Source: Candidatus Woesearchaeota archaeon (GTDB lineage: Archaea; Nanobdellota; Nanobdellia; Woesearchaeales; JABGUJ01). Taken from it: a stretch of DNA of 64,000 nt. Position 1 is the stretch's first letter, and every line of letters begins with the position of its first letter. Both the position numbers and the translations under genes were made by a program. Below the pieces are notes generated by a model. The model saw only the letters and a program-made list of their open reading frames with translations. It ran no database searches and was not told the origin of the DNA. Below are positions 1-64,000 of this stretch, piece after piece. The stretch is from NCBI GenBank assembly GCA_018646625.1, contig JABGUJ010000003.1:206355-270354 (forward strand), read 5' to 3'.

Positions 1-339
1 TGTAACACGAACTTTGACCTTTCTACCAGAAGGAACCTTCAACTTATTAGTTGTATACTCTTTATCATCTTCATTCTCAAACTTACATTCAACTTTAACA
101 GGAGGCTCAGCAACAATGTGAACTTTTTTCTCACCTTTAATTTGCGCCCTATTAACGCGAGTCATTGCAGTAATAGTAACTTCTTCCTCTCTAGCATCAG
201 GAGGAACAGGGAAATCCACATTAAAATGATCGGCACCTCTAGGATTTTCATCTTCAGGATATACAGCTTTCGCTACATGTTTCTTATTCTTATATCTCAG
301 TTCAGCTGACCTATATTGTTTATGTGGGTCGTCCGCCAT
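1..339 (-). CDS. Ig-like surface protein, 3' part beyond the window
   Basis: The start codon is at 339 and the frame stays open for 113 codons to the left edge, so the C-terminus is missing. The product begins MADDPHKQYRSAELRYKN and continues with short beta-strand-like stretches and repeated valine/charged patterns (DAREEEVTITAMTRV, KKVHIVAEPPVKVEC, GRKVKVRV), which look like Ig-like or adhesin beta-sandwich repeats. No signal peptide is visible. The start lies 2 nt after the stop of the 653-aa membrane protein, whose own C-terminus has similar beta-sandwich texture, so the two are probably co-translated and work at the cell surface. The family is not recognised; the Ig-like reading is an inference from composition. 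Confidence 0.6.
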   Translation of the reverse strand, partial: MADDPHKQYRSAELRYKNKKHVAKAVYPEDENPRGADHFNVDFPVPPDAREEEVTITAMTRVNRAQIKGEKKVHIVAEPPVKVECKFENEDDKEYTTNKLKVPSGRKVKVRVT

Positions 340-341
340 CT

Positions 342-2303
342 TTAATCAATCCTATAATCCTCTTCGCCTTCTACAAACACAGTTGCTCTCAAATTAGTAC
401 CCATAGGTGCCTCATCAGGAGCATCAATATTCAAATGAGGCGCAGGCATAAACTCAACCTCAACTTGATCTCTTATCGTACCTTCAACTTCAGCAGTAAT
501 TGTTGCTTTGCCTTTTTTATCAGATTTTATTCTAACCAACACATTACCATTAGCATCAGGAACACTTCTAAACGTAACAGGTTTATCGCCACCTTCGAAA
601 CCAGGAATCGCAGAACCACCTACAAAAGGAACTCTCATAAGATTATTCTTTGCTTTTTGTTTCCACCAATCACCACTAAATGTTTTCTTTTTAGACGAAT
701 CAGAAGCAAGTCCCGCACTAGCATCAAAGTTCTCAGCAGGCATCAATTCACCGAAGTCGGTAGTTATCTCTACAAACTTACCTAGGAATTTAACCTTCTT
801 CTGAGTCATATCGTTAGTATATCTTCCTCGTCTCCAAGAAGACTGTTCTTCAACCCTCAACTTAGCAGTTATCAAAGAACTACTATAATTATCAGCAGGA
901 ACTGATTTAGGTGCAGCAGACAAATTAATCAACTTCGTTTTCAATACACTACCAAGCATAACTGTAATTACCTCAGTACCTTCGCCTTCAGTAACAATAA
1001 TTTCACTAGACGCATTCGGCATTCCTCCAGCTCTATATGCAGCCCAGATAAATGGGATACTACCCATAACCTTCGCACTACTTAGGTAACCAACCGCACC
1101 TTCAACAGCACTAACCACATTACGAGACAACATGGCTTTTGCAGATGTCCACGCACCGCCAACAGGAGCCAACCTTGCAGTATTAAGAACATTAGCACCA
1201 ATACCAAACATACCGGCAACAGGACCTGCAAGTAAAGCAGAGTACATACCAATCTTTCCTAAATCTCTAAACAAAGTTCTAGGAGCATCAACCTTTAAAC
1301 CATAAGGGATACCAGTTGCAACATTCATTGAGCCAGTTGTACCATCAGGCCCAGTTCTATCATTAGACTTAGGTAACTTTAATTTTTTAAATCCAGCTTT
1401 TTTAGGATAAGGAGTTAATTTAACATTAGCACCTTTAACTGGTTCACCATTCAAATCCATAACTTGTATTTGTGTTGGACGATAATTAGCGTTCGCCGAA
1501 GTAAGATCAGGTTCTTTATCATCAGGGTCAACATCCTTACCAGGTTTCTTACCATCTCCACCAGCACCAGGACTACTATCGCCACCAGAGTTACCACCTG
1601 AACTACCACCGGAGTTACCACCTGAACTACCACCAGAGTTACCACCTGAATCGCCACCAGAGTTACCACCTTTACCAAACATACCTATTATCCAAAAAAT
1701 ACCTGCGATGATGGCCATCAACCAACCCCACCACATGATGTTAGGTTTAGTCATCAACATTCCAGCAGTAATCATAGCAAGTCCTGCAGCAGCAAGACCC
1801 ATCTTCCAACTTTTTTCACCAGACTCATTCTCAAAGCCTTTGTAAATTATCAAGAAAGTAACAATCGCAATTAACAAACCACCTAAAACACCGAAAGGTG
1901 CTAAAAGTCTAAAAAGAGTATCTTGAGTATTTTGAATAGTACAAGTAGCAGCACCAATTCCACCTTTACAACCCGTTCCAACAAAAATTGCCATCAAACT
2001 AAGGAACGCCATCGACACAGCAACTAACTTACCACTTTTGTTCAAGCCACCACTGCCACCTTTGAAAATATTTACTTTACCTAATGCAGCACCAAGGATA
2101 CCATACAATAATACAAAGAAGAAAATAACAGTAAAACCAAATACAATTTCACCAGTACTAAGCATACTATACATCCCAGCACCAATAGAAGCCAAGAACT
2201 TAGTCAAATCAGGAAACTTAAATCCCCAATCAATTGCAAATACAGAAGGAACTACAAGTAACAAAGCGAGCATAAAACTCCAAAGTGATTTTTTAATATT
2301 CAT
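342..2303 (-). CDS. Polytopic membrane protein with Gly/Ser linker and large beta-rich tail
   Basis: 653 aa. A Sec-type signal peptide (about residues 1-23, ending SVFA) is followed by about four to five membrane segments up to residue 208. This core is paralogous to the proteins at 4647-5582 and 8783-9673; the shared signature is GGLNKxGKxVAVSMAxLSL followed by an APFG/SPFG turn and a KGFENESGEKSWK loop. A low-complexity Gly/Ser/Asn linker (about 211-240) leads to a carboxypeptidase-regulatory-like segment (about 275-340), a short hydrophobic stretch, and Ig-like repeats to the end. The start overlaps the stop of the small RHH gene (ATGA), so the two are translationally coupled. A membrane channel or anchor carrying an exported domain is the simplest reading; the function is unknown. 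Confidence 0.85.
   Translation of the reverse strand: MNIKKSLWSFMLALLLVVPSVFAIDWGFKFPDLTKFLASIGAGMYSMLSTGEIVFGFTVIFFFVLLYGILGAALGKVNIFKGGSGGLNKSGKLVAVSMAFLSLMAIFVGTGCKGGIGAATCTIQNTQDTLFRLLAPFGVLGGLLIAIVTFLIIYKGFENESGEKSWKMGLAAAGLAMITAGMLMTKPNIMWWGWLMAIIAGIFWIIGMFGKGGNSGGDSGGNSGGSSGGNSGGSSGGNSGGDSSPGAGGDGKKPGKDVDPDDKEPDLTSANANYRPTQIQVMDLNGEPVKGANVKLTPYPKKAGFKKLKLPKSNDRTGPDGTTGSMNVATGIPYGLKVDAPRTLFRDLGKIGMYSALLAGPVAGMFGIGANVLNTARLAPVGGAWTSAKAMLSRNVVSAVEGAVGYLSSAKVMGSIPFIWAAYRAGGMPNASSEIIVTEGEGTEVITVMLGSVLKTKLINLSAAPKSVPADNYSSSLITAKLRVEEQSSWRRGRYTNDMTQKKVKFLGKFVEITTDFGELMPAENFDASAGLASDSSKKKTFSGDWWKQKAKNNLMRVPFVGGSAIPGFEGGDKPVTFRSVPDANGNVLVRIKSDKKGKATITAEVEGTIRDQVEVEFMPAPHLNIDAPDEAPMGTNLRATVFVEGEEDYRID
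1582..1670 (-). repeat. 24-bp in-frame tandem repeat coding the Gly/Ser linker
   Basis: Three full copies and a partial copy of a 24-bp unit encode GGNSGGSS or GGNSGGDS octapeptides. Copies differ by one to three bases. It sits inside the 653-aa membrane protein exactly where the membrane core ends, and could change length by slippage without breaking the frame. Confidence 0.85.
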
Positions 2304-2476
2304 CGTTTTCTTTTCTCAACTACTTCTTTATTCTTTTCTACCAGATCACGCATATACAATTCTAGATTTTTAGATCTTACAAGGCCTAACTCGTCACAAA
2401 TAAGAGAGAAATCCTCATACACATCTCGATCTATCAAGAAATTATACCGCTGTTTGTTTGTCTTTCTGGCCGCCAT
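2300..2476 (-). CDS. Ribbon-helix-helix transcription regulator (58 aa)
   Basis: The 58-aa product starts MAARKTNKQRYNFLIDRDVY. A basic N-terminus, one short strand (RYNFLI), and two helices separated by a turn (VYEDFSLICDELGL, then RSKNLELYMRDLVEKN) fit the CopG/Arc-type ribbon-helix-helix fold, which binds DNA as a dimer through the strand. Its stop codon overlaps the ATG of the 653-aa membrane protein (ATGA). A TATA box (CTTTAAATAC on the minus strand, 2519-2528) lies about 45 nt upstream. A second small RHH gene heads the neighbouring operon at 9657-9818, so this one is probably a local autoregulator. The fold call is by eye. Confidence 0.7.
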   Translation of the reverse strand: MAARKTNKQRYNFLIDRDVYEDFSLICDELGLVRSKNLELYMRDLVEKNKEVVEKRKR

Positions 2477-2486
2477 AATTCATACA

Positions 2487-2528
2487 CACTAGTGATTACA
2501 GAAAATCATAATTATGGAGTATTTAAAG
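2487..2528 (-). promoter_or_regulatory. Promoter and palindrome before the RHH/653-aa unit
   Basis: The minus strand carries a TATA box CTTTAAATAC at 2528-2519. The 8-bp palindrome CACTAGTG at 2487-2494 lies where transcription should start, a plausible place for the ribbon-helix-helix protein to bind its own promoter. Assignment as an operator is inference. Confidence 0.5.
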
Positions 2529-2529
2529 C

Positions 2530-2759
2530 TTTCCATTAAATCATTAATAAAACATAAATACATACTTTATAGACAAAAAAGAGCACACAACAATACACAA
2601 AAACACCAACAAGAATACACACAGATACACAAAAAACACAGAAAAACAAGTAAAAAATACATCAAAAGCACATAAAAGATACATAAAACAAACACAAAAC
2701 AATCAAAAGAAAACAATTAACAACCAATAATACACACAAATACATCAATCATACACACA
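2530..2759 (-). other. G-poor low-complexity 3' region (likely termination zone)
   Basis: About 230 nt without a gene, almost lacking G on the plus strand and full of ACACA/AATACA runs. Read in the direction of the minus-strand operon ending at 2760 it is a long T/G-rich tract, which suits archaeal termination on T-rich RNA. No hairpin stands out. Confidence 0.45.
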
Positions 2760-4643
2760 CTAAGAATTCTTCAAAAAACCATCAACCATCTCAACAACTT
2801 CATCAACGTTCTCCACTTTTCTCTTTAAATATTCTTTAAAGTCATCATCAGAATATGAATCTTTAGCAAGCTTACCGATAATATATACAATCAATTCTCT
2901 AACATCATCCTTAACACTTTCAAAGCCACCAGATTTATATGACCGCTTCAACTCAGAATCCCTTTCAAGAACTTCAACACCGAGTGCTCGCAGATCATTA
3001 GGAATATTGGAACTCAAATAATCAACAAACAACATCAAAGAACCAAACAATTCTTTTACAACTTTGATTTCATCCATTTTAGCCTTAAGTTCATCCATCA
3101 ATTCTCTACCTTCTTTACTAGTGGCTAACTTAATGGATTCTCGAGCAATCTTTGCTAATGCAACCTCATCATCAGTCATTTGACCTTTAGTGATTCGATC
3201 CAAAACATCAGATCCAACTTTAATTTTTCGCCGTTCAAGTTCTTTCTTCAAAGCATGAACAAACTGCATTATCTTACCTAACGCAACTTTATAGTCTTTA
3301 GACTTTGCCGCCTCTTCAGCTTCCCTGTATTCTTTAACACCACAAGAAGCAATAGTAGCAGTCGGAACTTCGTTATCAATAGCCAATGCCTTCAAATATT
3401 CTAAAACAGATTTCGCATAATCATAAGCAGACTCTAAATCTTTCTCCTTAAGATCAGCATCAAGTCTTCGCACATCAGCATCTTCTCGATCCAAAGCCTC
3501 ATGAGTAAGTTCAGTCACTAATTCCACATCACGATCAGTCATTTCATGTCGAGTCATCAATCTAACAGGCACAGGATTAGAATACTCATCAGCATGTCTC
3601 ACCTTAATACTTACTTGTTCACCCAAATCTTGAATTCCTAATGCAACTATTCTGGAAGCATACACACCAAACATAAGTTCATCACGTGTCAAATTAATCA
3701 ACTCAACATAGTCTTTTTTCCCCATACAATAAACACGCAACTTAGATAAATCAGGCATCGTCAAATTAAAAGAATCAGGACCTAAATAATTAAGAACAAT
3801 ATGATGAGCCCTAGTTTTCTGAGCTAATTCGGCTTTAATTAGCTGCGGATGCGAAGTTATAGATTCAGATGATTCGGATCTATTAGAAGATCCAGGTTGC
3901 ACAGGCATCTCAGGTTCAACGTCATCATGAGGAGCGGGAGTTGGAGTTCTACGACGTGGTGCAGCGCGTAGCTTCTCAAAAGCAGCATCCAACTTATCTA
4001 AACCACGAGAATAAAACTCAACCACTCGTTGATAATTCTGATCTCCAGCAGCCTGATTACCTTGCCTAAGCAAGACATTCATTTCATTGATCAAAGGTTC
4101 AACCTCAGACAAATCATAAGCTAATTTTTTCTCAGTATGCATTTGTTTAAACAAAGCTAACTTTCTTTCAAGTTCCGCCTTTAATTGTCTAAACTTGGCC
4201 ATTAATTCTACTGAAACTTCACTTGAAACATGTCGAGTATGAATCTCAAACTCAGTTTTTAACCTATCAAAAAAATATTGCTCATCGTTAAACGCAGGAA
4301 CTAATCTTTCAAGACCTGCCGCAATTTTTTGTACAAACTGTTTAGAATAAATTTGATCTCTAATCTCCGCAGGTATCGCAGAAGGATTCTTTTCAAGCCG
4401 TTCATAAGTATCAAATAATTTATCGCACAAATCTTTTGTTTCAACTAAAAGATTATGACCTTGATTAAATAAAGCCAAATATTGTAAAAACACTTTTTTC
4501 AATCTAGCATTACCCAAAGCTTCAATTAAAGCATTAACATGGGGCATCGCATTCTTAACAGCTTCATGATACTTCCAGTAATCTCTTATCGCTACACGTA
4601 TCCTGATGATCTTCTGACCATTTACATGTCTTGCATCTGTCAT
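2760..4643 (-). CDS. Helical coiled-coil protein of unknown function (627 aa)
   Basis: The protein is soluble in appearance, with no signal peptide or membrane segment. Residues 1-215 are long amphipathic helices. A proline/serine linker (about 217-255, with TPTPAPHDD and SSNRSESSES) separates them from a mixed alpha/beta middle domain (about 265-350) and a second helical half rich in Glu, Lys and Asp. It is the last gene of the operon that starts at 9818, 3 nt after the stop of a membrane paralogue. It resembles no family I can name. A cytoplasmic scaffold for the membrane proteins would fit the context, but nothing in the sequence proves it. Confidence 0.75.
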   Translation of the reverse strand: MTDARHVNGQKIIRIRVAIRDYWKYHEAVKNAMPHVNALIEALGNARLKKVFLQYLALFNQGHNLLVETKDLCDKLFDTYERLEKNPSAIPAEIRDQIYSKQFVQKIAAGLERLVPAFNDEQYFFDRLKTEFEIHTRHVSSEVSVELMAKFRQLKAELERKLALFKQMHTEKKLAYDLSEVEPLINEMNVLLRQGNQAAGDQNYQRVVEFYSRGLDKLDAAFEKLRAAPRRRTPTPAPHDDVEPEMPVQPGSSNRSESSESITSHPQLIKAELAQKTRAHHIVLNYLGPDSFNLTMPDLSKLRVYCMGKKDYVELINLTRDELMFGVYASRIVALGIQDLGEQVSIKVRHADEYSNPVPVRLMTRHEMTDRDVELVTELTHEALDREDADVRRLDADLKEKDLESAYDYAKSVLEYLKALAIDNEVPTATIASCGVKEYREAEEAAKSKDYKVALGKIMQFVHALKKELERRKIKVGSDVLDRITKGQMTDDEVALAKIARESIKLATSKEGRELMDELKAKMDEIKVVKELFGSLMLFVDYLSSNIPNDLRALGVEVLERDSELKRSYKSGGFESVKDDVRELIVYIIGKLAKDSYSDDDFKEYLKRKVENVDEVVEMVDGFLKNS

Positions 4644-4646
4644 TTT

Positions 4647-5582
4647 TTAGTGCCACTTAGCTGATTGATTAGGATCTAAACGATTATCCGCAGAACCAAG
4701 AGCATTCATCATCTCTTGCCTTTTCACATTATTTTGTTCAACGTCACCCAGTAACTCTTTTATTTTTTTTCTAACTTTTTCTTTATCCGCAGGAGTTGCA
4801 GGAGAATTCGAAGAATTACTAGAAGAATCATCTCCTGAAGAAGAAGGTTGAGTACCAGAAGAATTACTAGAAGGTTGTTGCGAAGATGAAGAATTTCCTG
4901 AATTTGAAGATGAAGGAGATGAAGAATTTCCTGAATTCGAAGAAGGATTTATTTTTCCAAACTGAGTATCCTTACCATAACTATCCCCCGATTCTTTACT
5001 CTTCCACATAGATAATAAGAAAAACACTAAACCAACTGCCATAATCAAGAAACCATACGCCATAACATTAGGATAAGAAAACCAAAATGCAAAAGCCATC
5101 ATGGTTAAACCTGCCGCAACTAAAGCAGCTTTCCAGGCTTTTTCTTTATTATCATCTTTGAAGCCCATGTAAATAATCATGAACATCACAGCAGCAATCA
5201 TAAAACCGCCAAAAACACCAAAAGGCGTAAGAACTTGGTTAAGAATCATAACCATGCTTTTGTACTTGGCCGCCCAGTAAAATATTGCAAAGTTCGACAA
5301 CAACGCCATACATACAGCAACAATTTTACCTTGTTTGTTAACTTCCTTTTTACCCTTCTTAAAAACATCAACTTTACGCATTGCTGCAATAACAATCGCA
5401 GTCTGCAAAGCAAACATTAACAAAAAAGTTATTCCATAAATAATATACAAATCTCTCAATACTCTCTGAAGATAAAAGAAAAATCTACTCAACTCATTTA
5501 AAATTCTCAAAGCATGAACATTAGGAGCTAAAAATAATAAAAACGACAAGCCCAATATTCCAATTCTAAATAATTTCTTCAT
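4647..5582 (-). CDS. Polytopic membrane protein, paralogue 2 (311 aa)
   Basis: A signal peptide (about 1-24, ending NVHA) precedes about five membrane segments ending near residue 193. The core matches its two paralogues (VNKQGKIVAVCMALLSNFAI, then LTPFGVFGGFMIAAVMF, then YPNVMAYGFLIMAVGL) but is the most divergent: FKDDNKEKAWK replaces the FENESGEKSWK loop. The C-terminal tail (about 205-265) is almost pure Ser/Asn/Gly/Pro and ends with a short charged helix. Its ATG overlaps the TAA of the protease gene by one base, so it is tightly coupled to the protease. The function is unknown; three different tails on one membrane core suggest display or docking of different partners. Confidence 0.8.
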   Translation of the reverse strand: MKKLFRIGILGLSFLLFLAPNVHALRILNELSRFFFYLQRVLRDLYIIYGITFLLMFALQTAIVIAAMRKVDVFKKGKKEVNKQGKIVAVCMALLSNFAIFYWAAKYKSMVMILNQVLTPFGVFGGFMIAAVMFMIIYMGFKDDNKEKAWKAALVAAGLTMMAFAFWFSYPNVMAYGFLIMAVGLVFFLLSMWKSKESGDSYGKDTQFGKINPSSNSGNSSSPSSSNSGNSSSSQQPSSNSSGTQPSSSGDDSSSNSSNSPATPADKEKVRKKIKELLGDVEQNNVKRQEMMNALGSADNRLDPNQSAKWH

Positions 5583-8146
5583 TATGTTATTATCCTCGAT
5601 TTCGTTGCTTCTTCATGTATCGCCTTTAGCTTTTCTTTTAATTGAGACATGAAAGTATGAATCTGACCAACCATTTCTTTATGTGCTGCGATTTTCTCAA
5701 GAACCTTACCACCACGCAAAACTTGTTGATGTAAATCAACAAAGTCTGCTAGAACTTCTTGTAACAAAATCTTTCGCACTTCTTCAGCTCTTGGTTTATG
5801 TTCCTGATCACCCAGCTTATCTTCCACCCTTTCAAGCTTATCCATAACTTCAGTTAAAGACAAGTCAACTCTAGTTAGTACCGAAACCAAACTTTGAACA
5901 GTAAGATCTCTCTGGATCACAAGACCTTTAATACTTCCAAATTTTTCCTCACACTCTCTATTCCATTCAATTTTATGTTCTTCAGGTATCTTTAATTCTT
6001 CAAAGAGTTTTTTATAATGATCTAATGCGTGAGTTACATCTTCATGATCTCTAAAAAGGTGCTTCTGTCTTGAACCAATATTCTCAACATCTAACTTTTT
6101 CAACTCTTTTTTCAGAGCCTTAATCAGCGCGTCAACCTTTTTGTAATCCTCATCAGTCGCCTTACGTTCAACAAACACTTGATGCGTTGCATGAGCCGCC
6201 TCTAAATGCTTAGCAATTCCTTCAACAACCGAATGTAAATTTTCAAGCAAAGCTTTTTCATCACTTAAATCGTGTTTAATGTCATCTTCTAATTTCAAAA
6301 TAGATTTATTCTCCAACCAAGCCTTAATGTCAGATTCAGCAGAGTTAAGTGCTTCAAGATTTCTATACTTAATTACAAGCATTCCGTCTTTATACTCAAA
6401 TACAATTTGATTTCCTGAATCTTGAACTAAAACATGTTTTCTCTTAACCTTCAACTCATCTAAAGAAATTGGCTCATGCATCTCTTCACCTTTTCGACGC
6501 ACTACCGCGGTCTTAAGATGAGCACCGATAGGTATTTGAGCAAACTGTTCGAATCTTGACAAAGAAACAAAACCTTCTAAATCAATTGCCAATTTGTTAG
6601 GATCCTTATTTTCAAGTTTATCTTTTATAGATTTTACTTGACCATCATATCCATCACTCTCAGATCTCACAGGTGTAGGTCGATCAGGAACTCTAGGCGC
6701 AGGAGGATGTGGAACTCTATGTTCTCGACTGTCCCATTTCCAATAATCGGTATTACCATTTTCACAGGCACCCAACGCAACAACTTTATTCCTATCTCTT
6801 GCAAAGTTAATACTTAAATCATCATCACTAAAATCAACATTAGCATTCGTTCCTTTAATCGGACCATCTAATTTACGACCAATGCCATTAGTATACAAAT
6901 TCATAGGTGAACGATGCTCAGCTTGTGATTCTCTAAACTCGCCCTCACTATCGAATAACCACCAAACATAATTGTATTCTCCCGTAGCAACTGGTGCCGG
7001 CGCTCCAGGCGTTGCAACAGTCACGTTTTTTTCAACAGTAGAACTACCACCAGGACCTGTAACTCTTAAACGAATTCTATAAGTACCCTCATCATAGTAC
7101 ACTTTAGGATTAGGATCTCTTCTATTAAACGTAGTTCTATCTCCAAAATCCCAATCATATCTTGAAATTCTACCTGAAGAAGTATTTCTAAATCTAACCA
7201 GTAGAGGAGCTTCACCAGTAACTGGAGCAACATCAAAATTAGCAGCGGGAGGAATTCTTCTAGGAGGTGTAGGTGGACGCGGTCCAGGAACAGGCCTTGC
7301 ATCTTTAGCTTTCATCAAAACAACTTCAGATGCACAAGCCTTTAGCGCAGCAGGAGTGTAATAACAATAACCCCTATCTTTCCAACCAGGACCATAACTA
7401 TTTCTTACTTTGAATACTTCTTTTCTCTGTCCCCCATGAGAATAATCAGGAATATAACCAACAATCATCATCGCATGACCACCATAACTTGTAATTGGTT
7501 GATTATCAAAAACAGGACTGCTGTTATCAGAAAAAAAGTTATTATGATATCTATGCACACCAAGTTTCAAAACATGACCATCATGTAATGCTTGAATCCA
7601 TTCATCGTGATTCGTACGAGATAATTCTCTATAATTCTCAAAAATCTTATTATTTCCTGCATCCCTAAATGCGCGATCATCAGGTCGTTCTGAAAACTTT
7701 CCCCCCAGACACCTATTTCTTCTGGGCCCGACATCATAACCAGGAACTGGTGTAGACACGGGACTAAATGACCATCTACTTTCTTTAGCACAACCTAAGT
7801 TAATACTTTGACTAACATAGTCAGGATAATGTGATCCACGATTCTTATCTTTTTTATTATGATTACAAGGATCTGGCACGCCGGGATGCACAGCCCTATC
7901 AGACTCTCTACAAAAAGGCTCAGCACCAGGAGGTCTAAAATTCCACCAAAGAAACAACGGAGACATTCTGTGATCTGTTTTTACTCTACCGTCTTTTCTA
8001 AAGAGATAAAACTCAAACATACCAGCCATAGCAAAAGCCGCACAAGCTCCAAAAGGACTTTGATTTCTAACGGCTAACATGTTAACCGAATGATCTATTG
8101 TAGGAATTCTCAACCCTCTTCTCCTTAGCTCGCTTACATTAACCAT
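5582..8146 (-). CDS. Papain-like cysteine protease with PKD domain and coiled coils
   Basis: 854 aa. The N-terminal domain has the C1 papain pattern: Gln29 and Cys35 in RNQSPFGACAAFA, a GCAKES segment near 118, an LHDGHVLKLGV strand near 187, His224 in SYGGHAMMIVGY and Asn249 in VRNSYGPGW. The usual Trp after the catalytic Cys is Ala. A PKD domain (about 300-380, WDFGD core) follows, then a short beta region, and from about 490 to the end long charged coiled-coil helices. There is no propeptide and no evident signal peptide, odd for a protease with a PKD domain. It lies between two membrane paralogues, so it may process them or an exported substrate. The fold is well supported; the target is unknown. 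Confidence 0.85.
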   Translation of the reverse strand: MVNVSELRRRGLRIPTIDHSVNMLAVRNQSPFGACAAFAMAGMFEFYLFRKDGRVKTDHRMSPLFLWWNFRPPGAEPFCRESDRAVHPGVPDPCNHNKKDKNRGSHYPDYVSQSINLGCAKESRWSFSPVSTPVPGYDVGPRRNRCLGGKFSERPDDRAFRDAGNNKIFENYRELSRTNHDEWIQALHDGHVLKLGVHRYHNNFFSDNSSPVFDNQPITSYGGHAMMIVGYIPDYSHGGQRKEVFKVRNSYGPGWKDRGYCYYTPAALKACASEVVLMKAKDARPVPGPRPPTPPRRIPPAANFDVAPVTGEAPLLVRFRNTSSGRISRYDWDFGDRTTFNRRDPNPKVYYDEGTYRIRLRVTGPGGSSTVEKNVTVATPGAPAPVATGEYNYVWWLFDSEGEFRESQAEHRSPMNLYTNGIGRKLDGPIKGTNANVDFSDDDLSINFARDRNKVVALGACENGNTDYWKWDSREHRVPHPPAPRVPDRPTPVRSESDGYDGQVKSIKDKLENKDPNKLAIDLEGFVSLSRFEQFAQIPIGAHLKTAVVRRKGEEMHEPISLDELKVKRKHVLVQDSGNQIVFEYKDGMLVIKYRNLEALNSAESDIKAWLENKSILKLEDDIKHDLSDEKALLENLHSVVEGIAKHLEAAHATHQVFVERKATDEDYKKVDALIKALKKELKKLDVENIGSRQKHLFRDHEDVTHALDHYKKLFEELKIPEEHKIEWNRECEEKFGSIKGLVIQRDLTVQSLVSVLTRVDLSLTEVMDKLERVEDKLGDQEHKPRAEEVRKILLQEVLADFVDLHQQVLRGGKVLEKIAAHKEMVGQIHTFMSQLKEKLKAIHEEATKSRIIT

Positions 8147-8148
8147 TT

Positions 8149-8781
8149 TTATTCATCATCCTTTTTGCTTTCATCTCCCGCTTCCAACATTGCTTTAATG
8201 TCGTCCTCGCTAGGAGTATCCGTACTATCATCAACTTTAACATCAGGTATTTTAGGCACCCACTTATCTTCAACAGGAATTATTATCGATTCAAGAGTTC
8301 CATGATTTTTGCTTAAGTCATTTCCATGAATCGCTTCACCTTCTTGACCAAATCCATTATTACCTAACTTGCCCCTATTATCATATTCACTTTTTTCAAC
8401 ATGCGCGACTGCAATGTAACACCACCATCCTGTGGGCACTTTGTGAATTTCAAAATAACCTAAGTCGTCTACATTGACAGGTTCAAACGCATGCTTGTTA
8501 GTGGTAACTGACTCATAAACTTCTTTGTGCTCTTTAGCAAGTCTGTCTAAATCTTTTGGTTCATAAGGATCATACAACTCCACTCCTTTTTCACCTTGAA
8601 TATGAATTTTTAAACGAACTAACGCAGGATGCAACGGTCTAGTTTTTGCATCATTATGATAACCCATAACATGACCTTGTAAACTAACATATTCCAAAGT
8701 TTGTGGATGAGGTTTAGGTTCATCTGGTTTTATCTTAGGTTGAGGCTCTGGTTGCGGTTGTGGTTTTGGTTCATCTCCCAT
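8149..8781 (-). CDS. Proline-rich protein with carboxypeptidase-regulatory-like domain
   Basis: 210 aa. Residues 1-28 are a Pro/Gln/Lys/Glu tract (KPQPQPEPQPK). Residues 30-170 look like one carboxypeptidase-regulatory or Cna-B-like beta-sandwich: YVSLQGHVMGYHND at the start, ALVRLKIHIQG, a DDLGYFEIHKVPTGWW turn typical of these domains, and a final IIIPV strand. The last 40 residues are acidic. No signal peptide is present. A strong Shine-Dalgarno sequence (GGAGGG) precedes the start, and the gene sits 1 nt after membrane paralogue 3 and 2 nt before the protease start. It is probably a structural partner of those proteins. Confidence 0.7.
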   Translation of the reverse strand: MGDEPKPQPQPEPQPKIKPDEPKPHPQTLEYVSLQGHVMGYHNDAKTRPLHPALVRLKIHIQGEKGVELYDPYEPKDLDRLAKEHKEVYESVTTNKHAFEPVNVDDLGYFEIHKVPTGWWCYIAVAHVEKSEYDNRGKLGNNGFGQEGEAIHGNDLSKNHGTLESIIIPVEDKWVPKIPDVKVDDSTDTPSEDDIKAMLEAGDESKKDDE

Positions 8782-8782
8782 T

Positions 8783-9673
8783 TTAGTCCCTCCTTACTAC
8801 TCCATCCATTTTTCCTCGAGGTTTCTCAATACCCCTAACGTGAGGATACCATTCATGAATTGGCTCAGGTATCCTCGGATCCGGTTCTGGCGTTGGTCCA
8901 TCAGGCGTAGGCTCATCTGGCGCAGGTTCATCCCCTCCTGAAGGTGTTGGTGTATCAGAAGGTGTAGTCGAAGAATTATTATTCGCAGGCGTAGAAGAAC
9001 TTGAAGAAGGTGATGATGATGAATTATTCCCAAAACTAAACTGAGTCTCATCACCATAACTATCAGAAGATCCGCTCTTATCTCCAAACATTCCAATCAT
9101 CCAAAATATGCCACCTATCAAGAATATTAACCAACCCCACCACATAATATTAGGATAAGACATCAACATTCCCGCAGTTACCATTCCAAAACCTGCAGCA
9201 GCCAGACCAAACTTCCAACTTTTCTCTCCAGATTCATTTTCAAATCCTTTGTAAACTACAAGGAACATTACTATTGCAATTAACAATCCACCAAAGGCAC
9301 CGAATGGTGAAAGAATTCTTATCACAACTGTTCTAGGATCTGATCCAACAAAGATTGCCAACAATGATAACAAAGCCATAGATACAGCAACAATCTTTCC
9401 TCTTTTGTTCAAGCCACCCTTGCCGCCTTTGAAAATATTAACTCTACCAAGTGCCGCAGCCATGATACCATACAACAAACAAAAGAATAATAATACAGTA
9501 AAACCATAAACTACTACTCCGTTTGTAAAGAATCTAAAAAGATAATTAAAGAAATTTCCAAATGCGTTTATTGCACCATTAAAATAACTAGAAAGTGGTC
9601 TAGCATAAACTAAATTACTCATAAGAACAAGAAGCAATCCGCTTAATCCAATTATACTATTTCTTTTGTTCAT
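8783..9673 (-). CDS. Polytopic membrane protein, paralogue 3 (296 aa)
   Basis: A signal peptide (about 1-24, ending LVYA) is followed by about five membrane segments (roughly 50-75, 92-112, 120-143, 150-170, 173-195). The core is close to the 653-aa paralogue: GGLNKRGKIVAVSMALLSLL, SPFGAFGGLLIAIVMF, KGFENESGEKSWKFG and YPNIMWWGWL. The tail is a Ser/Asn then Pro/Glu/Asp spacer (about 205-270) ending in a short basic segment, unlike either other paralogue. The start overlaps the stop region of the RHH gene by 17 nt. This is the first structural gene of the operon. The function is unknown. Confidence 0.82.
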   Translation of the reverse strand: MNKRNSIIGLSGLLLVLMSNLVYARPLSSYFNGAINAFGNFFNYLFRFFTNGVVVYGFTVLLFFCLLYGIMAAALGRVNIFKGGKGGLNKRGKIVAVSMALLSLLAIFVGSDPRTVVIRILSPFGAFGGLLIAIVMFLVVYKGFENESGEKSWKFGLAAAGFGMVTAGMLMSYPNIMWWGWLIFLIGGIFWMIGMFGDKSGSSDSYGDETQFSFGNNSSSSPSSSSSTPANNNSSTTPSDTPTPSGGDEPAPDEPTPDGPTPEPDPRIPEPIHEWYPHVRGIEKPRGKMDGVVRRD

Positions 9674-9818
9674 TTTTCATACCCTTCAAAACTTTAGCAA
9701 TACAATATTCAACAGCATGGCTTCTATTTGCAAATCTGTATTCAGAAATTTCACTATCTAGAAGATCTAACAGCTCTTTCTCAACGCTGATACTTATCTT
9801 TTCTTTGCCTTTAGCCAT
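9657..9818 (-). CDS. Ribbon-helix-helix transcription regulator (53 aa)
   Basis: The 53-aa product starts MAKGKEKISISVEKELLDLL. One strand (KISISV), helix A (EKELLDLLDSEISEY), the turn RFANRS and helix B (HAVEYCIAKVLKGM) match the CopG-type ribbon-helix-helix layout closely. It is the first gene of the operon running to 2760 and overlaps the membrane paralogue start by 17 nt. A TATA box and two related sequence motifs lie upstream at 9822-9910. Autoregulation of the surface-protein operon is the likely role; the fold is clear by eye, the target is inferred. Confidence 0.8.
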   Translation of the reverse strand: MAKGKEKISISVEKELLDLLDSEISEYRFANRSHAVEYCIAKVLKGMKNEQKK

Positions 9819-9821
9819 CCT

Positions 9822-9910
9822 ACCCAGTCATACTAATAAGCACGCAGTACGATAAAAACGCACCATAAATACAATAACAACACCAAGTATGACCCAGTAG
9901 TATATAAAAT
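9822..9910 (-). promoter_or_regulatory. Promoter with paired ACCCAGT/GTATGAC motifs before the RHH operon
   Basis: The minus-strand TATA box is ATTTTATATA (9910-9901). The plus-strand motif ACCCAGT occurs at 9822-9828 and again at 9892-9898. The neighbouring GTCATAC (9827-9833) and GTATGAC (9887-9893) are inverted copies of each other. One copy touches the TATA box and the other lies beside the RHH start codon, as expected for two operators of a dimeric repressor. Function is inferred. Confidence 0.5.
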
Positions 9911-9954
9911 TATTCGTAGAAAAAACCCAAAAAACGCTCAAAGCGCATAGAAAC

Positions 9955-9964
9955 CTTTAAATAG
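9955..9964 (+). promoter_or_regulatory. TATA box for the 131-aa membrane protein
   Basis: CTTTAAATAG is followed about 20 nt later by the Shine-Dalgarno GAGGTG (9986-9991) and ATG at 9999. Confidence 0.6.
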
Positions 9965-9998
9965 GCGCCTAGACTCGTTAAAAACGAGGTGATTGCAT

Positions 9999-10394
9999 AT
10001 GTTCGGATTTGAAGCTGAAAGGAGCATTCCAAGTCTCATTGTTGGTATAATTCTTCTCGCCCTTGGTGGCATACCCTTATTAGCAAACCTAGGAGTTATT
10101 CCTAATTTTCTACCGGGTGCACTAACGGGAATTATTGGAAGCATTGCACTATATCTTATCGCAGCTGGCGGTTTGTATATGATCATAGATGCATTCTTAG
10201 AAGGACTAGATGAACCAAACGGCGTTGTTACATTGATAGTAGGGTTAATTATTGTTGCAGTAGGTATCATAAACATACTGAACAAATTTGGCATACTAGG
10301 ATTTAGCGTACCGTTCATGAACGAAATGGTTTATAATATCTTGTTCGTCGTTGAAGGATTATTCTTAGGAATAGGCGCATTTTTTATGCAATAA
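9999..10394 (+). CDS. Small four-TM membrane protein of unknown function
   Basis: 131 aa, starting MFGFEAERSIPSLIVG. An upstream in-frame TTG at 9993 is possible, but the GAGGTG at 9986-9991 is correctly spaced for the ATG at 9999. Four hydrophobic segments (about 10-30, 37-62, 73-95, 103-130) are separated by very short loops (GVIPNFLPG, LEGLDEPNG). No catalytic or metal-binding residues stand out. It is transcribed alone from its own TATA box, divergently from the RHH operon, and ends in a T-rich tract. I do not recognise the family. Confidence 0.75.
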   Translation: MFGFEAERSIPSLIVGIILLALGGIPLLANLGVIPNFLPGALTGIIGSIALYLIAAGGLYMIIDAFLEGLDEPNGVVTLIVGLIIVAVGIINILNKFGILGFSVPFMNEMVYNILFVVEGLFLGIGAFFMQ

Positions 10395-10426
10395 ATTTTT
10401 TTATTTTTATTTCACATTTATTTTTA
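10395..10426 (+). terminator. T-rich termination tract
   Basis: The 32 nt directly after the stop codon are almost all T with a few A (ATTTTTTTATTTTTATTTC...), the usual archaeal termination signal, without a hairpin. Confidence 0.5.
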
Positions 10427-10443
10427 GAAAAGAGGTGTTTGAT

Positions 10444-11160
10444 ATGGAAGTAATTCTCGAAAAAAAACCAAAGAATCCAGTAATAGTAGAAGGCTTTCCT
10501 GGTTTCGGTTTAATAGGTACAATCGGCACAGAATTCTTAATGAATAATTTAGAAGTGGAGCAGATCGGACAGATATACTTCGACGACATGCCTGCAGTTG
10601 TGGCCGTGCACGATCACAAGATCATACACCCATTCGGAATATACTACAACAAAAAACACAATCTAATCATAATTCACGCAATCACAAGTTCTGCAGGTTT
10701 GGAATGGAAGATCACCGAGGCAATACTAAAACTAGCAGACACATTACAAGCAAAAGAAATAATTTGCTTAGAAGGAGTCGGAAGTAACGACGCAAATAAA
10801 GAAGAACCCGAAACATATTATTACACTAATGAACCAAAAATGAAGAAAAAACTAGAGGAACTCAAAGTAAAACCTCTGAAAGAAGGAATAATTATGGGCA
10901 TCACAGGCACAATTTTGCTAAAAGGCAGCGATAAACATAAAGTATCATGCTTATTTGCAGAAACTCATTCTAAATTGCCAGACAGTCGAGCCGCAGCCAA
11001 GATAATAGGGGAAGTTAACAAATATTTGGCATTAGGTATAGACACAAAACCATTAATGGCACAAGCAGACAAGTTTGAAAAGAAAATCCAGTCATTAATG
11101 AGTAAAAGTATGGAAGCAACGCAGATGCAGAAAACAAAACGACCAAATTACTTTGGTTAA
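10444..11160 (+). CDS. PAC2-family proteasome assembly chaperone-like protein
   Basis: 238 aa. An in-frame GTG lies at 10435, but it is part of the Shine-Dalgarno AGAGGTG, which is well spaced for ATG 10444. The PAC2/DUF75 pattern is clear: PVIVEGFPGFGLIGTIGTEF at the start, FDDMPAVVAVHDHKI, LIIIHA, a CLEGVGS strand-turn, MGITGTILL and LFAETHSKLPDSRAAAKII. Archaeal members of this family are linked to proteasome assembly, but many are uncharacterised. The gene ends tail-to-tail with the next one, the two stop codons overlapping. Confidence 0.85.
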   Translation: MEVILEKKPKNPVIVEGFPGFGLIGTIGTEFLMNNLEVEQIGQIYFDDMPAVVAVHDHKIIHPFGIYYNKKHNLIIIHAITSSAGLEWKITEAILKLADTLQAKEIICLEGVGSNDANKEEPETYYYTNEPKMKKKLEELKVKPLKEGIIMGITGTILLKGSDKHKVSCLFAETHSKLPDSRAAAKIIGEVNKYLALGIDTKPLMAQADKFEKKIQSLMSKSMEATQMQKTKRPNYFG

Positions 11161-11549
11161 TCTAAATCCAAAGGATTCGGATGTCGATTGTATCTAAACA
11201 ATGCGCCCTCTAAAGAAATACTATAGAGAGGTCCAAAAAAACGCTCAGTTTGATCTTTAGTAAGTTGACCTGGAGAGATATATTCTCCGTCGACAACAGG
11301 AGCAAGAAAAGTATAAACATCTTCTCCAACTACAAACAACATCCAAGTAGATATAGGTTCATGAACAGAACCTAACATATCGACTGCCTCACCAACAGTT
11401 CGTTCTAAATCTCTAGAAACATCATAACAACAAACATTACCATTACCTGGCGCAGTTACATAAACAGCAGAGATTGATTCATCATCAATACTTAACCTAG
11501 CAAGTAAATCTTGACCAGTAGTATGTTTTAATTTATCCAAATCCACCAT
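11157..11549 (-). CDS. Conserved-looking soluble protein, unknown (130 aa)
   Basis: The product starts MVDLDKLKHTTGQDLLARLS. It has alternating beta strands (ISAVYVTAPG, STWMLFVVGEDVYTFLAPVV) and an Arg/Asn/Pro-rich C-terminus. No signal peptide, membrane segment or known motif is seen. The expression signals are strong: a TATA box at 11580-11589 on the minus strand and a GGGAGG Shine-Dalgarno just before the ATG, so it is probably a real single-gene unit. Its stop codon overlaps that of the PAC2 gene on the other strand. Confidence 0.65.
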   Translation of the reverse strand: MVDLDKLKHTTGQDLLARLSIDDESISAVYVTAPGNGNVCCYDVSRDLERTVGEAVDMLGSVHEPISTWMLFVVGEDVYTFLAPVVDGEYISPGQLTKDQTERFFGPLYSISLEGALFRYNRHPNPLDLD

Positions 11550-12904
11550 AATTCCTCCCGAAATAACAAGTTTAAAAGTAATATATAAAACTAATCAAAA
11601 ACAGATAGCAAAACAACCAATAAACACCAATACAGACTCCAAATCGAACGAATTTAGCAAAATAACCCCCGAAGAAGCAGTAATTTACTGGTGCCTAAAC
11701 TCACTTTTGCATTATTCACACTAAAACAACCATCAAAACCCCCAAAATAACCCATATTCTGGCCAAAAATTCTTGCCTAAAAATTACTATCAAAATATCA
11801 ACAAAAAAGTGGCAAAATATTTTCTAGAAAAATCTAAAAAATACCCCAGATATCAGATTAAATAACATCCTACTAAAACACATCCTGAAAACATGATAAT
11901 TTATCAAAAAAATACAAATGAACTCTCACTTTTTGCCAATTTTCTTTATAAAGTTTAAAAGGAGATCATAGAATACCCTATTTTATCAAAATAAGCAAGC
12001 ATTTTAGAATTATTTTCAATATGGAAAAATAAAACTAAAGAAAAAACCCATCAAACAAACAAAAAGTAAATCAAACAAACAAAATATCTAATAAATAACA
12101 TCCTTGAGAAACAAATAAAAAATTAATCAAAAAAAACAGAAAAATCACACTCAAAACAACAAAACAAACGAAAGTGAGAGAAATCATGCCGACTTTATAA
12201 AGAAAACATCCAGAATGATCATAACTTTTAATCAAATACCAATAAATTAGGCACCAGCAGATCACATCACAAAATACAGCCTAAAACAGCCAAAAACCCC
12301 CAATTATTAGATAAAACAAGCAATTCAAGTAACATGACTCATCAGAAAAATATCAAAGTGAGAACTCCCTAAAACAAAACCAAACAAATAGCCCTTTCTC
12401 ACCAAAAACACCACTAAAACTCAAACCCCCGAAAAAGGCACTTTATCTCGAGAAAAAACACATAATCGAGATAATCCCAAAACTACTCCGAAAACTACAA
12501 AAAACACAAAATAGCAACAAACCCCTAAATTCTGAAACTATCCCAACACCCTCTGGAACTATTCCGACCAGTAAACAATAATCCCGACAAAACAGTTCAA
12601 CCCCCTCTAACCCAATAACCCTGGTATAACAACAAGATCCTACAAAGCATGCAAGTTTCTCGCATTATCCCGTCCTGTTCGACGTTATCCCGAATTTTAA
12701 TTTAACTAATAAAATGTCGCAAAAACATCATGAAAATAAAACAAAAAAAGAATAGCAAACATCCAATCCAGAAAAAACTCAGCTAATTTTGCCCAATTCT
12801 AGTTTTGACAAAAGATTTCTAGCAAAACACAATAAATTACTATCAAGAAAACCAAAAACTACTGCGTAGTAAATAATATAAATGAGAAAAAACGCAAGAA
12901 AAAC
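11550..12904 (+). other. 1.35-kb gene-free, G-poor region with repeated motifs
   Basis: I find no convincing gene here on either strand; the only longer frame is a hydrophobic run at 12071-12265 without ribosome signals. The plus strand is rich in A and C and poor in G. Motif families recur in both orientations: CTGGTGCCTAA at 11688 (+) and 12247 (-), TTTTCTTTATAAAGT at 11939 (+) and 12190 (-), CTCACTTT near both, and ATCAAACAAACAAAA twice near 12050-12083. The right third holds the phased repeats listed separately. A regulatory, replication-origin or segregation region is possible; a decayed insertion is an alternative. Confidence 0.55.
12469..12694 (+). repeat. Helically phased ATYCCRA repeats (iteron-like)
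   Basis: Six copies of an AT-rich block followed by TCCCG, TCCCA or TTCCG lie with the final conserved purine at 12479, 12545, 12566, 12586, 12672 and 12692. The spacing within the two groups is 21, 20 and 20 bp, i.e. two DNA turns, so the sites face the same side of the helix. The two at 12532 and 12553 share 16 positions (CTGRAACTATYCCRAC). Such arrangements are typical of binding sites for replication or partition proteins or a cooperative regulator. The protein that binds is unknown. Confidence 0.55.
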
Positions 12905-13417
12905 ATGAGAGAAATGAATTTAGCAGAAGCTAAAATTGGACAGCTATTGGTCGTCAGCATCCCAGGACCCGAGAACTACAGCTATATAGGACATTTAGAA
13001 GACACACCTAGAAGATGCTACGGAAATCCAGCACTTTACAAAGCAACCCTCTCACAAACACACCCTAATAGCGAAATAAGAGGTTTTGGCGCAACATGGG
13101 ACGGCATATTTGAACCTTGGTGGCAACCGGGAGAAGCCAAGTCAAGACTCTCAATATCATTAGAAACAAGAGTAAAAGTGCTAAACGACGATCCAAACTA
13201 CCCTCTCCACCCCATCGATGAACTTTTAGATCATACAATGATTGGAGACATAGTTACACTAGCAGGGAATTTCACAACTGCAACAGGTGTAGTCTACAGA
13301 ATTGGAGATGGAAATATTGGCTTAGCAACAAGAACTCAGGCAGAGTTCAGCAGATACGCAAGACACGTCAATACAAGACATTTTAGAAATTTTCGAGTAT
13401 ACAAAGATATTCTATAA
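12905..13417 (+). CDS. Unknown beta-rich protein (170 aa)
   Basis: The start at 12905 follows a TATA box (ATAATATAAATG, 12873-12884) by about 25 nt, so the mRNA is probably leaderless; an in-frame ATG at 12914 is the alternative. The sequence has two similar halves, each opening with IGxxVxL-like strands (AKIGQLLVVSIPG near 10 and MIGDIVTLAGNF near 111), followed by a G-rich turn. Many Arg and His residues near the C-terminus (RYARHVNTRHFRNFRV) could bind nucleic acid. There is no signal peptide. The neighbouring repeats at 12469-12694 lie just upstream. I do not recognise the family. Confidence 0.65.
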   Translation: MREMNLAEAKIGQLLVVSIPGPENYSYIGHLEDTPRRCYGNPALYKATLSQTHPNSEIRGFGATWDGIFEPWWQPGEAKSRLSISLETRVKVLNDDPNYPLHPIDELLDHTMIGDIVTLAGNFTTATGVVYRIGDGNIGLATRTQAEFSRYARHVNTRHFRNFRVYKDIL

Positions 13418-13449
13418 CCACTGGTCACTGGACATCTATTCGTGTGAGC

Positions 13450-13508
13450 CTTATATACTATTTCTGGCATCTTAATTACAGGAAAATAAATGACGATAAA
13501 ACATCGTC
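13450..13508 (+). promoter_or_regulatory. Promoter and inverted repeat in the leader of the HTH gene
   Basis: A TATA box (CTTATATAC, 13450-13458) is followed by a leader of about 70 nt that contains the perfect inverted repeat GACGAT (13492-13497) / ATCGTC (13503-13508) with a 5-nt spacer. It could be a DNA operator or an mRNA hairpin. A related CGACGAT occurs just after the gene. Confidence 0.5.
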
Positions 13509-13549
13509 GACATAACCCAAGAATCCTTAAAAAAAAGTGAGGTGTTAGT

Positions 13550-14050
13550 ATGACTAAAATAATTCTAAATCAAAGAGAACCTGGTATGAACCCAAACAGC
13601 GACGAACTTGCAAGAGTGATTCTAGAGCGAATTGGACTAAATCCAAGAAAGTCCGGAGCCACGGATAAAATGCACAGAACACTTCTAGAACTTTATGAAA
13701 GATCAAAAGAAGCCGCCAAAGAAAAAGATCCTAAAAAATCAGTAATGACTGTTGAAGAAATGGGATATTTCGCAGGAATTTCAAGACAGACGATGTATGA
13801 CTACCTAAAACGCTGGTTAGATCTGAATCTCATAACAAAAACATCATTCATAGATAATCAAAAAGTCGTAATAGGTTACAAACTAAATGGCAACACACTA
13901 GAGACTGCATTTGAGAAATCAATGGTACACATAAAAAATAACATGGAGCTCACCCTAAAGTACATAGGAGAACTGCAAAAAATAATCAAGAATGAAAAAA
14001 TAAGTCAACATCAACAAGGCAGGAAATTCGAAGAAGAGATTATGGGATGA
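13550..14050 (+). CDS. Helix-turn-helix DNA-binding protein (166 aa)
   Basis: The start has a GTGAGGTG Shine-Dalgarno 6 nt upstream. The N-terminal 60 residues are charged and helical (NSDELARVILERIGLNP). Residues about 66-100 form a clear HTH: TVEEMGYFAGISRQTMYDYLKRWLDLNLI, followed by a wing-like segment (NQKVVIGYKLNG). The C-terminal 45 residues form one long helix. The layout fits a sequence-specific regulator or a small replication/partition initiator. Its position next to the phased repeats makes it the first candidate for binding them. The palindrome GGGATGATCCC spans its stop codon (14044-14054). Confidence 0.75.
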   Translation: MTKIILNQREPGMNPNSDELARVILERIGLNPRKSGATDKMHRTLLELYERSKEAAKEKDPKKSVMTVEEMGYFAGISRQTMYDYLKRWLDLNLITKTSFIDNQKVVIGYKLNGNTLETAFEKSMVHIKNNMELTLKYIGELQKIIKNEKISQHQQGRKFEEEIMG

Positions 14051-14099
14051 TCCCGATCGACGATAGTTAGAATAGGCACTATAAAATAAAAATAGAGAA

Positions 14100-14636
14100 T
14101 TAAGAGAAATAACTGTTAAGGCTACTATTCATCAACTCAGATTTGACATCTTCGTCTATAGTAATAACACTTTCTTTAGCTTGTAGTTCTTTGAAGTCAG
14201 GATGTAATCTAAAGTATAATTTTCCGTCTACAACTTCATGAATCAACTCAACACCTTTAGTCATTAAACAAGCCATTACACTCTTAACTTCTAACTCTTC
14301 CAAGTTAGTCTTCCTAGCAATATCAGAATAAGACAAAGGAGTTTTACTTTCATACATATAGAGAGCCAAAAAAACCTTTTGCTCATCGGCCTTAAGATCT
14401 ACGTCTGTTTTAGTTAGATCAGAAATCATTAATTGTAATTCTTCAACCCTAGAATCAAGTTTATCAATTTTTGACTCAACTTCAGCAAGGTTGTCTTGAA
14501 CATTTTGAATTTCGCCAGAACCTTCGTTGATCGACTGCAAGTGCTCGTCGAGTTCTTCTTTAACTTTTTCAAAAGAAGCCTTCAATCTAAAATCAATCAG
14601 TTTGAGAAATCTATCCCTCTTATTACTATCAAGCAC
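14100..14636 (-). CDS. Coiled-coil protein with winged-helix domain (178 aa)
   Basis: The start is GTG at 14636, preceded by GGGGGTTGA; a TATA element (TTTATAAATA region near 14670) lies upstream. Residues 1-80 are a coiled coil (EELDEHLQSINEG, VQDNLAEVESKIDKLDSRVEEL). Residues about 85-150 are a winged helix: DEQKVFLALYMYE, LSYSDIARKTNLEELEVKSVMACLMTKG, then strands VVDGKLYFRLHPDF. The C-terminus is short and acidic. It is probably an archaeal DNA-binding or transcription-associated protein that dimerises through the coil. I cannot name a family. Confidence 0.7.
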   Translation of the reverse strand: MLDSNKRDRFLKLIDFRLKASFEKVKEELDEHLQSINEGSGEIQNVQDNLAEVESKIDKLDSRVEELQLMISDLTKTDVDLKADEQKVFLALYMYESKTPLSYSDIARKTNLEELEVKSVMACLMTKGVELIHEVVDGKLYFRLHPDFKELQAKESVITIDEDVKSELMNSSLNSYFS

Positions 14637-14732
14637 CGTTTTTCAACCCCCGGCACACATGTACTCAAACGCTTTATAAATATTTCGAAGAAACAAGAAA
14701 GAAATAAATAACATCACTAAACAGTCATAAAA

Positions 14733-15101
14733 ATGCCTTACGAAGTAGATGATATAACAAGAAGACTAAATGAAATCGTAGAGAGATATCTTACAAAAAA
14801 CGCTCGAGGATGGTTTATAGAATCTCACCCATATGCAAGAAGAGAATCTCATGTATGGCCTGACAAAGATATCGAAGAAGATGACCCACATGAATGGACA
14901 CTCACTTGGGAAAAGCCACCGGAATACACTTCGACTAAAACGCTAGACATAATCTATGCTCCAAAGGAAGTAGAATATAGAAATGGAAAAGAAGAAGAAG
15001 GATTCCACATGAGAGGAAGATATCTAGGAAACAATTTAGAAACAGCGCTCATCGAATATGAAACCCTACTCAAAGAAGAAGCCAAAGATTTCAAAAGATA
15101 G
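14733..15101 (+). CDS. Small soluble protein, unknown (122 aa)
   Basis: The product starts MPYEVDDITRRLNEIVERYL. It is acidic and Trp/His-rich in the middle (GWFIESHPYARRESHVWPD, HEWTLTWEKPPEY) with a helical end. No domain is recognised and there is no signal peptide. The ATG is about 28 nt after an AT-rich AATAAATAA element, consistent with a leaderless message. It ends 36 nt before the methylase gene on the same strand, so the two may be co-transcribed. Confidence 0.6.
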   Translation: MPYEVDDITRRLNEIVERYLTKNARGWFIESHPYARRESHVWPDKDIEEDDPHEWTLTWEKPPEYTSTKTLDIIYAPKEVEYRNGKEEEGFHMRGRYLGNNLETALIEYETLLKEEAKDFKR

Positions 15102-15137
15102 CAAACCAATAAAAATCAATGACCATTATCACACCCC

Positions 15138-15776
15138 ATGATAGCATCAAAATCAAGATTAGCCATAATTCTGTCAAAACTGAAGGTATTCGATGCTCCA
15201 GACCTACAATCAGAACAATACCCTACAGACTCCGAAATTGCCGCAGAAACACTATGGGATGCACACTATCAAGACGAAATAGAAGGTAAAATAATCGCAG
15301 ACTTTGGATGCGGCACAGGCATTCTTGGATTAGGTGCGGCACTATTAGGGGCAAAAGTAGTATTCATGATCGAAAAAGATGAAAAAGCATTAGAAATTGC
15401 AAAAGAAAACTACGAATCACTAAAAGAAGATATTGAAGGAGAGATCAAATTTTTGCATCAAGACGTACAAGACTTCAATGAAAGAGTCGACGTACTAATA
15501 CAAAATCCACCATTCGGAACTAAAGAAAAACATGCAGACAGAGATTTTTTAATGAAAGCGTTTGACACTGCAAATACAATTTATACATTCCACAAAACTA
15601 CAAGTGAAAACTTCATCAAAAAAATATCCCAAGATAATAATTTTAAAGTAACTTACTACAAAACTCATAATTTCCCTCTAAAAGCAGCACACTTATTTCA
15701 CACTAGAAAAATTCACAGAATTAAAGTTGGCTGTTGGCGACTAGAATCTGAAAAACTAACTAAGTATCAGGCTTAA
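15138..15776 (+). CDS. METTL5-like RNA N6-adenine methyltransferase
   Basis: 212 aa. The Rossmann fold is plain: AdoMet motif I ADFGCGTGILGLGAALLGAK (about 54-73), acidic motif II IEKDEKALEIA, and the adenine-binding NPPF motif (VDVLIQNPPFGTKEKHADRDF, about 117-137). NPPF with the following Lys/His/Ala/Asp segment is typical of the archaeal COG2263 / METTL5 group, whose human member makes m6A in 18S rRNA. The likely substrate is rRNA. Its 3' end overlaps the convergent AlaE-like gene by 17 nt. Confidence 0.85.
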   Translation: MIASKSRLAIILSKLKVFDAPDLQSEQYPTDSEIAAETLWDAHYQDEIEGKIIADFGCGTGILGLGAALLGAKVVFMIEKDEKALEIAKENYESLKEDIEGEIKFLHQDVQDFNERVDVLIQNPPFGTKEKHADRDFLMKAFDTANTIYTFHKTTSENFIKKISQDNNFKVTYYKTHNFPLKAAHLFHTRKIHRIKVGCWRLESEKLTKYQA

Positions 15777-16335
15777 TCTTTTTCTCTAAACCAAATTCAG
15801 GACAAACTGTATCTCGATACATCGCATAAGGTTTACCAATCACAGCACTCAACACAACAGCAGGAGCTAAAGCGTCCACAACTTGATCAAATGGAACATC
15901 AGAAAAGTACATAGACGAAGAATAAGCTATCACCCCAACCACCGTACCGCTCACAGTCTCGGCAACATACTTTTTTTTACCTGAAGAGAACGCATAGAAC
16001 TGATAACCAACACCCACCCCAAAAACACCTGCAACCTTAACACCTAATTCTTCAAAGCCATCAGTCTCCGAATCCATCCAATTATTCAATAAACCTCTCA
16101 ACTTCTCAAAAGGATAACCAGCCAAGGCATTACCTAAAACCATATTCAAACGAGTTTGTAAATGAGTATAGAAATCCATACCAACATACAACATCTCAAC
16201 TGGCGCCATAATACCATAAGAAAACGAATTCATACTCAATGCTTCAATACAGAACTGATACACCCGATTATTCTTCAATCTATCAAACCGTTCTTCTCCC
16301 AGAATCTTTTCTAAAGAATCTTTTATCTTTCCCAT
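15760..16335 (-). CDS. AlaE-like membrane protein (191 aa)
   Basis: After a 25-residue charged helix come two similar halves, each with two membrane segments: NSFSYGIMAPVEMLYVGMDF...NALAGYPFEKLR and AETVSGTVVGVIAYSSSMYF...AVIGKPYAMYRD. The second ends in KPYAMYRD, close to the WPYGMYRD end of the first half of the L-alanine exporter AlaE, and the helix spacing is like AlaE. The family call is from memory and moderate; substrate cannot be read from the sequence. The gene overlaps the GNAT gene upstream by 13 nt and is probably co-transcribed with it. Confidence 0.55.
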   Translation of the reverse strand: MGKIKDSLEKILGEERFDRLKNNRVYQFCIEALSMNSFSYGIMAPVEMLYVGMDFYTHLQTRLNMVLGNALAGYPFEKLRGLLNNWMDSETDGFEELGVKVAGVFGVGVGYQFYAFSSGKKKYVAETVSGTVVGVIAYSSSMYFSDVPFDQVVDALAPAVVLSAVIGKPYAMYRDTVCPEFGLEKKIKPDT

Positions 16336-16859
16336 TTATACAATCCCCATAAATGATCATCAGAATTTCTCAATCTTTCTCGATACACAAAACCCAATCG
16401 TTCACAAAAATCAATTGAAACAGAATTTCTAGCAGGTTCAAGCAACACACCAACGTACATCACATTCTCAGCCATATCTGAAAATAAACGAGACATCATC
16501 TCATTACCCGCACCCCTACCAACATCAGAAGGCAAAACCGCAATCTGATCACCAAAAACATGTTCACCGTCTATTTCAGAAACTCTGGCAGTCAAAGTAT
16601 CTTCATGATCTAACCTACCGCTAGAAACCAAACCTTGCAAAGTATAAACATCATAACACATTAGAAAACCTACAATTTTAGAATCGTCAACTGCAACATA
16701 AAAATGATTAGAAACTTCCACCCTATGAGCATATTCTTCTGTTTCCAGACCATAAACTAAAAAACCAGAATCTTGTGGAGCATCATAATCGAGCTTTACC
16801 GCTTCCGCCACACCACAAATACCATCTAAATCATCCAGAGTAGCTTTTCTAACTAACAT
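16323..16859 (-). CDS. GNAT-family N-acetyltransferase
   Basis: 178 aa from ATG 16859, chosen because GGGGAGGT sits 3-4 nt upstream; an ATG 21 nt earlier lacks this signal. The GNAT fold is visible: MLVRKATLDDLDGICGVAEA at the start, strand HFYVAVDDSKIVGFLMCYD, the acetyl-CoA loop QIAVLPSDVGRGAGNEMM (about 115-132), and SIDFCERLGFVYRERLR near the end. The acceptor is unknown. The downstream gene is an AlaE-like membrane protein. Confidence 0.85.
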   Translation of the reverse strand: MLVRKATLDDLDGICGVAEAVKLDYDAPQDSGFLVYGLETEEYAHRVEVSNHFYVAVDDSKIVGFLMCYDVYTLQGLVSSGRLDHEDTLTARVSEIDGEHVFGDQIAVLPSDVGRGAGNEMMSRLFSDMAENVMYVGVLLEPARNSVSIDFCERLGFVYRERLRNSDDHLWGLYKWER

Positions 16860-16974
16860 TCTACCTCCCCAAAACAACAAGAATCACCAAAAAGTAGTAA
16901 ATAAACTCGACTATTATAATTTATATAATTCTGCAGAGAAAAGCGCTAAAACCCCAAATAACAACCAACAGAAA

Positions 16975-16987
16975 CCTTTATAAATAG
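16975..16987 (+). promoter_or_regulatory. TATA box of the rpoL operon
   Basis: CCTTTATAAATAG is a near-perfect archaeal TATA box with an A/C-rich upstream element. It is followed by a leader of about 45 nt and the GGAGG Shine-Dalgarno before the ATG at 17056. Confidence 0.65.
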
Positions 16988-17055
16988 CCCAAATTTCCAA
17001 CATGCAGGGGATGTGAAAGTATTCTAGCACATATCCACTATTTGGAGGCCTTAAA

Positions 17056-17325
17056 ATGGACATAGAAATCCTAGAAGAATCCGATACTAAAATCGTAGTT
17101 AAATTCAACTCAGAAGATCATACATTTGTAAATCCTTTGAAAGAAGAATTATGGAATGATAGCCACATAAAAGTTTCAGCATACAGAACTGGACATTCAC
17201 TAACTGACAAACCAGAATTAACTGTAGAAACTGATGGCAAAGAATCTCCTAGAGATGCATTGCAAAGCGCAGTTAAAAGATTAAAGAAGGACTTTGGAAA
17301 CTTCAAAAAAGCCTTCGAAAAATAA
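17056..17325 (+). CDS. rpo11: DNA-directed RNA polymerase subunit Rpo11 (RpoL)
   Basis: 89 aa, the usual length. The alpha-like dimerisation fold is evident from MDIEILEESDTKIVVKFNSEDHTFVNPLKEEL, which contains the signature EDHTFVNPL, then SAYRTGHSLTDKPELTVETDG and a C-terminal amphipathic helix. Rpo11 pairs with Rpo3 in the assembly platform of archaeal RNA polymerase. It is the first gene of an operon with the AMMECR1 and uppS genes, 2 nt apart from the next. Confidence 0.95.
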   Translation: MDIEILEESDTKIVVKFNSEDHTFVNPLKEELWNDSHIKVSAYRTGHSLTDKPELTVETDGKESPRDALQSAVKRLKKDFGNFKKAFEK

Positions 17326-17327
17326 AA

Positions 17328-17909
17328 ATGCTTTCTTTGGAGCAAGGAACAAAATTAGTAAACCTTGCCAAGATTTCTATCGCATCTTACTTTACAGGCG
17401 AAGCTCCAAACTTAGATGAATACAAAAAAGAATTCTCAGAAGAACAAGGCGTATTTGTAACACTGACGATAAACAAAGAACTCAGAGGTTGCATTGGTTT
17501 TCCAGAAAGTCCATTTCCTCTGTACAAAGGAGTATTCAACGCAGCAAAAGCAGCAGCATTTGAAGATCCAAGATTTCCTTCATTAAGTGAAGAAGAGTGG
17601 CCATCAGTGGCAGTAGAGATTTCAATATTAACAGTACCAAAAAAGATCGATGTAAACACACCAGAAGATTATCTAAATGAAATCAAAGTAGGAAGAGATG
17701 GATTAATAGTAAGAAACAATTCAACATCAGGACTACTTTTACCTCAAGTACCTCTTGAATACGAGTGGACCGAATTAGAGTTTCTACAGCACACATGTGT
17801 CAAAGCAGGACTAGAAATGAATGCATGGAAGGATCTGGATAATAAAGTATATAAATTTCAAGCTCAAGTTTTCACTGAAGTAAACAATACAGTAGAAGAG
17901 AAGATATGA
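17328..17909 (+). CDS. AMMECR1-domain protein
   Basis: 193 aa. The AMMECR1 hallmark LRGCIGFPES lies near residue 52, preceded by GVFVTLTINK and followed by AAFEDPRFPSLSEEEW, VEISILT, VGRDGLIVRNNSTSGLLLPQVP and a C-terminal FLQHTCVKAGL. The biochemical role of this widespread archaeal and eukaryotic family is not established; the conserved Cys and Gly suggest a catalytic or binding site. The gene overlaps the start of uppS by 4 nt (ATGA), so translation is coupled. Confidence 0.9.
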   Translation: MLSLEQGTKLVNLAKISIASYFTGEAPNLDEYKKEFSEEQGVFVTLTINKELRGCIGFPESPFPLYKGVFNAAKAAAFEDPRFPSLSEEEWPSVAVEISILTVPKKIDVNTPEDYLNEIKVGRDGLIVRNNSTSGLLLPQVPLEYEWTELEFLQHTCVKAGLEMNAWKDLDNKVYKFQAQVFTEVNNTVEEKI

Positions 17910-18613
17910 AAATGGACGGAATCCTCACACATTTAGGCATAATCATGGACGGTAACAGAAGATTTGCTAGAAGATTAATGATGAAACCATGGAAAGGCCA
18001 TGAATGGGGCGCCCAAAAACTTCTAAAAATATTTGAATGGTGTAAAGAACTTGAAATTGAAGAATTAACCCTATACACATTCTCAATACAGAATTTTAAC
18101 AGACCAAAAGAAGAATTCGATATGTTAATGAACATTTTCAGAGATAACTTTGATAAAATAAAAGAAGAAGAACACATAGTAAATCAAAATAAAATAAAAA
18201 TAAAATTCATAGGACGATTACATTTATTCCCAGAAGACATACAACAAAAAGCTAAAGACATTGAAGAACTTACTAAAGATTATAGCGATTACACAGTAAA
18301 TTTCGCATTTGGTTATGGCGGAAGAGAAGAAATCATAGATGCAACCAAGAAAATTGCCGAATTAGTAAAAGAAAACAAGATACAACCAAGCGAAATAACA
18401 GAAGAACTAATCAAAGAAAATCTTTACATGGCTGACGAGCCAGACTTAATAATAAGAACAGGCGGAGACAGACGAACATCAAATTTCTTAATATTCCAGA
18501 GCTCATACTCTGAATGGCTATTCTTAGAAAAAAAGTTCCCAGAACTTAAAAAAGAAGACATCGTTAAATGCAAACTTGATTTTGAAAAACGAGAACGACG
18601 TTTTGGAAAATAA
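17906..18613 (+). CDS. uppS: Cis-prenyltransferase (polyprenyl diphosphate synthase, UppS)
   Basis: 235 aa. The enzyme condenses isopentenyl diphosphate in cis onto an allylic diphosphate to make the lipid carrier for glycan assembly. Region I HLGIIMDGNRRFA includes catalytic Asp15; ELTLYTFSIQNFNRPKEE is region III; IIRTGGDRRTSNFLIFQSSY and SEW make the C-terminal pyrophosphate-binding region. The usual Ser after RT is Gly and the usual Glu is Asp (RTGGDRR for RTSGExR), a mild variation. Translation is coupled to the AMMECR1 gene. Confidence 0.92.
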   Translation: MKMDGILTHLGIIMDGNRRFARRLMMKPWKGHEWGAQKLLKIFEWCKELEIEELTLYTFSIQNFNRPKEEFDMLMNIFRDNFDKIKEEEHIVNQNKIKIKFIGRLHLFPEDIQQKAKDIEELTKDYSDYTVNFAFGYGGREEIIDATKKIAELVKENKIQPSEITEELIKENLYMADEPDLIIRTGGDRRTSNFLIFQSSYSEWLFLEKKFPELKKEDIVKCKLDFEKRERRFGK

Positions 18614-18626
18614 AAAAAGAAAAAAA

Positions 18627-19766
18627 TTAGATTTCAAACTCAATTTGCTCAAACTCACCATTTCTTACTGAGTTTATAACAGGCACCCTAACCGCAATTC
18701 CATTCTGATCAAACTTCATCGACCCAGAGATTGCAGGATAGTTATCAACAGAGTACAAACCCCTCACAATAGCTTCAGAACTAACACCATTCTTCCGCAT
18801 CACATCTGCAACCAAATGAACATTGTCATAACCAAGCACAGCATAAAGCACGTTAGGAGGTTCTTCGCCGAATCGTTCAACATACTTGTCTACAAATTCA
18901 TTAAGCTCAAAGTTATCATCACGATAAGCAAGCTCATAACTAAAATATGTCCCCTCCATAGCATCACCAGCATTATCCAAAGTCTCCTTCACCGCAAATG
19001 TTGATGCACCTAGAAACTGAACATCATAACCCATCTCTCTTGCCTGCTTAACAATCTCCCCATCAAGCGCCAAAGGAACAGCATAGATTGCATCAGGCTC
19101 ATAAGACATCATCTTCAAGATCTCCGTTCTAAAGTCAGACGATTCATAATTATGAGTTACAACAACTAGAACCTCACCACCCAAAGCTTCAAAATCTCTT
19201 GAAAAAGTCTCTGCTAAAGTCTGGCCCCATTCATCAATGTCATAAAACACTGCAACCTTCCTAGCGCTTAAATTTTTGTAAGCAAAATTAGCCATCAAAG
19301 ATGCCGAACCTTCAACCGAATATCCAGTTGCAAAAATAAACTCACCAGCATCAGCAATATCATCAGTAACATCCAAAGTCCCAATCAATGGAACTCCATT
19401 CTTCTGAGCAACAGGAATAGCAGGCATTATTGAAGTAGCGCACACAGGCCCGATCACAACTGGTACTCTATCCACCTCAACTAATTTGGAAACAGCAGTT
19501 ACTCCTGCTTTTGGCAAACATTGACCATCTTCAAAGATAACATTCAATTGTACCCCGCTTATTCCACCTTCAGCATTAATTTCATCCAAAGCCATCAAAG
19601 CACCCTTCTGCATTTCAATTCCCGCAGATGCAAAAAAATCTGTAAATGGCGCAACAAAACCAATTTCTACAACATCCATTCTATCAACGACCTTACCAGT
19701 GATAACATCATTACCACAACCAACTAACAATACAGCTATCGCTAACACAATAATCAATTTATTCAT
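18627..19766 (-). CDS. Substrate-binding lipoprotein, branched-chain amino acid type (pair 1)
   Basis: 379 aa from ATG 19766, chosen for its GGAGGT 8 nt upstream; an in-frame start 30 nt earlier has no such signal. A lipobox (LLVGC, Cys about 17) is followed by ITGKVV, a motif shared by other lipoproteins here. The mature part is a two-lobe type I binding fold (LivJ / Peripla_BP_6): VEIGFVAPFTDFFASAGIEMQKGALMALDEINAEGG, VPVVIGPVCATSIMPAIPVAQKNGVPLIG, and a second lobe with VAVFYDIDEWGQTLAETF. No permease or ATPase gene adjoins it. It is divergent from a TrmB gene with an inverted repeat between. Confidence 0.88.
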   Translation of the reverse strand: MNKLIIVLAIAVLLVGCGNDVITGKVVDRMDVVEIGFVAPFTDFFASAGIEMQKGALMALDEINAEGGISGVQLNVIFEDGQCLPKAGVTAVSKLVEVDRVPVVIGPVCATSIMPAIPVAQKNGVPLIGTLDVTDDIADAGEFIFATGYSVEGSASLMANFAYKNLSARKVAVFYDIDEWGQTLAETFSRDFEALGGEVLVVVTHNYESSDFRTEILKMMSYEPDAIYAVPLALDGEIVKQAREMGYDVQFLGASTFAVKETLDNAGDAMEGTYFSYELAYRDDNFELNEFVDKYVERFGEEPPNVLYAVLGYDNVHLVADVMRKNGVSSEAIVRGLYSVDNYPAISGSMKFDQNGIAVRVPVINSVRNGEFEQIEFEI

Positions 19767-19820
19767 TTTAACATACCTCCACCTACACCCAAACACCTAC
19801 TAGACAGAAACCAAAAAGAG

Positions 19821-19873
19821 TATATAAATAGTTGGTGTCTTTTATTAGACACCAATAGAAAGAAATATAAAAC
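19821..19873. promoter_or_regulatory. Divergent promoters and operator of TrmB pair 1
   Basis: The minus TATA (TATTTATATA, 19830-19821) serves the lipoprotein and the plus TATA (AAATATAAAAC, 19863-19873) the TrmB gene. Between them is a perfect 9-bp inverted repeat TTGGTGTCT (19832-19840) / AGACACCAA (19847-19855), 6-nt spacer, touching the minus TATA. It is a strong candidate for the TrmB binding site. Confidence 0.7.
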
Positions 19874-19892
19874 AAAAGAGCAATAAAAAACT

Positions 19893-20642
19893 ATGAACAA
19901 AGAATTTCTTAAAGAAGCGGGCCTAAACGACAGAGAGATTGAGATCTACCTAGCACTTCTAAGACTAGGTTTAGTACTAGTCTCAACCTTAAGCAAAGAA
20001 ACAGGATTACACAGATCCAACATTTACGACACTTTAGAAAAACTTCAAGACAAAGGATTAGTCAGCCACATTGTAAAAAATAACATAAAATACTACAAAG
20101 CAACTTCACCGGAAAGACTACTTGATTACATAGACGAAAGAAAAGAAAACATAAAAAAAATTCTTCCAGAACTAATCAACCTAACAAAACTTCCGAGAGA
20201 AGAAACCAAAGTTGAGGTATTCAAAGGAATAGAAGGAATAAAAACAGTCTTAAAACAAATAATAAAAGACAGAAAAACATACCACATAACAGGAGAAAGC
20301 GAAAAATTCTTTGACCTATTAGGACCATACGCAACTCAATGGCTAAAAAAAGCAGAGGAACTGAAAATAAAAGGAAAGCTTGTCTTCATAGAAGGTATGA
20401 AATTTGGTCTAACTAAATACGAAACATGCAAAATCTTGCCAGAAGAGTGTTTTTCATCAATAGAAACTTGGATTTGGGATACAAAAACAGGTTACTTTGT
20501 TATGAGTCCGCCTTACTTCGTAATACTCGTCGACAACAAAGACATTGCAGACTCAAACATCTCACAATTTAATTTTCTTTGGAAACTAGGTAGAAAACCA
20601 ACACCAAAAGAAGAAAAAGAAGCAAAAGCACGAATGCTCTAA
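19893..20642 (+). CDS. TrmB-family transcription regulator (pair 1)
   Basis: 249 aa. The N-terminal TrmB winged helix is typical: LKEAGLNDREIEIYLALLRLG, TLSKETGLHRSNIYDTLEKLQDKGLVSH, NIKYYKATSPERLLDYI. A linking helix and a C-terminal effector-like domain with alternating strands follow (KTYHITGESEKFF, KGKLVFIEG, YFVMSPPYFVILVDNKDIAD). TrmB proteins usually bind sugars or other ligands and control transporter genes. It probably regulates the divergent lipoprotein. ATG 19893 lies about 22 nt after a TATA element, so the message is nearly leaderless. It ends tail-to-tail with the next minus-strand gene. Confidence 0.9.
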   Translation: MNKEFLKEAGLNDREIEIYLALLRLGLVLVSTLSKETGLHRSNIYDTLEKLQDKGLVSHIVKNNIKYYKATSPERLLDYIDERKENIKKILPELINLTKLPREETKVEVFKGIEGIKTVLKQIIKDRKTYHITGESEKFFDLLGPYATQWLKKAEELKIKGKLVFIEGMKFGLTKYETCKILPEECFSSIETWIWDTKTGYFVMSPPYFVILVDNKDIADSNISQFNFLWKLGRKPTPKEEKEAKARML

Positions 20643-21124
20643 TTGTCTTTTTGCTTAAACAAACCAGTTTTCCAACCAATAAATGTATGCACAACTCTCT
20701 CTACAGCAATGGAAGCAACCCAAGCCAACTGATTTGCAACAGCAGCATTTAAATCATGATTCATAAGAACATAGTGCAACGGACCTTGCATAGAATAATA
20801 TAAAACATTAGCAGGTAACTCAGAAGTATACAAATGCATCAATTCTTTACGCAATTTCTTCCTACCGACAGAGCCTGAATAACTTTGATGATTCCCCTGA
20901 TAATACAAAGCACCCTGTAAACCTAAATAAGCAACATAGTCTACAGCTGCCGCCCCTATTGCGATTGTCTCAGCATCACAACCCAAATTGTCCATACAAT
21001 AAGAAGCAGACGACGCAACCAACAACGCAGGCAGACCAGATGCAACGGCATTAGCATTAACACTAACAACTTTATTGTTCTTATACAAAGAAACAACTTT
21101 GTTAACAACATCAGAAATCGACAT
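20639..21124 (-). CDS. Small multi-pass membrane protein, unknown (161 aa)
   Basis: The start is taken as ATG 21124, which has a GGTG Shine-Dalgarno 7 nt upstream; the longer frame begins at a TTG within that signal. About three to four weakly hydrophobic segments are rich in Ala, Val and Tyr (ALLVASSASYCMDNLG, IGAAAVDYVAYLGLQGALYY, LAWVASIAVERVVHTFIGW). It resembles in texture the AlaE-like protein at 15760-16335 but I cannot align them with confidence. It lies 30 nt after the next lipoprotein gene in the same direction. Confidence 0.55.
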   Translation of the reverse strand: MSISDVVNKVVSLYKNNKVVSVNANAVASGLPALLVASSASYCMDNLGCDAETIAIGAAAVDYVAYLGLQGALYYQGNHQSYSGSVGRKKLRKELMHLYTSELPANVLYYSMQGPLHYVLMNHDLNAAVANQLAWVASIAVERVVHTFIGWKTGLFKQKDN

Positions 21125-21154
21125 ATTTCTCACCAAAAAAGAAAAAGAAAAAAA

Positions 21155-22291
21155 TTAGGAAAGTTTAACAAACTCTCCTTCAACATTCTGGTACATAACT
21201 TCGTTGATGCTTCTAACGATTCCATCATCATCCATGCTCAAAGTTCCAGTCAAACCTTTCAATGCAACACTATGCATTCCAGCTTTTAACTCATCACCTT
21301 TAGCAACACCAGCTTCATCAATAGATTCTGCTAAAAACATCATCGAATCATAACCAGTTGCAGTAAACAATACAGCTTCAGGATCTTCACCATACTTCAC
21401 TCTAAACTCAGTCAAGAACTGTTGTGATTCTAAATCATCACCAGTCTCCCAAAAAGTAAAGTACAACCCGTCATCTGCACCTTGTGCATTCTCAACAAAG
21501 TTTAAACTTGTTGCAGTATCAATTGTAAGGAAAGTTCCTTCAATGCCCATTTCCTTTGCTTGCTTCAACAACAAACCAACCTCATCATAACCCATCACTA
21601 AAAACGTGTCCACTCCAGTTCTTTGGGCTTTGATAAGCATTGATCTAAAGTCAGACTGCTCAGGTTCATAAACATCTTCAATTACAACCTCACCGCCTAC
21701 TGATTCAAACTTTTCTTTGAAAGTTTCTTTTGTTAGAACCATAAATCCAGAGTTTTGATACAATACAGCCACTTCCTTTTTCTCCAATTCATCAAAAGTA
21801 AAGTCAGCTAAACTGTAACCTACTCCTTCATCATAAATTCCAATTCCAAAAGCGAACTCCCCTGCATCTGCAATCTCTTCACTTGAATCTAATCCGTTAA
21901 TAACCGCAACTTTGTCAGCATCAGCCATGGGAGCTAAAGCAAACAATGAGTCATAACCACTCACAATAAAAGCATCAACACCGTCAACATCTTTCATTTT
22001 CTTATAAGCAGTCACAGCTTTTGTTGCTTCGTGTCTATCATCGTAATGTACAAGCTCAACTTTCTTGCCATCAATTCCACCTTGAGCATTAAGTTTTTCA
22101 ACCGCCAACTCAACTCCTCTAAAGTTTGCAATTCCTAATGATGCTTCAGAACTGGTCAATGCACCAATCCAACCGATCTTAACAACTTCTTGTGTAGGTT
22201 CAACTACAACTTCTCCAGTTATACCTGAGTTGCCACAACCTACAAGTCCTAAGATCAAGATTATAGCTACCGCTAAGTTCAATAATTTCAT
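21155..22291 (-). CDS. Substrate-binding lipoprotein, branched-chain amino acid type (pair 2)
   Basis: 378 aa. The lipobox LVGC is followed by ITGEVV. The mature domain has the LivJ-type fold: VKIGWIGALTSSEASLGIANFRGVELAVEKLNAQGGIDGKKVELVHYDD, then KMKDVDGVDAFIVSGYDSLFALAPMADADKV, then the second lobe VAVLYQNSGFMVLTKETF. A GAGGTGG Shine-Dalgarno precedes the start. Pair 1's lipoprotein is clearly a paralogue. There is no transporter gene next to it; either a permease is encoded elsewhere or the protein works as a sensor or scavenger. Confidence 0.88.
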   Translation of the reverse strand: MKLLNLAVAIILILGLVGCGNSGITGEVVVEPTQEVVKIGWIGALTSSEASLGIANFRGVELAVEKLNAQGGIDGKKVELVHYDDRHEATKAVTAYKKMKDVDGVDAFIVSGYDSLFALAPMADADKVAVINGLDSSEEIADAGEFAFGIGIYDEGVGYSLADFTFDELEKKEVAVLYQNSGFMVLTKETFKEKFESVGGEVVIEDVYEPEQSDFRSMLIKAQRTGVDTFLVMGYDEVGLLLKQAKEMGIEGTFLTIDTATSLNFVENAQGADDGLYFTFWETGDDLESQQFLTEFRVKYGEDPEAVLFTATGYDSMMFLAESIDEAGVAKGDELKAGMHSVALKGLTGTLSMDDDGIVRSINEVMYQNVEGEFVKLS

Positions 22292-22355
22292 CTTAAACCA
22301 CCTCAGAGATGATCTTCGCCACCTCTTTTGTTGTTACTACTTAGCGTTGACAAAG

Positions 22356-22409
22356 TATATAAAACTATGTCGTCAGTTTTACGACGTTTAAACACAAACT
22401 ATAAATAGA
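22356..22409. promoter_or_regulatory. Divergent promoters and candidate operator of TrmB pair 2
   Basis: The minus TATA is at 22363-22356 (TTTATATA) and the plus TATA at 22397-22409 (AACTATAAATAGA). Between them lies the inverted repeat GTCGT (22369-22373) / ACGAC (22381-22385) with a 7-nt spacer, different from the repeats of the other two TrmB pairs. Confidence 0.55.
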
Positions 22410-22429
22410 AGCGCCCTAACTAGAATATA

Positions 22430-23203
22430 ATGGATTTACTAACCCCTCTTAAGGACATAGGCCTCACAGATAATGAGATCAAAGTCTACCTAACTCTGTT
22501 AAAAATAGGTACAAGCACCGCTTCAAGCATATCAGAACGATCAGGAATGTATCGCCCCTATGTTTACGACACACTAGAAAAACTTCAAGAAAAAAGTTTA
22601 GTTAGCTACGTCCACAAGAATAACAAGAAATTCTTCAGTGCAACCCATCCCGATAGATTGCTTGAACTTCAACAAATAAAAGAAGAAAGTATCTCCAACA
22701 TTCTACCAGAACTTGTTTCATTTACTAAGCTACCAAGAGAAGAAACAAAAGTAGAACTATACAAAGGAAAAGAAGTAATCAAAATTCAATTCAGAGAAGC
22801 CTTAAAATGCTTAAAGGAAGGAGGAGACAGTTTCATAATAGGCGCAGAAGAAAAAAACTATGAGAAGCGTGACCCAATCGCATTTGAAAAATACTTCAAC
22901 GATCTAAAAAGATATGGATTCAAAGAAAAAGCGATAGTAGAAGAAGGAACAACATACCTACCAGGACCAACAGAAACAACAGAGTACCGTTTTGTTGCCA
23001 AAGAATTCTTCAACCCAAATCCAACATCCATACTAAACGACAAAGTAATAATGATTATATGGGGAACTCCAGACTACTTAATCATCATCCACAGTAAACA
23101 AATGGCAGATGCATACAGAAAACAATTTAAATTACTCTGGGAAATTGCTAAAACAAAAGAAGAGGTAGAGCGAGATAATGAAACCACACAACCATCTTCC
23201 TGA
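22430..23203 (+). CDS. TrmB-family transcription regulator (pair 2)
   Basis: 257 aa. The winged helix reads LKDIGLTDNEIKVYLTLLKIGTSTASSISERSG... then YVYDTLEKLQEKSLVSYVHKNNKKFFSATHPDRLLEL. The C-terminal domain is 90 residues of mixed alpha/beta (DSFIIGAEEKNYEKRDP, IIIHSKQMADAYRKQF). The ATG is 25 nt after a TATA box, so the mRNA should be leaderless. It overlaps the transglutaminase-like gene by 26 nt, a coupling not seen in the other two TrmB pairs. Confidence 0.9.
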   Translation: MDLLTPLKDIGLTDNEIKVYLTLLKIGTSTASSISERSGMYRPYVYDTLEKLQEKSLVSYVHKNNKKFFSATHPDRLLELQQIKEESISNILPELVSFTKLPREETKVELYKGKEVIKIQFREALKCLKEGGDSFIIGAEEKNYEKRDPIAFEKYFNDLKRYGFKEKAIVEEGTTYLPGPTETTEYRFVAKEFFNPNPTSILNDKVIMIIWGTPDYLIIIHSKQMADAYRKQFKLLWEIAKTKEEVERDNETTQPSS

Positions 23204-23846
23204 TGAATTTCATCATCACAAAGAAGAGAAAGAACCAATTAAATTCTGGAAGATAATCGGCGCATTATTCTTAATAATAATACTTCTAGCAATGATCATA
23301 CCTCACTACGCAGTTAAACTAGACCCAGAACCAACTCAAATACCAGAAGTAAGAGAAGTAATAAGAGACGATATTCCAATAAACAATATTTCACATTCAA
23401 TTGATAAAATAGAAGATTTTCGAAGATTTCTAACCCCGAACGATCCAATAATCAAACAAGCAGCAAATAAGATTGTTAGCAGAGGATGCGACAGCAACAA
23501 AGCATGCCAAGCAAAAGCCATATACTATTTCCTAAGAGACAAGTTCACATACGTCTCAGATCCTAGTTATGAATACATCGCAGGCGCAAAAGAAACATTA
23601 TTCACAGAATCAGGAGATTGTGATGACATGAGCGTACTTGCTGCAAACTTATACAGAGCAATAGGAATACCAACAAGATTTGTTTTCATTCCTGGCCATG
23701 TATATCTGCAAATAAAAGTGGATGACGCATTAAAGAAATACAAACAGAAAGACGGCTGGATTAATGTAGATCTAACCTGCACAAATTGTGAATTCTCAAA
23801 AGTACCTTATTCAACAATAGAAGAAGAAAAAAAAATAGTGGATTAG
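23178..23846 (+). CDS. Membrane-anchored transglutaminase-like protein
   Basis: 222 aa. A His/Glu-rich cytoplasmic N-terminus, one membrane helix (about 25-45, IIGALFLIIILLAMIIP) and an outside domain. The transglutaminase-like catalytic triad is visible: Cys in SGDCDDMSVLAANLYRAIGIPTRF (about 152), His in FIPGHVYLQI (about 175), Asp in WINVDLT (about 195). Two further cysteines (CTNC) follow. Such archaeal proteins act as proteases or acyl transferases outside the cell; the substrate is unknown. Confidence 0.82.
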   Translation: MKPHNHLPDEFHHHKEEKEPIKFWKIIGALFLIIILLAMIIPHYAVKLDPEPTQIPEVREVIRDDIPINNISHSIDKIEDFRRFLTPNDPIIKQAANKIVSRGCDSNKACQAKAIYYFLRDKFTYVSDPSYEYIAGAKETLFTESGDCDDMSVLAANLYRAIGIPTRFVFIPGHVYLQIKVDDALKKYKQKDGWINVDLTCTNCEFSKVPYSTIEEEKKIVD

Positions 23847-25660
23847 TGCTGAGCACTACCACTGACAATATCTATCATTCGCAAATAAAAACCACGAGTA
23901 TCTACAGCCATATCAGGCTGTTGACCCAAAAGTTTAAGCGCTTCAACAGTCAACTCATCTGCTCTCGCATGATCGTCTCCTTTAACAGCTTCTGCAACCT
24001 CAAAACCATACTTAGTCTTAAGATCAGTTCTAAGTTGAGGACCCAAAACAGCAGACTTCAAATGTAAAGGCGTAGGAGCCTCACCATCTGTCATTAATGC
24101 TAAAGGCACATCACACGCTTGATACTTTTTAGCAGCAGCTACCGCATCAAGAAACAAGTACGTATAAAGTTGCGCAGCACCAGACATATGTGCAGCTCGA
24201 CCATTAGATAAATGTGCCAACACAGCATCATAATTTCCAGAGTCTGCAGTAGTATTATCTGCCAACTGTTTGTTAAAATAAATCTTAATCCAAGCAGCAT
24301 TACAACCAAAAGTTGCATCATATGCATCCTTATGCGCAGACGTCACACCAAAAGCTTTAGCACCATCATCAGCAACCACTCTATCAACAAGAGAAAGGGC
24401 ATCAGCAATTCCTGCATCCAATAAAGAGAATGCATTCTGAATTGCACCTAATGAAAAGATACCATCTGCCGCAGCAAACGTCGCTTGATCAAAATAAGAA
24501 TCGAAGTATGGCTGCAATACAGCGTCAAACACATCTCCAACCTTAGCTCCAAAACCTTCATGTCCTTTTACACTATCCAATTCAGGAGAATTAGAAATGC
24601 CAGTTAAAGCCACCAACAAACCATCAAGTGCTTTCACATATGATCCTCTAACTTTGGAATTAAGATCTTCAACAGAAAAAGATGCATGATCTGCTCTATA
24701 CTTCTGATATTCAGCACCAGCCAAGGCAACATTAGACATCACATAACTTTGAGTTGCATTCATGATATTAGTATCAATCCCGGTAGCGATTGTACCCAAC
24801 AAATCAAGTTCTGCCTTCCAATCTCTTCTCATAGCAGAAGATATTGGTCTTGCTTTTTCTAATGCAGTGATCTTACCCAAAACATCTTTTTTCAAATCAA
24901 GAAGTTTTCCAAATGAATCAGTAAAATACTCCGCAGCCAACTCAGAGTTTGCACCAACTAAAGATGCCTTAAGATAATCTGCAACAGTACCAGATAAGAT
25001 TTGAATACCGTCAATAGACAAAACACCAGTAGGCATTCCTTGATCATTAAACTGATCATAATGTCGTCTCACCAACGTCATTTTACGATCTAATGCAGCC
25101 CTTCTATCAGGACCTTCAACAGTCTTACCGACAAAAACATCAACAGTTCCAAACAACAAGTCAACAGCGTTTTGATATCTCACAGAATCGTGACCAAAGT
25201 ATGCTCTTGAAAAGAGTGCCAATTGATCAGCACTAGTAACTGCATCTTCAAACTGCCCGTTCTTTCCTAAAAGATCAACTAACCCTGTTTGCATATCATA
25301 TAATCTTGTTTTATATTTTACAGAAGCCAACTCTGCCAATTCTCGTTGAGCAGAATCCAACTTTCCTAAAGCACTCGGAGTATACTTATCTTTAAACAAA
25401 GTAATCAAAGAACCAATATCAGCTTTAAGATCTATAATTTGAGCAGCATAATCTGGATCTGGACCAGCACCATCTGGACCGTCTCCACCAGTTGTATCCC
25501 CGCCAGTAGAACCAGTTGGAAGAACAGCATCATCGAGCGTATCCCCACCTGTTTGATGTTGAGCCGCAGGAGGAACAGTGTCCTGAGCTTCTTGAGCTAA
25601 TGCAGATCCTCCAAAAAGAAGTGAAGCAATTGTAACAGCACCTAACATAAATCGTTTCAT
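23843..25660 (-). CDS. Large secreted helical protein, unknown (605 aa)
   Basis: A classical signal peptide ends ALA-QE at about residue 22. A Gly/Asp/Thr/Pro-rich spacer (about 30-70) follows, then about 530 residues of predicted helix with few cysteines (only two, near 465 and 540). The helices recur with a pattern like ALDxxxxLVxxHYDQF and LxDLKxDVLGKITALEKARP, suggesting a helical-repeat solenoid. No transmembrane anchor is found at the C-terminus. The TATA box is at 25738-25746 (minus). It stands alone, convergent with the transglutaminase-like gene with a 4-nt overlap. No family recognised. Confidence 0.75.
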   Translation of the reverse strand: MKRFMLGAVTIASLLFGGSALAQEAQDTVPPAAQHQTGGDTLDDAVLPTGSTGGDTTGGDGPDGAGPDPDYAAQIIDLKADIGSLITLFKDKYTPSALGKLDSAQRELAELASVKYKTRLYDMQTGLVDLLGKNGQFEDAVTSADQLALFSRAYFGHDSVRYQNAVDLLFGTVDVFVGKTVEGPDRRAALDRKMTLVRRHYDQFNDQGMPTGVLSIDGIQILSGTVADYLKASLVGANSELAAEYFTDSFGKLLDLKKDVLGKITALEKARPISSAMRRDWKAELDLLGTIATGIDTNIMNATQSYVMSNVALAGAEYQKYRADHASFSVEDLNSKVRGSYVKALDGLLVALTGISNSPELDSVKGHEGFGAKVGDVFDAVLQPYFDSYFDQATFAAADGIFSLGAIQNAFSLLDAGIADALSLVDRVVADDGAKAFGVTSAHKDAYDATFGCNAAWIKIYFNKQLADNTTADSGNYDAVLAHLSNGRAAHMSGAAQLYTYLFLDAVAAAKKYQACDVPLALMTDGEAPTPLHLKSAVLGPQLRTDLKTKYGFEVAEAVKGDDHARADELTVEALKLLGQQPDMAVDTRGFYLRMIDIVSGSAQH

Positions 25661-25793
25661 TTTATATAACCCCCAAATGATATTCTCATGACTATCATTC
25701 GATTTTAAGTATCCCGTCTACAGTCAGACGCGCATAATATATAAAAGTTACGCAGATCTAGCCACTTTCGAGTAATAAATGCCCGAAATCGTC

Positions 25794-25904
25794 AAATTTA
25801 TAAAGAGTGCACTAATTCTGACAGAACATCACAAAAATTCGCTAAAAAGCGAGCCCGAAAACTATTGCTAAGCTTTTGGCCATAGGAGGGTTAAATGAGC
25901 GAAA
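25794..25904 (+). promoter_or_regulatory. Promoter and structured leader of the L1-L10-P1 operon
   Basis: TATA box AAATTTATAAAGAG at 25794-25807. The leader has a hairpin TCGCT/AGCGA near 25839-25852. The only good Shine-Dalgarno, GGAGG at 25885-25889, is 5 nt before an ATG at 25895 that opens a five-codon frame (MSENG, stop 25910-25912). This overlaps the L1 start at 25905. It may be a leader peptide or part of an L1 autoregulatory site; archaeal L1 is known to repress its own mRNA. Confidence 0.5.
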
Positions 25905-26558
25905 ATGGATAAAACTAAAGTCTTAGAAGCTTTAAAAAAAGCAAAGGAGCAATCCAAGAAGCGTAACTTCAGTCAAAGGTACGATATAATCGTTAATCTG
26001 AAGGACATTAATCTAAAAGACCCTACTAATCAACTAGATCTGTTCGTTAATCTACACTATCCACACGGCAAGAAGATGAAAGTCTGCGCTTTAGTTGGTT
26101 CAGAGCTTAAAGAAGAAGCAGAAAAAGTTTGTGACAAAACAATCCATGAACAAGATTTTGCTAATTATGCTAAAGATAAAAAAGCAACTAAAAAAGTTGC
26201 AGAAGAATTTGATTATTTCATTGCTCAGGCGAACATCATGGGAAAAGTTGCAGGAGCATTTGGTAGAACTCTAGGTCCTAGAAAAAAGATGCCAAACCCA
26301 AAGGCAGGATGCGTTGTTCCACCTAAAACATCTCTACAACCAATTTGCGAAAGACTACAACATGTCACTAGAGTATACGCAAAAGAAAGACCAATAATTC
26401 AGTGTACTGTTGGTATCGAATCAATGAAAGATGAGGAAGTTGTAGATAATATACAAACAGTATTCAAACAAATATTAAGTCACGTTCCTAACGAGAAAAA
26501 CAATATAAAATCAGTTTACCTGAAAACAACAATGGGTAAACCTGTAAAGTTGATGTAA
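25905..26558 (+). CDS. rpl1: Large-subunit ribosomal protein L1
   Basis: 217 aa, typical archaeal length. The L1 signatures are RNFSQRYDIIVNLKDINLKDP near the start, GKVAGAFGRTLGPRKKMPNPKAG (about 110-132) and PIIQCTVGIESMKDEEVVDNI. L1 forms the mobile stalk beside the E site of the 50S subunit. It is followed 1 nt later by L10 and then P1, the standard archaeal order, but L11 is not in front. Confidence 0.96.
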   Translation: MDKTKVLEALKKAKEQSKKRNFSQRYDIIVNLKDINLKDPTNQLDLFVNLHYPHGKKMKVCALVGSELKEEAEKVCDKTIHEQDFANYAKDKKATKKVAEEFDYFIAQANIMGKVAGAFGRTLGPRKKMPNPKAGCVVPPKTSLQPICERLQHVTRVYAKERPIIQCTVGIESMKDEEVVDNIQTVFKQILSHVPNEKNNIKSVYLKTTMGKPVKLM

Positions 26559-26559
26559 G

Positions 26560-27561
26560 ATGGCTCATGTATGCAAAGCAAAAAAGGAAATCGTAGCAAA
26601 ATATACGAAACTCATAGAAGAGTATCCAATAGTTGCAGCAATCAACATGGAAGGCTTACCAGCACCTCAGTTACAAAATATGAGGGCAACCCTGAGAAAA
26701 CAAGGCGTTGTCTTGTTTATGAATAAAAGAAGATTAATCACAATCGCTATTGAAGCTGCAAAAGATAAGAAAAAAGGCATTGAAAAATTAATACCTAGCC
26801 TGAAAGGTATGCCAGCTCTTTTGTTCAGTAAAGAAAATCCATTTAAACTTTTCAAAACTTTAGAAAAAAGTAAATCACCTGCCCCAGCAAAAGCAGGTCA
26901 AACAGCTCCTAAGGATATTGTTATTCCTGCAGGACCTACAGGCTTCGCACCAGGTCCAATAATTAGTGAATTGGGCGGTGTTGGAATTAAAGCTGGAATC
27001 GATGCAGGAAAAGTTGTAATAAAAGAAGATTCTAATGTTGCTAAAGAAGGCGACGTCATATCCGTACAATTAGCAAGCATTCTAACTAGACTTGGTGTAA
27101 CTCCTATGGAGATCGGCCTAGATCTAACGGCTGCATACGAAGACGGATTTATTTACGATAAAAAGATACTTGCTGTAGATGAAGAAGAATACATTGGAAA
27201 TGTATCTCAAGCATCAAGCTGGGCATTCAACTTAGCTATGTTTGCAGGCATCCCAACAAGTACTACTACAGAACCATTGATACAGAAAGCATTCAGAGAC
27301 GCTAAAGCATTAGCAATCTCAGAAAGCATCTTAGCAGATGGTGTAACAGAAGAAATCATAGCAAAAGCACACGCTCAAATGAATAGCGTAGCATCACAAC
27401 TTCCTGACGAAGCAAAGTCAGAAGAACTCAAAAATGTTAAAGCTCCTACAGTCCAACCGGCAGCAGCCGCTCAACCAGAGAAAACTCAGGATGATAAAAA
27501 ACCTGAAGAAGAGAAACCAGTTGAGAACGCAGCGGCAGGTTTAGGTTCTCTGTTTGGATAA
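26560..27561 (+). CDS. rpl10: Large-subunit ribosomal protein L10 (P0)
   Basis: 333 aa. The N-terminal rRNA-binding domain (IVAKYTKLIEEYPIVAAINMEGLPAPQLQNMRATLR) is followed by the archaeal/eukaryotic insertion (IVIPAGPTGFAPGPIISELGGVGIKAGIDAGKVVI), helices that bind P1 dimers, and the acidic tail ending AAAGLGSLFG, shared with P1 as the factor-binding tail. It anchors the P1 stalk that recruits translation factors. Confidence 0.96.
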   Translation: MAHVCKAKKEIVAKYTKLIEEYPIVAAINMEGLPAPQLQNMRATLRKQGVVLFMNKRRLITIAIEAAKDKKKGIEKLIPSLKGMPALLFSKENPFKLFKTLEKSKSPAPAKAGQTAPKDIVIPAGPTGFAPGPIISELGGVGIKAGIDAGKVVIKEDSNVAKEGDVISVQLASILTRLGVTPMEIGLDLTAAYEDGFIYDKKILAVDEEEYIGNVSQASSWAFNLAMFAGIPTSTTTEPLIQKAFRDAKALAISESILADGVTEEIIAKAHAQMNSVASQLPDEAKSEELKNVKAPTVQPAAAAQPEKTQDDKKPEEEKPVENAAAGLGSLFG

Positions 27562-27605
27562 ATAAAGATATCAAAAAATAACTAATTAATCAGGAGGCAG
27601 AAAAA

Positions 27606-27911
27606 ATGGAATATATCTATGCTGCAATGTTGATCCACAAAGCGGGTGGAAAAATTGATGAAGCTACTGTTAAAAAAGTCCTAGAGGCAGCAGGCGTAAC
27701 TGTTGACGATGCAAGAGTGAAAGCACTAGTTGCTGCACTAGACGGAGTTGACATTGAAAAAGCAATCGAAACTTGCGCAATTGCCGCGGCACCAGTCGCA
27801 GCAGCACCAGCAAGTGCGGGAGCAGCTCCAGCTGAGGAAAAAGCAAAGCCTAAAGAAGATAAAAAGCCAGCGGCAGAAGCTGCAGCAGGTCTTGGAGCTT
27901 TGTTCGGATAA
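27606..27911 (+). CDS. rpl12: Ribosomal stalk protein P1 (L12)
   Basis: 101 aa. [31 protein letters not shown] is the archaeal P1 dimerisation domain. An Ala-rich hinge and a Lys/Glu tail ending [10 protein letters not shown] follow; the last five residues closely match the end of L10. A good GGAGG precedes the start. The gene ends just before a hairpin terminator. Confidence 0.96.
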
Positions 27912-27925
27912 GTTTAACAAATTAG

Positions 27926-27955
27926 GTGCTTTCAAGCACTTTTTATTTTATTTTA
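27926..27955 (+). terminator. Hairpin plus T tract after the ribosomal operon
   Basis: GTGCT (27926-27930) pairs with AGCAC (27935-27939) over a TTCA loop and is followed by a T-rich run (TTTTTATTTTATTTT). It looks like an intrinsic terminator and may only attenuate reading into the coiled-coil gene. Confidence 0.6.
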
Positions 27956-27977
27956 CAATGCGAGTCGATGATGAGGT

Positions 27978-28853
27978 ATGACTGAAGAAACTACAAAACC
28001 AAAGGATTCACTGGAATCACTCAATTCTCATATTTTAGGCCTCAAAACCGATCTTAACGCATTAAATACTGAAAAAGAAGATTTCTACAAACAAAAACAA
28101 GATATTAGTAAACAAATCTCTAAAATTCTAGAAGACATAAAGGGTCTAAAGAAAGAGAGAGACAAATATACTAAACAAGTCAGAGAGAAAAAAGGCAATA
28201 GAGAAGGCCTAAATAAAGAAATCAAAGACAAAATTCGAGAAATCAAAACAGTTAACGATGAAAAACGAGCCATCACTCAAAAACATAACATAAAGAGTGA
28301 CCCATCAGGATTACAAAAAGAAATAGATGCTCTCGATCTCAAAATCGAAACAGAAGTTATTTCATTCGATAAAGAACAAAAAATAATGAAGATCATTAAG
28401 GAAAAAAAGAAAGCCCTTAATGGAATGAAGAAAGTCAGCGGAATTTTTGAGAAATCACACACACTATCAAAAGAAATTGACAAATTAAAAGGAAAAGCTG
28501 ACGACAGTCACAAAAAACTGACGAAGACAGCAAATGAATCTCAAGAAAAACACGAAGAAGTAATCAAACTTACTAGAGAACTTAACAAATTAAAGAAAGA
28601 AGAGAAGAAAGCATTCAAACAATTCAACAGAATCAAACATCAATTTCAAAATGTTAACGAACTTCTAAAGAAGCATCTCGGAGAACTAAAAAACGTCAAA
28701 GTTACAGTAAGAAGCAAGAAAGAAAAGAAGAAAAGTTTCGAAGCAAGAAAGAAAGATGCAACAATAAAAGAAATGAAGAAGGAAGTTGAGGCCAAGATGA
28801 AATCAGGTAAAAAGCTCACTACAGAAGACCTGCTTCTCTTTCAGAGTAACTAA
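27978..28853 (+). CDS. Long coiled-coil protein, COG1340-like
   Basis: 291 aa, nearly all charged heptad coil from residue 10 to 250 (LKTDLNALNTEKEDFYKQKQ, ISKILEDIKGLKKERDKY). The length, the EKKALNGMKKVSG middle and the ending MKSGKKLTTEDLLLFQ resemble the archaeal uncharacterised COG1340 group. No enzyme motif is present. It follows the ribosomal operon in the same direction and precedes aIF1A, a translation-linked context. The role is unknown; an SMC-like or ribosome-associated scaffold is possible. Confidence 0.75.
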   Translation: MTEETTKPKDSLESLNSHILGLKTDLNALNTEKEDFYKQKQDISKQISKILEDIKGLKKERDKYTKQVREKKGNREGLNKEIKDKIREIKTVNDEKRAITQKHNIKSDPSGLQKEIDALDLKIETEVISFDKEQKIMKIIKEKKKALNGMKKVSGIFEKSHTLSKEIDKLKGKADDSHKKLTKTANESQEKHEEVIKLTRELNKLKKEEKKAFKQFNRIKHQFQNVNELLKKHLGELKNVKVTVRSKKEKKKSFEARKKDATIKEMKKEVEAKMKSGKKLTTEDLLLFQSN

Positions 28854-28904
28854 TCCCTTAGCAACCTTTATATATACACATAATTTCAAGATCCATATAA
28901 GAAG

Positions 28905-29237
28905 ATGGCATATCAAAGAACTCCACTAACAGCTGAAGAACAAATCCAAAGAATCAAGTTACCGCGAGGTAATGAATGTTTAGGATTTGTTGAACAAAGA
29001 GTAGGTGGAAGCAGAATGAAAGTCAGATGCCTTGATGGAAAAAATAGAATCTGCAGAATTCCTGGAAGACTCAAAAGAAGATTGTGGGTAAGAGAGAGTG
29101 ACATAGTTATCGTCGAACCTTGGGAATTCACAGGCGATGTAAAAGGTGATGTAATTTTCAAATACAAACCAATTCAAGTTAGCTGGTTACGAAAAAATGG
29201 ATACCTAAAACGACTTGAAGATGTTGAAGAATTCTAA
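28905..29237 (+). CDS. eif1a: Translation initiation factor aIF1A
   Basis: 110 aa. The OB-fold of eIF1A/IF1 is plain: RIKLPRGNECLGFVEQRVGG, RMKVRCLDGKNRICRIPGRLKRRLWVRESDIVIVEPWEF, then the C-terminal helix WLRKNGYLKRLEDVEEF. It binds the A site of the small subunit during initiation. A TATA box (CCTTTATATATAC, 28865-28877) shows that it has its own promoter. Confidence 0.95.
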   Translation: MAYQRTPLTAEEQIQRIKLPRGNECLGFVEQRVGGSRMKVRCLDGKNRICRIPGRLKRRLWVRESDIVIVEPWEFTGDVKGDVIFKYKPIQVSWLRKNGYLKRLEDVEEF

Positions 29238-29550
29238 TTTATTATTATTACTATTTTAGTCAGAACATTTTTTCTAGAAAAAAAACCTTGTGATGTACAA
29301 AAAAATAATTTTTTCTTAAAAATTTTAGAGAAACTTAAAAAAGTTTTACAAAAAAATAAAAAAGCAACATAAATGCACAGATCGACGTCACGAAAACACA
29401 AGAATTAAAAAGTTGAGCACCCAGAACCGCTCTAATATCAGAAATCAGGCAATTTAGACGTTCTAAACCGAAACATATTTAAACAAAATTTGACATTTAA
29501 GTACTTAAAGACTTGGAAACTCATATTTTCCAGTTTTGAGGTGAATTAAA
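29238..29550 (+). other. 313-nt AT-rich intergenic region
   Basis: The start is a T-rich termination zone for aIF1A (TTTATTATTATTACTATTTT). The middle is A-rich and holds no recognisable gene or hairpin. The end carries the promoter for the lysine-rich protein: ATATTTAAAC near 29477-29486, then the GAGGTG Shine-Dalgarno at 29538-29543. Confidence 0.5.
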
Positions 29551-30066
29551 GTGGCAAAAAAAAGAGTGGTAAAGCGTAAAGCTGCTCCAAAAAGGAGGGC
29601 ACCTAAGAAAAAGGCAGCTCCTAAGAGGAAGCCAGTGAAACGTAAACCTGCTAAGAAAAAGGCAGTAAAGAAGAAGCCAGCCAAGAGAAAACCTGCTAAG
29701 AAAAAAGCAGTAAAACGAAAGGCAGCTAAAAAAAGGACTGTAAAAAGAAAAGCAGTGAAAAGAAAGCCAGTTAAAAGAAAAGCAGTGAAGAAGAAAACTG
29801 TTAAGAGAAAAGCAGTAAAGAGAAAACCGGCTAAGAAAAGAACTGTTAAGAAAAAAGCAGCTAAGAAAAAACCTGCAAAGAGAAAAGCAGTAAAAAGAAA
29901 AGCTGTAAAGAAAAAAACAGTCAAAAGAAAAGCAGTTAAGAAAAAGGCAGTGAAGAGAAAAGCAGTTAAGAAAAAAACTGTAAAGAGAAAACCTGCTAAA
30001 AAAAGAAAGCCTGCTAAAAGGAAGGCACCTGCTAAAAGAAAGCCTGCTAGGCGAAAAAGAAAATAA
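29551..30066 (+). CDS. Lysine-rich repeat protein, histone H1-tail-like
   Basis: 171 aa from GTG 29551, with GAGGTG 7 nt upstream. Nearly the whole protein is Lys, Arg, Ala, Pro and Val in five-residue units such as KRKAV, KKKPA and KRKPA, with occasional Thr replacing Ala. No folded domain or globular part is present. The composition is like histone H1 tails and bacterial histone-like Hc1/AlgP tails, so non-specific DNA compaction is the likely role. The mirror frame on the minus strand is an artefact of the repeats. It faces the basic protein at 30217-30735. Confidence 0.75.
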   Translation: MAKKRVVKRKAAPKRRAPKKKAAPKRKPVKRKPAKKKAVKKKPAKRKPAKKKAVKRKAAKKRTVKRKAVKRKPVKRKAVKKKTVKRKAVKRKPAKKRTVKKKAAKKKPAKRKAVKRKAVKKKTVKRKAVKKKAVKRKAVKKKTVKRKPAKKRKPAKRKAPAKRKPARRKRK

Positions 30067-30083
30067 TTTTTTTGTATAAAACC

Positions 30084-30121
30084 TCTGCCTTTTAGGAAAC
30101 TGGAAGGCAGAAACATTTTTT
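30084..30121 (+). terminator. Intrinsic terminator-like hairpin
   Basis: TCTGCCTT (30084-30091) pairs perfectly with AAGGCAGA (30104-30111) over a 12-nt loop, followed by a T run at 30115-30121. It lies 18 nt after the lysine-rich gene and before the convergent gene. Confidence 0.65.
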
Positions 30122-30216
30122 CTACAATTTTTACCAAAATAACACTAAAAACCGCTTATTTTCTAAAAAGAAGACCATTAAAACAATATAAAGAAAAAAG
30201 AAGAAAAAAAAGTACT

Positions 30217-30735
30217 TTAACAGTACTTTTTAGGAACGTCGTTAACAACTCTTACGCCCATAGCTGGTTTTTGCAAGCTTACAAACTTAGTCGCACCCTT
30301 GTAAAAGTTACCCATCTTAGCTTCGTAAGATAATTTTGTTCCATAAACGCCTTTTGCCGCTCCAGGTTTAGCTGCAGTAATCTTCCTAACACTTGCTGCA
30401 AGAAGAACTTTCTTAGCTTTGTAAACTGGTTTGCCTGCTGCGTTCTTTGATTCATAAACAACATACTTAACAGTTGGCTTAGCAAGTCTGCTTTTTGGCT
30501 TTTTCTTACCGCCTTTTCTGTTCATTGTTACTTCACAAACATTTGCATTTTTATCTAAATAATACAAACATCCTTTTTTTCTCTTTACACCTGCTTTTTC
30601 AACAACTTTAGGTCCGGATCGAGATTTTTTACCGCCTCTAGCCATACCTACATGACAGATGTTACCCTTTTTGTCTATAAAATATAGAAAACCTGGTTTT
30701 CTAGTCACATCACTTTTGTATACGACTTTTGCCAT
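30217..30735 (-). CDS. Basic protein with a duplicated small beta module (172 aa)
   Basis: The first 75 residues hold two copies of one unit: KVVYKSDVTRKPGFLYFIDK..CHVGMARGGKK (about 3-36) and KVVEKAGVKRKKGCLYYLDK..CEVTMNRKGGKK (about 43-77). Each is a strand-turn-strand with a Cys and ends in a basic GGKK. The rest is Lys/Ala/Tyr/Val-rich with no known domain. It is very basic and lies beside the lysine-rich H1-like gene, so a nucleic-acid-binding role is plausible. The TATA box is at 30795-30806 (minus). Only the fold pattern is visible; no family named. Confidence 0.65.
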   Translation of the reverse strand: MAKVVYKSDVTRKPGFLYFIDKKGNICHVGMARGGKKSRSGPKVVEKAGVKRKKGCLYYLDKNANVCEVTMNRKGGKKKPKSRLAKPTVKYVVYESKNAAGKPVYKAKKVLLAASVRKITAAKPGAAKGVYGTKLSYEAKMGNFYKGATKFVSLQKPAMGVRVVNDVPKKYC

Positions 30736-30829
30736 TAGTTCTGCACCCCTTATTTAGTTTTTTAAGATAATTCTTAGTCGATAGAAGTTAATAGTCCTTT
30801 ATATTTGTTTTGATTATTGACGAGAAAAC

Positions 30830-32668
30830 TCAAAACGCTCTACGATTCATCTCGTCAAACAACTCAATAAATGTTGATGCACTCCATAACTGTGCACCAC
30901 ACCCATTAGATTCTTGACGCCACGCAGAACTTACCTCTGAAGAATGACCAATTATCCCTTTAGAAAGAATATCCCTCTTAGAAGCTTCTAATATTTCTTT
31001 AATATACCGCCTAAACCTAAACTTACCAACTCTCAACAAAGACATCGCAGCAATATTATTCACCCAGTACCACGAGTCTCCTCTGTGATAACTTTTATTA
31101 TCTTCTCCAGTGTGGTGATCAACATAAAATTTGCTCTTCTTAGATATAGAAGCTAAAGCCCCCCAATCAAGATACAAATTATCTAAAGCAATTCTAAAAC
31201 TAACTTTCCAAACTCCATTACGAAACATTTTAGGATAAATATAGTACGCCAAAAACAAATTAGGACGAACCTCGTCACTTCCAACACAATCAACTACGAC
31301 ACCGTTCTTGAGAAAACTACCCTTCACCCTTTTAAGAAATGATTTCTCAGAATCAGATGCCAGACGATAACCAACACCATCACCCAACATTTCACAAATC
31401 TCAGAGAGAAACTTATACATACGTAATCTTAATGCCTGTAACTCTATCAACTTACCTTCCCTAACTTCATCACCAAAATCCGTATCCATCCAACTTTCAT
31501 TCTTTTTTGCAAAATCTAAACCGCCCTTAGTATGAAATTTATGTAAATCTAATAAGCTAGTTTCCAGAACGACCTTAATTCTTTTCAAATCAACAACAGA
31601 AAAATATTTATCCAAGACCTTATGCCTTCGCAATGCAATAATATAATCAGATAATCTCAAAAAGAACCAACCAACACCATCAGCACTTCCTAACAAAGAA
31701 CCAGGCACTCTATTCGGCAACCTGCCATCATATTCAAAATTATCTAAATAATTCATCAATATTGACTTTACTGCCCCATACTTCTTCATTAATATCAAAG
31801 CCTTCAAACCAACCATCTCATCCCGCGTCCAATACTGAAAAAACCAAGGCAATCCTGCAAATAATCGTCTATTAACACCATCACCCACAGTTAACAAATT
31901 CACAGAATTAGCAGCACAAAGATTAGCCATATTCAGCTCATTTTTAGGTCTAGCCTTCACAACATCACTTTTTTTCAAGAAATCATGATTCTCTCTCAGA
32001 ATCTTCAGTTCATCTAATGCTTTCTCTTCAGAAGATCCTACGGCAAGAAACAATTTACTTCCTTCAACCTCTACTCCTTTATACACATACCTGCTTTTTG
32101 TATTTTTCTCGCGATGTGAATCAGAAACATAATCTCTTTTCACCCATTCATCCTGACTAAACAACTCTCCATCAGAACCTATAGCAACAAACAACTCATA
32201 TTCGCTCACCGCATCAGTTTTATCTTCCTTAGAGTCTGTTTTTTTAGTAAACTTGACAATAATTCTCTTACCTGCCTTGTACACATCATAATGCCTACCA
32301 AACTCCCTAGAATCATAAGAATCTTTACAATCAAAGAATAAATCCATTATCTTTCTGTAATCCAACTCACAAACAAATCCGTTAATTCCTTCATGAACAT
32401 AAAAACGTTGCTTAAAGTTTCCAAATCTTCGTTCAACAGAAGAAAAATGATTCACAATTGTATCTATTTCCTTCAGACCGCGCACAGAAATACTTTCTAG
32501 AACCTTAAACATCCGTTCGCCATCAAAAGTAAAGAACCCTTCATATTTAGACTTAGGAATAGGGGATTGATACAGATAGCCACCTCGTTTGTTTGTGAGA
32601 AGAAAACTATCTGAATCACAATTTTCCAAAATCACCTCTTTTCCCCTAGCAAAGTGTATTAACTTCAT
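30830..32668 (-). CDS. Glycogen debranching enzyme (amylo-1,6-glucosidase type)
   Basis: 612 aa. The C-terminal (alpha/alpha)6 barrel is recognised from GLPWFFQYWTRDEMVGLKAL (about 276-295), which matches the catalytic Asp-bearing loop of glycogen debranching enzymes, and from LPNRVPGSLLGSADGVGWFF, ESWMDTDFG, NLFLAYYIYP, YHRGDSWYWVNNIA and the final EMNRR. The N-terminal 230 residues are a beta-rich sugar-binding domain. It removes alpha-1,6 branches from glycogen. Its ATG overlaps the stop of the phosphohexomutase gene (ATGA), so both belong to one operon. Confidence 0.88.
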   Translation of the reverse strand: MKLIHFARGKEVILENCDSDSFLLTNKRGGYLYQSPIPKSKYEGFFTFDGERMFKVLESISVRGLKEIDTIVNHFSSVERRFGNFKQRFYVHEGINGFVCELDYRKIMDLFFDCKDSYDSREFGRHYDVYKAGKRIIVKFTKKTDSKEDKTDAVSEYELFVAIGSDGELFSQDEWVKRDYVSDSHREKNTKSRYVYKGVEVEGSKLFLAVGSSEEKALDELKILRENHDFLKKSDVVKARPKNELNMANLCAANSVNLLTVGDGVNRRLFAGLPWFFQYWTRDEMVGLKALILMKKYGAVKSILMNYLDNFEYDGRLPNRVPGSLLGSADGVGWFFLRLSDYIIALRRHKVLDKYFSVVDLKRIKVVLETSLLDLHKFHTKGGLDFAKKNESWMDTDFGDEVREGKLIELQALRLRMYKFLSEICEMLGDGVGYRLASDSEKSFLKRVKGSFLKNGVVVDCVGSDEVRPNLFLAYYIYPKMFRNGVWKVSFRIALDNLYLDWGALASISKKSKFYVDHHTGEDNKSYHRGDSWYWVNNIAAMSLLRVGKFRFRRYIKEILEASKRDILSKGIIGHSSEVSSAWRQESNGCGAQLWSASTFIELFDEMNRRAF

Positions 32669-34848
32669 TTCTTCAACAATAATCGATATCTTAAAAGAGT
32701 TTTTTCAGCATCAACTTTATTACTATAAGTAAATCCTTCACCAGAAACCTTTGCAAGCTCTTTTCTTTCCAAATAGTCTAACACCAAACCGCCCACCGAA
32801 TCATAACGATCAAGAACTTCCTTAGAGTCTGACGCTTCACCCTCCCACAAAGGAGTTTCAAAGGAACAAACCCAAGTAGGATCATTAGACGATGCTCTAA
32901 AAACAAAAGAGCCAGCATCCTTTCCATTCAACTCAAACCTTATGTCAGCAAATCTATTTATCTTTGCTTCATCATCATAAAAAGTGTTAAAATCAGTAAC
33001 AGTTAATTTACCAACAGGAGTATCAAAACCAGAACCTGGCTTAAAATCATTCATCAATCTTCTAATACCTTCATGTCTACCCATCGTTATTAGTATAGAA
33101 GGCACTCCACCATTTCCTGGTTTCCAACCAACAACATTACCTGGCTTCTTTGAAAGTTCCTCCAGAAAACTATCTGCAAAAAGAGGTTGAAACCTAGTAG
33201 ACTGCTTATAATGCACCAATGTTTTATCCAAAACACCTTCAAAAAAGTTATCGCCTTCATCCGATTTGTACTCCAACCCCATGATAACGAAAAACAATGA
33301 AAAAACAATCGGATCCTCCAAAACACCTGTAACATGTGTCCACGCATGACCGGATCTCTCAGCATAGATTGGAACAACATAACCTTTATCCTTAAGAGCC
33401 CTTACTTTAGCCTTAAGATAGACATAACCCGCATCAGTTTGATAAGGTTCATACCTTAATTGCATTGCTTTAACATCAACACCTTTACTAGAAAGAACAT
33501 CTCTAACAACAGCAACCTTACCTAATGCATCAACACCATATCCTCGCTCATTAAAAAAAGTCAGAGTTGCTTGCATAAGATTATCAGGAGGAATCATTCT
33601 AAAACGCCTGTTTGTTTCGGGATCAACATCCTTAGTCGGCACCACTATTGCCCCTCTATCACCATCAAGATCAAAAGCAAGCCCAAAGTCAGCTTTACTT
33701 TCTTTCATATAATCCATCAAGTCAAAAAGATTTTCGAGAATAGATGGATCTGCTTTATGCTGGCCTTCTAATTCCCAGACATCTTCATGAAGAATTGTTA
33801 CATCCGCCCCCAAACTTCTGTAAACCTCGCCAGCCAAAACACCAGAAGGTGTATGACTTCCCTCTACAACAACGCGCAAACCTTTGAAAGGTTTAGCATC
33901 CATGTCTACAATTTCCTTCTCATATGATTCAACCATATTCAAAATATTATCAGCATTACATAGATCGGTACTAAGATCATAAGCAGATTTATTGACTCCA
34001 GCCTTAAACAAACTTGAACAAACTAAACCAACAACCTTCGCCATACGATAATAAGAATCTTCGACATGATCTATAACTCTAGCACTATTTTTTGAAGAAA
34101 TTAAACCAAGACAAGCAGAATCAAGAACAACGTCTTCCATCTTCTTTCTACTCACTGTCCGAATCTCATAAGGTGTAATACTAACAAGCTCATTATGCTT
34201 ACCTAAAATTGTAATCTTCGCACCCATAACATCCGAAGCCTTGGTGTGACTTGCAGTCAGAAAAATACCTAAAAGAGGTGCGTGCTTTCTTGTTGCCCAC
34301 GAATAAGAAGCCACACAATTAGGCTTTTCACCAACATAAATCGCTTCTAATCCGCACTGTTCGATCGCTACAAGAACTGCTTCAATTGATTCTGGTGCAG
34401 TTTTTCTACAATCCCTACCAACCAGCACCTTCCTATTATCAGAATCAATTTCTTTAGCTCGGTCAAGCGCCATTGAAATCCAAGCCAGCGTCATAAAAAA
34501 TAATCTTTTATAGGAAAAATCAAGACTGCCTTTGCTAGGCGAACGATAATCATAATCTCTAAACATATCGGGATTAATTGTTTTAGGATCAAACAATCGA
34601 TATACAATTTCACCATTCAAAGGAACTTTCTCAATTAGTTTATATTCGCACTCAGAATCAAGTTCACGATCCAAAGAAGACAGCCAACCCAACAAACGCT
34701 CAGCATCATTTTCAGAAAGACTAAACTCTACACCAACTTGCTCTAGAGTATATGCCTTCTCTTTTAGTCTAGAATACACACTCTTAACAATAGACTCACT
34801 CATACCTGAAATATTATAAGCTTTAAACGGATTAGCCAATACAATCAA
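32665..34848 (-). CDS. Phosphohexomutase (PGM/PMM-like) with N-terminal winged-helix insertion
   Basis: 727 aa; normal archaeal enzymes are about 450. The start is uncertain: the track start is TTG 34848 adjacent to GGGGG, and TTG 34839 is also possible. Residues 5-100 contain NPFKAYNISG and then a winged-helix-like segment (YTLEQVGVEFSLSENDAERLLGWLSSL). The mutase proper follows: MFRDYDYR, active-site serine loop TASHTKASDVMGAK, metal loop FDLDGDR, sugar loop ERSGH, phosphate loop FRASSNDP. The serine loop lacks the usual Asn-Pro. It is joined to the debranching gene. Confidence 0.82.
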   Translation of the reverse strand: MIVLANPFKAYNISGMSESIVKSVYSRLKEKAYTLEQVGVEFSLSENDAERLLGWLSSLDRELDSECEYKLIEKVPLNGEIVYRLFDPKTINPDMFRDYDYRSPSKGSLDFSYKRLFFMTLAWISMALDRAKEIDSDNRKVLVGRDCRKTAPESIEAVLVAIEQCGLEAIYVGEKPNCVASYSWATRKHAPLLGIFLTASHTKASDVMGAKITILGKHNELVSITPYEIRTVSRKKMEDVVLDSACLGLISSKNSARVIDHVEDSYYRMAKVVGLVCSSLFKAGVNKSAYDLSTDLCNADNILNMVESYEKEIVDMDAKPFKGLRVVVEGSHTPSGVLAGEVYRSLGADVTILHEDVWELEGQHKADPSILENLFDLMDYMKESKADFGLAFDLDGDRGAIVVPTKDVDPETNRRFRMIPPDNLMQATLTFFNERGYGVDALGKVAVVRDVLSSKGVDVKAMQLRYEPYQTDAGYVYLKAKVRALKDKGYVVPIYAERSGHAWTHVTGVLEDPIVFSLFFVIMGLEYKSDEGDNFFEGVLDKTLVHYKQSTRFQPLFADSFLEELSKKPGNVVGWKPGNGGVPSILITMGRHEGIRRLMNDFKPGSGFDTPVGKLTVTDFNTFYDDEAKINRFADIRFELNGKDAGSFVFRASSNDPTWVCSFETPLWEGEASDSKEVLDRYDSVGGLVLDYLERKELAKVSGEGFTYSNKVDAEKTLLRYRLLLKK

Positions 34849-34927
34849 CCCCCTTTCTTCAAATCACTTTATTAATTAGAATATTTAAAAGAGTTTTGGT
34901 TATTTTCGACGTTAGAAACACTCTAAC

Positions 34928-35680
34928 TCAAGAATTCTCACTCTGCCACAATTTATCAAAAACCTGCTCAAAAGTCTTTGCAAATATCTTATCTTTAATC
35001 AAAAAAGCTCTTGGCACTTTACTAGTAACATATTGAATAAAAAAGAGATCATCCAACACACCCCATTCAGCATCATTATCAAGATTCATAAATTTTATTT
35101 CGGTATGCTTATCCTTTCTCTTCTTCGCAAGCTCAGTGTCTTCTTCAGGAAATATAATTTGCTCTTTCACCTTATTCTTCACTCTAGCTTTATGATGTTC
35201 ATTATAAAAACCAACCAAACCCGCATAACTTTCCATTTTTGCAGTATGCACCTTCACAACAGACTTCTCACTCATCGAAGAATTTATCTCACACCACATT
35301 GATTTTATACTCGGTATCCCTTCAAAATATTTGTAATTAGAATATGGCTCATTATCAACACTTCTTCTCTTAAGATTTGATACCAATTCAGAAACTTGTT
35401 TTCGTTCTTGTTCAAGATTTTTTTGTTTTTCTAAAAACAATTCATTCAACACATCAGGAGGCGCAGCCATAAACACTTTGATATTATTCTGAACTCTATA
35501 ACTTACCAATCCTTTAGCCATTAAACTATCCAATATACGATAAATGTTAGAACTAGCAATTTCTGAAGTTCTACATAACAACCCAGTCTGTGCTTCTTGA
35601 AGCTCTAGAAGAGCTAAATACACCTTAGACTCCTGCAATGATAATCCAATTTTCGCCAAAATATCCGATATATTATCCAT
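34928..35680 (-). CDS. TrmB-family transcription regulator (pair 3)
   Basis: 250 aa. The winged helix reads LAKIGLSLQESKVYLALLELQEAQTGLLCRTSEIASSNIYRILDSLMAKGLVSYRVQNNIKVFMAAPP. A coiled helix (FLEKQKNLEQERKQVSELV) leads to the C-terminal ligand domain with a ECSxx-free alpha/beta pattern (YKYFEGIPSIKSMW, KVHTAKMESYAG, QIIFPEED). The ATG lies about 25 nt from the TATA element, so the mRNA is leaderless. It is divergent from its lipoprotein and downstream of the mutase/debranching operon but separately promoted. Confidence 0.9.
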   Translation of the reverse strand: MDNISDILAKIGLSLQESKVYLALLELQEAQTGLLCRTSEIASSNIYRILDSLMAKGLVSYRVQNNIKVFMAAPPDVLNELFLEKQKNLEQERKQVSELVSNLKRRSVDNEPYSNYKYFEGIPSIKSMWCEINSSMSEKSVVKVHTAKMESYAGLVGFYNEHHKARVKNKVKEQIIFPEEDTELAKKRKDKHTEIKFMNLDNDAEWGVLDDLFFIQYVTSKVPRAFLIKDKIFAKTFEQVFDKLWQSENS

Positions 35681-35681
35681 A

Positions 35682-35715
35682 CTACTATACTAATATAGTA
35701 GCGAATATTTAAATC
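35682..35715. promoter_or_regulatory. Shared promoter region and operator of TrmB pair 3
   Basis: A perfect 8-bp inverted repeat CTACTATA (35682-35689) / TATAGTAG (35694-35701) with a 4-nt spacer starts 2 nt from the TrmB start codon. The TATA element TATTTAAAT (35706-35714) reads on both strands and serves both genes. The repeat would cover the TrmB transcription start. Confidence 0.7.
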
Positions 35716-35758
35716 TTTCTTCACACAACTAAAGAATAAGACTTGTTGGGGTACTAAG

Positions 35759-36832
35759 ATGAATAAAATAATAGCAATACTAGCGATAGCAATATTCCTA
35801 ATATCTGGCTGCGGCCAAATAACTGGAGAAACAATCAAGAACGAACAAATCAAAGTAGGTGTAGCCATCCCTTTAACCGGATGGGGAACATACTACGGAC
35901 ATCCACTACAGAAAGGAATGAACATAGCAGAAGAAGAATCAAATATACAACTAATTTACGAAGATTCTAAAGGCACAGGAAAAGATGCAGTCACAGCAGC
36001 AAAAAAATTAATCCATGCAAACAAAGTAGATATTCTTTTTACATCGTTCACTCCGCCAACTCACGCAGTTTCACCTATAGCAAAAGCCTCGCAAACACCC
36101 TTCATTTACGATGCATACATCGAATCACCGCTAGAAGAAAACAAGTTCGCATTCAAAATAAACTTCAACGCCAAAGAAGGATGTAAAAAGATTGTCCAAA
36201 TAGCAAAGCAAACCAACAAATACCAAAAACTTAGCGCAATAATGTCCAACACAGAATATAATCATCTATGTCTAGAAGGTGCAAGAGAAATTGAACCAAA
36301 CATTGATGTCTTTTGGTATGAATTTGGTGAAAAAGATTTCAGAACATTACTTCTAAAAACTAAAAACCACGACGCCATTCTCACAATAGGATGGGAACAA
36401 GAAGAGATGGTTCCGTTATTTACACAAAAATCAGAATTAAACATAAACACGCCAATAATTTGCGCAACAGAAGTCGAATGCATTGGAACCAACGTCAAGA
36501 AAACTGTACCAAAAGAAACATTAGAAGGTACTATGGCAATAGGATTCAAGAACATTCAAGATACAACATTTGCCAAAAAGTTCAAAACCAAATATCCAGC
36601 AGCCACAGAATCAGAAATAAACTTTGCAGCCATAGGATATGAAACCATTCTAACAATTGCAGACGCCACAAAAGACTGCCAAGACAAAGACTGCATCTTA
36701 ACACAACTTAACCAACCTACAAAACACAACACAGTTTTCAACAGCACAGGTTTCAAAGATCGAAAACAAGAACTAGAGTTAACACCTTACGTATACGAGA
36801 ACAATAAATGGGATCAAATCTCTCCACGATAG
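35759..36832 (+). CDS. Substrate-binding lipoprotein (pair 3)
   Basis: 357 aa. The lipobox LISGC is followed by QITGETI. The mature part has the type I binding-protein fold (IKVGVAIPLTGWGTYYGHPLQKGMNIAEE; HANKVDILFTSFTPPTHAVSPIAKASQTPFIYD; second lobe YQKLSAIMSNTEYNHLCLEGA). Six cysteines in the second half (ICATEVECIG, DCQDKDCI) suggest disulfides. GGGG lies 8 nt before the start. It is a diverged paralogue of the two at 18627 and 21155. Its end overlaps galT by 19 nt on the opposite strand. Confidence 0.88.
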   Translation: MNKIIAILAIAIFLISGCGQITGETIKNEQIKVGVAIPLTGWGTYYGHPLQKGMNIAEEESNIQLIYEDSKGTGKDAVTAAKKLIHANKVDILFTSFTPPTHAVSPIAKASQTPFIYDAYIESPLEENKFAFKINFNAKEGCKKIVQIAKQTNKYQKLSAIMSNTEYNHLCLEGAREIEPNIDVFWYEFGEKDFRTLLLKTKNHDAILTIGWEQEEMVPLFTQKSELNINTPIICATEVECIGTNVKKTVPKETLEGTMAIGFKNIQDTTFAKKFKTKYPAATESEINFAAIGYETILTIADATKDCQDKDCILTQLNQPTKHNTVFNSTGFKDRKQELELTPYVYENNKWDQISPR

Positions 36833-37749
36833 AACTTAGCAGCCTCTTCAGGAGGTTGTTTGTTGATTATAGTCCCACTAAATTCAAACCCCGCCCATTT
36901 AGATAACCTAGGCAGAACCTCAATATGAAAATGTAAATCTTCATTATCTGGAGAATAATGTACCACATAATTAAACGCAGCATCAATCTCTTTCAACTTA
37001 CGCAAGATCTTACCCATAATTTCAGATAAACCCTTAAGATTCAACTCACTCATCAAACGCAAGTGTTGTTTAGGAAAAACCCATATTTCAAAAGGAAATC
37101 TAGAAGCATAAGGAGTAAAAGCAACAAAATCATCATTCTCAAAACAATGCCTATCACTTTTTTTCTCAATCTCAACAATCTTACAATAAGGACAACCATC
37201 ATATTTCTTAGTCGCCTCAACTTTATCTTTAACAAACTGCGGAACATGATTCAAACCCACTAATTGAGAATGAGAATGCACTATGCTTGTACCGGCATCC
37301 TTTTTATGATTCTTAAAAACATTAACATACTTTATCCCATCCATTAACTTAACAAAACCAATTCGTTTATTGTACATCTCATATACTTCTAACAATTCAG
37401 AATCTGAAAAATCCCACAACTGCCTCAAAGAATCAGGAGTCTCAACTATAACTTCATGCTCGCCATAATTCGCAGAATAAGTAAAAAACTCATTATCCGT
37501 TTTAAGTTCAATCTGCCCTTCCAATCTAGCAGCTGCAAATTTATTATTAAAAACCCTAATTCGCCATCCAGAATCATCACCAACTCTGTCAAGTTCAACA
37601 GGAGTCATACTCTCATTACCAGGAGCAAAGAAATCTAACTCAGGAGCTACAACTTTCTCTTCATGCATAAATTGATGTGGCCTAGCACCCCTTTCGGACG
37701 CAACTATCACCCATCTATCCAAAACATAATCCTTACGTAACTCTCCCAA
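36814..37749 (-). CDS. galT: Galactose-1-phosphate uridylyltransferase
   Basis: 311 aa. It exchanges UMP between UDP-glucose and galactose-1-phosphate. GELRKDYVLDRWVIVASERGARP is a typical N-terminus; the catalytic motif HSHSQ (about 158-162) is in TSIVHSHSQLVGL; CPYCK and a second His cluster (HFHIEVLPR) fit the metal sites. The likely start is TTG 37749 with GGGGTGA 5 nt upstream. A TATA box (TTTAAATACTT, 37784-37794 minus) serves it. It overlaps the lipoprotein gene tail-to-tail. Confidence 0.9.
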   Translation of the reverse strand: MGELRKDYVLDRWVIVASERGARPHQFMHEEKVVAPELDFFAPGNESMTPVELDRVGDDSGWRIRVFNNKFAAARLEGQIELKTDNEFFTYSANYGEHEVIVETPDSLRQLWDFSDSELLEVYEMYNKRIGFVKLMDGIKYVNVFKNHKKDAGTSIVHSHSQLVGLNHVPQFVKDKVEATKKYDGCPYCKIVEIEKKSDRHCFENDDFVAFTPYASRFPFEIWVFPKQHLRLMSELNLKGLSEIMGKILRKLKEIDAAFNYVVHYSPDNEDLHFHIEVLPRLSKWAGFEFSGTIINKQPPEEAAKFYRGEI

Positions 37750-37794
37750 ATTGTCACCCCTTTAACTATAAATTACAAATCTAAGTATTTAAAC

Positions 37795-38775
37795 TTAATC
37801 TTCTAAAAGCGCCATAGGACATGCATCAAACACATGCTCCTTATACACAATCATACTACGATACTCTTGAATATAATCAGGAAAACTCTTTTTCAAATCT
37901 TTAATCAAATTATGATATTCATCTAAACTTTTAACTGCAAGATAATACTTAAAATCCCATTCACCAACCAACTTCTTAACAGTCATCGTATATGGACTCT
38001 GAGCTAAATGAGTGAACAATCTTGATTCTTCTTTTGAAGGCAAACTTGCAGTAGTAAACGAAAAAACAAAACTAAGATATTTTAACTCGGCAAGATTTAA
38101 TCTAATAGTAAATCCTTTAATCACACCACTCTTCCTCATCTTAAGTATTCTCAACCTAACGGCATCCGCACTAAAACCAATTTCCGCCCCTATCTTGTAT
38201 GTAGACACTCTCGCATTCTCAGACAAAAGCCTCAAAATGTTCATATCAATTTTATCACACTTCGCACCCTCGAACATTTTATCCACAACAGAATACTGAT
38301 TCATTGTTTTAATCTCCGCCTCAGTATCTTTTCTACGAATCATATCTGCAAACGGATCCAACAATCTACCAACAATCAAATCAAAATCCCTAACATCTTT
38401 TGCAACAACAACAACTTCTAAATCCCAACTAGCATTAAACTCAGTTGCCTTCAAAACATTAGGATCTTTTACAAGATTCTCAATCAAATCATTTTTTCTA
38501 TTTTGTTTTGTCTCATCCAATAACAACAACAAATGATATCTGTAGTAACCCAACTTTTCAAAATCAATATTAACATATGAAGAAAGTATCACATTAGAAT
38601 CCAAAAGTTTCCTATCCCTATACTGCACCGAATCTTTAGACAAATTTACGCTTTTACCTAACCCCACAAAGCTTTGTCTAGAGTCTTTCAAGAGCTCAGC
38701 AATAATCTTCTTATTCGCCTTATCAAGCAATCCAGAATCTCGCCCCAATATTCCAAAATGGCTTTTTGCAGTCAT
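37795..38775 (-). CDS. Double-headed Lrp/AsnC-family regulator
   Basis: 326 aa, twice the usual length. Both halves have an AsnC-type HTH (about 17-60, NKKIIAELLKDSRQSFVGLG; about 180-222, DMNILRLLSENARVSTYKIG), each followed by an Lrp-like ligand-binding segment. The domain fusion may let one polypeptide form an asymmetric dimer. The ATG is about 25 nt from a TATA element, so it is leaderless. An inverted repeat (38820-38841) lies in its promoter region. Confidence 0.85.
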   Translation of the reverse strand: MTAKSHFGILGRDSGLLDKANKKIIAELLKDSRQSFVGLGKSVNLSKDSVQYRDRKLLDSNVILSSYVNIDFEKLGYYRYHLLLLLDETKQNRKNDLIENLVKDPNVLKATEFNASWDLEVVVVAKDVRDFDLIVGRLLDPFADMIRRKDTEAEIKTMNQYSVVDKMFEGAKCDKIDMNILRLLSENARVSTYKIGAEIGFSADAVRLRILKMRKSGVIKGFTIRLNLAELKYLSFVFSFTTASLPSKEESRLFTHLAQSPYTMTVKKLVGEWDFKYYLAVKSLDEYHNLIKDLKKSFPDYIQEYRSMIVYKEHVFDACPMALLED

Positions 38776-38796
38776 TAAACACGGTAACGCCTTGTT

Positions 38797-38869
38797 TATT
38801 TAAATATTTATCTGCAAAAATGGAAAACAACGCATTTCCATTATAAATACCTAAACAACGTATATACAT
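38797..38869. promoter_or_regulatory. Divergent promoters with ATGGAAA inverted repeat
   Basis: The minus TATA (TATTTAAATAAA, 38808-38797) serves the Lrp gene. The plus candidates are CATTATAAATACC (38839-38851) and GTATATACATA (38860-38870). Between them is ATGGAAA (38820-38826) / TTTCCAT (38835-38841), 8-nt spacer, placed to let the Lrp protein control both sides. Confidence 0.6.
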
Positions 38870-38887
38870 ATAGAAAAAAGAGGGAGG

Positions 38888-38982
38888 CACAAGAATCGGG
38901 GCAACCACCCCTGATGGTTGCTCCAAAATCTTGTGATATTAGAGATGGGAACTACCCAACTAGCGGTAGCTCTAATGAGGGG
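38888..38982 (+). ncRNA. Structured 5' leader, candidate riboswitch or regulatory RNA
   Basis: Two consecutive helices fill the leader. Helix 1: outer CACAAGA (38888-38894) / TCTTGTG (38929-38935), inner 10-bp stem GGGGCAACCA (38898-38907) / TGGTTGCTCC (38915-38924); GGGG can instead pair with CCCC (38908-38911), an alternative fold. Helix 2: ATTAGAG (38938-38944) / CTCTAAT (38970-38976) with inner CTACC/GGTAG (38952-38969) and a 7-nt bulge. The Shine-Dalgarno GAGGGG (38977-38982) starts directly after helix 2. I recognise no known riboswitch class. Confidence 0.65.
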
Positions 38983-38988
38983 ATTAAA

Positions 38989-39414
38989 ATGGAAAGGGGA
39001 ATGAGAATCGGACTAGCTGCATTGTGGACACTATGTGCAGCAATCAACTTCGGAGTCTACTTCGCAAAAGCAGACAACTGCGAAGCACAAATGCTAAGAT
39101 CAACTGGCGAATATGTTCAAATGTATGAAGGAGAAGCACCAAGCGAAGTACTAGACTATGCACATGACACAGTAAGACTGGTAGTCAACAGCGACGCAGG
39201 AATTGAAGAAGCATCCGAACTAGAGACTACAATCGCAGAAGCAAAAGCAGACCTGCAAAATGTAGAGAGCCAAAGAATATATGGTCCAGTACTAGACGAC
39301 ATAGGAGAGAAAATGGAAGATGTTGGAAACGACTACACACCCAACGCATTTAGTCTAGGATTGGGCGTAATGAACATAGGACTTGCAGCATTCTATGCTT
39401 TCAGCGATGACTAA
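38989..39414 (+). CDS. TM-coil-TM protein A (141 aa)
   Basis: The start is ATG 38989, with GAGGGG 6 nt upstream; a longer frame starting at 38914 would translate the structured leader and is rejected. The protein has an N-terminal membrane helix (about 6-23), an acidic helical middle (TGEYVQMYEGEAPSEVLDYA; EEASELETTIAEAKADLQ) and a C-terminal membrane helix (about 122-138). Protein B at 39465 is a paralogue with the same layout. The family is unknown; it may be a stress or membrane-sensing pair, but that is a guess. Confidence 0.72.
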   Translation: MERGMRIGLAALWTLCAAINFGVYFAKADNCEAQMLRSTGEYVQMYEGEAPSEVLDYAHDTVRLVVNSDAGIEEASELETTIAEAKADLQNVESQRIYGPVLDDIGEKMEDVGNDYTPNAFSLGLGVMNIGLAAFYAFSDD

Positions 39415-39464
39415 ATTATTTTTTCTTTTTCAAAAAAACAAGGGAATATTAGGAGGGGATGAAA

Positions 39465-39902
39465 ATGGTAAACAGAATTCAAGTAGTTATAGGTTCAGTC
39501 ATCGCAGCAATAGGACTTGCAGCAACAGTTTATGGCGCAGGAGCACCAAACTATAAAGAAATGGACTTAATGCACGAAACTGCAGAATATGTAATGCAAT
39601 ATGAAGGAGAGCACTACGAAAGAGCAGTCGACTATGCACAAACAACTTTGCAAATTGTACAAGAAGCCAATGAAAACTTCACAGACGCTTCAGAGCTAGA
39701 AACAACTGTGGCAGAAATGAAAGAAGTTGTTGCAAGCACAGAAAGCGATGCAGTGAAACAACATACCACACACGCAGTAGGAGAACAACTAGAAGAACTA
39801 GCAGACAACTATGACGGTTCATTCGCCAGAACAATCGGAACCGGAATGATGAGTGGCGGACTTTGCTTTGCAGTTTTGGGCCTACTGAGTGATGATTGGT
39901 AA
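39465..39902 (+). CDS. TM-coil-TM protein B, paralogue (145 aa)
   Basis: The start is ATG 39465, 7 nt after GGAGGGG; the ATG six nt earlier is too close. Layout as in protein A: membrane helix about 7-26, acidic helical middle (TAEYVMQYEGEHYERAVDYA; TDASELETTVAEMKE), C-terminal membrane helix about 120-140. Shared words with A include EYV-MQYEGE, VDYA, ASELETT and AE. It lies 50 nt after A, beyond a T-rich tract that may weaken read-through. Confidence 0.72.
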   Translation: MVNRIQVVIGSVIAAIGLAATVYGAGAPNYKEMDLMHETAEYVMQYEGEHYERAVDYAQTTLQIVQEANENFTDASELETTVAEMKEVVASTESDAVKQHTTHAVGEQLEELADNYDGSFARTIGTGMMSGGLCFAVLGLLSDDW

Positions 39903-39907
39903 AATTA

Positions 39908-39920
39908 TTTTTTTCTTTTT
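39908..39920 (+). terminator. T run between convergent genes
   Basis: TTTTTTTCTTTTT directly after the stop of protein B, ending at the stop of the convergent glycogen synthase gene. Its complement is A-rich, so it serves the plus strand. Confidence 0.5.
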
Positions 39921-41730
39921 AATTTTTGTAAGCTTTCTCAATAGCTAAAGAATGAGCATCAAAATAATTATGCACTAAAACCTTCCAATCAGCAAGATGC
40001 GCCAACTGTTTTGCTTTCATTTTCTCCTCAACTCTACCCTTCTGATTTAACTTTGTAAAGTTATGAAGAATCTCAAAGAAATGTTGTATGGATTCCTCCT
40101 CAGGAACGTGAAACCTTTTCAAGACATAAATACCAGATGTAGTGTCTGCCTTCTCTTGAATAAATCTACCAAAACCACCTAGATCAGTCGTCAAAGAAGG
40201 AACACCCAAAGCCGCACTCTCTAAAGGAGTATAACCCCAAGGCTCATAATAACTTGGAAACAAACCCATATGACAACCAGTTATGGCCTCATAATAAGGC
40301 AAGTCAATTAAACCATCCACACCCGTTAAATAAACAGGATAGAATATAACTTTAACATTATCATCCTCTTTATTATCCAAACCATTTTCTAAAAAAGCGT
40401 TAATTATAGGATCTTGATCTTCATTAGAAATATTATGTGTAACCAAATGAGGATTACCTTGCTTAACAAAGCTCATCCTAAGCTTTTTTGCAGCAGTCAA
40501 GAATTCTTTATCAAAAACAGGCACAGTTTTACCAAATGCCAAAGGATCGCAAAGATCTTCAGAATCACAAGCCATCACATTACGCACAATACGATCAAAT
40601 ACTGCACTTTGTTTCTCCGTAACATAATTTCGTATACGATTATAACTTATTTTGTTCAAAGAAAGATCCATCTTTGCACCATGGACATCTCGAGGAATCC
40701 AAAAGAAAGCAACGATAGTTTTCTTAGACTTCTCAGCCTTTAGTGCTTCATTAAGTTTAGCAAGAGCTTTAATAAAAATATCAAGACCTTTATTCTTATA
40801 CTCATACCGCCCCACTATAAACAAATTCAAAGATTCTTCAATATCAAAGTAATAGTAAGGAAAGAAATAATATGAAATGAATTCTCTAATAATATCTCGA
40901 TTCTTTCTATGCATAACAGAAGTTTCTTCAAACGTTGGAAACTTATCAATATCCAAACCATTCAACAACAACACATCAGGTTTTCTACCTAATAACTTCT
41001 CAGCCTCTAACCCAGTTATCTCGGAAACGGTTGTAAAGGCATCAGCATTATGCGCACATGCCTTCTCAGTCGAAAACTTATCCATAATACCAGAATTCTT
41101 AGCTTCTTCTTCGGGATTAATTTGATCTAGAGAATCATACAAATCTCTTCCAGCTCCAGCAATCGTCCTACCCAACATAGTTGCATGAGTCGTGAACACA
41201 GTACCGCACTGAACATTATTCAATTTTAAATAAAGTAAAGCAAAACCAGCCAACCACTCATGAAAATGACCAACAACTTTTTTATTACCATCACGAACAT
41301 TGACAAAACCTTCAATCAACTTACCCACAGCTGTGGCCCAAACTAAAGGCTCTTCAAAATCCCATCCAGAATTTAAAGAATCAACTTGGAATTTATCCCA
41401 ATATAAAGATTTAAGATCGTTCTTCTTATCTGCTAAACCAGACGAATCAATCAAGATCGTCTTTGGCTCTCCTTTAATCAACCACTTACCATAGTGACAA
41501 GTTATTCCTTCTTTAGCCAAATCTTGAAAAACCTTCTCAAACTCTAAAGGCACAGTATCACTCTCAAAGGAAGTATCTGCCTTCTCTTTAAAGTAGGGAC
41601 CAATCAGAAAATAGTTTTGATAATTATCATTTATCAAAGCGGCTTTCGATTTAACAACAGTGAAGATTCCTCCAACTTTATTACATACCTCCCAAGAAGC
41701 CTCGAAAAGATAGTCAGCCTTATCACCCAT
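39919..41730 (-). CDS. Glycogen synthase, eukaryotic-type GT3 family
   Basis: 603 aa from ATG 41730; a GTG twelve nt earlier is less likely because the TATA box (GTTTAAATACT, 41762-41752) places the transcript start near 41730. It elongates glycogen using UDP-glucose. GT3 features: FEASWEVCNKVGGIFTVVKSKA at the start, HFHEWLAGFALLYL (about 155), TTHATMLGR, an internal hinge RYEYKNKGLDIFIKALAKLN and the C-terminal nucleotide site FPSYYEPWGYTPLESAALGVPSLTTDLGGFGRF. Length is like archaeal GT3 enzymes. It is leaderless and single-gene. Confidence 0.92.
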   Translation of the reverse strand: MGDKADYLFEASWEVCNKVGGIFTVVKSKAALINDNYQNYFLIGPYFKEKADTSFESDTVPLEFEKVFQDLAKEGITCHYGKWLIKGEPKTILIDSSGLADKKNDLKSLYWDKFQVDSLNSGWDFEEPLVWATAVGKLIEGFVNVRDGNKKVVGHFHEWLAGFALLYLKLNNVQCGTVFTTHATMLGRTIAGAGRDLYDSLDQINPEEEAKNSGIMDKFSTEKACAHNADAFTTVSEITGLEAEKLLGRKPDVLLLNGLDIDKFPTFEETSVMHRKNRDIIREFISYYFFPYYYFDIEESLNLFIVGRYEYKNKGLDIFIKALAKLNEALKAEKSKKTIVAFFWIPRDVHGAKMDLSLNKISYNRIRNYVTEKQSAVFDRIVRNVMACDSEDLCDPLAFGKTVPVFDKEFLTAAKKLRMSFVKQGNPHLVTHNISNEDQDPIINAFLENGLDNKEDDNVKVIFYPVYLTGVDGLIDLPYYEAITGCHMGLFPSYYEPWGYTPLESAALGVPSLTTDLGGFGRFIQEKADTTSGIYVLKRFHVPEEESIQHFFEILHNFTKLNQKGRVEEKMKAKQLAHLADWKVLVHNYFDAHSLAIEKAYKN

Positions 41731-41966
41731 AAGAGAAAACACCCAAGATTAGTATTTAAACTTTTAATACTACTTGAAAATGCAAAACAAAAACTCGTAA
41801 CTACCGACTAAGTACACAAGAAAAAAGAGACTAAGACCAAAGAAGTATCAACGATATAACTATTATAGACATATAATGAAAAGGTTTAAATACGCCAAAA
41901 ACGAAACATTTCTTAGTTATTCAAAAAAGAGGGTCGGTTTACTGATCTCCTTATGTAGGGGTATTC

Positions 41967-42665
41967 ATGGGAGATAAAGAGCACATAAAAGAGGTAATTG
42001 ATAGCTCTAGCCTGGGCATCATATCATTAGATCTAGACGGGAGAGTACTATTCTGTAATCAAGCGTTCGAAAAGATTAGTTCATACTCTAAAGAAGAAAT
42101 CATCGATCAAAACATATTCTCGTTAATAACAGCCATAACCAAAGAAGACTTCAAGACAATAATCAAAAAAGTAAACAAAGGAGAAGAGATTTCTCCAATA
42201 ATATCCAAAAGCATGGAACACAAATCAAACAAATTTGATATTCTATACACAATAAACCCAAGAACCGAAAATAACCAAATAACGGGTATCAATGTCACAT
42301 TCACAAACATAACAAATGTCATCAATGCAAAAGAATTCTTAGGAAAAATAGACTACAGTCAACCAAGAAAAAAATCATTTAAAGAACTCAGAGCAAGAAT
42401 TCTTATTTCACTATTAAAAAAACAGATGACCATTAATCAAGTATCTACTGCATCCAACATTAACTGGAAAACGGTAGAAGGACATCTAACATATCTCTGC
42501 GGAAAAGGCATGGTAACAGAAGTATTCAAAAGCGAATACATCAGAATATTCAAGATAACAGATTTAGGTAAAGAATATCTTAAGAAAATTAGAGTAGCAA
42601 TAATTGAAAAATACGTTTCAGTTCTTGAAGATTATCCTAACATTCTAAGGGAGGAGATCATATGA
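41967..42665 (+). CDS. PAS-domain winged-helix regulator
   Basis: 232 aa. The N-terminal PAS domain (about 8-125) has the classic start IDSSSLGIISLDLDGRVLFCNQAFEKISSYSKEEIIDQN and a strand pair. A winged helix follows (ARILISLLKKQMTINQVSTASNINWKTVEGHLTYLCGKGMV). No kinase domain is present, so it is a one-component sensor. It overlaps the GT4 gene by 4 nt and probably controls the glucan operon it heads. The TATA box (GGTTTAAATACG, 41882-41893) and TAGGGG Shine-Dalgarno are clear. Confidence 0.85.
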   Translation: MGDKEHIKEVIDSSSLGIISLDLDGRVLFCNQAFEKISSYSKEEIIDQNIFSLITAITKEDFKTIIKKVNKGEEISPIISKSMEHKSNKFDILYTINPRTENNQITGINVTFTNITNVINAKEFLGKIDYSQPRKKSFKELRARILISLLKKQMTINQVSTASNINWKTVEGHLTYLCGKGMVTEVFKSEYIRIFKITDLGKEYLKKIRVAIIEKYVSVLEDYPNILREEII

Positions 42666-43894
42666 AAGTCCTGATGTTCGGATGGGAGTTTCCTCCATTC
42701 AAAAGCGGAGGATTAGGAACCGCGTGCTATGATTTAACTAAAGGACTCTCCGCCATAGGAACCAATGTAACATTCGTAATGCCACACGCATCCGATAAAG
42801 AACAAGCAGAGTTTGTAAAATTAGTTGGAACCAGCAATCTTAGTAAAAACATAAAGATAAAATCAGTCAACACAGTATTAACTCCGTACATGACTGCAGA
42901 CCAGTACCACGATAAAATACAATCATTAAACGGAACATCAAACAGCAAAGAAGTATACGGAAAGAACCTTTACGAAGAAGTAGAGCGGTTTTCTTTAATT
43001 GCACCACACGTTGCAAAAGAACAAGATCACGATTTAATTCATGTCCACGATTGGATGACCTACAAAGCAGGAATATTAGCTAGAGAAAAAACAGGCAAAC
43101 CACTAGTCGCACACATACACGCAACAGAGTTTGACAGAACGGGCGGAAATCCTAACCCATTCATTAGTCACAGAGAATATGAAGGATTGAACGCTGCAGA
43201 CATAGTTATCGCAAACAGCAACTACACAAAAGATAATGTTATCCAAGCATACGACATAGATCCAGAAAAAATAAAAGTAGTACACTGGGGAATAGACCCC
43301 GAAAATCCACATTACGATCTTAACTATTCATCAGCACTATCTGACGCAGATAAACTAGTTCTATTTCTTGGAAGAATAACTATACAAAAAGGCCCAGAAT
43401 ATTTTATTGAAGCTGCAAAGAAAGTCACGGAACATGTTGATAATGTTAAATTTGTAGTCGCAGGAGGAGGCGATATGCTTCCAGCCATGATAGATAAAGC
43501 CAACGAATTAGGAATAGGAGATAAAGTGATATTTAGTGGTTGGTTGAAAGGTGCCGACGTTCACAAAGCATTTCAAATGGCAGATCTATATGTAATGCCA
43601 TCAGTCTCAGAACCATTTGGATTAGTAGCATTGGAATCTATGAAAAACAACACCCCCATATTAATTTCAAAACAGAGCGGTGCATCTGAAGTGATAAAGA
43701 ACGCTCTAAAAACTAATTTCTGGGATGTGGACGAAATGGCCAACAAGATTGTAAACACCCTCAAATACGATTCACTCTATCAAGATCTAAAAGAGAACAG
43801 CTACAAAGAGGCTCAAAAATTTAATTTAATTGAACCAGCAAGAAAAACATTAGACATATATCACGAAGCTGTAGGAGGACTAAAAAATGGTTAG
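42662..43894 (+). CDS. GT4/GT5-like glycosyltransferase (glucan synthesis)
   Basis: 410 aa. The GT-B fold is evident: MKVLMFGWEFPPFKSGGLGTACYDLTKGLSAIG with the ADP/UDP-sugar loop, HVHDWMTYKAGILA, and the second Rossmann domain LVLFLGRITIQKGPEYFIEAAKKV then PSVSEPFGLVALESMKNNTPILIS with the EPFG(L)xxLE nucleotide signature. The N-terminal KSGGLG loop is shared with starch/glycogen synthases. It is coupled to the PAS gene and followed by GH57, so a role in alpha-glucan making is likely. Confidence 0.88.
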   Translation: MKVLMFGWEFPPFKSGGLGTACYDLTKGLSAIGTNVTFVMPHASDKEQAEFVKLVGTSNLSKNIKIKSVNTVLTPYMTADQYHDKIQSLNGTSNSKEVYGKNLYEEVERFSLIAPHVAKEQDHDLIHVHDWMTYKAGILAREKTGKPLVAHIHATEFDRTGGNPNPFISHREYEGLNAADIVIANSNYTKDNVIQAYDIDPEKIKVVHWGIDPENPHYDLNYSSALSDADKLVLFLGRITIQKGPEYFIEAAKKVTEHVDNVKFVVAGGGDMLPAMIDKANELGIGDKVIFSGWLKGADVHKAFQMADLYVMPSVSEPFGLVALESMKNNTPILISKQSGASEVIKNALKTNFWDVDEMANKIVNTLKYDSLYQDLKENSYKEAQKFNLIEPARKTLDIYHEAVGGLKNG

Positions 43895-45134
43895 CATATG
43901 CTTTTACTTTCAAGTTCATCAACCTATGAGATTAAGAAACTACACTATATTTGACATAGGTAAGAAAGAAGACTACTTCGACGATGAGAAAAATCTAGAA
44001 ATATGTAGAAAGATCACAAGGAAATGTTACCTACCTATGAATAAACTCTTACTTGATCTAATCAACAAATATAACGGAAAATTCAAGATTTCATTCAGCA
44101 TTAGTGGCGTCGCACTAGAACAGTTTGAAACTTATGCTCCCGAAGTATTAGAAAGTTTCAAAGCGCTAGCCAAGACTGGCCAAGTCGAGTTCTTGTCAGA
44201 AACATACTACCACTCCCTATCGTATCTATACTCTAAAGATGAATTTAAAGAACAAGTAGAAATGCACAAAAAGAAGATCAAAAAACTATTCAAACAAACA
44301 CCCAAAGTATTCAGAAACACGGAATTGATCTACAACAACGAAATGGCAAACTACGTAGAAAAACTGGGCTACACGGGAATATTGGCAGAAGGATGGGACA
44401 AAATTCTAGGATGGCGAAGTCCAAATTTCTTGTACAAACCTAAAGGCACAAAGAATATGAAAGTTATGTTGAAAAACTACAGACTAAGTGACGACATCGC
44501 ATTCAGATTTTCAAACAAAGGATGGAACGAATGGCCTTTATCAGTAGATAAATTCTCAAAGTGGTTAAACGCTGCCAACGGTGACGGAAACCTCGTAAAC
44601 CTATTCATGGACTATGAAACATTTGGTGAACACCAATGGGAAGATACAGGAATCTTCAACTTCATGCAACAATTACCCGAAGAACTTCTAAGTCACAAAG
44701 ACAACGAATTCGTAACAGTTAGTGAAGCATTAAAGAAATACGATACAGTTGGAGAATTAGATTGCCACCAAATGCTGTCGTGGGCTGATCTTGAAAGAGA
44801 CTTAAGTGCTTGGTTGGGCAACAGAATGCAACAAGATTCCATAAAACGATTATATGATCTAGAAAAAGACGTAAAGGCAACAAAAGACAAAGAATTAATC
44901 GAAAAATGGAGAAAACTCACCACCAGCGATCACTTCTACTACATGTGTGTAAAGTATTTCTCTGACGGAGACGTACACAAATACTTCAGCCCATATGACA
45001 ATCCGTATGATTCATTCATAATATTCAGTAACGTAATGAACGACTTAATAATCAGAGTTAAAGAACTCAATAAACCAAAAAAACGAAGCAAAGACGTAGC
45101 TACAACTGCAATAACTGAACAAACCAGAACATAA
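43887..45134 (+). CDS. GH57 alpha-amylase/glucanotransferase
   Basis: 415 aa. GH57 conserved regions are present: FQVHQP near residue 8, the FSISGVALEQFE strand, nucleophile Glu in VFRNTELIYNNE (about 150), general acid Asp in MDYETFGEHQW (about 233). The 415-aa size fits the short GH57 amylases of archaea. It overlaps the GT4 gene by 8 nt. The paired GT4 and GH57 are expected to build and reshape alpha-1,4-glucan; product specificity cannot be read from the sequence. Confidence 0.9.
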   Translation: MVSICFYFQVHQPMRLRNYTIFDIGKKEDYFDDEKNLEICRKITRKCYLPMNKLLLDLINKYNGKFKISFSISGVALEQFETYAPEVLESFKALAKTGQVEFLSETYYHSLSYLYSKDEFKEQVEMHKKKIKKLFKQTPKVFRNTELIYNNEMANYVEKLGYTGILAEGWDKILGWRSPNFLYKPKGTKNMKVMLKNYRLSDDIAFRFSNKGWNEWPLSVDKFSKWLNAANGDGNLVNLFMDYETFGEHQWEDTGIFNFMQQLPEELLSHKDNEFVTVSEALKKYDTVGELDCHQMLSWADLERDLSAWLGNRMQQDSIKRLYDLEKDVKATKDKELIEKWRKLTTSDHFYYMCVKYFSDGDVHKYFSPYDNPYDSFIIFSNVMNDLIIRVKELNKPKKRSKDVATTAITEQTRT

Positions 45135-45146
45135 GAGGTGAAAATC

Positions 45147-45533
45147 ATGAATAGAAAAAGATCCCAACTAAGAACTGCTAAACCTACACAACGCACAGTC
45201 ACCAGAAAACCTGCAGTCAGAAAATCAGTTTCAAAAACTAAAAAGGTGGAATCGCCTTTCAACATCGCGCCAATGGATAAAGCATTCCAGACGCTTGAAG
45301 GAAGAATGTTGAGAGACATCAAAGAACTAGCTTACGATCTAGAAAAGATGAACCACGTTGTCTTCCAACACCATGTTAATTCCATGAAGAACGATTTTAG
45401 CAAATGGATGGGCGAAGTTCTAGGTGAGAAAGAATTATCAAAACTAGTTCATAAAATGCAAGACAAAGATCAGATTACTATTGCAATACTAAAACACATT
45501 GTAACAAAGCTAGAAAAGAAAAAGATAAAATAA
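45147..45533 (+). CDS. DUF5752-like protein with basic tail (128 aa)
   Basis: The start is ATG 45147 with GAGGTG at 45135-45140. The first 35 residues are basic and Thr/Ser-rich. The rest matches the DUF5752 style: LEGRMLRDIKELAYDLEKMN, FQHHVNSMKNDFSKWMGEVLGEKELSKLV. The motif FxxHHVxxxKNDFSxW is shared with the next gene. The function of the family is unknown, but its members recur beside GH57 and GT4 genes, as here. Confidence 0.7.
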   Translation: MNRKRSQLRTAKPTQRTVTRKPAVRKSVSKTKKVESPFNIAPMDKAFQTLEGRMLRDIKELAYDLEKMNHVVFQHHVNSMKNDFSKWMGEVLGEKELSKLVHKMQDKDQITIAILKHIVTKLEKKKIK

Positions 45534-45560
45534 ATCAAATTCAAAAAAGGGGTGATTTAA

Positions 45561-45971
45561 GTGAAAGTAACACCAGAAGAAGCAAGAGAGATTCTCTCAA
45601 AGGTTGCATCTAAGCATCATTTCAAGCTTCATTTAGGCACAGACATAACAAACCTACATGAACTAGAAGAAGCAGTAGATATAATCTCAGCAGATAGTCT
45701 AAAACACCACATAGGAGATAAGAAAAACGATTTCTCCAGTTGGGTAAGAGAATGTGTTGGAGACGACCATCTCGCAAGAGAATTAAAAGACAAAAAAACA
45801 AAAAAAGCGATAAAAGGGGCACTAATTAAAAGAATCAGCTACCTAGAAAAGAAAGCCGCAGAAGGAAAACCCATCTCCGCAAAAGAATGGATGATGTATG
45901 GTCAAGTTGACTTCATGCTGGGTTTAATTGTTGGTTTTGTTGTAGGAATAGTGATATCCATTTTACTATAG
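45561..45971 (+). CDS. DUF5752-like protein with C-terminal membrane anchor (136 aa)
   Basis: The start is GTG 45561 with GGGGTGA upstream. The central segment SLKHHIGDKKNDFSSWVRECVGDDHLARELK repeats the DUF5752 pattern of the previous gene. A C-terminal helix (about 115-135, FMLGLIVGFVVGIVISILL) anchors it in the membrane. A tandem pair of soluble and anchored copies in the glucan operon suggests a local scaffold, but this is inference. Confidence 0.68.
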   Translation: MKVTPEEAREILSKVASKHHFKLHLGTDITNLHELEEAVDIISADSLKHHIGDKKNDFSSWVRECVGDDHLARELKDKKTKKAIKGALIKRISYLEKKAAEGKPISAKEWMMYGQVDFMLGLIVGFVVGIVISILL

Positions 45972-45979
45972 AGATAGAA

Positions 45980-46597
45980 ATGCACAGTGTCGACAGGAGA
46001 CTCAAGTACGGAATACTAGCGTTATTAATCACCCTAACACTTGTACTCTCCGGATGCTACAAAGATGAAGTAAGAGAACTATCGGGAGAAACCATACTCA
46101 TCAAATCCCCACCTCCAAAACCCGCACAATTAACTCCATTCTATTCAATAACTAAAGATTCTGAAAGAGCAGTAATACCAACAGAAACAAGAGTAGAACT
46201 TGACAGCGAAGACACAACAAAACACGAAAAGAGCATTCAGATAGGAGAAGATTTTCTAATTGATGGCGCAATGTGTAAAAGCACTTCCTTAGGATATAAA
46301 GAATGCAAACATACGGAAAAAGCCATAAACATAACTCTAAGAAACGGCTTAGGAAACATCGCAGGCACGTACTTCAGAATCTATTACAGCTCAAACAAAT
46401 CTTTAACATATCCATTTGACGAAGACATTGGAAAGAAAGAATCAAAAACATTCAACATAGATCTAACCGAATTGGGATTAACATTTGACATGGTAGACAA
46501 ATTTGAAGTATATCCGCTAATCAAAATTAACAATACGTTAAAAGCATGCTACAACAAAAAACTCTACGTAAGTCCCTTTAGTTGCAGAGAACACTAA
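45980..46597 (+). CDS. Lipoprotein of unknown function (205 aa)
   Basis: A signal peptide with lipobox LVLSGC (Cys about 26) is followed by [13 protein letters not shown], a relative of the ITGxV motif after other lipoboxes. The mature part has beta strands ([49 protein letters not shown]) like a small beta-sandwich and three further cysteines. It lies 8 nt after the anchored DUF5752 gene and may be the last gene of the operon. No family recognised. Confidence 0.65.
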
Positions 46598-46629
46598 AAT
46601 ATATAAATCACCAACACAAAAATACAAAT

Positions 46630-46821
46630 ATGGGATGCTCATTAGAAAAGAACAAAAAGCAATGTAAATGTACTTACGAACCTTGTTCTAGGAAAGGCAA
46701 ATGTTGTGAATGTTTATCATACCACCTAGCCAGAAAAGAACTACCAGGCTGCTGCTTTTCAAAAGAGGCAGAAAAAACATACGACAGAAGTTTTGAAAAA
46801 TTCATAGAAATAAACAGCTAA
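46630..46821 (+). CDS. DUF6485-type Cys-rich protein (63 aa)
   Basis: The ATG 46630 is about 25 nt after a TATA box (AAATATATAAATC, 46597-46609), so the mRNA is leaderless; the longer frame starting in the previous gene is rejected. Eight cysteines, [22 protein letters not shown] then [21 protein letters not shown], match the short archaeal/bacterial DUF6485 pattern as I remember it. Metal or zinc binding is likely. It lies 4 nt before gpsA. Confidence 0.75.
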
Positions 46822-46825
46822 AACA

Positions 46826-47839
46826 ATGACACAAGAAAAAGTATGTATAATAGGAGCAGGAAACTTTGGAACAGCATTAGCCTATCAATTAGCTAAAAGT
46901 TGCAACCAGATTACAGTTTTTAGCATCGAACAAGAAGTTGTAGATTCAATAAATAATAAGCACATAAACAAAAAATACCTCCCAACTATCACGCTACAAC
47001 CTCACATTAAAGCTACAAAAAGTTATGAAGAAGCTATGCAAGATGCAAAATATATCATAGTCTCAGTCCCATCACATATTATTGAAATTGTTCTAAAAGA
47101 AATGCATCCGCATTTTAAAGAAGGAATGATAATTGTAAACACAGCAAAAGGCCTAGATGAAAAAAGATTATGCAGAATGAGCGAGCTAATATCATTAAAC
47201 GTTCCAGAATACATGAAAAAAGAAATTGTCTCAATGTCTGGACCATCCATAGCTAACGAAATGGCTAATGATGTTCCAACAGCCATAGCAATCGCATCAG
47301 AAAATCAAAATATTTTAGAAGATGCAAGAAACTTGTTTTCAAACGACAAATTTCAAGTTCTTATCAATCACGATCTAGCTGGCATAGAGTATGGAGGATT
47401 CTTCAAAAACGTAATAGCCATTGCTGCAGGAATGTGCGACGGACTAAACCTAGGAACAAATCTAAAAGCAGCAGTTGTTACAAGAGGATTCTATGAAATA
47501 TCTAAAATCGCAGAGAAATGTGGCGCAGATCCAAAAACCCTAACAGGTCTTTCAGGATTAGGTGACTTGATAGTTACATCATTTAGCGAACATTCACGAA
47601 ACAGAAGATTCGGAGAAGCCATAGCTAAAGGCAAAAGCTTTGATGAAGCTACCAAAGAAATTGGCCAAGTAGTTGAAGGAGTAAGAGCAACTAAAGCAGC
47701 CATAGAACTCGCTAAAAGAGAAAACATAGAACTCTGCTTGATAAAAGAAATATACAACATCCTATACAATAATAAAGATCCAAAAACAGCATTAACTCAT
47801 TTCTTTGAAGAAGAGAACAGTCACGAATTCCGAGACTAA
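46826..47839 (+). CDS. gpsA: Glycerol-3-phosphate dehydrogenase, bacterial type (GpsA)
   Basis: 337 aa. It reduces dihydroxyacetone phosphate to sn-glycerol-3-phosphate using NAD(P)H. KVCIIGAGNFGTALAYQLAK is the Rossmann GxGxxG, KGLDEKRLCRMSELI is near the substrate site, GPSIANEMANDVPTAI and YGGFFKNVIAIAAGMCDGLNLGTNLKAA hold the catalytic Lys, and LTGLSGLGDLIVT is the C-terminal signature. Archaea normally make glycerol-1-phosphate with a different enzyme, so this is a bacterial-style gene. It is probably used for catabolism or for redox. Confidence 0.93.
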   Translation: MTQEKVCIIGAGNFGTALAYQLAKSCNQITVFSIEQEVVDSINNKHINKKYLPTITLQPHIKATKSYEEAMQDAKYIIVSVPSHIIEIVLKEMHPHFKEGMIIVNTAKGLDEKRLCRMSELISLNVPEYMKKEIVSMSGPSIANEMANDVPTAIAIASENQNILEDARNLFSNDKFQVLINHDLAGIEYGGFFKNVIAIAAGMCDGLNLGTNLKAAVVTRGFYEISKIAEKCGADPKTLTGLSGLGDLIVTSFSEHSRNRRFGEAIAKGKSFDEATKEIGQVVEGVRATKAAIELAKRENIELCLIKEIYNILYNNKDPKTALTHFFEEENSHEFRD

Positions 47840-48315
47840 GCTCCAAACAATGTAGAAATCCAAGCACCTACAAACCTAGTTACAAACACAACAGCAACAG
47901 CAATTATAACATGTTCTAATATCACTCCCAATGGTTTTTCTTTACGAGATTTTGCAATAAAATAACTCAACACAGATAACGCCACAATCCCCCACACTAC
48001 ACTAACTAGTATTGCAGTACCCAACTCTAAGAATAAAGCAGGAATCAAGAATGTTGAAGAAAAAACTAACTTAGACGAGAACGTAGAAAGTGTTGCAGAC
48101 CAAACATTCTTGTGAGAAGATTTCTTCTGAGACTCTTCAGACATATGTATTCCTAAGGCATCTGACATTGAATCAGCAATAGCAATAGTCATAATGCCCC
48201 CTATAACGACCATCTTAGAACCCGTAAAAGAGTACAAACCAACCATCAAACCTAATGTAGTAATGATACCCGATGTTAGTCCAAAACACAATCCTCTAAA
48301 CAAAGATTCCTTCAT
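47836..48315 (-). CDS. VIT1/CCC1-like membrane protein
   Basis: 159 aa from ATG 48315; a TTG nine nt earlier is also possible. LFRGLCFGLTSGIITTLGLMVGLYSFTGSKMVVIGGIMTIAIADSMSDALGIHMSEES resembles the start of the VIT/CCC1 iron-manganese transporter family: two membrane helices then an SxxD-like IADSMSDALG motif. Three further helices complete it, without the long cytosolic metal-binding part. The metal specificity cannot be told. Its 3' end overlaps gpsA by 4 nt. Confidence 0.7.
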   Translation of the reverse strand: MKESLFRGLCFGLTSGIITTLGLMVGLYSFTGSKMVVIGGIMTIAIADSMSDALGIHMSEESQKKSSHKNVWSATLSTFSSKLVFSSTFLIPALFLELGTAILVSVVWGIVALSVLSYFIAKSRKEKPLGVILEHVIIAVAVVFVTRFVGAWISTLFGA

Positions 48316-48377
48316 AATATACAAACCACAAGAAGACTATAAAAAACTTATTAAAAAAAGAAAAAAAGAAAGAACAA

Positions 48378-50996
48378 TTACTTGTTCTTCAAAGCTGCAT
48401 GAGCTGCTGCAAGACGAGCTATTGGAACCCTAAACGGAGAACAGCTAACATAGTCTAATCCAACTCTATGACAGAAGTCAATAGAACTTGGCTCACCACC
48501 ATGCTCACCACAAATTCCCAACTTGATATCAGGTCTTGAACTTTTACCTTTCTCAACAGCCATTTTAACCAATTGACCTACACCGGATTGATCAAGAGCT
48601 TGGAACGGATCATTCTCAAGTATATTTTGTTCAACATACTCAGGAACAAAAGATCCAACATCATCTCTACTAAATCCAAAAGTCATTTGCGTTAAGTCGT
48701 TAGTTCCAAAACTGAAGAACTCTGCTTCTTTAGCTATATCATCAGCAGTCAAAGCACCTCTAGGAACTTCGATCATAGTACCAACCATATACTTCAGCTT
48801 AGTACCCTGCTCTTCCATAACTTTTTCAGCAGTCTCAACAACAATCTTCTTGTTGAAGACAAACTCGTTCATATGACCAACTAAAGGAATCATAACTTCG
48901 GGAACAATATCCTGACCGTCCTTAGCAAGCTCACATGCTGCTTCAAAAATAGCTCTAGTCTGCATCTCTGCAATCTCAGGATAAGTTACAACCAACCTAC
49001 ATCCTCTATGACCAAGCATAGGATTCAACTCATGTAAGCTATCAACTTTTTCCTTTAACTTTTCAAACGTTACACCCATCTCTTCCGCAAGACTTTTTAT
49101 CTCAGCATCAGTGTGAGGCAAGAACTCGTGCAAAGGAGGATCTAGTAACCTAATTGTTACAGGCAAACCCTTCATAACTTCAAAGATACCTTTGAAATCT
49201 CCTTTCTGCATTGGTAACAATTTAGCCAAAGCTTTCTTTCTACCTTCAACATCTTCAGATAGAATCATTTCTCTAACTGCTTTAACTCTATCACCTTCAA
49301 AGAACATGTGTTCAGTTCTACAAAGTCCAATACCTTCTGCTCCAAAGCCTTTTGCAACCTCAGAATCATGCGGAGTTTCTGCATTAGTTCTTATCTTAAG
49401 TGTTCTGAACTCGTCAGCCCAACCAATAAGTGTACCAAAAGAACCACTCAACTCAGGATCTTTTACAGGTATTTTATCTGCAAAAACTTCACCAGCACTA
49501 CCATCCATAGTAATCCAATCACCTTCAGTAAAAGTTTTATCTTTAATCTGAAGCTTCTTCGAACTCTCATCAATAACTGCATCACTGCATCCACAAATAC
49601 AACACTTACCCATACCTCTTGCAACAACAGCTGCGTGAGATGTCATACCACCTCTAGAAGTTAAGATACCTTGTGAAGCATTCATACCTTGGATATCTTC
49701 TGGACTTGTCTCAGTTCTAACTAAAACAACAGTCTCGCCAGCTTCAGCCATCTCATGAGCTCTTTCTGCAGTAAATGCAATCTTACCAACAGCAGCACCA
49801 GGAGATGCGGGTAAACCTTTTGCGATAACTTCTGCTTTATCCTTTGCAATAGTATCAAGTTGTTTATGCAACAATTGATTCAAAGCATTAGGATCGACTC
49901 TAAGCAATGCAGTTTCTTTATCGATAAGTCCTTCATCAACCATTTCAACAGCCATTCTCACAGCAGCAGGAGCAGTTCTCTTACCACTTCTAGTTTGCAA
50001 AATGTAAAGTACACCGTCTTGAATAGTAAACTCCATATCTTGCATATCTTTGTAATGCTTTTCCAGATCTTGATAAATCTTAACTAACTGTGCATAACAC
50101 TCAGGCATTACTTCTTCTAACTGAGAAATTGGTTTAGGAGTTCTAATACCAGCAACAACATCTTCTCCTTGAGCATTCATTAAATACTCACCATAGAAAA
50201 CATTCTCACCTGTTGAAGGATCTCTTGTAAAGCAAACACCAGTACCAGATGTCTCACCCATATTACCAAAGACCATTGCTTGAACATTCACAGCAGTACC
50301 TACAAGACCTTTAATGTCGTTCAGTTTTCTGTAAGTGATTGCTCTCTTGTTATTCCATGAACTAAATACCGCATCAATAGATAACTTAAGTTGCTCAAAT
50401 GGATCTTCAGGAAACATTTTACCTGCACTTTCCTGAACAACTTTCTTGTACTCAGAGATAACTTCTCTAAGATCTTCAGCAGTCAAATCAGTATCAAACT
50501 CAACACCTTTAGTTTCTTTAACTTTCTCCAATGCATTCTCAAAATCATGATGAGCAACACCCATTACAACATCTCCAAACATTTGGATAAATCTTCTATA
50601 ACTATCTAAAGCAAATCTTTCATTGCCCGTCTTATCAATTAAGTTTTGAACAGTTTTATCATTAAGACCTAAGTTCAATACAGTATCCATCATTCCTGGC
50701 ATAGAAACAGCTGCGCCAGATCTAACTGATAATAAAAGAGGATTCTCGCCACCTAAAACAGCACCCATCTTCTCTTCAACTTTTTTTACATGTTCTCTTA
50801 CTTCTTCAAATACGCCCTCAGGATATTTCTGTCCCAATTCGTAATATTTTGCACAAGCTTCAGTAGTCACTGTAAATCCAGGCGGAACTGGAATACCCAA
50901 TGTAGTCATTTCTGCTAAATTCGCGCCCTTGCCACCAAGAAGCTTTTTCATAGATTTATCTCCTTCATCAAAGGAGTACACATACTTTTCTGTCAT
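48378..50996 (-). CDS. ppdK: Pyruvate, phosphate dikinase (PpdK)
   Basis: 872 aa, the full length. It converts pyruvate, ATP and phosphate to PEP, AMP and pyrophosphate, reversibly. The N-terminal ATP-grasp reads YVYSFDEGDKSMKKLLGGKGANLAEMTTLGIPVPPGF; the swivelling His loop is GGMTSHAAVVARGMGKCCICG; the PEP/pyruvate TIM barrel has GIGLCRTEHMFF and ends with KLGICGEHGG containing the catalytic Cys. It allows gluconeogenic or glycolytic flux with the glucan genes here. A leader hairpin lies upstream. Confidence 0.96.
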   Translation of the reverse strand: MTEKYVYSFDEGDKSMKKLLGGKGANLAEMTTLGIPVPPGFTVTTEACAKYYELGQKYPEGVFEEVREHVKKVEEKMGAVLGGENPLLLSVRSGAAVSMPGMMDTVLNLGLNDKTVQNLIDKTGNERFALDSYRRFIQMFGDVVMGVAHHDFENALEKVKETKGVEFDTDLTAEDLREVISEYKKVVQESAGKMFPEDPFEQLKLSIDAVFSSWNNKRAITYRKLNDIKGLVGTAVNVQAMVFGNMGETSGTGVCFTRDPSTGENVFYGEYLMNAQGEDVVAGIRTPKPISQLEEVMPECYAQLVKIYQDLEKHYKDMQDMEFTIQDGVLYILQTRSGKRTAPAAVRMAVEMVDEGLIDKETALLRVDPNALNQLLHKQLDTIAKDKAEVIAKGLPASPGAAVGKIAFTAERAHEMAEAGETVVLVRTETSPEDIQGMNASQGILTSRGGMTSHAAVVARGMGKCCICGCSDAVIDESSKKLQIKDKTFTEGDWITMDGSAGEVFADKIPVKDPELSGSFGTLIGWADEFRTLKIRTNAETPHDSEVAKGFGAEGIGLCRTEHMFFEGDRVKAVREMILSEDVEGRKKALAKLLPMQKGDFKGIFEVMKGLPVTIRLLDPPLHEFLPHTDAEIKSLAEEMGVTFEKLKEKVDSLHELNPMLGHRGCRLVVTYPEIAEMQTRAIFEAACELAKDGQDIVPEVMIPLVGHMNEFVFNKKIVVETAEKVMEEQGTKLKYMVGTMIEVPRGALTADDIAKEAEFFSFGTNDLTQMTFGFSRDDVGSFVPEYVEQNILENDPFQALDQSGVGQLVKMAVEKGKSSRPDIKLGICGEHGGEPSSIDFCHRVGLDYVSCSPFRVPIARLAAAHAALKNK

Positions 50997-51037
50997 GTCT
51001 TCAACACCTCGTACTTGCTGATTTTGATCGTTTAAGA

Positions 51038-51091
51038 GGCTCTAATGAGCCATCTACACTGCCGCGAGATTCGGAGAGATATATAAAACTT
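51038..51091 (-). promoter_or_regulatory. Promoter and leader hairpin of ppdK
   Basis: TATA box GTTTTATATATCTC (51091-51078 on the minus strand). In the leader, GGCTC and GAGCC (51038-51051) form a 5-bp hairpin with the loop ATTA, followed further on by the GAGGTG Shine-Dalgarno. A regulatory role is possible but unproven. Confidence 0.5.
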
Positions 51092-51158
51092 TGCACAACA
51101 GAAACGCAGAATTTACGGACTAGAGAAGCTATAAAGAAAAAAGAAAAAGAAAAAACAA

Positions 51159-51827
51159 CTAACTTTCAGATCTACAAAGAGATTGCAAAGCATCCATTTG
51201 CATATCAAGTTGAACCCACTCAAGTACAGCCAGATCCAGATCTTCCCTTTGTTCTAGAACATCCATTAACTCTCTTTCAATGTTAGGCTCAGGTGCACCA
51301 GAAGCAACTTTTTCCTGATACTCATCAGTTTCTTCTTCAACCGAAGCATATTCTTGACCAACTTCTTCCGTGGCCTCATCAAGTTCTTCAACTAAAGGTT
51401 CAACAACCTCTATAACACAAAACTGACTACAAGCAGATTTTAGATCAACAAGGGCATCATTAAAATCATCAATGTTTTGATCCTCATTATCAACATCTTT
51501 CTGCAACATAGAATATTCTTCATTCAAACTTTCAAGAAGGATTTCATCATCTTGCACAGCTTCAATATCGCCTTGTATTTCACTCTGCATAAACAAAGCT
51601 GTAGCCAGATCTCTATACGAATCTACCAGATCCGACTTAAGATCATTTAATTCTTCTGAACATTCTTCCAAAGTATAATCTTGATAAATATTATCCACAA
51701 CGAGCTCGGGCTCATCCATTACAACTGGATCAACCGGAGCAACATCAGAATCTGCTACTTGTTCTGCTTGACATCCTAAAAAAAGAACCAAACTGAACAA
51801 AATCAACATAAAAACAGCCAATCTCAT
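51159..51827 (-). CDS. Acidic coiled-coil lipoprotein (222 aa)
   Basis: The start is ATG 51827, with GAGGTG 6 nt upstream; a longer frame begins 24 nt earlier without one. The lipobox is LFLGC (Cys about 18). The mature protein is strongly acidic, with coil-like helices (YTLEECSEELNDLKSDLVDSYRDL, LNEEYSMLQKDVDNEDQNIDDF) and several Cys. The TATA box is TTTAAATATTC (51870-51860, minus). It is the last gene before a cluster of secreted thioredoxin-fold proteins and may be their partner. Unknown family. Confidence 0.65.
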   Translation of the reverse strand: MRLAVFMLILFSLVLFLGCQAEQVADSDVAPVDPVVMDEPELVVDNIYQDYTLEECSEELNDLKSDLVDSYRDLATALFMQSEIQGDIEAVQDDEILLESLNEEYSMLQKDVDNEDQNIDDFNDALVDLKSACSQFCVIEVVEPLVEELDEATEEVGQEYASVEEETDEYQEKVASGAPEPNIERELMDVLEQREDLDLAVLEWVQLDMQMDALQSLCRSES

Positions 51828-51889
51828 ACTACTCACCTCACAAGAAGGCAAGCCAAGAGAATATTTAAACTTTATCTAAAAAACCAAAC

Positions 51890-52495
51890 CTACTCGGCCA
51901 ATAAAGAATCAATTTTAGCAGTTATAGCATCATATTCCCAGTCATCAAATACCTCCCCGTTAATAAACAAAGAAGGAGTTCCTCCTACACCCATATCAAT
52001 ACCTAAATCATAATCCGCTTGCACAAATTTATCTTTAAGTTCTGATCTCATACACTCTTTGAATAAAGGCACATCCAACTCTACCCATTCAGCAATCTCA
52101 GAAACTTTTTTAGAATTCATAGAATCTTGTAATTCAAAAGCAACATCAATATATTCCCAAAACTTTCCTTGGTCATTAGCACACTCTGCAGCTTGCGCCA
52201 AATCACGTGCATGATCATGATAAGACAAAGGAAAATGATGAAACGCAATTCCTATTCTATCACCATATTGTTCAGCTAAATCATGAATCACATCATGCGC
52301 CTTTGCACAAAATGGACACTGCATATCAGAAAACTCAACCAACTGCACCGCAGCATCAGAATTACCCAAATAAGCTTTAGGAGTTTCGACATCAGGGTAA
52401 TCAGATTGAGAAATAAACTTCAAAACAAAGAAAAAAAAAAGAATAAGAACCACCACACCAAAAGATAAATGTAAAGTTCTTTTCTTAACTTTCAT
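51890..52495 (-). CDS. Membrane-anchored DsbA-like oxidoreductase 2
   Basis: 201 aa from ATG 52495; a TTG just before is also in frame. A membrane anchor (about 8-27) is followed by a DsbA-like thioredoxin domain with the active site CPFC in EFSDMQCPFCAKAHDVIHD and the cis-Pro loop GGTPSLFINGEVF. It acts outside the cytoplasm as thiol oxidase or isomerase. It overlaps the next DsbA-like gene by 11 nt, so the two are translated together. Confidence 0.88.
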   Translation of the reverse strand: MKVKKRTLHLSFGVVVLILFFFFVLKFISQSDYPDVETPKAYLGNSDAAVQLVEFSDMQCPFCAKAHDVIHDLAEQYGDRIGIAFHHFPLSYHDHARDLAQAAECANDQGKFWEYIDVAFELQDSMNSKKVSEIAEWVELDVPLFKECMRSELKDKFVQADYDLGIDMGVGGTPSLFINGEVFDDWEYDAITAKIDSLLAE

Positions 52496-53216
52496 CAACT
52501 ACCTCATCAAGAACTGGAGGTTGAACATCATTAGCATATTGCATTGAAGCCATCCTACCTAACTCTTGATCGATCACTTGCGAAAATGCTTCAAACGGAG
52601 CTGCTCCAGGAACTAACTGTCCGTTAATAATAAACGAAGGAGTTCCTCTAACACCTGCTGCCGCACCTTCTTTGAAGTCTTGCTGAACCAGGATTGACTT
52701 AACACCAGTATTAAGACAAAGACTAAACGTATCAACATCTAATCCCAATCCTGAAGCATACCCAATAAGAGAATCAACAGCCAAATCATCAGCATTCATG
52801 AACATAACATCATGCATTTCCCAAAACATGCCTTGATCTCTCGCACATTCAGCTGCTTCTGCCGCCTTCTTGGCTTTCTTATGATAGCTCATAGGAAAGT
52901 GCTTAAAGACTATATTTACTTGATCACCATAAGCATCATGAATTTGTTTTACAACACCCACCGCTTTAGAACAGTAAGGACATTCAAAGTCCGAGAATTC
53001 TAAAATAGTAAGTGACGCACCAGGACTTGTACCCTGATCTAATCTTGAAAAGATCACATCACCTGCACTCTTAGACATTTTAACTGAATCATTGATCTTT
53101 AAACCTGGAAAAACACTTCCAACATTCATTAAAAACCAACTTATGAAAATAATTGCAACCACTGCTAGAATAGGATAAAGATAATTTGTTTTCTTAACGT
53201 TTTTTTTCTTAGACAT
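52485..53216 (-). CDS. Membrane-anchored DsbA-like oxidoreductase 1
   Basis: 243 aa. A membrane anchor about 13-33 precedes the domain. The active site is CPYC in EFSDFECPYCSKAVGVVKQIHD; the cis-Pro loop is RGTPSFIINGQLV. The helical insert (HKKAKKAAEAAECARDQGMFWEMHDVMF) is as in DsbA. It shares this architecture with the downstream gene, an apparent tandem duplication, and lies after the larger multidomain protein at 53271. Confidence 0.9.
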   Translation of the reverse strand: MSKKKNVKKTNYLYPILAVVAIIFISWFLMNVGSVFPGLKINDSVKMSKSAGDVIFSRLDQGTSPGASLTILEFSDFECPYCSKAVGVVKQIHDAYGDQVNIVFKHFPMSYHKKAKKAAEAAECARDQGMFWEMHDVMFMNADDLAVDSLIGYASGLGLDVDTFSLCLNTGVKSILVQQDFKEGAAAGVRGTPSFIINGQLVPGAAPFEAFSQVIDQELGRMASMQYANDVQPPVLDEVVDES

Positions 53217-53270
53217 CCTTACACCCCTCGATAAAAAATAATGAAAAAAATGAAAATAAAAAAGAAAAAA

Positions 53271-55022
53271 TTAAGCACCACAACCGCCGCCTTGTGGAGC
53301 AGCAGACGCTTCAGTTAAAGTTTCATCGCACCCTGCTAATCCAGGATTTGAAGAACAAACTGATTGCTTAATTGCTTCAGCAGGCTGTGCACCACCAAGA
53401 GTTTTCTTGTTGTTCACAACAAATGTTGGAGAACCACCAATACCTCTTGAGTTTGCTTCCTTGATGTTTTCTCTAAATAGAGCAGTACCTTCGTCTCCGT
53501 CAGCACAAGTTCTAATTGTTTCAACATCTAGGCCATTATCTGCAGCACATCCTTCCCAGTTAGCTTCAACAGCACCTATATCTTCAGCTTGACATAGTAC
53601 ATAATCAAAATATGTATCTGGATAATGCTCCATAGCACAAACTTGCCTTATATTTTCATCCACTTCTGGTTGACCGTGTAATGAACTAAATGTTCCGTCA
53701 CCTGCATCGTTTGCAATGAAATAAAGTTCAAAATCGATGTTATCGCCAATTGCAGCAAGGACTTCATCCATTGCTTTAACTGCCAAAGAACCGTATGGAC
53801 ATTGACTCATTACAAATAACTTAAGGTTATTTGGAACTGCCTCAATAGTTGGATCATAGTTCGCACCAACAGCATCAGGCAAGATATAATACATGTCATC
53901 AGCTTCTGCAAACACTTCTCCTACTTGATCAAATCTAGCCGCATCAGAAACGCCGCCATCAAAGACATAAAGTGGCAATAGACTTACACCAGTTTTAGCA
54001 AGCAAAGATTTTGCTTCAGCTTCACTGTAGTCAACTTCATTAATTTTCAAATTAGGGAACAATTGCTTAGTTACCTGAAGAACTCTTGAAGTGTCACAAG
54101 TATCGCACTCTTTATCGTTTACGATAGTCATAGTTACTTCAATGTCTGGAGTATAAGCACATTTAGAATCCGCATTACCAGGATTCTCACAAACTCCAAT
54201 CATAGTAGGTTCTGCAGTACAATCTGCATCACTTCCACATTCTGGAATTGACTCACACTCAGCGTGTTCAACTAATGCACAAATTGCTCTTTGAAATGAT
54301 ATTGCATCTCTTCCACCTTTGTAAGGTTGATCAGCAATAAAAATTGTTGGAGAACCTTGAGCATTTCTATCTTGAGCTCTCTTAAGTGAAGCTCTTAATA
54401 GATCCTTACCCTCATCACCTTCAAAACAAGTTGCAATTGCATCAGCATCCGAACTAGTGCTTTCTGCACAACCTTTCCAGTTAGTATTTACATTTCCTGC
54501 GTCAGCATTTTGACACTCTAAGAAATCTAAAAACTGTTCAGGTGAATGTTTCATGGCACAAAGCTGAGCAATGTTACCATCAGTTTCAGGCTGACCGTGC
54601 AACGACTTAAAAGTACCGTCACCATTGTCAGTCACAATATAATCAAGATGAAAATCTACAACATCTCCCATCTTTCTTAAAACAGGAATAATTGCATCCT
54701 CTACTTGAGTTCCATAAGGACACTGACTCATTACGTAAAATTCTAACCGAGCCATACCTTCTGGTGTTTCTTCATATGTTGCAAATGAAGAATCAGAAGC
54801 TGGAGTTACAGTTACGTCTCCAGATGATGTTTCTACCTCATCATCACATGAATATAATCCGAACCCTCCTGTGAACAAAGAAATTACCAATAAGATAGCA
54901 AGAACAATTGTTGCAATCTTCCAAGAATTAGTGCCAGAGCACTTCTTTGCCTTAGAATGAGTTTTTTTTGTCTCAGAACTAGAATGAGACTTTTTTTTAG
55001 ATGTATTTGACTTATGTTTCAT
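53271..55022 (-). CDS. Secreted protein with three thioredoxin-fold domains
   Basis: 583 aa. A basic Ser/Lys-rich N-terminus, one membrane helix (about 36-57) and an outside part. Domains 1 and 3 are GILT-like repeats, each with a CPYG active site (MSQCPYGTQVEDAI about 101; MSQCPYGSLAVKAM about 406), ANWEGCA-type Cys patches, CFEGDEG/CADGDEG and a GSPT cis-Pro loop. Between them a small domain carries CDTC (about 310) in a thioredoxin-like setting. Only the first Cys of each CPYG is present, so these may be thiol sensors or isomerases. The C-terminus ends GGGCGA. Confidence 0.85.
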   Translation of the reverse strand: MKHKSNTSKKKSHSSSETKKTHSKAKKCSGTNSWKIATIVLAILLVISLFTGGFGLYSCDDEVETSSGDVTVTPASDSSFATYEETPEGMARLEFYVMSQCPYGTQVEDAIIPVLRKMGDVVDFHLDYIVTDNGDGTFKSLHGQPETDGNIAQLCAMKHSPEQFLDFLECQNADAGNVNTNWKGCAESTSSDADAIATCFEGDEGKDLLRASLKRAQDRNAQGSPTIFIADQPYKGGRDAISFQRAICALVEHAECESIPECGSDADCTAEPTMIGVCENPGNADSKCAYTPDIEVTMTIVNDKECDTCDTSRVLQVTKQLFPNLKINEVDYSEAEAKSLLAKTGVSLLPLYVFDGGVSDAARFDQVGEVFAEADDMYYILPDAVGANYDPTIEAVPNNLKLFVMSQCPYGSLAVKAMDEVLAAIGDNIDFELYFIANDAGDGTFSSLHGQPEVDENIRQVCAMEHYPDTYFDYVLCQAEDIGAVEANWEGCAADNGLDVETIRTCADGDEGTALFRENIKEANSRGIGGSPTFVVNNKKTLGGAQPAEAIKQSVCSSNPGLAGCDETLTEASAAPQGGGCGA

Positions 55023-55126
55023 TCGTCAACCCCCTCTTTATTTCGTTATAATGAATTAAGTGATAACTCCCCTAAGAGCTTTATAAATCTTTTGGTTAAC
55101 TGTAAGAATTAACACGGGCAAGACGT

Positions 55127-55501
55127 TTAAGAAGATATATCTATAACACCAGGAAGAGCATAAACTTCAAACCGATCATAATTCTCAGCAATAACAAGAT
55201 GAACTTCTGGTTCTAAATCTGCATCAAACACAAACAATCTAGACAACCTACCATCAAAACCCGTAGCCCCCCTAAAAGCATCAGACCAATTCCTTAGAGC
55301 AATGCCTTCACCATAAGAAACAGGATCAACTTGATGCTCTTCAACCCACCGTTCCAATTCACCAGCTTCAAAAACAAAACCCGCAGTATTATTTCCATGA
55401 TCATAGAACAAGCCAAGGCGAACATAACCATTAGAATCTAAATAATCTTTATTTTGATCTCGCATAGGGCTGGCATTATAATGCAATATTCTAAAAGTCA
55501 T
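55127..55501 (-). CDS. Small soluble protein, unknown (124 aa)
   Basis: Starts MTFRILHYNASPMRDQNKDY. Alternating strands (GYVRLGLFYD, NTAGFVFEAGELERWVEE, LSRLFVFDADLEPEVHLVIAENYDRFEVYALPG) suggest a compact alpha/beta fold. There is no signal peptide or known motif. The gene lies 9 nt after SRP54 in the same direction and may be co-transcribed with it. Confidence 0.6.
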   Translation of the reverse strand: MTFRILHYNASPMRDQNKDYLDSNGYVRLGLFYDHGNNTAGFVFEAGELERWVEEHQVDPVSYGEGIALRNWSDAFRGATGFDGRLSRLFVFDADLEPEVHLVIAENYDRFEVYALPGVIDISS

Positions 55502-55510
55502 TTTACAGAA

Positions 55511-56896
55511 CTAAAACTTAGGTGTGCCGCCACCCATCATACCTTTCATACCGCCCATTCGTTTCATCATTTTATCCATAGACTTAGCATCGCCGCCCGC
55601 ACCCATGCCTTTCATCATCTTGACCATCTTTTTACTTTGTTTATACTGCTTCAACAAATCTCTAATCTCGCCAGGACCTCTACCAGATCCTGCAGAAATT
55701 CTTTCAATACGTGAACGATCAAGCAAATCAGGATTTTCCAATTCCTCTTTAGTACAAGAATCCATAATAAATCTCCAAGTCTTCAGTTTACCTTCTTGAA
55801 CAGAAATCATATCTTTAGGCAATTTCAATTGGCCCATACCTGGAACCATTTCCAAAACTTTACCTAGTGGACCCATTTTACCCATAGCACTCATTTGATC
55901 ATACAAATCAATTAAATTAAATTTACCACTCAACAACTTCTTACCCATATCTTGAGCGTCTTCTTCAGTAATAGCTTCTTTTGCTTTTTCTAACAAAGCT
56001 TCAATGTCACCCATACCCAACAAACGACCTACAAAGTTTTGTGGTTTGAATTTCTCAAAATCATCAACCTTCTCTCCAACTCCAACAAATTTAACCTTTG
56101 CACCAGTAACAGAACACGCAATCAAAGCACCACCACCTTTAGCAGTACCATCTAATTTAGTAATCACAACCCCGGTAACTCCACAAGTTTCGTGGAAAGC
56201 CCTTGCTTGTTTCTCAGCACCCTGTCCAACATCCGCAGCAATAACTAATAATTTCTCATCGGCCGCAACTGCTTTATGAATATCATCTAACTCAGTGATT
56301 AACTCGTCACTTAACGCATCTCTACCCGCAGTATCAACTATTACTAAATCAAACTTAGACAGTTCTTTCTCAAACTGTTTATACACATCAACAGGATTCT
56401 TTGCTTCAGGATTACCAAACACAGGAACATTAATAGTCGCACCAATTTGCTTTAATTGTTCATAAGCTGCAGGTCTCCAAGTATCAGTAGATATCATAGC
56501 AACCTTAATACCACGTTTAGCATAGAATTTGGCAAGTTTTCCAGAAGTAGTGGTTTTACCATTTCCAAACAAACCAACAAGCATAATCTTAAACGGTTTT
56601 TTATCTTCAATTCTAACTTGTCCTTCTTCCGCACCTAAGAACTCAACTAATTTTTCATAAACAATCTTCACCAACCATTCTTTTTTACTCATTCCGGCCG
56701 GAGGCTGATCTTTTAGAAACGTATCTTTAATTTTTTTAGTCAACTCAAAAACTAATTTAACATTACAATCACTCTGTAAAAGAGCTCTTTGGATATCCTT
56801 AACCAACTCATTCAAGAGCTTTTCATCTACAAACATCGCCCCAGTTATCTTAGAGAGCGTATTTCTCAATGAACTACCCAAATTATCTAATACCAT
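55511..56896 (-). CDS. srp54: Signal recognition particle protein SRP54
   Basis: 461 aa from ATG 56896, about 25 nt after a TATA box (AATATATATAAATG, minus, 56931-56918); the longer frame (18 nt) would begin in the leader. N domain four-helix bundle; G domain with GLFGNGKTTTSGKLA, DTAGRD and TKLDGTAKGG; methionine-rich M domain ending MGGMKGMMGG that binds SRP RNA and signal peptides. It targets nascent membrane and secreted proteins. Confidence 0.96.
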   Translation of the reverse strand: MVLDNLGSSLRNTLSKITGAMFVDEKLLNELVKDIQRALLQSDCNVKLVFELTKKIKDTFLKDQPPAGMSKKEWLVKIVYEKLVEFLGAEEGQVRIEDKKPFKIMLVGLFGNGKTTTSGKLAKFYAKRGIKVAMISTDTWRPAAYEQLKQIGATINVPVFGNPEAKNPVDVYKQFEKELSKFDLVIVDTAGRDALSDELITELDDIHKAVAADEKLLVIAADVGQGAEKQARAFHETCGVTGVVITKLDGTAKGGGALIACSVTGAKVKFVGVGEKVDDFEKFKPQNFVGRLLGMGDIEALLEKAKEAITEEDAQDMGKKLLSGKFNLIDLYDQMSAMGKMGPLGKVLEMVPGMGQLKLPKDMISVQEGKLKTWRFIMDSCTKEELENPDLLDRSRIERISAGSGRGPGEIRDLLKQYKQSKKMVKMMKGMGAGGDAKSMDKMMKRMGGMKGMMGGGTPKF

Positions 56897-57005
56897 CGTA
56901 GCTCGAAAGCACAAACTTCATTTATATATATTTCCCAAAAAGAACCCAAGATTCACTGATTAATGCTCAATTAACTATTTAAACTGAAATCAAGTATTTA
57001 AATGC

Positions 57006-57998
57006 ATGCCAGGGCCTGAGAGACATGTTGTAGAAGCAAAGAACGTTTCTAAATCTATTAACGGTAAAAAGATCATAGAAGACATAAACATTAATGTAAA
57101 GCAAGGAGAAGTATATGGCATAGTTGGCGCTAGTGGCTCAGGAAGAACTATTCTTTTAGAAATCATTCAAGGCTTTACAGAAAGCGATACAGGTACAATC
57201 CACATAACTCCATATTCAGAACTAGCCCAAAACATTCCAAAAAGAATTAAAGTAAAAAAAACAAATTTAGAATGTAGAAAACTTATCGGATTCTCATCAC
57301 AAAAACCATCTTTCTATGAAAATCTCACCGTTGAAGAAAATTTCAATTATTTTGGAAGACTTTACAACATGAGTGAAGCACATCTTGAACAAAGAATAAG
57401 ACATTTGTGCAAAGTATGTTCTCTAGAAAACTTAAGGATGAGTGAAGCAGGAGAATTACCAATGACCGCACAGCGAAGATTTGATATTGCTCTTGCACTA
57501 TTACATGAACCCGAAGTATTAATTCTAGATGAACCTGCCGCTGACCTAGACGTCGCATACAGAGAATACATATACAAACTCATCAACAGAATAAATGCAC
57601 TAGGCACAACAGTAATCATCGGCACCCATTTCCTTAATGAGCTAGATATTCTTTGCCACAGAATTGGCATTTTGCACAATAAAAGAATAATCGCAGAAGG
57701 TCCAGTAAAAGAAGTGATAAGAAGATACGGTGATGAAAAGAAGATAACATTAATCACAGAAAATGCGTTCTATCAATCCATACTTGAAGCACTTGATAAA
57801 GACAAACTCAAAATACTATCAATATCAAAAAGAAATGAACAACTAATAATAAAAACCACAGAAGCCCATAAAACACTGAGGGATCTTATTACGATCATTG
57901 ATAAAAACAACGAAAACATCATCAGTTTAACAGTCGAAGAACCAGGACTAAGCGAAGTGTTCTTCAGATTAGCAGAAGGAAAACAAGCAAAACAATAA
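57006..57998 (+). CDS. ABC transporter ATPase with altered Walker A
   Basis: 330 aa. The domain order is normal: Walker A region GIVGASGSGRTILLEII (about 38-54), Q-loop FSSQKPSFYENLTVEENF, a weak signature (GELPMTAQRRFDIALALL instead of LSGGQ), Walker B VLILDEPAADLD, and the H-loop GTHFLNE. The Walker A lysine is Arg (GASGSGRT, residue 47), and LSGGQ is lost. C-terminal extension of about 90 residues. It pairs with the ABC-2 permease 2 nt downstream. Whether it hydrolyses ATP is uncertain. Confidence 0.88.
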   Translation: MPGPERHVVEAKNVSKSINGKKIIEDININVKQGEVYGIVGASGSGRTILLEIIQGFTESDTGTIHITPYSELAQNIPKRIKVKKTNLECRKLIGFSSQKPSFYENLTVEENFNYFGRLYNMSEAHLEQRIRHLCKVCSLENLRMSEAGELPMTAQRRFDIALALLHEPEVLILDEPAADLDVAYREYIYKLINRINALGTTVIIGTHFLNELDILCHRIGILHNKRIIAEGPVKEVIRRYGDEKKITLITENAFYQSILEALDKDKLKILSISKRNEQLIIKTTEAHKTLRDLITIIDKNNENIISLTVEEPGLSEVFFRLAEGKQAKQ

Positions 57999-57999
57999 A

Positions 58000-59250
58000 A
58001 TGGCAAAACTAGTCACCATAATTCAAAAGAATTTTCATCAATTCATTAAACTAAAACATTCTAGCATCGTGACTATTGCCGCACCGTTACTAGCGGTATT
58101 ATTAGCCATCGTACTCATAACCCAAAACACCAACATAATCAAAGTAAGTTATTTCTCGCCAGATGATATTACAGAAGAAAGTGAGTTGTACAATTCACTA
58201 AATCAAGGAAACTTTGTCCTGCTCGAAACAGAATCTGCAGCCAGCTGCACCACCCAAGTAAGAGAAGGTAAAACAAATGGTTGTGCAGTAATATCTCAAA
58301 CCAGTACCGCGTCAGACATTGACATATACGTAACCCAACCTAATCGACATATATCAAATGAAGTAGAAGAACTAGATTTTCCAGAAAACACAGTAATAAC
58401 GCCGCACATACTTGAAATAAAATACTTAGCCAACAGTTTATTCACCATTATTCTAATCTTAATCATAATGTTATCTTCAGTGCTACTAAGCTCAACATTC
58501 GTAATCGCAGAAAAGAAATCTGCAGCATACTTCAGAAGCCACATAACTCCAACTAGAGACTATACATTTATCGTAGCAAGATTTCTAACCACTCTTATAA
58601 TAGTTACAATCATCGCGGCCGTTGTTCTCGTAACTCTCTCATCTTTATTTCAAATCAACATCATGTCAAGCTTCTTTGCGATAACAATAACCATTCTTCT
58701 TATCGCAAGTGTCTACACATTAATCGGGATACTCTTAGGAAATATTTTTGTTTCAACAGAAGTAAACATCTTATTCCTAGTAATTGTAAGCTTCATTTCA
58801 ATGCTATTCTCAAGAACAATATTAACCTTCAAAGAAGAAAGCATAATGAATTATTTCATCCTAGTCAACCCATACGAAATTGGCACATACATTCTGAACA
58901 AAACATTATACACTCAAATACATTGGACAACCTTAGCATATAATTGGTTACTACTAATCGTATACTGTTTAGTATTGTTCATAATAACATTCAAAGTACA
59001 ATCATCATTAAGATTTTCCACATTATTCAAAATTCACAAAGAAAAATACCACAGAATAAGACAAAAGTTTGAAGAAGAAATAATTGGAGTGCGTAACATC
59101 CACCTTAAAGAAGTCTTCAAGAGAAATGAACCTACCGATGTAGATAAAATAGAAAAACACCACAGATCATTGTTAAAAAAGTTAATCCATAAAAGCAAAA
59201 TGAAACAAACAATACAAAGCGAGATAAAAGAAATCAACAAACAAAGTTAA
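58000..59250 (+). CDS. ABC-2 type membrane permease
   Basis: 416 aa. ABC-2 topology: one N-terminal helix (about 24-44), a large extracytoplasmic domain with few cysteines, five more helices between about 145 and 340 (LFTIILILIIMLSSVLLSSTFVIAEKKSAAYFRSHITPTRDY holds the typical cytoplasmic EKKSA/R loop). The C-terminal 60 residues are charged and soluble. It follows the ATPase by 1 nt, so the pair forms an exporter; the cargo is unknown. Confidence 0.85.
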   Translation: MAKLVTIIQKNFHQFIKLKHSSIVTIAAPLLAVLLAIVLITQNTNIIKVSYFSPDDITEESELYNSLNQGNFVLLETESAASCTTQVREGKTNGCAVISQTSTASDIDIYVTQPNRHISNEVEELDFPENTVITPHILEIKYLANSLFTIILILIIMLSSVLLSSTFVIAEKKSAAYFRSHITPTRDYTFIVARFLTTLIIVTIIAAVVLVTLSSLFQINIMSSFFAITITILLIASVYTLIGILLGNIFVSTEVNILFLVIVSFISMLFSRTILTFKEESIMNYFILVNPYEIGTYILNKTLYTQIHWTTLAYNWLLLIVYCLVLFIITFKVQSSLRFSTLFKIHKEKYHRIRQKFEEEIIGVRNIHLKEVFKRNEPTDVDKIEKHHRSLLKKLIHKSKMKQTIQSEIKEINKQS

Positions 59251-59252
59251 TT

Positions 59253-60215
59253 CTAGAATACAATAAATTGAAAATAGTTAAACAAATAGCCCACAACAAT
59301 GATTCCTATAGTCACAAAGACAAAGAACAACAGAATCAAAGGTAATTTCATTGCACGTCTAAGAATAACAGCCTCAGGAAGACTTAAAGCAGATGTTGCC
59401 ATCATAAAAGCCAAAGCAGTCCCCAAAGGAATACCTTTATTGAACAAAGCAATAGCAATAGGAACAATCGCAGCACAACTACCATACATCGGCACACCGA
59501 CAAGCGTCGCTAAAGGAACAGCAAAAATCCCTGTACCGTCCACAACGCCCTGAATCCATTCTTGAGGAACATAATTATGAATCATAGCCCCTAATCCAAC
59601 TCCAACAAGCACCCAAAGCCACAACTTCTTTACAATATCACACGCTTCATCAAGTCCAAACCTAATTCTAGACTTAAAACTAGTATACTTTACATCTTTA
59701 AACGCTTTCGAACTCCGAGAAGCGATATCTCTCACAAGAAACTTGTCCAACTTGAAATATCCAGCCAAAGAACCCAGAACAGCACCTAACAATATTCCAA
59801 ATACAACATAAAGCGCTGTTATCTTCCAACCAAAAAATCCTAACATCAACACAACTAAATATTCATTAACTAAAGGAGAAGTTATCAAAAAAGAAAAAGA
59901 AACACCTAAAGGAACTCCCGCCTTGATAAAACCAATAAACAAAGGTATGGAAGAACAAGAACAAAAAGGAGTAATAGCACCAAACAATGATGCAAAAAAG
60001 TTAGATAAAACTCCTGCCTTATTAGACAACCAATTCCGTAATTTTTTAGAAGAAATATAAGTTCTAAAGTAACCTACAACAGCAATCATAACATACAATA
60101 ACAATAATATTTTAATTGAATCATAAACAAAGAAGCGCAAAGATTCAACTAAATGCGAAGTAGCATCTAACTGCAATATAGAAAAGAACAACCAGTTTAT
60201 CGTTGCTTCGAGCAT
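59253..60215 (-). CDS. ArsP/DUF318-type permease
   Basis: 320 aa with about eight to ten membrane helices. The ITPFCSCSSIPLFIGFIKAGVPLGVSFSFLITSPLVNE segment carries the CSCSS motif, a hallmark of this family of permeases, some of which export organoarsenicals or other metal(loid)s. A long cytosolic loop (DKFLVRDIASRSSKAFKDVKY) follows, then a second repeat with MYGSCAAIVPIAIALFNKGIPLG. It overlaps the tiny Cys-rich gene by 19 nt. Substrate not readable. Confidence 0.85.
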   Translation of the reverse strand: MLEATINWLFFSILQLDATSHLVESLRFFVYDSIKILLLLYVMIAVVGYFRTYISSKKLRNWLSNKAGVLSNFFASLFGAITPFCSCSSIPLFIGFIKAGVPLGVSFSFLITSPLVNEYLVVLMLGFFGWKITALYVVFGILLGAVLGSLAGYFKLDKFLVRDIASRSSKAFKDVKYTSFKSRIRFGLDEACDIVKKLWLWVLVGVGLGAMIHNYVPQEWIQGVVDGTGIFAVPLATLVGVPMYGSCAAIVPIAIALFNKGIPLGTALAFMMATSALSLPEAVILRRAMKLPLILLFFVFVTIGIIVVGYLFNYFQFIVF

Positions 60216-60316
60216 GAGCTCTCCTCACAACAACACTTTTTTTTCTTAGATTTTTCTTCTAAATTCTCATCAAAACGAGCCATCAATCTTGAAAAAAAAC
60301 CTTTCTTTTTAGCCAT
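60197..60316 (-). CDS. Tiny Cys-rich partner of the permease (39 aa)
   Basis: 39 aa from ATG 60316, with AAGGTG 6 nt upstream; a longer frame has no signal. A basic N-terminal helix (KKKGFFSRLMARFDENLEEKS) is followed by KKKKCCCEESSCSKQR. The run CCC plus a nearby Cys suggests metal binding. It overlaps the permease start and is probably a chaperone or sensor for its substrate. It is found next to this kind of permease in other genomes as I recall, but I could not check. Confidence 0.65.
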   Translation of the reverse strand: MAKKKGFFSRLMARFDENLEEKSKKKKCCCEESSCSKQR

Positions 60317-60326
60317 ACAAACACCT

Positions 60327-60893
60327 TCATTTCTTCTTTTTCTTACAAGTAGCAGAATCTTTACACTTAAGATATCCAACAAGTATCAATAAAAATAGCT
60401 CAACAGATAACACCAAAAACCGAATAACCTTAGACAAATCACCAAAAGCCATCGCAGTACCAACCGCAATTACCGCTATTCCTCCAAGTATCAAGCCAGA
60501 AGCAATCGCTTCAATAGTTAAAGGCAAAAACAAACCTACCAACAAAGCAGCCACACCAAATGGAGCAGATATATAGAATCGTTTAACATTAAACTTCTCA
60601 CGAGCATCAGAATAATCTCTACTACAATAATCACAACTAGCAGAAACAGGACAACCTTGCGCATCATATTCATATCTAACCGTACCTTCGTCAGAATAAC
60701 ACCCATCTACCTCAGGAAAATCGTGCGAACAATTAGCCGTTGGCAATTTAACAGGCCTATCAATAAACTCACTCTTATCACAAAAATCTCTGTGTTCAGG
60801 AGAAGTCAAAAACAGGTCTACAAATGAGAATACAAAGAAAGCAAACACTACAGCAATACCAATGCTCAATGCCACCTTCTTTAAAGTAATCAT
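60327..60893 (-). CDS. Membrane protein with Cys-rich loop (188 aa)
   Basis: The start is ATG 60893, about 25 nt after the TATA box (TTTTAAATAG, minus, 60927-60918), so leaderless. The first helix is about 7-26. An outside loop (about 30-95) has seven to eight cysteines (CDKSEF, NCSHDF, GCYSDEG, GCPVSASCDYC). Then three more helices (about 108-130, 133-152, 158-178) and a basic KCKDSATCKKKKK tail. It ends 10 nt before the tiny Cys-rich gene and likely forms an operon with it and the permease. Confidence 0.68.
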   Translation of the reverse strand: MITLKKVALSIGIAVVFAFFVFSFVDLFLTSPEHRDFCDKSEFIDRPVKLPTANCSHDFPEVDGCYSDEGTVRYEYDAQGCPVSASCDYCSRDYSDAREKFNVKRFYISAPFGVAALLVGLFLPLTIEAIASGLILGGIAVIAVGTAMAFGDLSKVIRFLVLSVELFLLILVGYLKCKDSATCKKKKK

Positions 60894-60982
60894 AAACAAA
60901 AAAACCACAAAGAACTATTTAAAACTATAGATTTAGTATTAAGATAACGCCGATAATAGATTACCGACGCATCAAAAAATAA

Positions 60983-62908
60983 TTAACGTCTCTCCATAAT
61001 TTCTGCACAGACTTCAGAAATAAACTTATCAACCTTCTTCTCGCCATGAACTTCATTATCACGAGTTCGAACATTAACAGTTCCATTCTCAGACTCAGAG
61101 TCTCCCACAACTAAAATATAATTAACATATTCAAGTTGCGCTTCACGAACCTTTTTCTTAATTGATTCAGAACGTGAATCTAACTCCACCCTGATACCTT
61201 GCTCAAACATTTGTTTCTTAATCTTCTCACAATACTCAGCATGTCTGTCAGCAATAGGCAAGATCTTAACCTGCACAGGAGATAACCAAAGCGGGAACTT
61301 ACCAGCATATTGCTCAATAAGTAAAGCCATAGTTCTCTCAAGACAACCAATGGAAGCTCTATGAATCACCATAGGTCTATGCTTCTTGCCATCTTCACCT
61401 TCGTAAGTCATGTCAAACCTTTCAGGCAACGCAAAATCAATTTGCACAGTAAACAAAGTATCTTCCTTACCATACACATTTTTCATTTGCACGTCTAACT
61501 TAGGACCATAGAATGCCGCCTCATTATCCGCTTCAACGTATTCAATATCCAACTCATCAACGATCTTTTTCATGATCTTTTGAGAGTTAGCCCACGCTTC
61601 AGGATTATCAATATACTTTCCAGAACCATCAGTTGAACATTTAGAAAATCTATACCAATAGCCAGTTAGTCCTAACACAGACATAAGATATTGTATCAAC
61701 TCAACAACCCTTTTGAACTCATTTTCTAATTGATCAGGTCTACAAATAATATGCGCATCAGCCAAAGTAAATTGACGAACTCTAATAAGACCATGAAGTT
61801 CTCCCGACTGTTCGTTTCTAAACAAATCAGCAACTTCCGCATATCTCAGAGGAAGATCTCTATAACTCCTCATCTTAGATTTGTAAATCATAAACTGATG
61901 CGGACAAGTCATAGGTCTAAGACAAAACTCTTCTCCTCCCGATTCAAAAACAAACATACTATCTTTGTAATGATCATAATGACCAGACATTTTGTACAAG
62001 TCACTCTTAGCCATCACAGGAGTTTCAGTAGGTATGTATCCACGTTTGTACTCTTCATCTTCAATAAACCTACGAAGAATTCTCTTAATAGTTGCACCTT
62101 TAGGACATAAAAGAGGCAAACCTTTTCCAATAACTTCACTAGTCGTAAAAAGATCCAACTTCCTACCTAATTTATTGTGATCTCGCTTCTCAGCTTCTTC
62201 ACGAAGACGAACATATTCCTTCAATTCCTTCTTATCAGGAAATGCCACACCATAAATTCTCTGCAATTGTTTATTCTTAGAATCACCACGCCAATATGCG
62301 CCAGCAATTTTAGTTAGTTTAAACGCCTTAATCATTCCAGTATTAGGAACATGTGGTCCTTTGCAAAGATTGTCATACTCTCCTTGAGAATACATGCTCA
62401 CCACATCTTCAGGAATGGCATTAGCCAACTCTATTTTGTATGGATCGTTTTTGTAAAACTCAAGAGCTTCCGCTTTAGGAATATCTTTTTGAGTAATCTT
62501 AAGTTTTTCCTTAACAATCTTCTTCATTTCTTCTTCAATCTTCACAAGATCATCAGGACGCAAAGGTTCTTCAAGATCATAATCTTGATAAAAACCATCC
62601 GTCACTGCAACACCAACACCTAAGCCAATGTTTTGCCCCTTAAACAATCTCAAAATAGCTTGAGTCATCAAATGAGAAGCACTGTGCCAGAAAATATCTT
62701 TTCCCTCTTCATCTTTAAATGTTAGAATTTTTAATTCACAATCAGTATTTAACGTAGTAGAAATATCTACCGCCTTACCATTAACCATTGCAGCAACCGA
62801 ATTTCTTGCAAGACCTTCCGATATACTCATAGCTACATCGAAAGCCGAAACACCTTTATCAAACTCCGAAACTGAACCGTCCGGAAAAGTTATTTTCACT
62901 TTAGTCAT
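60983..62908 (-). CDS. thrS: Threonyl-tRNA synthetase, TGS-domain (bacterial-like) type
   Basis: 641 aa from ATG 62908 (GGTGA 6-7 nt upstream; an ATG six nt earlier touches it). TGS domain MTKVKITFPDGSVSEFDKGVSAFDVA at the start; N2 editing domain with HSASHLMTQAI (about 73); class II core with GLPLLCPKGATIKRILRRF, CLRPMTCPHQFMIYK (Zn/threonine site Cys), YRFSKCSTDGSGK and C-terminal anticodon domain ending IMERR. Many archaea have an unrelated editing domain instead; this is the bacterial/eukaryotic form. TATA box at 62955-62943 (minus). Confidence 0.92.
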   Translation of the reverse strand: MTKVKITFPDGSVSEFDKGVSAFDVAMSISEGLARNSVAAMVNGKAVDISTTLNTDCELKILTFKDEEGKDIFWHSASHLMTQAILRLFKGQNIGLGVGVAVTDGFYQDYDLEEPLRPDDLVKIEEEMKKIVKEKLKITQKDIPKAEALEFYKNDPYKIELANAIPEDVVSMYSQGEYDNLCKGPHVPNTGMIKAFKLTKIAGAYWRGDSKNKQLQRIYGVAFPDKKELKEYVRLREEAEKRDHNKLGRKLDLFTTSEVIGKGLPLLCPKGATIKRILRRFIEDEEYKRGYIPTETPVMAKSDLYKMSGHYDHYKDSMFVFESGGEEFCLRPMTCPHQFMIYKSKMRSYRDLPLRYAEVADLFRNEQSGELHGLIRVRQFTLADAHIICRPDQLENEFKRVVELIQYLMSVLGLTGYWYRFSKCSTDGSGKYIDNPEAWANSQKIMKKIVDELDIEYVEADNEAAFYGPKLDVQMKNVYGKEDTLFTVQIDFALPERFDMTYEGEDGKKHRPMVIHRASIGCLERTMALLIEQYAGKFPLWLSPVQVKILPIADRHAEYCEKIKKQMFEQGIRVELDSRSESIKKKVREAQLEYVNYILVVGDSESENGTVNVRTRDNEVHGEKKVDKFISEVCAEIMERR

Positions 62909-63133
62909 ATTCATTCACCTATATCTGCCGTCTAGAGGCCCTGTATTTTTATATCTTTCTAGTTAGAAACAATTAGAACATATAGAAAATGAGGGGCCTA
63001 TGGGCCTAACATGTGGTTGTAGTGGTAGAACTATACAAAGGAAGATCAAATATAATCTCAAACAAATAGTCCAATACCATCTTAGAATAGAATACGCATC
63101 TATAATATTTAAAGTTATTGAAAATAAAAAAAA

Positions 63134-63220
63134 GAGGCCACAAACGTTCGGCAGATCCCTTGACAATAAAAGGGGTGGTTTAAGTATCCTACCGAACGGT
63201 TAGGTGGCCCACAGGATGAG
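63134..63220 (+). ncRNA. Candidate structured non-coding RNA
   Basis: Nested helices: GGCCAC (63136-63141) / GTGGCC (63204-63209), CGTTCGG (63145-63151) / CCGAACG (63192-63198), and CCCTT (63157-63161) / AAGGG (63170-63174). A TATA-like element TAATATTTAAAG (63103-63114) lies about 25 nt before the 5' end. ACA follows the outer stem at 63211-63213, as in H/ACA guides, but the pocket is small. On the minus strand the same fold would be followed by T8, so the direction is not certain. Confidence 0.55.
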
Positions 63221-63244
63221 TGTAAAAAAACAAAAAAAATTGTT

Positions 63245-64000
63245 TTACGCGAGACCTACCCATTTAAGGAATCTGTAAAACAATCCACGACTTTCTACAC
63301 ACTGACCTTCCACACACAAATTAGTTTCACACTCAAAACCATTTTGGCATTTCATATCGCTACCTAATTGTTTCTCAAAAAGTCCAGTCATTGGCGCGCA
63401 ATACTTTGGATCTCTTCCATCAACAATTCTAGTACCGAAAGGTATGCATCTGTCATCCATAAAACAACCATTGCATTCCTTGATCTGAGGAACAACTTCT
63501 TCAACTGTTTCTTCAACAAGCATTGGTTTTATTTCAGCAGCATCTACTGCGTCAATTAAGCATTGCTCATATGCATCATTAGTTGGTTTTGCTGCACCGT
63601 ACTCAACTTTCTTTAGACAAGGGTCCAGATCAATTAGGAAAGATTTCAAGTCAACTTTACAACTTGCAAAACACTGGATAACATCCTCGTCCGCGTCGCT
63701 ATAAACTTCTTCCCAACCATCAACAATCAAATCTTCCATCACACTTTCACTAAAATCACAGTCTTTCAAATCAAGACACTGGATAGCTTCAGGAATTTCT
63801 TTTTCGTCAACAGTTATAGGTTGAACAACTCTTCTCTCTCTCTGCTCAACATAATCTCTTTGATACCTTTTATCTTGATAAGGTGTACTCAAAGATGTTG
63901 CGCAAGCATAGTCTGCATTGTTTTGTAAGTACTCAAACTTATTTGCGTTTGTGTTGATTTGACAAAGTCTATCCCCATCAGTACCAAAGTTTTTGTAAGG
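63245..64000 (-). CDS. Cys-rich secreted-type protein, 5' part beyond the window
   Basis: The frame is open through the right edge, so the N-terminus is missing; an in-frame TTG at 63892 is not the start because the frame continues in coding-like sequence (PYKNFGTDGDRLCQIN). 251 codons are seen. Many cysteines: CSxDLKDC-like spacing in IQCLDLKDCDF, a CNGCFMDDRCIPFG cluster, and the end CQNGFECETNLCVEGQCVESRGLFYRFLKW, a small disulfide module that recurs in exported DPANN proteins as I recall. No function can be named. It lies just beyond the candidate RNA. Confidence 0.75.
   Translation of the reverse strand, partial: PYKNFGTDGDRLCQINTNANKFEYLQNNADYACATSLSTPYQDKRYQRDYVEQRERRVVQPITVDEKEIPEAIQCLDLKDCDFSESVMEDLIVDGWEEVYSDADEDVIQCFASCKVDLKSFLIDLDPCLKKVEYGAAKPTNDAYEQCLIDAVDAAEIKPMLVEETVEEVVPQIKECNGCFMDDRCIPFGTRIVDGRDPKYCAPMTGLFEKQLGSDMKCQNGFECETNLCVEGQCVESRGLFYRFLKWVGLA

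Follow-up and report, generated by a model that had tools for sequence, protein, structure and literature searches.

A conserved locus of Woesearchaeales encoding signal-peptide membrane cores and a papain-like protease, tentatively read as a complex beneath the cell membrane

Gene content and extent of the locus

At the left end of the 64,000-nt stretch of DNA analysed here (the window), a series of closely spaced genes on the minus strand encodes small regulators, membrane proteins built on a shared core, a papain-like protease and several soluble proteins. The source organism is a tiny, uncultured archaeon. The features of the locus and of its right flank are as follows.

9657..9818, minus strand: RHH1, a small regulator of 53 aa that opens unit 1 (open reading frame; weak NikR N-terminal match)
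8783..9673, minus strand: coreA, 296 aa, signal peptide, five transmembrane (TM) helices and a Ser/Pro-rich tail
8149..8781, minus strand: CR210, a soluble 210-aa protein lacking a signal peptide, encoded between coreA and the protease gene (orthologues in relatives)
5582..8146, minus strand: C1 papain-like protease (residues ~1-290), followed by PKD (~307-377) and a helical C-terminal part (Pfam, triad motifs)
4647..5582, minus strand: coreB, 311 aa, signal peptide, five TM helices, Ser-rich linker and helical tail
2760..4643, minus strand: helical 627-aa soluble protein without signal peptide (no family match)
2300..2476, minus strand: RHH2-type regulator of 58 aa that opens unit 2 (relatives upstream of cores elsewhere)
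342..2303, minus strand: coreC, 653 aa, signal peptide, five TM helices, Gly/Ser linker and a Big_1-like stretch in the tail
1..339, minus strand: N-terminal end (113 aa) of a 2753-aa protein (remainder at C4:198432-206693)
9999..10394, plus strand: four-TM 131-aa protein, a conserved chromosomal neighbour
10444..11160, plus strand: PAC2-type protein, a conserved neighbour (motif and local profile)

The cluster overruns the left edge of the window by ~11 kb, and its continuation was found on the organism's own contig (C4, 187000-206999, corresponding to L005), bringing the whole operon to ~20 kb. The added part encodes first the rest of the 2753-aa protein and then, in order, a helical protein of 313 aa, the fourth core (370 aa) and a further helical protein, of 219 aa. 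What the initial annotation had called an Ig-like protein is the N-terminus of the 2753-aa giant. It had also described all genes as running in one direction with overlaps or gaps of 1-3 nt; the genes and their direction stand, and the spacing has one exception. Along the minus strand, RHH1 and coreA overlap by 17 nt, coreA and CR210 are 1 nt apart, CR210 and the protease gene 2 nt, the protease gene and coreB overlap by 1 nt, and coreB and the helical 627-aa gene are 3 nt apart; a gap of 283 nt follows, after which RHH2 and coreC overlap by 4 nt and coreC and the giant are separated by 2 nt. Since the 283-nt gap is the only real one, the locus probably comprises two transcription units, each headed by a small regulator. 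Coupling is tight across the core loci examined, where 27/33 genes downstream of cores overlap or begin within 5 nt, 29 of the 33 genes directly downstream lack a signal peptide, and 11 cores are headed by a small gene that overlaps or abuts them.

Membrane cores

Paralogy of the cores, claimed from the three copies in the window, is borne out: the other two are 54% and 43% identical to coreA over ~220-240 aa (E 4e-64 and 1.6e-49). The count is not, as the operon holds four; the fourth core, outside the window, matches coreA at E 9e-10. Each core consists of a signal peptide, five membrane helices and a variable tail, that of coreC containing a sub-threshold Big_1 match (Pfam, E 5e-8). No relatives of the core family were found in Pfam, NCBIfam, PHROG, PADLOC, PDB or BFVD, and a Foldseek search of an AF2 model of the coreA core (pLDDT 82) against the PDB and viral models returned nothing at E<=0.001, so that in neither HMM nor structure searches did the core join a known family, in agreement with the earlier statement that no counterpart has been described. 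A VirB2/VirB6-like pore was rejected as the identity of the core, as it found neither sequence nor fold support.

Several features of the cores bear on their orientation. Their N-terminal region is net positive in 29/32 and their first loop in 31/32 (negative in none), an Ala is near-invariant at the signal-peptide cleavage site, and variants with three TM helices are likewise odd-numbered. A signal peptide combined with a positive first loop and an odd number of helices places the tails on the cytoplasmic face, and by these hydropathy and charge rules we infer an N-out/C-in orientation. In a core relative of 1660 aa (G164), an SLT-like domain lies between the signal peptide and TM1, that is, on the outer side. 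The PKD, Big_1-like and CarboxypepD_reg domains found at these loci are usually extracellular, however, and fit poorly with cytoplasmic tails.

Protease and other partner proteins

The C1 protease with PKD is confirmed, both domains scoring above Pfam cut-offs (C1, E 4e-7, PF00112 at 30.7 bits against a cut-off of 20.7; PKD, E 8e-10). Its predicted catalytic residues are Cys35, His224 and the Asn in RNSYG, and the active-site Cys, His and Asn are invariant in 8 homologues; the protein has no signal peptide, and no pro-domain was seen. The invariant triad fits the part of the initial annotation that proposed a processing machine, the activity being a prediction from sequence. The adjoining 210-aa protein, described there as carboxypeptidase-regulatory-like, has no PF13620 or PF13715 match in Pfam, though CarboxypepD_reg domains are present in equivalent proteins of relatives. 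CR210, a small protein of beta type, has an orthologue in G065 (L222, E 5e-22), which in turn connects to a further one in G031 (L223, E 1e-7). Each lies between a core-like gene and a C1 gene, and the order core-CR-C1 is found in these two other families. At a fourth locus (G122), C1 adjoins a signal-peptide multi-TM protein, and the C1 loci of G031, G065 and G122 all adjoin PAC2. Fusions also occur, in three more families: C1 is fused behind a core in G032, while in G047 and G106 it follows a multi-TM region with signal peptide in the same chain.

The giant is beta-rich in its N-terminal two thirds and helical in its C-terminal third, and has no signal peptide; as no relatives were detectable in 145 genomes of the order, it may be specific to the lineage. 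The helical 627-aa protein had no match in family searches. For the 313-aa helical protein, a profile built without it recovered the family at E 1.9e-15, and later-found members adjoin core-like proteins in most loci that could be judged. A relationship of this protein to extended coiled coils or alpha-pore toxins was dismissed as chance long-helix similarity (Foldseek best E 8e-3, TM ~0.3). In some relatives, core partners instead carry GT4 glycosyltransferase domains (E-x7-E motif in 2/3) or an APH/fructosamine-kinase-like domain (catalytic motifs present); the partner enzyme domains are each joined to long helical regions.

Regulators, distribution and chromosomal setting

RHH1 shows a weak match, below cut-off, to the N-terminus of NikR (E 5e-4); for RHH2 no RHH family was matched, and the call comes from its pattern alone. 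Relatives of RHH2, 56-64% identical, lie directly upstream of cores at L023, L069 and L070. Elsewhere, its close homologues stand ahead of genes for secreted subtilases and for a lectin-like protein, which makes a link to the cell envelope possible. The putative DNA-binding type at the head of the unit differs by genome (RHH, ArsR-like or AbrB-like).

The core family as defined here (signal peptide, five TM helices, predicted N-out/C-in) has profile matches in unrelated genomes, in the same gene neighbourhood. At E<=1e-4 the profile finds it in 36/288 genomes of Woesearchaeales, the strong matches covering at least 13 families, and core matches in a phylum-wide sample fell almost all within Woesearchaeales; a divergent subgroup was joined to the family by hhalign (96.7%, E 4e-10). 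Most of the order's genomes give no core match to this profile, which the fast evolution of the core accounts for. A pattern scan of the contig collection with the core gave no match; the same scan with the RHH2 alignment gave four loci, all from DPANN archaea and three of them from Woesearchaeota. A synteny check shows that the arrangement exists in other genomes, and the core has no known relative, these being the two points on which the initial annotation had staked its reading of an uncharacterised system.

In many families, core loci sit beside a PAC2 gene (in 10/24 carrier genomes), a gene for a four-helix membrane protein and rpL35Ae, a shared neighbourhood indicating that the locus is chromosomal and not viral. 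In G000, G042 and G110, ArchaeaLon is encoded close to a core (3/24, nominal p 0.03), a linkage too weak to lean on, and we set it aside as evidence. The structure and conservation of the locus are well supported, and the recurrence of the same kind of locus in many related families points to a real, conserved and undescribed system.

Proposed mechanism and alternative explanations

Our preferred reading, offered tentatively and at somewhat less than even odds, is a membrane-tethered cytoplasmic complex of protease and scaffold, special to Woesearchaeales and controlled by small autogenous regulators. The signal peptide would export the core and be cleaved, leaving five spans with the N-terminus outside and, from the predicted topology, the variable tail inside. 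CR210, the C1-PKD-helical protease, the 627-aa and 313-aa helical proteins and the giant would dock on the tails and, judging from operon structure and fusions, these signal-less proteins may form a layer or scaffold beneath the membrane, with the protease module bound to the core via CR210, or in relatives part of one chain behind the membrane region. There the papain-like protease, with Cys, His and Asn intact and no pro-domain, would process or degrade proteins; in other families a GT4 glycosyltransferase or an APH/fructosamine-kinase-like enzyme would take its place, and this exchange suggests that the core is a general enzyme-recruiting platform. The small DNA-binding protein heading each unit would control its own operon. 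The job so assigned to the system is what we infer from these features, and we hold it a little short of an even chance.

The initial annotation had proposed, as a reasonable inference, a surface locus for protein display or cell contact; on that reading the tails and partners would act outside, as adhesins, a display scaffold or a processing protease at the host contact. We regard this as unlikely. It would explain the PKD, Big_1-like and CarboxypepD_reg domains, the RHH2 relatives heading genes for secreted subtilases and a lectin-like protein, and the outward SLT-like domain of the G164 core, and for large transglycosylase-domain proteins of Woesearchaeota and Pacearchaeota a contact with bacterial walls has been proposed (PMC8204110). 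However, the predicted topology, with five TM helices following the cleaved signal peptide and a first loop of positive charge, has the tails inside, 29/33 downstream genes lack a signal peptide, some partners hold nucleotide-sugar- or ATP-using enzyme domains (GT4, kinase) whose substrates are cytosolic, and no pilus, ATPase or export genes were recognised in the operon. On another reading the signal-less enzymes would be cargo, and the multi-paralogue core a pore or loading platform delivering effectors into an attached host cell. Papain proteases, glycosyltransferases and kinases are enzyme types common among injected effectors, and a core that stays conserved while its enzyme domains, joined to long helical regions, are exchanged would suit such use. 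Every DPANN archaeon in culture lives attached to a host (PMC11291902), and cytoplasm-bridging tubes occur in one DPANN pair, but they are host-made (PMC11329633). Against delivery, no gene for a needle, tail or pilus, or for an ATPase to energise transport, was recognised, no immunity-gene pattern was visible, the chromosomal neighbourhood is stable and not an island, and the predicted core fold showed no resemblance to a known pore or secretion subunit. We consider it quite improbable, and its more specific form, a DPANN contact-machine platform that loads interchangeable signal-less enzymes at the membrane, hands them on to the attached host cell and is unrelated to known secretion systems, slightly more so.

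The C1 protease, the PAC2 neighbour and the ArchaeaLon genes could alternatively belong together in quality control of membrane proteins, the locus acting with ArchaeaLon and PAC2 in proteolysis at the membrane. The protease is absent from many core loci, however, PAC2 may be merely a positional neighbour, and the Lon linkage is weak, leaving this account with little probability. Least credible is a foreign cluster evolving rapidly, be it a provirus, a mobile element or a defence element. Its quick divergence, paralogues in tandem, small regulators and giant proteins would suit this, but the site beside PAC2, the 4TM protein and L35Ae is the same in many families and the C1 triad is under constraint. 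Apart from a generic peptidase, PHROG yielded just two weak matches to unknowns and no viral hallmark or structural genes, and the one PADLOC match is a weak LmuB stretch in a helical region (E 0.0014); on these results provirus and anti-phage defence identities were rejected. 

Comparison with known systems

Woesearchaeales are a large, diverse and probably host-dependent group whose cell biology has barely been described. A fast-changing yet conserved locus that devotes ~20 kb of a 1.57-Mb genome to an anchor and large, seemingly sub-membrane proteins would be either a new membrane-bound enzyme scaffold in archaea or part of host dealings, and the recurrent protease with its intact active site offers a direct biochemical handle. 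The core, a putative membrane anchor, belongs by sequence and predicted fold to nothing known, and the system is undescribed; no description of the gene set appears in the literature searched, with subscription journals and preprints outside its coverage.

Cluster-2 DPANN archaea have type-IV-pilus-like loci with coiled-coil proteins that are thought to serve host interaction (PMC11291902). The present locus resembles these in being a DPANN locus of coiled-coil proteins, and differs in having no CpaF, TadC or pilin genes and in its signal-less soluble proteins; no motor ATPase, pilin or platform genes were recognised among the listed ORFs of the operon and its flanks. The family fam00969 (Castelle et al. 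2021, PMC8204110) comprises large proteins with a transglycosylase domain from Woesearchaeota and Pacearchaeota, to which the G164 core relative bears a likeness through its SLT-like domain outside the membrane, whereas the cores of the window have no such domain. The small five-TM tandem-array proteins of Woesearchaeales (for example at L048 and L053) share a similar helix pattern and weak profile similarity with the cores (E 1e-4 to 1e-10), making homology putative, but have no signal peptide or large tails. Omnitrophota giants are large, extracellular and secreted, with known repeats; the 2753-aa giant, unlike them, has no signal peptide. The closest parallel for the enzyme is papain C1A in its multidomain prokaryotic type, xylellain (PDB 3ois) being the best C1 match (E 2e-6): the C1 fold is recognised by Pfam and sequence, and the Gln, Cys, His and Asn motifs are intact. 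The C1 protein of the window departs from that type in having neither signal peptide nor visible pro-domain, in being followed by PKD and a helical region, and in being encoded with, or in relatives fused behind, a multi-TM anchor.

Extent and gene order of the locus

The genome carrying the locus is 1.57 Mb in size and 96% complete. All genes reported in the initial annotation proved to be real and co-oriented by ORF reading, and the cluster it described is present, but its extent was understated: the edge of the window (C4:206355-270354) cuts a larger locus, which spans about C4:195,570-216,172 on the - strand. The "Ig-like protein" of that annotation is just the first 113 residues of a 2753-aa protein, and its membrane cores (paralogous proteins with a signal peptide and five TM helices) are indeed paralogous but number four rather than three in the full locus, coreD lying beyond the window. 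A region of ~200 aa is common to all four.

Genes of the full cluster, in - strand order (all on the - strand)
RHH1, small putative regulator, first gene of unit 1
coreA, 296 aa
CR210, 210-aa soluble protein
C1 (papain-like) protease-PKD-helical protein, 854 aa
coreB, 311 aa
helical-627, followed by a 283-nt gap
RHH2-type putative regulator, 58 aa
coreC, 653 aa
2753-aa protein
helical protein, 313 aa
coreD, 370 aa
helical protein, 219 aa, last gene

Elsewhere in the window, ORF reading identified several lipoprotein-like ligand-binding proteins (18627-22291 and 35759-36832), each adjoining a TrmB-like regulator in what appears to be a repeated sensor-regulator pairing, and a 171-aa protein (29551-30066) consisting almost entirely of Lys/Arg/Ala/Pro repeats and resembling a histone-H1 tail.

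The core family and its membrane topology

Searching the genome with coreA recovered the three paralogues at E-values of 4e-64, 1.6e-49 and 9e-10. The single sequence found a match in 8 of 60 genomes of the same order, and a 15-row profile in 36 of 288 genomes of the order (E<=1e-4), the strong members among them spanning at least 13 family labels; in a phylum-wide sample of 371 genomes, 17 had a match, 16 of them in the same order and one, weak, in the same class. Strongly diverged cores that occupy the locus's usual chromosomal place also connect with the core profile in hhalign (96.7%, E 4e-10). No credible core match was found in Pfam, NCBIfam, PHROGs or PADLOC, and an AlphaFold2 model built from 32 cores (mean pLDDT 82), with five long helices after an amphipathic one, resembled nothing among solved and viral structures at E<=0.001. 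Tandem arrays of 180-200-aa five-TM proteins with weak core similarity, lacking a signal peptide, occur at three loci (L048, L053, L057) and could represent the ancestral family of the core.

A typical signal peptide opens nearly every core (36 of 40 when called by a simple rule), and the Ala at its cleavage site is near-invariant. The TM1-TM2 loop carries a net positive charge in 31 of 32 cases and a net negative one in none. With the N-terminus outside, five helices place the tail on the inner side, so that by these rules the core tails would be cytoplasmic. In shorter relatives (L049, L051, L052, L054), a signal peptide is followed by about three helices, leaving parity unchanged, and then by a charged helical tail. 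One 1660-aa relative (G164, L065:7729-12711) carries CarboxypepD_reg after TM5 and an SLT-like domain (E 4e-4, slightly under the cut-off) between signal peptide and TM1, the place where an exported enzyme is expected, which fits an outward N-terminus. Counting against cytoplasmic tails, PKD, Big_1 and CarboxypepD_reg domains are usually extracellular.

A protease module in a conserved neighbourhood

By sequence tests the C1 protein belongs to the papain family. Searching for it in 145 genomes and reading the loci revealed the orders regulator-core-163aa-C1 beside four-TM (4TM) and PAC2 genes (G031), core-core-173aa-C1 beside PAC2 (G065), and multi-TM protein-C1-helical-4TM-PAC2 (G122); core-type proteins at these three loci were recognised from their signal peptide and arrangement of helices, and did not reach significance against the profile at the chosen cut-off. 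The match between CR210 and the 173-aa protein has E 5e-22, that between the 173-aa and 163-aa proteins E 1e-7. In G032, core, CarbReg-type region (called by eye), C1 and helical part form one 811-aa chain, and in G047 and G106 C1 follows a multi-TM region with a signal peptide. Alignment of eight C1 domains shows the catalytic Cys, His and Asn to be invariant throughout. Gene order, fusions and invariant triad together are the strongest evidence for core and protease acting together.

A ~300-aa helical protein family is common to the loci, and a profile built without our own 313-aa member recovered it at E 1.9e-15. Newly found members in the order mostly adjoin core-type signal-peptide or multi-TM proteins (present in G035, G104, G175, G093 and G011, absent in G022, ambiguous in G019, with two more at contig ends). 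Of 24 carrier genomes, 10 have PAC2 near the locus, 7 have the 4TM gene there and 7 have L35Ae; p-values for these neighbours serve as a guide only, as they assume a 3% background and the loci were partly selected. This recurring neighbourhood indicates that the locus is long established in the chromosome and is not an island. CoreD and a ~210-aa helical protein also lie near ArchaeaLon in two families (G000, L005:8570-10338; G042, L020:1-5889).

Partner and head genes

Downstream of cores or positional cores, 33 same-strand genes lie within 100 nt; 27 of them overlap the core or begin no more than 5 nt after it, and 29 have no signal peptide; with topology signs putting the tails inside, this renders the surface display suggested in the initial annotation doubtful. 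Partners in relatives include CarboxypepD_reg proteins, an APH/fructosamine-kinase-like enzyme with catalytic motifs present (L023), and GT4 glycosyltransferases embedded in helical proteins of 1010-1433 aa directly downstream of cores (L028, L072, L075), two of the three GT4 domains having catalytic motifs and the L028 copy lacking E-x7-E at its usual place. At the head of 11 cores, a small gene overlaps or abuts; from their sequence patterns, these head genes are of RHH, ArsR-like or AbrB-like type. Members of the same RHH family as the 58-aa regulator also immediately precede secreted subtilases and a laminin-G protein in other Woesearchaeota (L094, L096, L097, L102, L103), a position suggestive of a dedicated role in controlling large envelope proteins.

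Possible function and comparison with known systems

Gene content, paralogy, conservation, operon structure, an intact protease active site and core-protease fusion are directly supported. The reading we tentatively prefer, a real possibility if short of an even chance, is that tails and partner proteins lie under the membrane, where soluble proteins would dock on the core tails and proteolysis would take place, and that head genes would autoregulate their own units. The processing machine of the initial annotation is plausible in view of the invariant triad, proteolysis being the predicted activity. Of the main rival readings, a role in surface contact we consider unlikely, delivery of effectors quite improbable, and membrane quality control with Lon and PAC2, the latter a recurrent neighbour, equally improbable.

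The locus is real, conserved and undescribed; our literature search found no paper describing the gene set. Type IV pilus and secretion systems possess a motor and pilin, and this locus, with neither recognised among the ORFs listed for the operon and its flanks, is not a member; nor is it a member of the DPANN pilus/coiled-coil loci (PMC11291902). It may be tied, through the G164 core with its SLT-like domain, to the large transglycosylase-domain proteins known from Woesearchaeota and Pacearchaeota (PMC8204110).
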